From: Ideonella sp. A 288
GTDB taxonomy: Bacteria; Pseudomonadota; Gammaproteobacteria; Burkholderiales; Burkholderiaceae_C
Length of the DNA: 32,042 bases
Assembly (NCBI RefSeq): GCF_002198735.1
Contig: NZ_MWLO01000072.1
Span: forward strand, 1 to 32,042
Reading direction: 5' to 3'
The notes under the pieces are model-generated. The model searched no databases, was not told the DNA's origin, and was given only the letters and a program-made list of their open reading frames with translations. Numbering within the stretch: the stretch's first letter is position 1; the number at the start of each line of letters is the position of its first letter. Of this stretch, positions 1 to 32,042 are shown one piece after another. The position numbers and the translations under genes are program-made.

Positions 1-74
1 GGGCGGCGGGGGCACGCGCCATCATGGCCGACGACGGTGCACGGGCCTGTCGCCGAGCGGACGGCGGGGCCGGC

Positions 75-626
75 TCAGCCGCCCGGCCGCCGGCGCGCCG
101 CCATCTCGGCGCCCATGGCGGCCAGCACCTCGGGCGGCAGGCCGGCGCGGGCCGCCGGGAAGGCCAGCCCGTCCTCCAGCGGCAGGTGGCTGTCGTGGCG
201 TGCCACGAAGGCCTCGGCGTCGCTGCGCAGGCTGGCCGGGTCGGGCACGCTGCCGTCGCGCAGCCCCGCCAGCGCGGGCCCCAGCCGCGACCACAGCGCC
301 TCGAAGGCGCGGTGGTCGTCCAGCATCTGCTGCGCCGCGGCCGCCAGGCGCGCGTCGCCGCTGGCCATCAGGCGGGGCACGACATGGCGCTCTTCATCCT
401 GGTGGTGGTGGGGCGCGGCCATGTCGAAGTAACGCCAGACATCCCCGGCCGCGGCGCGCGCATCGGCATCGGGGCCGTGCGCGTCCAGGTGGTCCAGCAG
501 GCGCTGCAGCAGGGCCAGCGAGCGACGCACCCGGTCGTGGCAGGCGTCGAGCATCTCGAAGGGCTGGTCGAAGCCCACGCCGGGGCTGTGCAGGCCGGGC
601 AGGCTGATCGATGCGGACGCGTTCAT
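75..626 (-). CDS. Hemerythrin HHE cation-binding domain protein
   Basis: A 183-residue cytoplasmic protein with no signal peptide. It has the helical-bundle His/Glu pattern of HHE (hemerythrin-like) proteins: His30 in a DACHDR segment, His73-75 and Glu78/79 in an HHHQDEERH segment, His105 in LDDHRAF, and His144, His147 and Glu151 in ARHDSHLPLED. These would hold a non-haem di-iron centre; family members bind O2 or NO or act in iron and redox stress. The ATG at 626 was chosen because the homologous part begins just after it; the frame stays open far upstream but that stretch is antisense to the regulator. It is divergent from an FNR-type regulator at 763, with an FNR-like box between them, so control by oxygen or nitrosative signals is a reasonable inference. 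The exact ligand cannot be told from sequence. Confidence 0.85.
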   Translation of the reverse strand: MNASASISLPGLHSPGVGFDQPFEMLDACHDRVRRSLALLQRLLDHLDAHGPDADARAAAGDVWRYFDMAAPHHHQDEERHVVPRLMASGDARLAAAAQQMLDDHRAFEALWSRLGPALAGLRDGSVPDPASLRSDAEAFVARHDSHLPLEDGLAFPAARAGLPPEVLAAMGAEMAARRRPGG

Positions 627-687
627 GAAGGCCAGTGTCGCGCAGGGCGGATGCCGCCACCGGCTTCCGGGGGATCGGCAAGGCCGA

Positions 688-701
688 TTGATCCAACGCA
701 A
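688..701. promoter_or_regulatory. FNR/DNR-type box between the HHE gene and the regulator
   Basis: The sequence is TTGATCCAACGCAA. The left half-site TTGAT is perfect, and the right half CGCAA keeps 3 of 5 positions of the consensus ATCAA, with the usual 4-nt spacer. It lies 62 bp upstream of the HHE start and 62 bp upstream of the regulator start, midway in the divergent gap. The regulator's recognition helix has the E-x-x-S-R pattern expected to read TTGAT. Function is inferred. Confidence 0.5.
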
Positions 702-762
702 GGCGGCTCTGGCTGGGCTGCTCCACATTCGTGCCATACCTCCAAGGCTATCCCCCGTCCTC

Positions 763-1557
763 ATGGAACACCGATTCGCCGCTCCCACAGGCATCGCGCT
801 GATGCCTGAACGCCTCGGCGCCACGCGATTGCGCGACGCCAACGGCGCCTCCCGGCCACGCACCGGCGTGCCTCTGGCCAGCGATTCGGTGCTGTGGCGC
901 AGCCTGCTCGGCGATCCGGCCGTCACGCTGGCCGAGGGCGACGCCCTGGGCCGCATCGCCCAGGTGCGCAACATCGGCACCGGGCAGACCGTGTTCGCCC
1001 GCATGGCGCCGGCCCGTGCCCTGGTGGCCCTGCGCGAAGGCGAAGTGGCGCTGGGCCTGCGCACCGCCGACGGCACCTTCCGCACCGAGCGCATCGTGCG
1101 CGGTCCGGCCTGGCTGGACCTCAGCTCGGCCTGGCTCGATGAGCCGCACGCGATGGACGCCCGCGCCAGCAGCCCGGTCACCGTGGTTGAGCTGCCGCGA
1201 GACGACCTGGCCGCCTGCCTGGCGGCGCACACCGACCTGGCCTTCCGGCTGATCCAGGGCCTGGCGCGCGAGGTGCAGGCGCTGGCCGTGAACACGCACG
1301 AACTGATGCACAAGGACGCGCCGGCCCGCCTGGCGCAGTGGCTGCGCCAGCGCTGCGAGCCGGTGGCCGGCCGCGAAGGTCAGGCCATCGTGCAACTGCA
1401 CGAGCGCAAGCGCGACGTGGCCTCGCAACTGGCCATCACCCCCGAAACCCTGTCCCGCCTGATGCGCAGCTTCACGCGGCAGGGCGTGATCGAGGTGGCC
1501 GGCTACACCGTGCGTGTGCTCGACACCGAGGTGTTGGGGCAGTTGGCCGAGGCCTGA
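763..1557 (+). CDS. Crp/Fnr family transcriptional regulator (cluster-less)
   Basis: A 264-residue regulator with an N-terminal cyclic-nucleotide-binding-like beta-roll (about residues 45-150), a long dimer helix (about 155-185) and a C-terminal winged helix (about 190-255). The recognition helix contains PETLSRL: Glu228, Ser231 and Arg232 give the E-x-x-S-R signature of FNR-type DNA reading (TTGAT half-sites). Only two cysteines are present (about 152 and 198), so the N-terminal Cys cluster that holds the 4Fe-4S centre in FNR is absent; it resembles DNR/NnrR-like or other haem- or ligand-sensing members. The ATG at 763 was chosen because the 46 residues encoded upstream in frame look non-coding and would overlap the divergent HHE gene. 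A terminator follows. The target genes are unknown beyond its likely own promoter and the HHE gene. Confidence 0.82.
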   Translation: MEHRFAAPTGIALMPERLGATRLRDANGASRPRTGVPLASDSVLWRSLLGDPAVTLAEGDALGRIAQVRNIGTGQTVFARMAPARALVALREGEVALGLRTADGTFRTERIVRGPAWLDLSSAWLDEPHAMDARASSPVTVVELPRDDLAACLAAHTDLAFRLIQGLAREVQALAVNTHELMHKDAPARLAQWLRQRCEPVAGREGQAIVQLHERKRDVASQLAITPETLSRLMRSFTRQGVIEVAGYTVRVLDTEVLGQLAEA

Positions 1558-1582
1558 TCCTCCTGCTCGACCAGCCCCAAGG

Positions 1583-1618
1583 CGGCGCGACCCGGTGACG
1601 GGTTCGCGCCGTTTGTCT
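1583..1618 (+). terminator. Rho-independent terminator after the Crp/Fnr gene
   Basis: A 12-bp stem, CGGCGCGACCCG (1583-1594), pairs with CGGGTTCGCGCCG (1599-1611), which has one bulged T. The loop is GTGA, and TTTGTCTT follows. It sits between the convergent ends of the regulator (1557) and xdhC (1639). Confidence 0.75.
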
Positions 1619-1638
1619 TCACGGCGCCTGCCGGCCGG

Positions 1639-2445
1639 TCAACCACCGGCCTGCTGCAGCAACTGCGCCACCACCGCCACCGCGATCACCTCCGGCTCCT
1701 TGCCGGCGATGCCGGGCACGCCGATCGGGCAGGTCAGGCGGGCCAGGGTGGCGGCGTCGACGCCGCGGTGTTCCAGCCGGTGCAGGAAGCGCGCGCGCTT
1801 GGTCGCCGAGCCGATCAGCCCCAGGTAGCCGAAATCGCCGCGCGCAAGCACCGCCTCGGTGATGCGCAGGTCCAGGTCATGGCTGTGCGTCAGCACCAGG
1901 TAGAAGGCGCCCGGCGGGGCCACCGCCACCTCGGCCTCCACCGGTTCCACGCAGACGCGCTCGATGTGGGGCGCCGAGGCTTCGGCCGGAAATTCGCTGT
2001 CGCGCTCGTCGATCCACTGCACCCGGCAGTTCAAGCCGTCGAGCAGCCGCACGATGGCGCGGCCGACGTGCCCTGCGCCGTACAGCTGCAGCATGAAGCG
2101 CGGCGGCTCGGCCGCCCAGGCGGCCAGGCTGTGCTCGGACAGCGCCTGCGTGCGCAGGGTGAGCGCGCCGCCGCAGCACTGGCCCAGCGTCGGGCCCAGC
2201 GCGATGGCTTCGTCGTGCGGGGCGGCGTCGCCCGCGGCCAGCCATTCGCGGGCCCGGGCGATGGCCTTCAGCTCGAGGTGACCGCCGCCGATGGTGCCGG
2301 CCACGGCATCGGCCGCCACCAGCATGCGCGTGCCGGCCTCGCGCGGCACCGAGCCGCGGGCGTCGAGCACCCACACCTCCATGGCCGGCCGGCCGGTGGC
2401 CAGCCAGTGTTGTGCGGTGAGCAGCAGATCGGGCGATACGGTCAT
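1639..2445 (-). CDS. xdhC: XdhC, molybdenum cofactor insertion chaperone
   Basis: A 268-residue XdhC/CoxI family protein. In well-studied relatives XdhC binds sulfurated molybdenum cofactor and hands it to the XdhB subunit; it is not part of the mature enzyme. Seen here: the N-terminal XdhC segment with VPREAGTRM and TIGGGHLE (residues 33-58), the family Gln-Cys-Cys-Gly-Gly motif at 89-93, whose cysteines are linked to cofactor handling, and a C-terminal Rossmann-like domain starting YGAGHVGRA (about 122-130). The start at 2445 overlaps the xdhB stop by 4 nt (ATGA), so it is the last gene of a translationally coupled xdhA-xdhB-xdhC operon. Length is usual for the family. Confidence 0.93.
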   Translation of the reverse strand: MTVSPDLLLTAQHWLATGRPAMEVWVLDARGSVPREAGTRMLVAADAVAGTIGGGHLELKAIARAREWLAAGDAAPHDEAIALGPTLGQCCGGALTLRTQALSEHSLAAWAAEPPRFMLQLYGAGHVGRAIVRLLDGLNCRVQWIDERDSEFPAEASAPHIERVCVEPVEAEVAVAPPGAFYLVLTHSHDLDLRITEAVLARGDFGYLGLIGSATKRARFLHRLEHRGVDAATLARLTCPIGVPGIAGKEPEVIAVAVVAQLLQQAGG

Positions 2446-4781
2446 CGGCGCGAGGTTACGGCATCCGCCGCGCGCACCGCGTCCAGCGCGTCGAGCACCG
2501 CCTCGGGCGTGGCCGGGGCGCGCAGCGGCGGGTCGACGCGGTGGCTTCCCACGGCCGACACGGCATCGCGCAGGGCCAGGAACACCGAGAACGGCAGCAG
2601 CAGCGGCGGCTCGCCCACCGCCTTGCTGCGGTGGATGCTGTCGGCCACGTTGTCGTTGTCGAACAGCCGCACGTCGAAGTGCGCCGGGCAGTCGTTGGCG
2701 GTGGGGATCTTGTAGGTGCTGGGCGCGTGGGTCATCAGCCGGCCCGCGCGCGGCGAACCATCGGCCGGGTGCCACCACAGCTCTTCCATTGTCAGCCAGC
2801 CCATGCCCTGGATGAAGGCGCCCTCGATCTGGCCGATGTCGATGGCCGGGTTCAGCGACGCGCCCACGTCGTGCAGCACGTCCACCGCCAGCACGCGGTG
2901 CTCTCCCGTGAGCGTGTCCACCACCACCTCGCTGCAGGCCGCGCCATAGGCAAAGTAGTAGAAGGGCTTGCCCTGCAGGCGCTCGCGGTCCCAGTGCAGG
3001 CCGGGCGTGGCGTAGTGGCCGTCGCTCCAAAGCTGCACGCGCGCGCGGTAGGCCTCGGCCACCACGTCCTCGAAGGCCAGGCGCTGGGCGCCGACCGTGA
3101 CCTGGTCGTTGGCGAACACCACCGCGTCGGCCGGCACGCTATGCCGCGCGCCGATGAAGTCGGCCAGCCGCTGGCGGATCTGCCGCGCGGCGTCCTGCGC
3201 GGCCTTGCCGTTCAGGTCGCTGCCGGTGGACGCGGCGGTGGCCGAGGTGTTGGCGATCTTCTGCGTGTCGGTGGCCGTCACCCGCACGCGGGCCAGGCGC
3301 ACGCCCAGCTCCTGCGCCACCACCTGCGCCACTTTGGTGTTCAGGCCCTGGCCCATCTCGGTGCCGCCGTGGTTCACCAGCATCGTGCCGTCGGTGTACA
3401 CATGCACCAGCGCGCCGGCCTGGTTGTAGTGCGCCACGTTGAACGAGATGCCGAACTTCACCGGTGTGAGCGCCAGGCCCTTCTTGAGCACCGGGCTGGC
3501 GGCGTTGAAGGCGGCCACCTCGGCGCGGCGGCGGGCGTAGCCGGCGCGCTGGGCGAGCTGGTCCACCAGCGGGGCGATCACGTTGTCCTCGGCCACCTGG
3601 CCGTAGGGCGTGACGTGGTTCGTCTCGGTGCCGTAGAAGTTGGCGCGCCGCACCGCCAGCGAATCGCAGCCCAGGCGGCGCGCGATGCTGTCGAGGATCA
3701 CCTCGATGGCCAGCGCGCCCTGCGGCCCGCCGAAGCCGCGGAAGGCGGTGTTGCTCTGCGTGTTGGTCTTCGCGCAGAAGCCGTGCATGTCCACGTCGGG
3801 CAGCCAGTAGGCATTGTCGAAGTGGCACAGCGCGCGCGTCATCACCGGCGGTGACAGATCGGCCGAGTGGCCGGCGTTGGCGATCATCGTCACCTCGACG
3901 CCGAGCACGCGGCCCTCGTCGTCGTGGCCCACGTCCCAGGCGAACTCGAAGCCGTGGCGGCGGCCGGTGATGGCGAAGTCGTCGTCGCGGTCGGGCCGCA
4001 GCTTCACCGGCACGCCCAGACGTGCCGCGGCCACCGCGGCCACGCAGGCGAACACGGCGCTCTGGCTTTCCTTGCCGCCGAAGCCGCCGCCCATGCGCCG
4101 GCACACCACCTGCACGCGGTGGGCGTCCAGGTGCAGCGCATGCGCCACCACCTGCTGCATCTCGCTGGGGTGCTGGGTGGAGCAGTGCACCAGCATGCCG
4201 CCGTCCTCCTGCGGCTGGGCGACGCTGATCTGGCCTTCCAGGTAGAACTGCTCCTGGCCGCCGAGCGAGAAGCTGCCCTGCCAACGGTGCGGCGCGGCGG
4301 CCAGCGCCGCGGCCGCATCGCCGCGCGCCAGGTGCATCGGCGGCACCACGTACTGCTGCGCCGCGTGCGCGGCGTGCACGTCCAGCACCGGCGGCAGCGC
4401 ATCGATGCGCAAGGCCTTGGGCGCCAGCGCGGCGGCGCGGCGGGCGGCGTCGCGCGTGCGCGCCACCACGGCGAACACCGGCTGGCCGACGTGGCGCACC
4501 TCGCCGTCGGCCAGGATGGGGTCGTCGTGGACGATCGGGCCGCAGTCGTTGCGGCCGGGGATGTCGCGCGCGACGAGCACGTCTACCACACCGGGCTGCG
4601 CGCGCAGCAGGTCGATGTCGATGGACCGCAGCGTGCCCCGGGCCACCGGCGACAGGCCGAGTGCGGCGTGCAGCGTGCCGGCGATCTCCGGAAGGTCGTC
4701 GATGTAGGGCGCGGCGCCGGCCACGTGCAGGTGGGCCGATTCATGCGGCACCGCGGCGCCGACCACGGGCTTGGCGATCAT
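2442..4781 (-). CDS. xdhB: Xanthine dehydrogenase, molybdopterin-binding subunit
   Basis: A 779-residue large subunit that would carry the molybdenum-cofactor active site, hydroxylating hypoxanthine to xanthine and xanthine to urate. Visible motifs are GGGFGGKE (231-238), AFRGFGGPQG (346-355), a GGTEMGQGLNTK segment, GSDLNGKAA and a C-terminal KAVGEPP whose Glu (about 724) corresponds to the catalytic base of the xanthine oxidase family. The start at 4781 (ATG ATC) is fixed by a 4-nt ATGA overlap with the upstream xdhA stop; the frame stays open beyond it but that is xdhA antiphase sequence. Length and motif order match bacterial two-polypeptide xanthine dehydrogenases. Linkage to XdhC and guanine deaminase supports purine rather than aldehyde or CO substrates. 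Confidence 0.95.
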   Translation of the reverse strand: MIAKPVVGAAVPHESAHLHVAGAAPYIDDLPEIAGTLHAALGLSPVARGTLRSIDIDLLRAQPGVVDVLVARDIPGRNDCGPIVHDDPILADGEVRHVGQPVFAVVARTRDAARRAAALAPKALRIDALPPVLDVHAAHAAQQYVVPPMHLARGDAAAALAAAPHRWQGSFSLGGQEQFYLEGQISVAQPQEDGGMLVHCSTQHPSEMQQVVAHALHLDAHRVQVVCRRMGGGFGGKESQSAVFACVAAVAAARLGVPVKLRPDRDDDFAITGRRHGFEFAWDVGHDDEGRVLGVEVTMIANAGHSADLSPPVMTRALCHFDNAYWLPDVDMHGFCAKTNTQSNTAFRGFGGPQGALAIEVILDSIARRLGCDSLAVRRANFYGTETNHVTPYGQVAEDNVIAPLVDQLAQRAGYARRRAEVAAFNAASPVLKKGLALTPVKFGISFNVAHYNQAGALVHVYTDGTMLVNHGGTEMGQGLNTKVAQVVAQELGVRLARVRVTATDTQKIANTSATAASTGSDLNGKAAQDAARQIRQRLADFIGARHSVPADAVVFANDQVTVGAQRLAFEDVVAEAYRARVQLWSDGHYATPGLHWDRERLQGKPFYYFAYGAACSEVVVDTLTGEHRVLAVDVLHDVGASLNPAIDIGQIEGAFIQGMGWLTMEELWWHPADGSPRAGRLMTHAPSTYKIPTANDCPAHFDVRLFDNDNVADSIHRSKAVGEPPLLLPFSVFLALRDAVSAVGSHRVDPPLRAPATPEAVLDALDAVRAADAVTSRR

Positions 4782-6244
4782 GCGCGGGCCTCCTTCGTCC
4801 AGACGCTGGTGTCGGTGGGCGGCAAGGGCGCCTCGGGCCGGGTTTCGAGCCACAGGCGCCACAGCAGGTTGCGCGCGGCGCGCTGGCGGTAGCCGGCGCT
4901 GGCGCGCAGGTCGGACAGGGGCTGGAAGTCGCGGTCGAGCGCCGCCATCGCGGCGTGCGCGGTGGCCTCGGTCCATGGCTGGCCGACGACGGCCGCCTCG
5001 GCCTGCGCGGCCCGCCGCACGGTGGCGGCCATGCCCCCGAAGGCGAAGCGCGCGGCGCGCACCCGACCGCCGTCGAAGGCCAGCCACAGCCCGGCGGCCA
5101 GGCCCGAGATGTCGCTGTCGAAGCGCTTGCTCAGCTTGTAGGCGCGCAGCACGGCATGGGGTTCGGGCAGCGGCACTCGCAGCGCCTGCACGAACTCGCC
5201 GGGCGTCAGGCGGTTGGTCATGTAGCCGGTGTAGAAGTCTTGCAGCGGCATCGAGCGCTGCACCGGGCCGTGGCGCAGCACGATCTCGGCGCCCAGCGCG
5301 ATCAGCACCGGCGCCGAATCGCCGATCGGCGAGCCGTTGGCCACGTTGCCGCCCATCGTGCCGGCGTTGCGCACGGGGGGCGACGCAAAGCGGCGGCCCA
5401 TCTCGTTGACCGACGGCCAGTGCGCGGCCAGCGCCTGCCAGGCATCGGCGAGCGAGGCGCCGGCGCCGATGTGCAGCCCGCCATCACGCACCTCGATGCG
5501 CTGCAGTTCGGCCACGCGGCCCAGGTGGATCACCTCGCCCAGCGGGCGGAACTGCTTGTTCACCCACAGGCCGATGTCGGTGGCCCCGGCCAGCAGCGTG
5601 GCCTGCGGGTGCGCGGCGCGCAATGCGGCCAGGTCGTCCAGGGTCTGAGGCGCGTGGAAGCCGGGCCGCTCGAGCGGCGCGTCGGCGCGCAGCGTGCGCA
5701 GCGATTCGATGATCGGCGCGGTGTCGATGGCCGGCGCGGCCTGGTCGAACATGGCCTCGCCGGCGTCCAGGATCGGTCGGTAGCCGGTGCAGCGGCACAG
5801 GTTGCCCGACAGTTCGTCGGCCAGCGCGGCGCGCGTGGGGCGGCTGCCGGCCGTGGTGTGGCGCTGGTGCAGCGCGGCCATCGTCATCACGAAGCCGGGG
5901 GTGCAGAAGCCGCATTGCGAGCCGTGGCAGGCCACCAGGGCCTGCTGGGCGGGGTGGCGGCCCTGCAGATCTTCCACCGTGAGCAGGGCCTTGCCGTCGA
6001 GCATCGGCAGGAACTGGATGCAGGCGTTGACCGGCTGCAGGCGCAGTCGTTCACCTTCGGGCGCATCGACCAGTTCGCCGACGACCACGGTGCAGGCGCC
6101 GCAGTCGCCCTCGTTGCAGCCTTCCTTGGTGCCGGTGCAAAGCGCGTGTTCGCGCAGCCACGACAGCACCGACAGGGTGGGGGGCGCGTCGTCCACGGAG
6201 ACGATGGCGCCGCGGTGATGGAATCGGATGGGGCGTTGGGACAT
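4778..6244 (-). CDS. xdhA: Xanthine dehydrogenase, FeS/FAD small subunit
   Basis: A 488-residue subunit that passes electrons from the molybdenum centre through two 2Fe-2S clusters to FAD and then NAD+. The plant-ferredoxin-type cluster uses Cys43, Cys48, Cys51 and Cys75. The second cluster uses Cys111, Cys114, Cys150 and Cys152 (CGFC and CRC). The FAD domain begins around 205, with LLAGATDIGLWV (217-228) and VRNAGTMGGNVANGSP (291-306), followed by the CO-dehydrogenase flavoprotein C-terminal domain (about 363-470). This FeS plus FAD fusion is the normal XdhA layout. It is the first gene of the leftward operon; its ATG at 6244 is 70 bp from the divergent LysR gene, with probable operator repeats in the gap. 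Confidence 0.95.
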   Translation of the reverse strand: MSQRPIRFHHRGAIVSVDDAPPTLSVLSWLREHALCTGTKEGCNEGDCGACTVVVGELVDAPEGERLRLQPVNACIQFLPMLDGKALLTVEDLQGRHPAQQALVACHGSQCGFCTPGFVMTMAALHQRHTTAGSRPTRAALADELSGNLCRCTGYRPILDAGEAMFDQAAPAIDTAPIIESLRTLRADAPLERPGFHAPQTLDDLAALRAAHPQATLLAGATDIGLWVNKQFRPLGEVIHLGRVAELQRIEVRDGGLHIGAGASLADAWQALAAHWPSVNEMGRRFASPPVRNAGTMGGNVANGSPIGDSAPVLIALGAEIVLRHGPVQRSMPLQDFYTGYMTNRLTPGEFVQALRVPLPEPHAVLRAYKLSKRFDSDISGLAAGLWLAFDGGRVRAARFAFGGMAATVRRAAQAEAAVVGQPWTEATAHAAMAALDRDFQPLSDLRASAGYRQRAARNLLWRLWLETRPEAPLPPTDTSVWTKEARA

Positions 6245-6249
6245 ACCCG

Positions 6250-6304
6250 AACACTATCGTTTTCGTGAGCCATGTGTATACGATGGCGCTGATAAACACT
6301 ATCG
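6250..6304. promoter_or_regulatory. Divergent xdhA/lysR control region with repeats
   Basis: The short gap holds two exact copies of AACACTATCG (6250-6259 and 6295-6304), 45 bp apart and on the same strand. It also holds an imperfect 26-bp dyad, GTGTATA-N12-TAAACAC (6274-6299), and ATCGT-N19-ACGAT (6256-6284). On the minus strand TATACA (6280-6275) could be the xdhA -10; the -35 position then falls in the right-hand repeat and is poor, as expected for an activated promoter. Binding by the adjacent LysR protein is inferred. Confidence 0.5.
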
Positions 6305-6314
6305 GCATCAGCGT

Positions 6315-7268
6315 ATGGCGGGCGCGGCGGCTTTCGACAAGATCGAGCTCTCACTCATCCGGGCCTTCCACACCGTGATCACCGAGCGCAGTGTCTCGCG
6401 TGCCGCCCTCAAGCTGCACACGTCCCAACCGGCCCTGTCCGGGCAGCTCAAGCGGCTGCGTGCGCTCACCGGCGATCCGCTGCTGGTGCGCGCCGGCAGC
6501 GGCATGGCGCCCACCGCGGTGGCGCTGTCGCTGATGCCGGCCGCCGCCCAGGTGCTGCAGGGCGCGCAGGCGCTGTTCGGCGGCCACGCGTCGCCGCGCG
6601 CCTTCGCGCCGGCCGCGGCGGCGCAGGCCTTCCGCGTGGCGGCCAGCGACTACCTCGATCCGCTGTTCCTGCCCGAACTGGTGGCCCGCGTGCGCGCCCA
6701 GGCGCCTGGCGTGTCGCTCGACCTGCTGCCGCTCACCCGCGACTACGACTACCGCGGCCACCTGGCCCGTGGCGAGGTCGACCTGGTCATCGGCAACTGG
6801 CTGCAGCCGCCGGCCGAGCTGCACCTGGGCCGGCTCATCAGCGACGAGATCGTCTGCCTGGTGGGCGCCGACCACCCCGCGGTGCGCAGCCCGCGCAGCT
6901 GGACGGTGGACCGCTACCTGCACAGCGACCACATCGCGCCGACGCCACTGCACGCGGTGGGCCGCGGCGTGGTCGACGACCACCTGCAGGCGCAGGGCCT
7001 GGAGCGCCGCATCGTCGTGCGCTGCCCGCACTTCGGTCTGTCGCCGGCGATGGTGGCGCGCTCGCACCTGGTGCTCACCACCGGGCGGCAGTTCTGCGCG
7101 CGCTACCTGGGCTCGCTGCCGGTGCGCATCGTGCGCTGCCCGGTGGAGTTTCCCGCGCTCACCTACTACCAGCTGTGGCACGACCTGACGCACGCGTCGG
7201 CCGCCGTGCGCTGGCTGCGCGACCAGGTGCGCGACGTGGCCCGCGACCTGGCCGGGGGCAAGGCATGA
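6315..7268 (+). CDS. LysR family transcriptional regulator, probable xdh/purine regulator
   Basis: A 317-residue LysR-type regulator. The N-terminal winged helix-turn-helix (about residues 8-68) contains SVSRAALKLHTSQPALSGQL, followed by the usual linker and a periplasmic-binding-protein-like effector domain (about 95-305). Length is typical. The ATG at 6315 was chosen because it places the HTH at the normal distance from the N-terminus; the 29 residues encoded upstream in frame would run back over the divergent xdhA start. No clear Shine-Dalgarno precedes it. The gene overlaps guanine deaminase by 4 nt (ATGA), so it is the first gene of the purine uptake and deamination operon and divergent from xdhABC. 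That position makes it the best candidate for a purine-responsive regulator of both sides. The effector is unknown. Confidence 0.88.
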   Translation: MAGAAAFDKIELSLIRAFHTVITERSVSRAALKLHTSQPALSGQLKRLRALTGDPLLVRAGSGMAPTAVALSLMPAAAQVLQGAQALFGGHASPRAFAPAAAAQAFRVAASDYLDPLFLPELVARVRAQAPGVSLDLLPLTRDYDYRGHLARGEVDLVIGNWLQPPAELHLGRLISDEIVCLVGADHPAVRSPRSWTVDRYLHSDHIAPTPLHAVGRGVVDDHLQAQGLERRIVVRCPHFGLSPAMVARSHLVLTTGRQFCARYLGSLPVRIVRCPVEFPALTYYQLWHDLTHASAAVRWLRDQVRDVARDLAGGKA

Positions 7269-8554
7269 AGACCGCGCTGCGCGCCGACCTGCTCGACTTC
7301 ACCGGCGATCCCGGCCTGGACGACCTGCACAGCCCGCTGGTGCGCTGGCGGCCCGGCCACTGGCTGCTGATCGGCGACGACGGCCGCATCGTCGCCGTGC
7401 AGCCCGAGGCCCCCGGCGACGACTGGCAACGCCACGACCACGCCGGCCGGCTGTTGACGCCCGGCTTCATCGACACCCACGTGCACTGCCCGCAGATCGA
7501 CGTGATCGCTTCGTGGGGCGCACAGTTGCTCGACTGGCTGGAGACCTACACCTTCCCGGCCGAGGCGCGCCATGCCGACCCGGCGGTGGCGGCCGAGGCC
7601 GCGCAGCGCTTCCTCGACGCGCTGCTGGCGCAAGGCACCACGTCTGCGGTGGTCTTTCCCACCGTGCACCGCACGTCGGTGGAGGCCTTGTTCGACGGTG
7701 CCGCGCGGCGCGGCATGCGGCTGGTGGCCGGCAAGGTGCTGATGGACCGCCATGCGCCCGACGCGCTGCGCGACGACGTGGCCGGCGCCGAGGCCGACTG
7801 CCTGGCGCTGATCGAGCGCTGGCATGGCCACGGCCGCCTGGCCTATGCGCTGACGCCGCGCTTTGCCGCCACCAGCACGCCCGAGCAACTGGCGATGGCC
7901 GGCCGCCTGCTGCAGTCCCGGCCCGACCTTTACATGCAGACCCACGTGGCCGAGAACCACGCCGAGGTGGCCTGGGTGGCCGAGCTGTTTCCGCAGGCGC
8001 GCAGCTACCTCGACGTGTACGCCAGCCATGGCCTGCTCGGCGAGCGCTCGGTGCTGGCCCATGGCATCTGGCTCGACGACATCGACCGCGCGCTGCTGCG
8101 CGACAGCGGGGCGCAGATCGCGTTCTGCCCGTCGTCCAACCTGTTCCTGGGCAGCGGCCTGTTCGGCTGGGCGCAGGCGCGGGCGGCCGGCGTGGCGGTG
8201 AGCCTGGCCAGCGACGTGGGCGGTGGCACCTCGCTGTCGATGCACCGCACGATGGCCGACGGCTACAAGGTGCAGGCGATGGCCGGCACGCGCCTGTCGG
8301 CCTGGGCGCTGCTGCACGCGGCCACGCGCGGCGCGGCGCAGGCGCTGCGCCTGGGCCACGAGATCGGCAGCCTCGAGCCCGGCGCCATGGCCGACCTGGC
8401 GCTGTGGGACTGGGCCGTGGGCCCGGTGGCGCAGCGCCGCGACAGCCTGGCCCGCGAGTTGCATGAGCGGGTCTTTGCCTGGGTCATGCTCGGCGACGAC
8501 CGGAACCTGATCGAGACCTGGGTCGGCGGCCAGCGGCGCCATGCCCGCCCCTGA
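7265..8554 (+). CDS. guaD: Guanine deaminase
   Basis: A 429-residue amidohydrolase-fold enzyme converting guanine to xanthine and ammonia. The guanine deaminase signature PGFIDTHVHCPQ is at 66-77, with metal ligands His72 and His74. Further expected ligands are His227 in THVAENH, His266 in LAHGIWL and Asp317 in SDVGGG. Length matches bacterial GuaD. The start overlaps the LysR stop by 4 nt, indicating translational coupling. Its product is the substrate of the divergent xanthine dehydrogenase, which fits the cluster as a catabolic unit. The Cys after the HxH motif and the PQ pair separate it from cytosine deaminase and from the SAH/MTA deaminase branch. Confidence 0.93.
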   Translation: MKTALRADLLDFTGDPGLDDLHSPLVRWRPGHWLLIGDDGRIVAVQPEAPGDDWQRHDHAGRLLTPGFIDTHVHCPQIDVIASWGAQLLDWLETYTFPAEARHADPAVAAEAAQRFLDALLAQGTTSAVVFPTVHRTSVEALFDGAARRGMRLVAGKVLMDRHAPDALRDDVAGAEADCLALIERWHGHGRLAYALTPRFAATSTPEQLAMAGRLLQSRPDLYMQTHVAENHAEVAWVAELFPQARSYLDVYASHGLLGERSVLAHGIWLDDIDRALLRDSGAQIAFCPSSNLFLGSGLFGWAQARAAGVAVSLASDVGGGTSLSMHRTMADGYKVQAMAGTRLSAWALLHAATRGAAQALRLGHEIGSLEPGAMADLALWDWAVGPVAQRRDSLARELHERVFAWVMLGDDRNLIETWVGGQRRHARP

Positions 8555-8583
8555 ACGCTTCGGCTCCACGACAAGGGACCACG

Positions 8584-10107
8584 ATGGAAAAGCCCGGCAT
8601 GCTGCGACTCGAACTGAGGGGCATCGGCAAGCAATACCCCGCTGTCAAGGCCAACGACGACGTCTCGCTGCGCGTCAAGCCCGGCGAGATCCACGCCGTG
8701 CTGGGCGAGAACGGCGCGGGCAAGTCCACGCTGATGAAGATCATCTACGGCGCGGTGCGGCCGGACGAAGGCGAGATCCGCTGGAACGGCAAGGCGGTGC
8801 ACATCGCCAACCCGCAGCAGGCGCGGGCGCTGGGCATCGCGATGGTGTTCCAGCATTTCTCGCTGTTCGACACGCTCACCGCCGCCGAGAACGTGTGGCT
8901 GGGGCTGGACAAGTCGCAGCCGCTGGCCGAGGTGACCGAGCACATCGGCGCCGTGGCGCGCACCTACGGCCTGGACGTGGACCCGCTGCGGCCGGTGCAC
9001 TCGCTGTCGGTGGGCGAACGCCAGCGCGTCGAGATCGTGCGCGCGCTGATGACCAATCCGCAGTTGCTGATCCTCGACGAGCCCACCTCGGTGCTCACGC
9101 CGCAGGCGGTGGACAAGCTCTTCGTCACGCTGCGCAAGCTGGCCAGCCAGGGCTGCGCCATCCTCTACATCAGCCACAAGCTCGACGAGATCCGGGCGCT
9201 GTGCCACCACTGCACCGTGCTGCGTGGCGGCAAGGTCACCGGCGAGGTCGACCCCACCCAGGAAACCAACGCCAGCCTGTCGCGCCTGATGATCGGCGCC
9301 GAGCCGCCGCAGTTGCAGCGCCGCGTGCCCAAGCTCGGCAAGGTGGCGCTCAAAGTGAGCGGCCTGTCGCTGTCGACCACCGACCCCTTCGGCACCGCGC
9401 TCGACGACATCGGCTTCGCCGTCAGCGCGGGCGAGGTGGTCGGCATCGCCGGCGTCTCGGGCAACGGCCAGCAGGAGCTGATGGCGGCGCTGTCGGGCGA
9501 AGACCGGCGCGCGCCGCGCGGGTCGGTGTCGCTGTTCGGGCAGGACATCGCGCAGGCCTCGCCGCGCCACCGGCGCAAGCTCGGCCTGCACTTCGTGCCC
9601 GAAGAGCGGCTCGGCCGCGGCGCCGTGCCGACCATGAGCCTGGCGCAGAACACCCTGCTCACGCGCACCGAAGCCGTGAGCCGGCTCGGCTGGGTGCGCA
9701 CCGCCGAGGTGCGCAAGCTGGCCGACGAGCTGATCCGCCGCTTCAACGTGAAGGCCGGCGGCCCGGGTGCGGCGGCCAAGAGCCTGTCGGGCGGCAACCT
9801 GCAGAAGTTCATCGTCGGCCGCGAGATCCAGATCAACCCGAAGCTGCTGATCGTCTCGCAGCCCACCTGGGGCGTGGACGTGGGCGCCGCCGCGCAGATC
9901 CGCGGCGAACTGCTCGAGCTGCGCGACCAGGGCTGCGCGGTGCTGGTGGTCAGCGAAGAGCTGGACGAACTGTTCGAGGTCTGCGACCGGCTCATCGTCA
10001 TCGCGCAGGGCCGGGTGTCGCCCAGCGTGCCGGTGGCCGAGGCCTCGGTCGAGATGATCGGCGAGTGGATGTCCGGCCTGTGGAGCGATGCGCATGCTCA
10101 AGCTTGA
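8584..10107 (+). CDS. ABC transporter ATPase (nucleoside/purine uptake, two ATPase domains)
   Basis: A 507-residue duplicated ABC ATPase of the sugar/nucleoside (YufO/NupO-like) group. The first half has Walker A GENGAGKST (41-49), a Q-loop in VFQHFSLFDTLTAAENV, signature LSVGERQRVEI and Walker B LLILDEPTS. The second half is degenerate: the Walker A region is GVSGNGQQE without the GKS/T, and the Walker-B-like line reads LLIVSQPTWGVD, where Ser-Gln replaces Asp-Glu; its signature LSGGNLQKFIVG is intact. Such asymmetry is common in this family. It lies 29 nt after guaD, and the next gene overlaps its end. Partner permeases and a BMP lipoprotein follow. Substrate inferred from context: purine bases or nucleosides. 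Confidence 0.92.
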   Translation: MEKPGMLRLELRGIGKQYPAVKANDDVSLRVKPGEIHAVLGENGAGKSTLMKIIYGAVRPDEGEIRWNGKAVHIANPQQARALGIAMVFQHFSLFDTLTAAENVWLGLDKSQPLAEVTEHIGAVARTYGLDVDPLRPVHSLSVGERQRVEIVRALMTNPQLLILDEPTSVLTPQAVDKLFVTLRKLASQGCAILYISHKLDEIRALCHHCTVLRGGKVTGEVDPTQETNASLSRLMIGAEPPQLQRRVPKLGKVALKVSGLSLSTTDPFGTALDDIGFAVSAGEVVGIAGVSGNGQQELMAALSGEDRRAPRGSVSLFGQDIAQASPRHRRKLGLHFVPEERLGRGAVPTMSLAQNTLLTRTEAVSRLGWVRTAEVRKLADELIRRFNVKAGGPGAAAKSLSGGNLQKFIVGREIQINPKLLIVSQPTWGVDVGAAAQIRGELLELRDQGCAVLVVSEELDELFEVCDRLIVIAQGRVSPSVPVAEASVEMIGEWMSGLWSDAHAQA

Positions 10108-11155
10108 AGCCCGGCCGCAGCCCTCGCAGGCGATGTCCATCGCCTCGCCGCTGATCGCGCTGGCGGTCACCGTGGTCATCGGCGTGTTCCTGTTCTCGGC
10201 GCTCGGCAAGGATCCGGTGCGCGGCCTGCAGATGTTCTTCGTCGAGCCGGTGAAGAACGCCTATGCGCTGTCCGAGATCGCCATCAAGGCCACGCCGCTG
10301 GCGCTGATCGCGCTGGGCCTGTCGATCTGCTACCGATCCAACGTGTGGAACATCGGCGCCGAGGGCCAGTTCGTGCTTGGCGCCATCTGCGCCGGCGGCG
10401 TGGCCATGCAGGCTGGGCCCGACACCTCACGCGGCATCGTCGTGCTGATCCTGCTGGCCGGGGTGGCCGGCGGCATGTTCTGGGCCGGCCTGGTGGCGCT
10501 GCTGCGAGACCGCTTCAACGCCAGCGAGATCCTGGTCAGCCTGATGCTGGTGTACGTGGCCGACCTGCTGCTGTCCTACCTGGTCTACGGGCCCTGGAAA
10601 GACCCGAAGGGCTACAACTTCCCGCAGACCATCACCTTTGCCGCGGTGACCAAGATCCCGCGGCTGTTCGACGGCACGCGGGCCAACATCGGCGTGCTGG
10701 TGGCGCTGGGCGCGGTGGCGGCGGGCTGGCTGTTCCTGTTCCGCACCTACGCCGGCTTCCAGCTGCAGGTGGGCGGGCTGGCACCGGCCGCCGCACGCTA
10801 TGCCGGCTTCTCGTCGCGCAAGGCGCTGTGGATGGCACTGCTGGCCTCGGGTGGCCTGGCCGGCCTGGCCGGGGGCCTCGAGGCGGCCGGGCCGCTGGGC
10901 CAGCTGACGCCTTATGTGCCGGTGGGCTACGGCTTCGCGGCCATCATCGTCGCCTTCGTCGGGCGGCTGCACCCGGTGGGCGTGGTGTTCTCGGCCATCC
11001 TGATGAGCATGTTCTACATCGGCGGCGAACTGGCGCAGTCGCGCATGGGGCTGCCCAAGTCGATCACCGGCGTGTTCCAGGGCCTGCTGCTGTTCACGCT
11101 GCTGGCCGCCGACACGCTGATCCATTACCGCGTGCGCGTCGCAAGGAAGATCTGA
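10094..11155 (+). CDS. ABC transporter permease, purine/nucleoside uptake (subunit 1)
   Basis: A 353-residue inner-membrane permease of the branched-chain amino acid/ribose-type superfamily (BPD_transp_2). It has about 9-10 hydrophobic segments and the family motif NIGAEGQFVLGA near residue 92. Two ATGs are possible (10088 and 10094). I chose 10094 because GGAG at 10082-10085 lies 8 nt before it, against 2 nt for the other. It overlaps the ATPase gene by 14 nt and is followed after 1 nt by the second permease. The C-terminal part of the core has GFAAIIVAFVGRLHPVGVV, typical of the YufP/NupP-like subunit. Confidence 0.9.
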   Translation: MLKLEARPQPSQAMSIASPLIALAVTVVIGVFLFSALGKDPVRGLQMFFVEPVKNAYALSEIAIKATPLALIALGLSICYRSNVWNIGAEGQFVLGAICAGGVAMQAGPDTSRGIVVLILLAGVAGGMFWAGLVALLRDRFNASEILVSLMLVYVADLLLSYLVYGPWKDPKGYNFPQTITFAAVTKIPRLFDGTRANIGVLVALGAVAAGWLFLFRTYAGFQLQVGGLAPAAARYAGFSSRKALWMALLASGGLAGLAGGLEAAGPLGQLTPYVPVGYGFAAIIVAFVGRLHPVGVVFSAILMSMFYIGGELAQSRMGLPKSITGVFQGLLLFTLLAADTLIHYRVRVARKI

Positions 11156-11156
11156 C

Positions 11157-12077
11157 ATGGATTCGATCGCACTGCTCATCGCCGCCACACTCAACGCCGG
11201 CACCGTGCTGGCCATCGCCGGGCTCGGCCTGCTCATCAACGAACGCGCGGGGGTGCTGAACCTCGGCGCCGAAGGCATGATGCTGGTGGCCGCCATCGCG
11301 GGGTTCGCCACCGCGGTGCACACCGGCAGCGACGTGGCCGGCTTCGCCGCCGGCATGGCCGCGGGCGCGCTGATGGCCGCGGCCTTCGGCGTGCTGGTGA
11401 TCTGGTTCAACACCAACCAGTACGCCACCGGGCTGGCGCTCAGCCTCTTCGGGGGCGGCTTCTCGGCCTTCGCCGGCATCCAGTACACGCAGCAGAAGCT
11501 GGGCGACCGGGCCAAGTTCGAGATCCCGTTCCTGGCCGATATCCCGCTGGTCGGGCCGGCCTTCTTCAAGCACCACCCAATGGTCTATCTGGCCGTGCTG
11601 GGGGTGGTGGCGCTCAGCTGGTTCCTGTACCGCTCGCGCGGCGGGCTGGTGCTGCGCGCGGTGGGCGAGGCGCCCGAATCGGCCCATGCGCTGGGCTACC
11701 CGGTGCGGCGCCTGCGCTTCCTGGCGGTGATCGTCGGCGGCGCGCTGTGCGGCCTGGCTGGCGCCTACGTCAGCGTCATCTACACGCCGCTGTGGGTGGA
11801 GGGCATGATCGCCGGCAAGGGCTGGATCGCGCTGGCGCTCACCACCTTCGCCACCTGGCGGCCGGCACGCATCCTGCTGGGGGCCTACCTGTTCGGCGGC
11901 GTCACGATGCTGCAGTTCCACCTGCAGGGCGAGGGCGTGCAGATCCCCAGCCAGTGGCTGAGCATGCTGCCCTACCTGGCCACCATCGTGGTGCTGGTGC
12001 TGATCTCGCGCAATCCCACCTGGATCCGCGTGAACATGCCGGCCTCGCTGGGCAAGCCGTTCTTCCCAGGGTCGTGA
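11157..12077 (+). CDS. ABC transporter permease, purine/nucleoside uptake (subunit 2)
   Basis: A 306-residue inner-membrane permease, shorter than its neighbour, with about 8-9 hydrophobic segments and the related motif NLGAEGMMLV near residues 37-46. It matches the YufQ/NupQ-like second permease, which pairs with the longer subunit as a heterodimer. The ATG at 11157 follows the previous stop after a single base, so the two are translationally coupled. A late segment around AGKGWIALALTTFATWRP is the conserved loop of this subfamily. After it comes a 78-bp gap with a possible internal promoter before the binding lipoprotein. Confidence 0.9.
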   Translation: MDSIALLIAATLNAGTVLAIAGLGLLINERAGVLNLGAEGMMLVAAIAGFATAVHTGSDVAGFAAGMAAGALMAAAFGVLVIWFNTNQYATGLALSLFGGGFSAFAGIQYTQQKLGDRAKFEIPFLADIPLVGPAFFKHHPMVYLAVLGVVALSWFLYRSRGGLVLRAVGEAPESAHALGYPVRRLRFLAVIVGGALCGLAGAYVSVIYTPLWVEGMIAGKGWIALALTTFATWRPARILLGAYLFGGVTMLQFHLQGEGVQIPSQWLSMLPYLATIVVLVLISRNPTWIRVNMPASLGKPFFPGS

Positions 12078-12080
12078 CTG

Positions 12081-12108
12081 TGTCACCACCCTGGTGCATC
12101 GCATAATT
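12081..12108 (+). promoter_or_regulatory. Possible sigma-70 promoter for the BMP lipoprotein gene
   Basis: GTGTCA (12081-12086, 4/6 to TTGACA) and CATAAT (12103-12108, 5/6 to TATAAT) are separated by 16 bp, in a locally AT-richer stretch before the gene at 12156. A small inverted repeat, CACCA-CCC-TGGTG (12085-12097), overlaps the -35 side and could be an operator. An extra promoter would let the binding protein be made in excess of the membrane subunits. Inferred. Confidence 0.4.
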
Positions 12109-12155
12109 TCCCTTTCCCGCGCCATCCCAACCCATCCCCTCGATCTGGAGAAGAC

Positions 12156-13322
12156 ATGACGGAGCAATCCAAGCGTTCACTGCTGAAGCTGGCCGGCTGG
12201 TCTACCTTGGCCGCCACCGCGGCCCTGGTCGGCTGCGGCAAGAAGGAAGAGCCCGCCGCAGCGCCGGCCCCGGCCCCGGCCAGCGCGCCCGCCTCGGCCG
12301 CGGCCGCCAAGCCCGAACCGCTGAAGATCGCCTTCGCCTACGTCGGCCCGGTGGGCGATGGCGGCTGGACCTTCGCGCACGACAACGCGCGCAAGGCCAT
12401 CGAGAAGGAATTCGGCGACAAGATCGTCACCAGCTTCGTCGAGAAGGTGCCCGAATCGGCCGATGCCGAGCGTGTGTTCCGCGACCTGGTGGGCCAGGGC
12501 AACAAGCTGATCTTCGGCACCACCTTCGGCTACATGGAGCCCATGCTCAAGGTGGCGCCCGATGCCAAGGACGTGAAGTTCGAGCATGCCACCGGCTACA
12601 AGACCGCCGACAACATGCGCACCTACGACAGCCGCACCTACGAGGGCGCGTACATGGCCGGCGTCATCGCCGGCAGCATGACCAAGACCAACACGCTGGG
12701 CGTGGTGGGCTCGATCCCCATCCCCGAGGTCATCCGCAACATCAATTCGTTCACCCTCGGCGCGCAGAGCGTCAACCCGAAGATCAAGACCAAGGTGGTG
12801 TGGGTGAACGAATGGTTCAACCCGCCCAAGGAAACCGAGGCCGCCACCGCGCTGATCAACGGCGGCGCCGACGTGCTGATGCAGAACACCGATTCGCCCG
12901 CGGTGCTGAAGACGGCGCAGGACAAGGGCAAGCGAGCCTTCGGCTGGGACAGCGACATGACGGCCTACGGCCCCAAGGCGCACCTGGGCTCGGCGATCAT
13001 CAACTGGGCGCCGTACTACATCAAGGCCACCCAGGAGGCGCTCGACGGCAAGTGGGCCACCGGCAAGGCCTGGTGGGGCGTCAAGGAGGGTGCGATCGAC
13101 ATGGTCTCCGTCGCCGACGACGTGCCGGCCGAGACCAAGAAGAAGGTCGACGAGGTGAAGGCCGGCCTGAAGGACGGCAGCTTCTCGATCTGGAAGGGCC
13201 CGATCACCGACAACACCGGCAAGGTGCAGATCGAGAAGGACAAGGTCGCCGACGACGAGTTCCTGGGCGGCATCAAGTTCTACGTGAAGGGTGTGGAAGG
13301 CAAGGTGCCGGGCGACAAGTGA
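12156..13322 (+). CDS. BMP family ABC transporter substrate-binding lipoprotein
   Basis: A 388-residue lipoprotein of the BMP/Med (PnrA-like) family, whose studied members bind nucleosides or purines. The signal peptide ends in lipobox LVGC with the lipidated Cys at 27. An Ala/Pro-rich linker (about 33-53) follows, then the binding domain from about residue 54 (LKIAFAYVGPVGDGGWTF). Family features include GTTFGYMEP, the DSRTYEGAYMAGVIAG segment, FTLGAQSVNP and GWDSDM. GGAG precedes the ATG at 12156 at normal spacing. It completes the importer encoded by the three genes upstream. Neighbouring guaD, xdh and adenine deaminase genes point to purine ligands, though xanthine, guanine, adenine or nucleosides cannot be told apart from sequence alone. 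Confidence 0.92.
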   Translation: MTEQSKRSLLKLAGWSTLAATAALVGCGKKEEPAAAPAPAPASAPASAAAAKPEPLKIAFAYVGPVGDGGWTFAHDNARKAIEKEFGDKIVTSFVEKVPESADAERVFRDLVGQGNKLIFGTTFGYMEPMLKVAPDAKDVKFEHATGYKTADNMRTYDSRTYEGAYMAGVIAGSMTKTNTLGVVGSIPIPEVIRNINSFTLGAQSVNPKIKTKVVWVNEWFNPPKETEAATALINGGADVLMQNTDSPAVLKTAQDKGKRAFGWDSDMTAYGPKAHLGSAIINWAPYYIKATQEALDGKWATGKAWWGVKEGAIDMVSVADDVPAETKKKVDEVKAGLKDGSFSIWKGPITDNTGKVQIEKDKVADDEFLGGIKFYVKGVEGKVPGDK

Positions 13323-13343
13323 GCCCGGCCTGCCGCTGACACC

Positions 13344-13378
13344 GACGCCGCCCGCGCTGCACGCCGGGCGGCGTCTTT
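13344..13378 (+). terminator. Rho-independent terminator after the BMP gene
   Basis: A perfect 11-bp stem, GACGCCGCCCG (13344-13354) with CGGGCGGCGTC (13365-13375), a 10-nt loop and a short TTT tail. It lies 22 bp after the BMP stop and probably ends the lysR-guaD-transporter operon. Confidence 0.75.
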
Positions 13379-13434
13379 CATGGGGCGCCACGCGGGCGTG
13401 ACGTCCGCTGTGGCGCTTCGACCGAGTGGATGCC

Positions 13435-14067
13435 ATGTCACCTGAATCTCCGTCACCCCGTGCGCCTTGGCTGGTGCTCGCGTCGGTGGCCACGCTGGTG
13501 CTGCTGGCCGTGTCGGGCTGGCAGCCCTACGACCGCGCCACCTGGGTCATGGAAGTGATGCCGGTCGCCATCGCCCTGCCGGTGCTGTGGCTGACGTACG
13601 GGAGGGTTCCGCTGACGACGCTGTTGTACGTCTGCATCTTCGTCCATGCCACGGTGCTGATGCTCGGTGGCGCCTACTCTTACGCCCGGGTGCCGCTGGG
13701 CTTTCAATTGCAGGATCTGCTGCACCTCGGCCGCAACCCGTACGACAAGATCGGCCACTTCTTCCAGGGCTTCGTCCCGGCGCTCGTGGCGCGCGAGATC
13801 CTGATCCGCGGCCACCATGTGCAGGGCCGACGGATGCTGGCTTTTCTGGTCGTCTGCGTCGTGCTGGCCATCAGCGCCACCTACGAGTTCATCGAATGGG
13901 GCGCGGCGCTGGCCCTCGGCCAGGGGGCAGACGAGTTCCTCGGCACGCAGGGCGATCCCTGGGACACGCAGTCGGACATGTTCTTCGCCCTCATCGGGTC
14001 GGTGACGGCGCTGCTGCTGTGCTCCGGCTTGCACGATCGCCAACTCGGTCGCCTGGCGGCCCGGTGA
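13435..14067 (+). CDS. DUF2238 (YjdF-like) inner-membrane protein
   Basis: A 210-residue integral membrane protein with about six hydrophobic segments (roughly 12-28, 40-55, 60-79, 108-124, 134-152, 182-198). The conserved family motifs are visible: NPYDKIGHFFQGFVPALVARE (positions 101-121), the EFIEW segment (151-155) and GDPWDTQSDM (173-182). Conserved charged or polar residues inside membrane-proximal motifs suggest an enzymatic or transport role, but none is established to my knowledge. The ATG at 13435 is preferred; a GTG at 13426 is possible. It follows a terminator, so it is probably its own unit or the first of a unit with the adenine-deaminase-like gene 172 bp further on. Its link to purine metabolism is positional only. 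Confidence 0.8.
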   Translation: MSPESPSPRAPWLVLASVATLVLLAVSGWQPYDRATWVMEVMPVAIALPVLWLTYGRVPLTTLLYVCIFVHATVLMLGGAYSYARVPLGFQLQDLLHLGRNPYDKIGHFFQGFVPALVAREILIRGHHVQGRRMLAFLVVCVVLAISATYEFIEWGAALALGQGADEFLGTQGDPWDTQSDMFFALIGSVTALLLCSGLHDRQLGRLAAR

Positions 14068-14128
14068 GTGTGCGGCGGACCTCGCCGTTGCGGACCGATG
14101 CGCCGCGGCATGGTCGCCCGGTGGCGAT

Positions 14129-14140
14129 GCCATCGATGGC
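14129..14140. promoter_or_regulatory. 12-bp perfect palindrome upstream of the adenine deaminase gene
   Basis: GCCATCGATGGC is a perfect palindrome 100 bp before the start at 14240, in an otherwise non-coding 172-bp gap. It may be an operator; with no second copy seen, this is weak. Confidence 0.25.
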
Positions 14141-14239
14141 AGACTGAGGCCCTGCCGGGTGGGGCGTCCCAACGCCCATCGCCTGGCTCGACACCTGCTT
14201 GCCACCCCCGTGGGTGACATTCTTCGCTGGAGCCTCGAC

Positions 14240-15280
14240 ATGATCGACTTCGACCGCATCCCCCGCGAGCGCCTGATGGCGCTGCTGCGCTCGGCGCCCA
14301 AGGCCGAGCTGCACATCCACATCGAGGGCTCGCTCGAGCCCGAGCTGATCTTCGACCTGGCGCGGCGCAACGGCGTGGCGCTGCCCTACGCCAGCGTCGA
14401 GGCCCTGCGGGCCGCCTACGCGTTCACCGACCTGCAGAGCTTCCTGGACATCTACTACGCCGGGGCCAGCGTGCTGCTGAAGGAGGACGACTTCCACGCG
14501 ATGGCCATGGCCTACTTCGCGCGCGCGGCGGCCGACGGCGTGGTGCACGCCGAGCTGTTCTTCGATCCGCAGACCCACACCGACCGCGGCGTGCCGATGG
14601 CCGCGGTGGTGCAGGGCCTGGCCCGGGCCTGCGCCGATGCCAGAACCCAGCACGGCATCGACGCGTCCTTGATCCTGTGCTTCCTGCGCCATCTCACCGA
14701 GGCGGCGGCCTTCGACACGCTGGAGGCGGCCTTGCCGTTCCGGCAGCACTTCATCGGCGTGGGCCTCGACAGCAGCGAGCGCGGCCACCCGCCCGAGAAG
14801 TTCGCGCGGGTCTTCGCCAAGGCCCGGGCGCTGGGCCTGCACCTGGTGGCTCACGCCGGCGAGGAAGGGCCGCCGGCCTACATCGAGAGCGCGCTCGACG
14901 TGCTGAAGGTCGAGCGCATCGACCACGGCGTGCGCTGCGTCGAGAGCCCGGCGCTGGTGCAGCGGCTGGCGGCGCAGCGCATGCCGCTGACGGTGTGCCC
15001 CTTGTCCAACGTCAAGCTGTGCGTGGTTCCGACGATGGCCGATCACCGCCTGCCCGAGCTGCTGTCCGCGGGCCTGTGCGCCACGGTCAACAGCGACGAC
15101 CCTGCCTATTTTGGCGGTTATCTCGGCGACAACTTCGTCGCCACCTTCACGGCGCTGCCCCAGCTCGGCGCGCGCGAGGCGCACACCTTGATGCGCAACA
15201 GCTTCGAGGCGAGCTTCTCGCCGCCCGAGGCCAAGGCGGCCTGGATCGCGCAGCTCGACCAGGCCTTCGCCGCCGGCTGA
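14240..15280 (+). CDS. Adenine deaminase (adenosine-deaminase-fold type)
   Basis: A 346-residue zinc hydrolase of the adenosine/AMP deaminase superfamily. Metal and catalytic residues are in place: His25 and His27 in AELHIHIEGSLEPE, His205 and Glu208 in VAHAGEEG, His229 in IDHGVRC and Asp286/Asp287 in NSDDPAYFGGY. The IEGSLEPE form of the first motif, GLDSSERGHPPEKF (175-188) and DDPAYFGGY are traits I associate with the fungal Aah1/Pseudomonas adenine deaminase branch rather than true adenosine deaminase, so adenine to hypoxanthine is the likely reaction. Xanthine dehydrogenase would then oxidise hypoxanthine. GGAG precedes the ATG at 14240 at about 8 nt. Substrate assignment is a motif-based inference. 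Confidence 0.85.
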   Translation: MIDFDRIPRERLMALLRSAPKAELHIHIEGSLEPELIFDLARRNGVALPYASVEALRAAYAFTDLQSFLDIYYAGASVLLKEDDFHAMAMAYFARAAADGVVHAELFFDPQTHTDRGVPMAAVVQGLARACADARTQHGIDASLILCFLRHLTEAAAFDTLEAALPFRQHFIGVGLDSSERGHPPEKFARVFAKARALGLHLVAHAGEEGPPAYIESALDVLKVERIDHGVRCVESPALVQRLAAQRMPLTVCPLSNVKLCVVPTMADHRLPELLSAGLCATVNSDDPAYFGGYLGDNFVATFTALPQLGAREAHTLMRNSFEASFSPPEAKAAWIAQLDQAFAAG

Positions 15281-15285
15281 CGGCC

Positions 15286-15301
15286 CGCCCCGGGCGGGGC
15301 G
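15286..15301 (+). terminator. GC-rich hairpin after the adenine deaminase gene
   Basis: CGCCCC-GGGC-GGGGCG forms a 6-bp GC stem 6 bp after the stop, but no T-run follows. It may terminate weakly or protect the transcript end. Confidence 0.35.
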
Positions 15302-15502
15302 TCGCGCCTGTCCCTGGAAGACCGGGCAGCCCGTCCACCTCCCGACCCCGCCGCAAGGCCTCGAACGGCCGGCACCACCATCCCAACGCACCGGATTCCC
15401 GGCGCGGTGGCGCTGATGCGCGGACCCTGGCTTACGCCGCAATGGGCAAAGCAGTTTGTCCGTTGCGAGGGCTGTCGAGATACCCCCACAGGTGGCGCTC
15501 CC

Positions 15503-15527
15503 GGTCACCCCACAAGCCACGTGGATA
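15503..15527 (+). repeat. Degenerate 25-bp direct repeat, copy 1
   Basis: This copy begins GGTCACC and contains CAAGCCACGTGGATA. It matches the copy at 15606-15630 at 21 of 25 positions in the same orientation. Spacing between copy starts is 103 bp. Confidence 0.6.
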
Positions 15528-15605
15528 GACCCGCCTCGGGCCGATGATGCACTGCAAAAAGGCCTCAGCTCGGGGTATAGAGCGCCCGCCAAACGCCGAT
15601 GCTGT

Positions 15606-15630
15606 GGTCACCACTCAAGCCACATGGGTA
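15606..15630 (+). repeat. Degenerate 25-bp direct repeat, copy 2
   Basis: This copy begins GGTCACC and contains CAAGCCACATGGGTA. It differs from copy 1 at four positions (8, 10, 19 and 23). It lies 160 bp before the first receptor gene. Confidence 0.6.
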
Positions 15631-15790
15631 TGTGCTTGTCGACCACCGCCATCCGCCACGAGAGCCCCCACGCCATGTCCCGCGCCGTTGAAGGATCGTT
15701 CGCCCTGCTGGCGATCGACGCATCACGCCATCCCCGGGATGCCCTGTGCGCACAACATGCCCTGCAGTGCGCCGCGCGGAGGACCTTGCC

Positions 15791-16939
15791 GTGAACCTGC
15801 CGCGCGCAAGCCTGCACCGTTTTTCACCGGCCGCATTGGGCGTGGCCGGCGCAATGGCCACGCTGCTGGCCGGTGGCCTGGCCTGGCTGCCTGCCGCGAT
15901 GGCCCTGGGCCTGGTGGTGGCCGGGACGCTGATCGGCCTGGCCCAGACGCGCCGCAGCGCCACCGTGCAACGCTCCATCGACGACTACGTGGCCGCGCAG
16001 GCCAGCTTCGGTGAAGAGGTGGCGCCGGTCTGGTGCCGGCACCTGGAATCGTCCCGCGAGCAGATGGAATCGGCCGTCACCTCGCTGTCGGCGCGCTTCT
16101 CCGGCATCGCCGACAAGCTGCGCGAATCGGTGCAGACCGCCTCGGTCGAGACGCAGACGGTGGACGACCACGACAAGGGCCTGGTGGCGGTGTTCGCGCG
16201 CAGCGAACGCGAACTGGGCGAGGTCGTCGCCTCGCAGAAGGCCACGATGGTCGGCATGCTCGGCATGGTCGACAGGGTGCAGGGCCTGGACCGTTTCATC
16301 GTCGAGCTGAAGGCCATGGTGGCCGAGGTGGCCAAGATCTCGCGGCAGACCAATCTGCTGGCCCTGAACGCCGCCATCGAGGCCGCACGCAGCGGCGAGC
16401 AGGGCCGCGGCTTTGCCGTGGTGGCGCAGGAGTTCCGGCTGCTGTCCAGCCAGTCGGCCGACACCGGCCGGCGCATGGCCGAGAAGGTGGACCTGATCAG
16501 CGCCGCGATCGTCGAGGTGAGCAGCGTCGTGCGCAGCGCCGTGGCCGAGGAAGACGGCACGATGTCCCGCGCCGAAGGCTCGATCGAGCGCGTGCTCGAC
16601 GGCTTTCGCACCATCACCGATGCGCTGCTGGGCTCGAGCAAGCTGCTCAAGGACGAGAGCGTGGTCATCAAGGCCGAGATCGACGAGGCCCTGGTGCAAC
16701 TGCAGTTCCAGGACCGCGTCAGCCAGATCATGAGCCACGTGATGCAGAACATCGGCAGCCTGCCCGACTACCTGCAGCGCCACCGGCAGGACTGTGCCCA
16801 GCAGGGTGCGCTGCGCCCGCTGGAGCCGCAGGCGCTGCTGACCGAGCTGAAGAGCACCTACGTCATGGCCGACCAGCACGCCCTGCACCACGGCACGGCG
16901 GTGGCCCAGGCCGACGACACCGAAATCACCTTCTTCTAG
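15791..16939 (+). CDS. Methyl-accepting chemotaxis-like receptor without a sensor domain
   Basis: A 382-residue receptor-like protein. Two hydrophobic segments (about 13-30 and 33-51) are separated by almost nothing, so there is no periplasmic sensor domain and no recognisable HAMP. A coiled coil leads to the conserved receptor hairpin tip (about 183-216: [26 protein letters not shown]), where CheA and CheW would dock. The C-terminal part has [17 protein letters not shown] (301-317) and an EITFF end that lacks the CheR-tethering spacing. The start is GTG at 15791, supported by GGAGGA seven bases upstream. It is first in the chemosensory operon, 8 nt before cheY. It may sense membrane state or an internal signal, or act as an adaptor to another receptor; the stimulus is unknown. 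Confidence 0.85.
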
Positions 16940-16947
16940 AGACCCCC

Positions 16948-17316
16948 ATGGCCAAGACCATCATGATCGTCGACGACTCGGCCTCGATGCGGCACGTCGT
17001 CGGTGCCGCCCTCAAAGGCGAGGGCTACGACGTGCTCGAAGGCCAGGACGGCCGCGACGCGCTGTCGAAGCTGAAGGGCCAGAAGGTGCACCTGATCATC
17101 AGCGACGTGAACATGCCGAACATGGACGGCATCAGCTTCGTCAAGGCCGTGAAGCAGCTGCCCAGCTACCGCTTCACGCCCATCATCATGCTGACCACCG
17201 AGTCGGACGAGGCCCGCAAGCTCGAGGGCCAGGCCGCCGGCGCCAAGGCCTGGGTGGTCAAGCCCTTCCAGCCCGCGCGCCTGCTGGTGGCCGTGCAGAA
17301 GCTCTGCCTGCCCTAG
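16948..17316 (+). CDS. cheY: CheY-like single-domain response regulator
   Basis: A 122-residue receiver domain with nothing attached. Acidic pocket Asp9/Asp10, phosphoacceptor Asp53 (IISDVNMPNMDG), Thr83/84 and Lys105 (VVKPFQP) are all present, so it should be phosphorylated by the CheA of the same operon. It could act on a flagellar or pilus motor, on another output, or as a phosphate sink; no CheZ or CheC phosphatase gene lies in the window. It sits between the first receptor and the STAS gene, with gaps of 8 and 39 nt. Confidence 0.92.
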   Translation: MAKTIMIVDDSASMRHVVGAALKGEGYDVLEGQDGRDALSKLKGQKVHLIISDVNMPNMDGISFVKAVKQLPSYRFTPIIMLTTESDEARKLEGQAAGAKAWVVKPFQPARLLVAVQKLCLP

Positions 17317-17355
17317 CCCCTTCATCCCCACCCCACACAAGAACAGGACCGATGC

Positions 17356-17727
17356 ATGGCCTCGACCAGGAAATCCCCACGCGCGGGCACGACGCTGCGC
17401 GTCGAGGGTGAGTTGACCATCTTCCGCGTGGCCGAGCTCAAGCCGATGCTGCTGGGCAATGCGGCGCTCACCGAGCTCGACCTGTCCGGCGTCTGCGAGA
17501 TCGACACCGCCGGCCTGCAGTTGCTGATGGTTGCCAGGCGCCAGGCCGAGGCCCAGCAGAGGCGCCTGAGGCTGGTGAACCGCAGCACCGCGGTGGAGGC
17601 GATGTTCGAGCGAGTCAACGTGGCCGCCTTCTTCGGCGACGCGCTGGACCCCGAGCCCGCCGCCACCCGCACGGCAGGACGCCGCGCCACGCCCGCCACC
17701 ACCACCACCACCGACGGAGCCCACTGA
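17356..17727 (+). CDS. STAS-domain protein (anti-sigma-antagonist-like) in the che operon
   Basis: A 123-residue protein. Residues about 12-95 form a STAS domain with the core LDLSGVCEIDTAGLQLLMVA (41-60). In classical anti-anti-sigma factors the residue after the core Asp is a phosphorylated Ser (D-S-S/T-G); here the line reads D50-T51-A52-G53, so Thr51 is the candidate site. The last 25 residues are a low-complexity Ala/Thr tail ending in a run of five Thr. No partner anti-sigma kinase of the RsbW/SpoIIAB type is in the window. Its position, one base before cheA, indicates co-translation with the kinase and suggests a role in the array or in linking it to another switch. Function is unproven. 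Confidence 0.8.
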   Translation: MASTRKSPRAGTTLRVEGELTIFRVAELKPMLLGNAALTELDLSGVCEIDTAGLQLLMVARRQAEAQQRRLRLVNRSTAVEAMFERVNVAAFFGDALDPEPAATRTAGRRATPATTTTTDGAH

Positions 17728-17728
17728 C

Positions 17729-19933
17729 ATGGACCTGGACCAGGCACTGGCCGTCTTCGTGACGGAGAGCCGCGAACTGCTGGCGGACATGGAATCGGCG
17801 CTGCTCGCGGTGGAGCAGGCCGAGCCGAAGGACGAACTGGTCAACGCGATCTTCCGCGCGGCCCACACCATCAAGGGTTCGTCGGGGCTGTTCGGGCTGG
17901 ACCACGTGGTGTCCTTCACCCATGGGGTCGAGAGCGTGCTCGACCAGGTGCGCGCCGGAGCCTTGCCCATTGCCGACCGGCTGGTGGTGCTGCTGCTGTC
18001 GTGCCGCGACCACCTGGTGTCGCTGATCGACACGGTGGCCAGTGGTCGCACCGAGGCCGATGCCCAGCTGACGGCTTCGGGGCAGCCGCTGGAGGCCGCT
18101 CTGCGGGCCTACCTGGCAGCCCCCGGCGGGGCAGCCATTCCGGCGCCGGCCCCGTTGCCGCAGGCGCAGGCCAAGGCCTTGCCGGCGCAAACGGGCGGCG
18201 ACGTCGCTCGGCCCCACGATGCGACGGTCGATTCCGAGCACTGGCACCTGTCGCTGCGCTTCGGGCCCGACGTGCTGCGCAACGGCATGGACCCGCTGTC
18301 CTTCTTCAGCTTCATGGACACCATGGGGCACATCGTCCACATCGCCACCGTGGCCGACGCGTTGCCCGATGCCGACGCGATGGACCCCGAGGCCTGCTAC
18401 CTGGGTTTCGAGCTGGCCTACCAGACCGACGCCGACAAGGCCGCCATCGAGGCGGTCTTCGAGTTCGTGCGCGACGACAGCCGCATCACGCTGCTGCCGC
18501 CGCGCAGCCGCATCGCCGACTACGTGAGGCTGATCGAGCAGCAGGGCGACGCGGCGCGCCTGGGCGAGATGCTCGTGCGCTGCGGCACCCTGACCGAGCG
18601 CGAGCTGGCACTGGCGCTCACGGCCCAGGCCGCCGCGCCCGACGAGCGCATCGGCAGCCTGCTGGTGCAGCAGGGCAGCGTGCCGCCGCAGGTGGTGGAG
18701 GCCGCGCTGCAGAAGCAGAAGCTGGTCAAGGACACGGTGGCCCACGAGAGCCGCTCGATCCGCGTCGACGCAGACAAGCTCGACCAGCTGATCAACCTGG
18801 TCGGCGAGCTGATCATCGCCGGCGCCAGCGTCAACCTCATCGCCCACCGCGCCCGCATCACCGAGCTGCAGGAGAGCACCTCGAAGCTGTCGATGCTGGT
18901 CGAGGAAGTGCGCGACAGCGCGCTGCAACTGCGCATGGTGAAGATCGGCGCCACCTTCGGCCGCTTCCAGCGCGTGGTGCACGATGTCTCGCGCGATCTG
19001 GGCAAGGACGTGGGCCTGGTCATCAGCGGCGAGGACACCGAACTCGACAAGACGGTGATCGAGAAGATCAGCGACCCGCTGATGCACCTGGTGCGCAACG
19101 CGATGGACCACGGCATCGAGTCGGCCGAGCGCCGCGCCGCCCGCGGCAAGCCGGCCCAGGGCACGCTGTCGCTCAACGCCTTCCACGATTCCGGCAGCAT
19201 CGTCATCACCGTCGAGGACGACGGCGGCGGCCTCGACCGCGAGCGCATCCTGGCCAAGGCCGTCGAGCGCGGGCTGGTGGAAGCCGGCCGCACGCTCACC
19301 GACGCCGAGGTCTATGCGCTGATCTTCGAGCCGGGCTTCTCGACGGCCGAGACGGTGACCAACCTGTCGGGCCGCGGGGTCGGGCTGGACGTGGTCAAGC
19401 GCAACATCACCGAACTGCGCGGCACGGTGGAACTGTCCAGCGTGGCCGGTGTCGGCACCACGGTGACGGTGCGGCTGCCGCTCACCCTGGCCATCATCGA
19501 CGGCTTCCTGGTGGGCGTGGGCAAGTCGGTGTTCGCCCTGCCGCTGGACATGATCGAGGAGTGCGTCGCCTTCTCGGCCGAGCCCGGCCACAACTACACC
19601 AACCTGCGCGGCGAGGTGCTGCCCTTCATCCGCCTGCGCGAGCTGTTCCGCGTGTCGGGCCAGTCGGGGCGCAGCGAGAACATCGTCGTCCTCAAGCACG
19701 GCGACCAGCGCGCCGGCGTGGTGGTGGACACCCTGCTGGGCGAGTTCCAGACGGTCATCAAGCCGCTGGGCCCGATGTTCAGCCACGTCAAGTGCGTCAG
19801 CGGCTCCACGATCCTGGGCAGTGGCGAGGTCGCGCTGATCCTGGACGTGCCGGCCATCGTCGGCCGCTGCGTCAACAACGATCGGCGCATCACCGGCCAG
19901 GCGCACCAGGTGCTGGAGGCACTGGCCTCATGA
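17729..19933 (+). CDS. cheA: CheA histidine kinase with tandem MshEN-like motifs
   Basis: A 734-residue chemotaxis kinase. P1 (HPt) carries the phosphorylated His46 in [10 protein letters not shown]. An Ala/Pro linker (about 130-165) leads to a P2-like domain (about 168-258). Residues 277-300 and 307-330 are two tandem 24-residue motifs of the MshEN/GspE-N type (see findings). P3 dimerisation starts near 344 ([19 protein letters not shown]). P4 kinase boxes are N ([16 protein letters not shown], Asn457), G1 (DDGGGLD, 497-503), F (FEPGFSTA, 533-540) and G2 ([10 protein letters not shown]). P5, the CheW-like domain, runs from about 588 to the end. All catalytic elements look intact. The ATG at 17729 follows the STAS stop after one base. 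It would phosphorylate CheY and CheB. Confidence 0.95.
18557..18718 (+). repeat. Segment of cheA encoding two MshEN-like motifs
   Basis: It encodes CheA residues 277-330. Motif 1 starts [12 protein letters not shown] and ends at Gln300; motif 2 starts [12 protein letters not shown] and ends at Gln330. Each is 24 residues, with a 6-residue spacer. Identical placement of Arg, Gly, Leu-Val, Gly, Leu and terminal Gln in both shows an internal protein duplication. Confidence 0.75.
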
Positions 19934-20099
19934 CCGCCATCACGCCGATTGCCCCAGGCATCGAATGCCGGGATTGCTTCATGCGATCGAAGCGGGCCCA
20001 GGCGCCGCCGGCGCAGCGCCCGGATCGGACACCAACCTGCCTCCATGCCTGCCTCGCGCAGCAACCCTGTTCCTGATTTCCATCCTCGAGGTGAATCAA

Positions 20100-22685
20100 A
20101 TGCTCAAGAATCTCAAAATCGGCCTGCGCCTCGGCATCGGCTTCGCCGTGACGCTGGCCCTGCTGCTCGTCGTCTCGACCATTGCCTTCACGCGCATCAG
20201 CGCCTTGAACGCCGAGGTCGACACCCTGGTGAGCAACCAGTTCCCCAAGACCGTGCAGGCCAACAACATCATCGACGCGATCAACAACGTCGCACGGCAC
20301 CTGCGCAACGCCTACATCTACAGCGGCGCCGAGCAGCAGAAGTCGCTGGACGCCATCGCACCCGAGCGCGCGGTGATCACTGAGAACGTCGACAAGCTCG
20401 AGAAGTCGATCACCAGCGACAAGGGCAAGGACATGCTCGCCAAGCTGCGCAACGCGCGCACGGCCTACGTTGCCGAGCAGGACAAGTTCCTCGAGTTGCT
20501 CAAGGCGGGCAAGCGCGACGAGATCGTCTTGCTGCTGCAGGGCGGGCTGCGCACGGCGCAGAACGCCTACCTCAAGGCGACGTCCGACCTGGTCGACTTC
20601 CAGACCGAACTGGTGGCCAAGACCGGCAAGGACGCCGACGAGATGGCCAACGCCGCCGAACGCCTGGTGATCATCCTGGCGACCGTGGCCGCCGTGCTGG
20701 CCGCGGTGATGGGCTTCCTGATCACGCGGTCCATCACGGGACCGGTCAACCAGGTCGTGGTCGCGGCGGGCAAGATGTCCAAAGGGGACTTCAAGTTCGA
20801 ACTGAAGTCCGACGCCCGCGACGAGGTGGGTGAAGTGGTGCGCGCGGTCGAGGCGGTGCAGACGGCCGTGGCCCGCATGGTGGGCGATGCGGCCATGCTG
20901 AGCAAGGCCGCGGTCGACGGCAAGCTGGCCACCCGGGCCGACGCCAGCAAGCACGAGGGTGAGTTCCAGGTCGTGGTCAAGGGTGTCAACGACACGCTCG
21001 ACGCCGTGATCGGGCCACTGAACGTGACCGCCAAGTACGTGGACGACATCTCCAAGGGCGTGATCCCGCCGACCATCACCGACAACTACAACGGCGACTT
21101 CAACGTCATCAAGACCAACCTCAACAACATGGTCAAGATGATGAACGACCTGCTGGCGCAGACCGACATCATCATCCAGGGCGCGGCCGACGGCGAACTG
21201 GACAAGCGTGCCAACGCGGCACTCTTCGTGGGCGGCTGGAACAAGCTGGTGCTGGGCGTCAACGAGGTGGTGACGAACATCGTCAACCCGCTCAACGTGA
21301 CCGCGACCTATGTGGACCGCATCGCCAAGGGCGACATCCCGCCGCCGATCACCGATGCCTACAAGGGCCAGTACAACATCATCAAGAACAACCTCAATGC
21401 CTGCATCGAGGCCACCGAGCAGCAGGCCCGCGCGGCCCAGGCCATCTCGATGGGCGACCTGACCGCGGTGGTCAAGGTGCGGTCCGAGAACGACGTGATG
21501 GCCAAGAGCCTGATCAACGTCATCAAGGCCGTCAACGCACTGGTCGAGGACGCCAACATGCTGTCGAAGGCCACGGTGGACGGCCGCCTGGATGCGCGCA
21601 TCGACGTGGCCCGCCACCAGGGCGACAACCGCAAGGTGGTCGAGGGCCTGAACGCCGTGATGGTGGCGGTGAGCACGCCGGTGCAGGAACTGCGCGAGGT
21701 GCTGGGTGCCATGGAAGGCGGCGACCTCACCACCACGATGAACCGCAGCTACGACGGCACCTGGGACGAGCTGAAGTCGGCCGTCAACAACATGCTGAAG
21801 AAGCTGGCGCAGGTGGTGACCGAGGTGAACGCGGGGGCGCAGGCCCTGGCCAGCGCCTCCGAAGAGGTGAGTGCCACGGCGCAGTCGCTGTCGCAGGCGG
21901 CCACCGAACAGGCGGCCGGCGTGGAAGAGACGAGTGCGTCGATCGAGCAGATGACCACCTCCATCGCCCAGAACACCGAGAACGCCAAGGTCACCGAAGG
22001 CATGGCCAGCAAGGCCGCCAAGGACGCTGCCGACGGCGGCGCCTCGGTCAACGAGACGGTGGCCGCGATGAAGCAGATCGCCACCAAGATCGGCATCATC
22101 GACGACATCGCCGCGCAGACCAACCTGCTGGCGCTGAACGCGGCCATCGAGGCCGCCCGCGCCGGCGAGCACGGCAAGGGCTTCGCGGTGGTGGCGGCCG
22201 AGGTGCGCAAGCTGGCCGAGCGCAGCCAGGTGGCCGCGCAGGAGATCGGCGAAGTGGCGAGCAGCAGCGTGCTGCTGGCCGAGAAGGCGGGCAAGCTGCT
22301 CGAGCAGATGGTGCCCGTCATCACCAAGACCTCCGACCTGGTGCAGGAGATCGCGGCCTCGTCCACCGAGCAGTCCTCGGGCGTGGTGCAGATCAACTCG
22401 GCCGTGGGCCAGCTGAACCAGACCACGCAGCAGAACGCGTCCAGTTCGGAAGAGCTGGCGGCCACCGCCGAGGAGATGAGCGGCCAGGCCGAGGGCCTGC
22501 AGCAGACCATGGCCTTCTTCAAGCTGGCCGGTGGCGCCACCGCGGCGCGGCCGCCGGCGCTGGCCTTGCACAAGGGCACGGCCGGCCGGTCGGGCGGTGC
22601 GAAGCCCGGCCTCGGCAAGGTGGCGGCCAACATGGTGACGGCCAGCCGCGGCGACATCGACCAGACGAAGTTCGTCAAGTTCTGA
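20100..22685 (+). CDS. Methyl-accepting chemotaxis protein with poly-HAMP array
   Basis: An 861-residue transmembrane receptor. TM1 is about 10-32, a helical (four-helix-bundle-like) periplasmic sensor about 33-185, and TM2 about 188-208. A HAMP domain (209-262) is followed by a long array of HAMP-like units: residues 264-354 and 355-445 are recognisable copies of one 91-residue di-HAMP unit, and a third partial copy starts near 485. The signalling hairpin spans about 565-805, with its tip at about 667-709 ([25 protein letters not shown]). A flexible Gly/Ala-rich tail (811-856) ends in KFVKF, which fits the x-aromatic-x-x-aromatic pentapeptide used to tether CheR, CheB or CheD. The ATG at 20100 follows GAGGTG at good spacing and starts a normal signal-anchor. 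It lies 166 bp after cheA. The ligand is unknown. Confidence 0.93.
20889..21434 (+). repeat. Tandem 91-codon di-HAMP units inside the receptor gene
   Basis: It encodes residues 264-354 and 355-445. Landmarks repeat at 91-residue spacing: [15 protein letters not shown] at 306 and [15 protein letters not shown] at 397, then [19 protein letters not shown] and [19 protein letters not shown]. The duplication is at protein level; by eye the DNA copies have diverged at many third positions. Confidence 0.7.
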
Positions 22686-22695
22686 GGACGCCGCC

Positions 22696-23283
22696 ATGTC
22701 TGCACTGTTGAAGCAGCCGGGCCCCGCCGGCGAGGGCCTGGCGGCCCCGAAGGGGTCGTCGCGGCCCGTGTCGGAGTCCACCCAGTACCTGACCTTCCTG
22801 CTGGGCAGCGAGATGTTCTCGATCAACATCCTGTGCATCAAGGAGATCATCTGGTACGCCGGTCTCACCGAGGTGCCGATGATGCCGGCCTGCATCCGCG
22901 GCGTGATCAACCTGCGCGGCGCGGTGGTGCCGGTGATGGACCTCTCGGCGCGCTTCGGCCGGCCGTCCACGCCGGTGAGCAAGAGCACCTGCATCGTCAT
23001 CATCGAGGTGGCCGCGCAGGGCTTGGGCGAGCGGCAGAACGTGGGCGTGGTGGTCGACGCGGTGCAGGCCGTGCTGGAGATCTCGGCCACCGAGATCGAG
23101 CCGCCGCCCAACTTCGGAGCCAAGATCCGGGGTGACTTCATCGAGGGCATCGGCAAGGTCAACGGCAAGTTCGTGATCCTGCTGAACGTCGACAGCGTGC
23201 TGTCCTCGGGCGAGATCTGCAAGCTGGGCGAACTGGCCGCCAATGCGCAGGCCGATGCCGATGCCGAGCTGGCCCATGCCTGA
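22696..23283 (+). CDS. cheW: CheW chemotaxis coupling protein
   Basis: A 195-residue scaffold protein that would link the receptor tips to the CheA P5 domain. After a disordered N-terminal 27 residues, the CheW fold begins at QYLTFLLGSEMFSINI. It contains the conserved ACIRGVINLRGAVVPVMDLSARFG segment (from about 75), then NVGVVVDAVQAVLEI and the final KFVILLNVDSVL strand. It is somewhat longer than the usual 160 residues because of both tails; the C-terminus ends in an Ala/Asp/Glu-rich stretch. GAGG precedes the ATG at 22696, 10 bp after the receptor stop. The gene overlaps cheR by 8 nt. Confidence 0.94.
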   Translation: MSALLKQPGPAGEGLAAPKGSSRPVSESTQYLTFLLGSEMFSINILCIKEIIWYAGLTEVPMMPACIRGVINLRGAVVPVMDLSARFGRPSTPVSKSTCIVIIEVAAQGLGERQNVGVVVDAVQAVLEISATEIEPPPNFGAKIRGDFIEGIGKVNGKFVILLNVDSVLSSGEICKLGELAANAQADADAELAHA

Positions 23284-24124
23284 AGCGCTGCGCGCCGCGG
23301 CGCCGAAGGCGGTCGACATCACGCCCGTGCTCAGCGACGCCGAGTTCGCGCGCTTCCAGCGCTTCATCTTCGACGCTGCCGGCATCACGCTGGGGGCGGC
23401 GAAGAAGCCGCTGGTCACCGGGCGGCTGGGCAAGCGGCTGGCGGTGTACGGGCTGTCGAGCTACGCCGAGTACTTTCGCCTGCTGTCGTCCGGCCAGCAC
23501 CCGGACGAGACGCAGATGGCGGTGGACCTGCTCACCACCAACGAGACCTATTTCTTTCGCGAGGCGCAGCACTTCGAGCGCCTGCGCGAGCATGCGCTGG
23601 CGGCCCGGCAGGACGGCCGACCCTATCGCGTGTGGAGCGCGGCCAGTTCCAGCGGCGAAGAGGCCTACAGCATCGCGATGGTGCTGGCCGAATGCCTGGG
23701 CGGCGCGCCCTGGGAGGTGCTGGGCACCGACATCAGCCTGCGCGTGCTGCAGGATGCCGTGCGCGGCCTGTACACGATGGAGCGGGCGCGGCACCTGCCG
23801 CCCGAGCTGATGCGCCGCCATTGCCTGAAGGGCACCGACGAGCACGCCGGCCGCCTGATGGTGCGCCCCGAGCTGCGTGCACGCGTCAGCTTCGGGCAGG
23901 TGAACCTCAACGAGCCCTTGCCGGCACTGGGCCGCTTCGACTTCGTGTTCCTGCGCAACGTGATGATCTACTTCAGCGACGACACCAAGCGCCAGGTCGT
24001 TGCCCGCGTGGTGTCCACGCTCGCGCCGGGCGGCTGCCTGTGCGTGGGCCATTCCGAGAGCCTGAACCACCTCACCGATGCGCTGCGCACGGTGGCGCCG
24101 TCGATGTACTGCCTTGACACCTGA
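23276..24124 (+). CDS. cheR: CheR chemoreceptor methyltransferase
   Basis: A 282-residue SAM-dependent enzyme that methylates receptor glutamates for adaptation. The N-terminal helical domain (about 18-75) is followed by TTNETYFFRE (87-96). The SAM site has WSAASSSGEEAYSIAM (120-135), TDIS with Asp152, and the FLRNVMIYF strand (225-233). In many CheR proteins the first motif reads WSAACSTGEE; here the Cys is replaced by Ser, which is unlikely to abolish binding. The start at 23276 lies inside cheW (8-nt overlap, ATGCCTGA), so the two are coupled. The operon's second receptor ends in a possible CheR-tethering pentapeptide. Length is normal. Confidence 0.94.
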   Translation: MPEALRAAAPKAVDITPVLSDAEFARFQRFIFDAAGITLGAAKKPLVTGRLGKRLAVYGLSSYAEYFRLLSSGQHPDETQMAVDLLTTNETYFFREAQHFERLREHALAARQDGRPYRVWSAASSSGEEAYSIAMVLAECLGGAPWEVLGTDISLRVLQDAVRGLYTMERARHLPPELMRRHCLKGTDEHAGRLMVRPELRARVSFGQVNLNEPLPALGRFDFVFLRNVMIYFSDDTKRQVVARVVSTLAPGGCLCVGHSESLNHLTDALRTVAPSMYCLDT

Positions 24125-24128
24125 AATC

Positions 24129-24641
24129 ATGGCCAGCGTCGACCCGATCGACATCTTCCTGCCGCCCGGCGGGTGGTTCGTCGGGGACGACAGCTACCGC
24201 ATCCGCACGCTGCTGGGCTCGTGCGTGTCGATCACGCTGTGGCATTCGGCCGCGCGCCTGGGGGCGATGTCGCACTTCCTGCTGCCCACGCGCGGCGGCA
24301 CGGCACCGGTGGCCGAGCTGGACGGCCGTTACGGCGACGAGGCGCTGCAACTGGTCCTGGACGAGCTGCGCGCGGCCGGCGTGCCGCCGGTGCAGTGCCA
24401 GGCCAAGATCTTCGGCGGCGGCAACATGTTCCCGGGGCTGGCGCCGACCGGCAACCCGATGGTCGGGCAGCGCAACGGCGAGGCCGCCCGGGCGCTGCTT
24501 CAGGCCGGCGGCATCACCGTGGTGTCGGAAAGCCTGTTCGGCATCGGGCACCGGCAGATCCTGTTCGAAGTGGCCACCGGCGATGTCTGGTCCTACCAGG
24601 TCGCGCACGACACCCGGCAGGGGCAGGAGGACGTGGCATGA
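24129..24641 (+). CDS. cheD: CheD receptor glutamine deamidase
   Basis: A 170-residue CheD, which deamidates selected receptor glutamines to glutamates and in some bacteria works with CheC. The catalytic Cys32 is in [12 protein letters not shown] and the His49 in [16 protein letters not shown] and GRRGxx-like C-terminal parts (here [18 protein letters not shown]) are also present. The ATG at 24129 lies 4 nt after the cheR stop; a TTG at 24114 overlapping cheR would be an alternative. The TGA overlaps the cheB start by 4 nt. The adjacency to cheR and cheB is the normal adaptation set; no CheC is visible in the window. Confidence 0.92.
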
Positions 24642-25699
24642 CCCGCATCAAGGTGATGGTGGTCGACGACTCGGCGGTGGTGCGCCAGGTGGTGAGCAGC
24701 CTGCTGCAGGCCGATCCGGCGATCGAGGTGCTGTGCGCCGTCGGCGACCCGCTGCAGGCGATGGCCCGCATGGCCACGCAGTGGCCCGACGTGATCGTGC
24801 TCGACATCGAGATGCCGCGCATGGACGGCATCACCTTCCTGAAGAAGATCATGGCCGAGCGGCCCACGCCGGTGGTGATCTGCTCGACGCTGACCGAGAA
24901 GGGCGCGCAGACCTCGCTGGCGGCGCTGTCCGCCGGCGCGGTGGCCATCATCACCAAGCCCAAGCTCGGGCTGAAGCAGTTCCTCACCGACGCGTCGGAC
25001 GACCTGCTGTCGGCGGTGAAGTCGGCCGCGCGGGCGCGCGTCGGCCAGCTGCGGCCCATGCCCCGGCACAGCGCCGATGCGGTGCTGCCGGCGGTCGATG
25101 CGGCGGGCGCGATGATCCGCACCACCGACCGCGTGGTGGCGTTGGGCACCTCCACCGGCGGCACGCAGGCGCTGGAGCGCGTGCTCACCCGCCTGCCGCG
25201 GGTCTGCCCCGGCATCGTCATCGTGCAGCACATGCCCGAGAAGTTCACCGCCGAGTTCGCGCACCGGCTCGACGGCCTGTGCCAGATCGACGTGCACGAG
25301 GCGCAGCACAACGAGCGTGTCATCCCCGGCCTGGCGCTCATCGCCCCCGGCGGGCGGCACATGCTGCTGCGGCGCAATGGCGCGCAATATCACGTCGAGG
25401 TGCGCGACGGCCCGCTGGTGAACCGCCATCGCCCGTCCGTGGACGTGCTGTTCCGTTCGGTCGCCGCCTGCGCCGGCGCCAATGCGCTGGGCGTCATCAT
25501 GACCGGCATGGGCGACGACGGCGCCGCCGGGCTGCTCGAGATGCGCCAGGCCGGCGCCCGCACGCTGGCCCAGGACGAGGCCAGCTGCGTCGTCTTCGGC
25601 ATGCCCAAGGTGGCGATCGAGCGCGGTGGCGTCGAGCGCACCGTGCCGCTCGACGCGATCGCGCGCGAGATCATGCAGGTGTCGCTCCACGCCCCGTAG
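24638..25699 (+). CDS. cheB: CheB receptor methylesterase/deamidase
   Basis: A 353-residue, two-domain adaptation enzyme. The receiver domain (1-125) has Asp10/Asp11 and phosphoacceptor Asp56 ([13 protein letters not shown]), with Lys108 in ITKPK. A linker (about 135-162) leads to the methylesterase domain with Ser172 in [10 protein letters not shown], His198 in [11 protein letters not shown] and Asp294 in GMGDDGAAG, the expected catalytic triad. Phosphorylation by CheA would relieve inhibition of the esterase. The start overlaps cheD by 4 nt (ATGA). It is the last gene of the chemosensory operon. Confidence 0.95.
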
Positions 25700-25723
25700 A
25701 CCGGCGCGGGCGGCCGCAGCCGT

Positions 25724-25766
25724 GGCCGATCTGGACCGGCATTGACCGCGGGCAATCGGCCGCGGT
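25724..25766. promoter_or_regulatory. Mutually exclusive hairpins between cheB and ppdK
   Basis: GGCCGAT (25724-25730) can pair with ATCGGCC (25755-25761), and ACCGCGG (25745-25751) with CCGCGGT (25760-25766). The two share bases, so only one can form at a time. Neither is followed by a T-run. This could be an end-of-operon structure for cheB or part of the ppdK leader; a role is inferred only. Confidence 0.35.
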
Positions 25767-25821
25767 GCGCGCGGCGCCAAGCTCGGGGCTCCGAGACCCG
25801 CATCGCATCCGAGGTGAAGCC

Positions 25822-28548
<2,727 letters not shown>

Positions 28549-28567
28549 TCGCAGGACAGGATCAGCG

Positions 28568-28601
28568 CATGAGGCGCGGGCCGTGGTGGCCCGCCCTCAT
28601 G
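28568..28601. terminator. Bidirectional hairpin between ppdK and the PEP-CTERM gene
   Basis: ATGAGG-C-GCGGGCC (28569-28582) pairs with GGCCCGC-CCTCAT (28588-28600). There is one bulged C, a 5-nt loop GTGGT and an outer C-G pair. The stem of about 14 bp lies exactly between the two convergent stops (28548 and 28608). It has no T-run on either strand but is very stable. Confidence 0.6.
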
Positions 28602-28607
28602 GGGCCA

Positions 28608-29165
28608 TCACACGGCCTGGTGGACCGGGTCGGCGCGCTTGCGGTAGCGGCGCGCGGCCAGCAGCAGCAGGCCCACGGCCATCATGGCGTAGGTGCCGGG
28701 TTCGGGCACGGGGGCGGTGGTGCCGGTCTGCAGCGTGGTGCCGGCCTGGTTGAACAGCGTGAACGGCTGCGCGCCGGGGGTGCCCACGCCCTTCCAGACG
28801 AAGTCGACGCTGACGCCGGTGCGGTTGTTGTAGGTGGTGGTGGGGCCGATGACGCGCAGGCCGAAGCTGCCGTCGGTGGGCGCGGCCGGCTGCACCAGCG
28901 GCTGAACCTGCAAGGACGTGCTGGTGGCCGGCTGGCCGTTCGACAGCGTGCCGTAGAGCACGTCGTCGAAGGTGAGGCGCATCACGTCGAACTGGGTCAC
29001 CGCGCCGTTCAGGGTGTAGTTGTAGCGCCAGAGGTCCTGGCCCACCGTGGTGTCGGCCAGGTTGGTGGTGGTGAACGAGATCGTCAGCGCGTTGGCTGCG
29101 CCGGTGACAGCCAGCAGGCCACCGAGGACGGCGGTTCGCAGGCCATGGGCAAGAACGTACTTCAT
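28608..29165 (-). CDS. PEP-CTERM sorting-domain protein
   Basis: A 185-residue secreted protein. A signal peptide (cleavage likely after ANA, residue 27) is followed by a Thr/Asn-rich beta-type ectodomain without recognised catalytic motifs or Cys. The C-terminus is VPEPGTYAMMAVGLLLLAARRYRKR: Pro-Glu-Pro (154-156), one hydrophobic helix and a basic cluster, the tripartite exosortase signal. In this family an exosortase (EpsH/XrtA type) recognises the signal and the protein is linked to exopolysaccharide or the cell surface. No exosortase or EPS gene is in the window, which is usual because targets are scattered. The NNRTG sequon-like stretch is not diagnostic. The Shine-Dalgarno is weak (AAGAG). 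Confidence 0.88.
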   Translation of the reverse strand: MKYVLAHGLRTAVLGGLLAVTGAANALTISFTTTNLADTTVGQDLWRYNYTLNGAVTQFDVMRLTFDDVLYGTLSNGQPATSTSLQVQPLVQPAAPTDGSFGLRVIGPTTTYNNRTGVSVDFVWKGVGTPGAQPFTLFNQAGTTLQTGTTAPVPEPGTYAMMAVGLLLLAARRYRKRADPVHQAV

Positions 29166-29227
29166 TGAGAACTCTTTTCAACTTGGCGCTTGATGCACCG
29201 TGAGATGGTGAACCCTGCCTGAGTCGA

Positions 29228-29244
29228 GCCCGACCTGGTCGGGC
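29228..29244. promoter_or_regulatory. Palindrome, possible operator upstream of the PEP-CTERM gene
   Basis: GCCCGACC-T-GGTCGGGC is perfect around one central base. The 1-nt centre makes a hairpin unlikely and a dimeric protein site more plausible. Inferred. Confidence 0.35.
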
Positions 29245-29525
29245 ACCGTCAGAAAGGCTCGTTGGCTCATCCAACCGTGCTGCTCGATCCGGGGGATTTG
29301 CAGCACAGCGCGACGTGGACAAATGGTCGGCGAGGCGCTCTGGAGCGTCAACCCCTCGGTCGCGCGGCCGGAGGGATTATTCAGGAAACGGGAATGCAGC
29401 AATCATAAGGCCTAGAACGAAAGCGATCACTGACATATGGGGGCCTGCGACGTTTTGTCGCCCCGCCTGTCTGGGCGGTACGTCGCGCCGCGGTCGGTGC
29501 CGCCGGTGGGCCCCGTTGCGCCGGC

Positions 29526-29541
29526 AGCGCCCCCAGGCGGC
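29526..29541 (+). repeat. 16-nt intergenic repeat, copy A
   Basis: AGCGCCCCCAGGCGGC is identical to 30809-30824. It lies 23 bp before the lipoprotein start. Confidence 0.6.
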
Positions 29542-29564
29542 CGGGGGTGTGTAAGGTCGGGGCC

Positions 29565-29903
29565 ATGACGCCACCCGATCTGACATGCCGACGCGCCGTG
29601 CGGCGGGCTACTGTCGCGGTGCTGTGCGCCGCCGTGTCGGGCTGCGTGTTCCTGCCGGTGACGGTGGAGGTCTACGACCCCGACTGCCGGATCGTCACGC
29701 GGCAGATGGCCCTGCAACCGGTTCAGCTCGGCGCCTTCCACAGTTGCGCCAACGAAGGCTGCGTGATGTTGCTGGCGGCGGCCGGTGCCACCGCGGCCGC
29801 CAGCGCGGTGGTGTCGGGCAGCATCGTCGTGGCCGGCAACGTGGCCTACTGGTTCGAGAAGAAGGGCCGTTGCCAGCCCGGCGACGGTCCCGCGACGCCT
29901 TGA
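29565..29903 (+). CDS. Small hypothetical lipoprotein
   Basis: A 112-residue protein of unknown function. A basic N-terminus and hydrophobic stretch (11-26) end in lipobox VSGC, with Cys27 as the likely lipidated residue; the next residues, VF, do not give an Asp at +2, so outer-membrane sorting is plausible. Four further Cys (CRI, SCAN, GCVM, GRCQ) could form two disulfides in the periplasm. An Ala/Gly/Val-rich segment (about 68-92) resembles a second membrane-associated helix before a YWFEKKGRC end. The ATG at 29565 was chosen; a GTG at 29547 is possible. Composition and lipobox support a real gene, but I do not recognise the family. Confidence 0.7.
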   Translation: MTPPDLTCRRAVRRATVAVLCAAVSGCVFLPVTVEVYDPDCRIVTRQMALQPVQLGAFHSCANEGCVMLLAAAGATAAASAVVSGSIVVAGNVAYWFEKKGRCQPGDGPATP

Positions 29904-30006
29904 CCGCGTCGCCCGGACCCTGGCCTGGGCGCGCCGACGGTGCGGGCCGCGGCGCATCGGGCAAGATCGGGCGACGGGCCCGACCGACGGCCTGCGGAGA
30001 CACGCC

Positions 30007-30807
30007 TTGGACTATCGCCACCTGATCGTCGAGCCGCGCGGGGCGGCCGACTGGGTCACGCTGAACCGGCCCGAGCAGCTCAACACGCTCACCGCCGAAT
30101 CGCTGGCCGAACTGAACCACTACTTCGACAGCCTGCTCGACAACGCCGCGGTGCGCGTGGTCGTGCTCCGCGGGGCGGGGCGGGCCTTCTGCGCCGGCCT
30201 CGACATCAAGGCCGCCACGGTGCCGGGCGCGGCGGTGGGCCGCACCACCGACCTGGCCCTGCAGAGCCAGCGCCGCTTCAGCGGCCTGGTGATGCGCATG
30301 CGGCGCTGCCCGCAGCCGGTGATCGGGCTGATCCACGGCCACGCCGCGGGCGGTGGCTTCTCCATCGCGCTGGGCTGCGACGTGCGCATCGCTGCCGAGG
30401 GCGCGAAGATGAACTGCGCCTTCATCAAGATCGGCCTGTCGGGCTGCGAGATGGGCGCCAGCTACCACCTCAGCCGACTGGTCGGCACCTCGGTGGCCGC
30501 CGAGCTGCTGTACACCGGCCGCTTCATCGATGCGCAGCGCGCGCTGCGCGTGGGCCTGGTGTCGGACGTGGTGCCGCTGGATCAGCTCGAGGCCGCGGGC
30601 CAGTCGTTGGCCGACGACATGCTGGCCACCGCACCGCTGGGCCTGCGGCTGAGCAAGGAATGCTTCTGGGCCGCCGTCGACGGCAACGACCTGCCGTCGG
30701 TCATCGCCATGGAAGACCGCAACCAGGTGCTCACCATCGCCAATGGCGACCTCGACGAGGGCATGCGCGCCTTCGTCGAAAAGCGCCGGCCGCGCTTCGG
30801 CGGCTGA
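30007..30807 (+). CDS. Enoyl-CoA hydratase/isomerase (crotonase) family protein, TTG start
   Basis: A 266-residue crotonase-fold protein acting on an acyl-CoA. Oxyanion-hole elements are AFCAGLDIKA (60-69) and GHAAGGGFSIALGCDVRIA (111-129). Where the rat mitochondrial hydratase has its two catalytic Glu (in GGGCEL and in PE 20 residues later), this protein has Ser119 and Phe139; Glu148 in GLSGCEMGASY may serve instead, so isomerase or another crotonase chemistry is as likely as hydration. The start is TTG at 30007, supported by GGAG seven bases upstream and by the normal crotonase N-terminus following it; no ATG fits. The gene ends next to a hairpin-rich repeat. No linked acyl-CoA pathway gene except the second crotonase identifies its substrate. 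Confidence 0.87.
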   Translation: MDYRHLIVEPRGAADWVTLNRPEQLNTLTAESLAELNHYFDSLLDNAAVRVVVLRGAGRAFCAGLDIKAATVPGAAVGRTTDLALQSQRRFSGLVMRMRRCPQPVIGLIHGHAAGGGFSIALGCDVRIAAEGAKMNCAFIKIGLSGCEMGASYHLSRLVGTSVAAELLYTGRFIDAQRALRVGLVSDVVPLDQLEAAGQSLADDMLATAPLGLRLSKECFWAAVDGNDLPSVIAMEDRNQVLTIANGDLDEGMRAFVEKRRPRFGG

Positions 30808-30808
30808 G

Positions 30809-30889
30809 AGCGCCCCCAGGCGGCGGCCAATGCCCGCCGCCGCCCCTCAAGGGGGTGAGGAAACTTCGGAGCGGCCGTGCGTTTCCTCA
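30809..30889 (+). repeat. Multi-hairpin intergenic repeat element
   Basis: Three hairpins stand in a row: GGCGGCGG/CCGCCGCC (30819-30826 with 30834-30841), CCCC/GGGG (30843-30846 with 30851-30854) and TGAGGAAAC/GTTTCCTCA (30856-30864 with 30881-30889). It begins with the 16-nt sequence also found at 29526. From memory, similar GAGGAAAC...GTTTCCTC units recur between genes in Burkholderiales genomes. It may also end the crotonase transcript. Confidence 0.6.
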
Positions 30890-30950
30890 TGAGGCCGAAC
30901 CCTTCCGCCGCACCGATCCACCGTCCCACCGTCCCCGAAGGAGCCACGCC

Positions 30951-31259
30951 ATGCTGGAGCTGCGACCGACCTGCGAACACTGCAACACGGCGCTGCCGCC
31001 GCATTCGACCGATGCGCGCATCTGCTCGTTCGAGTGCACCTTCTGCGCCACCTGCGCGGAGCAGGTGCTGGGCAATGTCTGCCCCAATTGCGGCGGCGGC
31101 TTCGCGCCGCGGCCGGTGCGTCCGGCCAAGGACTGGAAAGGCGGCAACTGCCTCGGCCAACATCCCGCCAGCACCCGGCCGAAGCACCGGCCGGTGGACC
31201 TGGCTGCCCACGCGGTGTTCAGCGCCACGCTGAAGGCGGTGCCGCCCGACCGGCGCTGA
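30951..31259 (+). CDS. DUF1272 cysteine-rich zinc-binding protein
   Basis: A 102-residue protein recognised as DUF1272 from its start MLELRPTCEHCNTALP and the CSFECTFCATCAEQVLGNVCPNCGGGF core. Eight cysteines at 8, 11, 25, 29, 32, 35, 44 and 47 can bind two zinc ions in a ribbon- or LIM-like arrangement. The C-terminal 50 residues (RPVRPAKDW onward) are polar. No function is established to my knowledge. AAGGAG lies 7 nt before the ATG at 30951. It is convergent with the next crotonase gene, 30 bp between stops, and sits between two crotonase-family genes, which is suggestive but not evidence of a shared pathway. Confidence 0.88.
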   Translation: MLELRPTCEHCNTALPPHSTDARICSFECTFCATCAEQVLGNVCPNCGGGFAPRPVRPAKDWKGGNCLGQHPASTRPKHRPVDLAAHAVFSATLKAVPPDRR

Positions 31260-31289
31260 GTCTCCTGCTCGTGGGCCGGCGGGCCGCGC

Positions 31290-32042
31290 TCAGCGCCCCT
31301 GGAATCGCGGCGCGCGCTTCTCGGCCATCGCGGCCTGGCCCTCGCGCAGGTCGTCGCTGGCGGCGCAGCGGTCGACCCGTTCGCGCAGCGTGGCGAGGTG
31401 GAACTCGCCGCGGGCGATCTCGTCGAGCGAGGCCTTCATGCCGCGCAGCGCCAGCGGCGCGCCGGCGCGCAGCGCGTCGACGACGGTCTGCACCTCGGCA
31501 TCGAGCCGGTCGGCCGGCACGCTGCGGTCGAGGTAGCCGATGCGCAGCAACTCGTCGGCCGGCACCGTCTCGGCCAGCAGGAACAGCCGCTTGGCCGCGC
31601 CCAGGCCCAGCCGAGACACATAGCGCCGCAGCCCGCTGGGGTAGTAGTGCAGCCCCAGCCGCACCGCCGGCATGCGCAGCGACAGGCTGTCCACGCCGAG
31701 GCGGAAGTCGCAGGCCAGCGCCAGGTCGGTGGCGCCGCCGTAGACGCTGCCGTTGAGCCGGCACACCGTGGGCAGCGGCAGCGCCTCGAGCGCATCCACG
31801 GTCTGCTCGAACAGGTGCGGGCCGGCGGTGGACGCCTGCGGCCCGTCGCCCAGCGCGCCGAGGTGGAAGCCCGAGCAGAAACTGGCACCGGTGGCGGTGA
31901 GCACCAGCACCTGCACCGCCGGGTCGGATTGCAGCGCCGCGAAGTGGTGCTGCAGCGTCAGCAGGTCGTCCACGTGCAGGCGGTTGTGGTGGGCCGGGCG
32001 GTCGAGCGTGATCGTGGCACACTCGTCCCCTGCCACCGCACG
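31290..32042 (-). CDS. Enoyl-CoA hydratase/isomerase family protein, truncated by the window edge
   Basis: At least 248 residues of a crotonase-fold protein. The frame is open through the right edge, and a GTG at 32036 would start too close to the first strand (ATITLDRPAHHNRL), so the true start probably lies outside. Oxyanion-hole elements are SFCSGFHLGALG and NGSVYGGATDLALACDFRLG. At the positions of the two hydratase Glu it has Asp (in GGATDL) and, 20 residues later, Ala (in MPAVRLGL), so ordinary enoyl-CoA hydration is doubtful. The C-terminus is complete (EKRAPRFQGR). It is convergent with the DUF1272 gene; the neighbours beyond 32042 that might explain it are unseen. Confidence 0.85.
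   Translation of the reverse strand, partial: RAVAGDECATITLDRPAHHNRLHVDDLLTLQHHFAALQSDPAVQVLVLTATGASFCSGFHLGALGDGPQASTAGPHLFEQTVDALEALPLPTVCRLNGSVYGGATDLALACDFRLGVDSLSLRMPAVRLGLHYYPSGLRRYVSRLGLGAAKRLFLLAETVPADELLRIGYLDRSVPADRLDAEVQTVVDALRAGAPLALRGMKASLDEIARGEFHLATLRERVDRCAASDDLREGQAAMAEKRAPRFQGR

Follow-up and report, generated by a model that had tools for sequence, protein, structure and literature searches.

A predicted MshEN-type domain inside a chemotaxis kinase of Ideonella sp. A 288 and its candidate role in cyclic di-GMP sensing

Cyclic di-GMP (c-di-GMP) sets whether bacteria swim or settle, and chemosensory arrays set the direction in which they move. The locus described here raises the question of whether the two systems may meet inside one protein. 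It lies in a 32,042-nucleotide stretch of DNA from Ideonella sp. A 288 (NCBI RefSeq assembly GCF_002198735.1, contig NZ_MWLO01000072.1), here called the window, and encodes a CheA kinase in which a sequence-only reading had noted a tandem pair of motifs resembling the c-di-GMP-binding repeat of MshEN domains. The novelty of this pairing is limited, since it has been in print since 2016, when Wang et al. stated in one clause of the main text that MshEN associates with 'chemotaxis protein kinase CheA' and CheX, among others (PMC5013675). In the literature searched, with supplements and most subscription papers outside its scope, we found neither a test of an MshEN-bearing CheA nor a description of the anatomy, spread and losses of such a family.

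The inserted motif pair and its predicted fold

The MshEN pair is placed between the P2-like domain and the P3 dimerization domain of CheA (Table 1). This is where the sequence-only reading had put it, and Pfam and a full-length structural model agree. The CheA order of an Hpt domain with its histidine, H-kinase_dim, HATPase_c and a CheW-like domain was recovered by Pfam in the window protein and 62 relatives (63/63), and H46 was invariant in these full-length rows, as were many residues of the kinase core. The Pfam P2 model had no match in the window CheA and matched 1/63 full-length rows at E 0.0083.

Table 1 Coordinates of the chemosensory genes and of the CheA domains in the window
Feature	Position	Strand	Basis
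Chemoreceptor-like protein (MCPsignal)	15746..16939	+	Pfam MCPsignal E 2.1e-21
CheY-like receiver, start provisional	16960..17316	+	Response_reg E 4.4e-26 in ORF 16033-17316
STAS-domain protein, 123 aa, directly before cheA	17356..17727	+	Pfam STAS_2 E 1.6e-14
CheA kinase, 734 aa, P1 - P2-like - MshEN - P3 - P4 - P5	17729..19933	+	ORF + Pfam
P1 (Hpt), residues 6-90	17744..17998	+	Pfam Hpt E 2.5e-17
His46 codon, expected phospho-acceptor, within P1	17864-17866	+	Translation
P2-like alpha/beta domain, residues 172-257	18242..18499	+	Predicted strands/helices at 172-256
MshEN motif 1, residues 277-300	18557..18628	+	NF053729 match; helices 278-285, 290-302
Spacer, six residues, 301-306	18629..18646	+	Translation
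MshEN motif 2, residues 307-330	18647..18718	+	NF053729 match; helices 308-314, 320-342
P3 dimerization domain, residues 341-400, after MshEN helix 4 (320-342)	18749..18928	+	Pfam H-kinase_dim; helices 348-375, 378-402
P4 catalytic ATPase, residues 449-586	19073..19486	+	Pfam HATPase_c E 4.8e-19
P5 CheW-like, residues 592-711	19502..19861	+	Pfam CheW E 1.2e-25
Chemoreceptor, 4-helix-bundle sensor + tandem HAMP + MCP signaling domain, start provisional	19965..22685	+	Pfam
CheW	22696..23283	+	Pfam E 1.8e-37
CheR	23243..24124	+	Pfam E 2.1e-53
CheD	24078..24641	+	Pfam E 3.9e-23
CheB (receiver + methylesterase), start provisional	24653..25699	+	CheB_methylest E 1.1e-65, Response_reg E 5.2e-22, ORF 24173-25699

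Both 24-residue motifs are seen in the translation as they had been described, with R, L or I, and G at positions 1-3, L6, V7, G10, L or V at position 17, L21 and Q24, as well as Thr or Ser at position 11 and RIG at the start of motif 2. The NCBIfam model NF053729 (c-di-GMP_motif, related to MshE), which has a curated cut-off of 38 bits, scored above it with the 54-aa piece 277-330 (42.9 bits, E 3.1e-11) and with residues 262-340 (54.2 bits), and slightly below it with the whole CheA (36.3 bits). In a six-frame search of the genome it was flagged above the cut-off at C135:18557-18718 (40.8 bits), one of seven such places in this genome, one of which passes only together with its neighbors. The same model matched all 81 cut-out domains from the window and the best 80 of at least 579 relatives at E 0.001. 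The Pfam MshEN model PF05157, in contrast, had no match in the window CheA even at E 10; with E 0.01 as the threshold it had none among 63 full-length CheA rows (window plus 62 relatives). The domain is therefore not filed under PF05157, and by Pfam MshEN annotation these kinases look ordinary; the earlier expectation of an MshEN profile match holds for the NCBIfam model and fails for the Pfam one.

A phmmer search of the PDB with the single sequence returned PilF (E 8.6e-6), PilB chains and, weakly, MshE (E 0.065). With a 12-sequence profile (window plus 11 relatives), PilF reached E 8e-16, best on its GSPII-C domain, and MshE 3e-5. A chance match is ruled out by the independent profile, the single-sequence PDB search and the predicted fold. 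Other Pfam hints were set aside: DUF4388 was weak and covered motif 2 alone (E 0.045 on the piece; 3/63 rows at E 0.01), and Frem_N (E 0.07-0.16) and NA-iREase3 (E 0.013) fell under their own cut-offs.

Similar motifs were noticed elsewhere in the same genome. An 846-aa frame (L015, C151 at about 11665-12003) has, by eye, four tandem MshEN-like 24-residue motifs followed by a Pfam MshEN match, and in two proteins (L014 on C127 and L016 on C52) an MshEN-like pair precedes a region that resembles, by eye only, a polysaccharide tyrosine kinase of EpsG/CpsD type. Of the 81 CheA domains (window and best 80 of at least 579), 9 match the EpsG family as well.

AlphaFold2 predicted the four-helix arrangement of MshEN_N for residues 262-340 (81-row alignment, mean pLDDT 79.8), with helices at 17-24, 29-41, 47-53 and 59-77 in numbering from 262 and one extra helix ahead of them; AlphaFold may already know MshEN from the PDB. 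Foldseek returned 49 PDB matches to this model, of which ranks 1-16 were all MshE, PilF or PilB N-domains and the others unrelated. The top match was the c-di-GMP-bound GSPII-B domain of PilF (8pfa, K167R variant; rmsd 0.8 Å over 56 columns), with the wild-type domain (8pdk) likewise at 0.8 Å and MshE with c-di-GMP (5htl) at 1.0 Å. The Foldseek probability was 1.00 at ranks 1-10, and none of the 49 matches reached E 0.001, the best being 0.098, owing to the short chain. In a full-length model (63-row alignment, mean pLDDT 84.9, pTM 0.47) the MshEN helices were the same as in the domain model, and residues 261-330 lay in blocks at pLDDT 86-94, while the stretch joining P1 to the P2-like domain (residues 134-163) was below 50; the pTM of 0.47 makes the packing of the domains unreliable. 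The MshEN fold proposed earlier is what the two models and Foldseek predict.

Ligand-contact positions and predicted c-di-GMP binding

Vibrio cholerae MshE (5htl) and the window CheA are alike in their two 24-residue motifs, contact positions and predicted four-helix unit. In MshE the MshEN domain stands at the N-terminus, ahead of MshEN_C and a secretion/pilus ATPase, and has a five-residue spacer (PMC5013675), whereas in CheA it is internal, stands between the P2-like and P3 domains of a histidine kinase, and lacks MshEN_C. The absence of MshEN_C is no bar to binding, since MshEN_N alone of MshE binds c-di-GMP at 0.35 uM (PMC5013675). The five-residue spacer is absent in the window CheA, which has 6 residues instead, and spacers range from 6 to 17 across the window and the best 80 of at least 579 relatives. 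This spacer is not taken as defining, because GSPII-C of Thermus PilF, to which binding is attributed, has 7 residues by the phmmer alignment.

PilF provides both the best PDB sequence relative of the CheA domain (GSPII-C) and its best fold match (GSPII-B), and both of these domains bind c-di-GMP (PMC11731258). Unlike the CheA, PilF is a pilus assembly ATPase, and GSPII-C has a third motif and more sequence beyond (PMC11731258). Models of NfrB-type c-di-GMP-activated glycosyltransferases also matched the CheA domains at E 0.001 (PRK15489 in 77/81 and PRK11234 in 55/81, window and best 80 of at least 579); unlike in CheA, the output of these enzymes is polysaccharide synthesis.

The positions that contact the ligand in MshE correspond to R277, L278, G279, L293, L297 and Q300 in motif 1 and to R307, I308, G309, V323, L327 and Q330 in motif 2. 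All twelve are retained or conservatively substituted, with I for L at position 2 and V for L at position 17, both in motif 2. In MshE, the G3 amide and the Q24 side chain make the polar contacts to guanine, ribose and phosphate, the G3 backbone amide reading guanine O6/N7, and L21 packs on the base (PMC5013675). Gly11 changes in MshE abolish c-di-GMP binding, and changes of R9, D12 or Q32 lower the affinity at most fivefold (PMC5013675). The mild effect at Q32 makes a retained glutamine weaker proof than a retained glycine.

Among the 81 domains from the window and the best 80 of at least 579 relatives, G3, G10, E16, L21 and Q24 were invariant in motif 1 and G3, A19 and Q24 in motif 2. In a class sample of 39 sequences, picked by a profile of these same 81 domains, G3 and Q24 were kept in 39/39 and 37/39 for motif 1 and in 36/39 and 37/39 for motif 2. 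By sequence, the glycines and glutamines expected to form polar contacts with c-di-GMP rank among the most conserved residues of the motifs. G10 and E16 of motif 1 and A19 of motif 2 make no contact and are invariant too, so part of this conservation may reflect the fold. Other positions vary more. The motif-1 Arg is found in 73/81 domains (window and best 80 of at least 579) and in only 20/39 of the class sample. At motif-2 position 1, Arg, which the window retains, occurs in 3/81 of that set and 10/39 of the class sample, and Pro is the commonest residue (60/81 and 17/39); motif-2 Gly10 is present in 52/81 and 19/39, respectively.

GSPII-C likewise has Pro at motif-2 position 1 (P335), its sole departure, with an attributed KD2 of 324-460 nM, and GSPII-B, with Lys and Leu at the first positions of its two motifs, binds at 6 nM (PMC11731258). 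Pro at motif-2 position 1 is therefore no argument against binding by CheA. The sequence-only reading had been cautious about affinity on account of RIG and of position 11. This caution is largely answered, since position 11 belongs to the central hydrophobic core of MshE and makes no base contact (PMC5013675), and both PilF domains depart further at contact position 1 and bind.

It would be improbable, in our judgment, that CheA has kept a former MshEN unit as a spacer or protein-binding bundle that no longer binds nucleotide. Such loss of binding has precedent in XpsE (PMC5013675) and in GSPII-A of PilF (PMC11731258), the Arg and Gly10 of motif 2 are poorly retained in the family, and the domain is halved or eroded in some relatives (L047, L173 and L175). 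However, the window CheA keeps its full set of contact positions in identical or conservative form, and the presence of both glutamines in 81/81 domains (window and best 80 of at least 579) is hardly expected of a pure spacer. A different main ligand, for example another cyclic dinucleotide such as 3',3'-cGAMP, is very unlikely. MshE binds cGAMP weakly (KD 330 uM, PMC5013675) and motif 2 strays further from the consensus than motif 1 in the family; against this, the glycine whose amide reads guanine in MshE is retained in both CheA motifs, and 65 GGDEF matches in the same genome (at E 1e-5) make c-di-GMP a ready ligand. Taken on sequence and modeling, the MshEN domain of CheA very probably binds c-di-GMP, with an affinity that would probably be sub-micromolar to micromolar.

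Distribution of the domain and its apparent losses

Thirty-nine of 40 nearby genomes, the organism's own included, had a match to the window CheA at E 1e-30. Among the 36 loci read from nearby genomes (L020-L055) were the window CheA itself as well as two repeats and two fragments; the domain was present in 11 besides the window, a remnant was seen in one (L047), and 19 were without it. A scan of named genomes gave at least 579 relatives from 596 stretches, and the best 80 all have MshEN at the same place. These 80 loci were found through patterns of the P2-like domain and ranked by likeness to a query containing the window MshEN, so 80/80 is no frequency. Genera among the best 80 of at least 579 include Rhodoferax, Rhizobacter, Janthinobacterium, Pseudoduganella, Pseudomonas, Azoarcus, Thiobacillus and Sulfuriferula, among others.

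Genomes were sampled evenly at the level of the class, the order and the phylum. High-scoring places were found in at least 31/369 genomes of the class sample. At a threshold of E 1.9e-15 there were 38 places, one of them that of the window, and the 37 others were all confirmed as CheA with P1, a P2-like domain, MshEN and the kinase core. Three weaker places comprised two CheA with an eroded domain (L173 and L175) and one non-CheA (L174). At E 1e-13, high-scoring places occurred in at least 62/300 genomes of the order sample and at least 12/398 of the phylum sample, with CheA identity not confirmed individually in either; one place in the phylum sample (G732, a 550-aa frame with 52.9 bits) may be a non-CheA. 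The organism's own genome counts in each of the class, order and phylum frequencies, which are lower bounds, since in many genomes scoring covered only 13-18 of the first-look candidates. The nearby loci, the named loci and these three samples rule out a domain private to the organism's own genome.

In a tree of 90 kinase cores, the domain was present in 68, partial in 3 and absent in 19, and its distribution needed 10 state changes, compared with 19.9 when labels were shuffled. The ten rows nearest to the window all have the domain. Rows without it are nested within groups that carry it, and pieces of the domain survive in L047 and L175; together, nested absences and remnants suggest several losses, in a tree that was rooted at the midpoint with no true outgroup, has a very long branch for L147 and leaves 42/87 inner branches open. 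One row counted as lacking the domain, L050, has a contig end near that place. The sequences thus point to several losses of the domain in the CheA family. L047, L173 and L175 are apparently in the midst of losing it. In the genome of the window itself, a CheA paralogue on another contig (L043 on C72) is 47% identical and carries, where the domain would be, a linker rich in Ala and Pro. The domain is dispensable, as seen from the 19/90 cores without it, including this paralogue.

Gene cluster and a candidate mode of action

The kinase gene belongs to a cluster that runs from a receptor-like protein through CheY, STAS, CheA, the tandem-HAMP receptor, CheW, CheR and CheD to CheB. By BLAST, a counterpart of the STAS protein adjoins cheA in 79/80 named loci and one of the MCPsignal receptor-like protein is present in 73/80 (best 80 of at least 579). 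A regular expression found a GGDEF motif near 12/80 and an EAL motif near 2/80 of these loci, many of which end at contig ends; a c-di-GMP enzyme gene as a fixed neighbor is unsupported by these counts. The genome has one FliG match. Passages of Ortega 2020 (PMC7184735) consulted for the chemosensory class (F7, F8 or other) make no mention of STAS, c-di-GMP or MshEN. Upstream of the cluster, positions 7175-15280 encode an amidohydrolase, two permeases and a PnrA-like binding protein of an ABC transporter, a membrane protein of the DUF2238 family and an adenosine deaminase, and look like a set for purine uptake and salvage.

We consider that the MshEN_N-type domain binds one c-di-GMP per subunit and that the ligand changes kinase output, with a probability of about 0.63. 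As a moderate inference, each motif would hold one guanine, clamping helices 1-2 against helices 3-4. In the full-length model, five residues separate the end of helix 4 from the P3 helix 348-375, so clamping would alter the geometry or freedom that the P1/P2 arm has with respect to the P3-P4 core. As a result, His46 autophosphorylation or phosphate transfer to CheY may change, and receptors and c-di-GMP would be read jointly by the array. The junction at residues 341-350 has a pLDDT of only 60, and together with the pTM of 0.47 this makes the proposed coupling between MshEN and P3 and the arrangement of the domains tentative. Kinase control by c-di-GMP is only plausible. As to direction, our guess, weakly held and a shade past even, is that c-di-GMP would lower phosphate flow.

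The domain may instead bind c-di-GMP and act not on kinase activity but on localization or on the assembly of the array (polar placement, for instance, or contact with a partner that handles c-di-GMP), which we regard as unlikely. MshEN stands outside P3, P4 and P5, its low-confidence junction to P3 is perhaps flexible, and a localization link of CheA to a c-di-GMP enzyme is known from Pch and CheA in P. aeruginosa. On the other hand, a position so close to the P3 dimer helix in the model would be odd for a mere tether, and among the genes sought near cheA the near-constant neighbors are only chemosensory ones and STAS (best 80 of at least 579). Other systems in which c-di-GMP meets a chemosensory pathway include the PilZ-bearing receptor Cbp1 (PMC6454048), MapZ acting on CheR1, and Pch with CheA. 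In these cases the input enters at the receptor, the methyltransferase or a partner enzyme, and not via a domain inside the kinase.

The earlier reading as a whole is supported as far as sequence and prediction reach, and control of the kinase by c-di-GMP remains something that we infer from them. On somewhat better than even odds, the window CheA would represent a large proteobacterial family with a conserved STAS-cheA-receptor cluster, missed by the Pfam MshEN model, in which c-di-GMP gates the kinase directly by way of an MshEN clamp at the hinge between P2 and P3, the gate was lost several times, and sister kinases with and without it can be compared. If kinase output does respond to c-di-GMP in this way, no link between the two systems could be shorter than a c-di-GMP receptor domain inside the chemotaxis kinase. 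High-scoring matches, not confirmed individually as CheA, occur in about one fifth or more of the sampled order genomes. The apparent repeated losses would serve as natural controls, with a gated kinase and its ungated sister at times present in the same cell, as with the window CheA and its paralogue L043.
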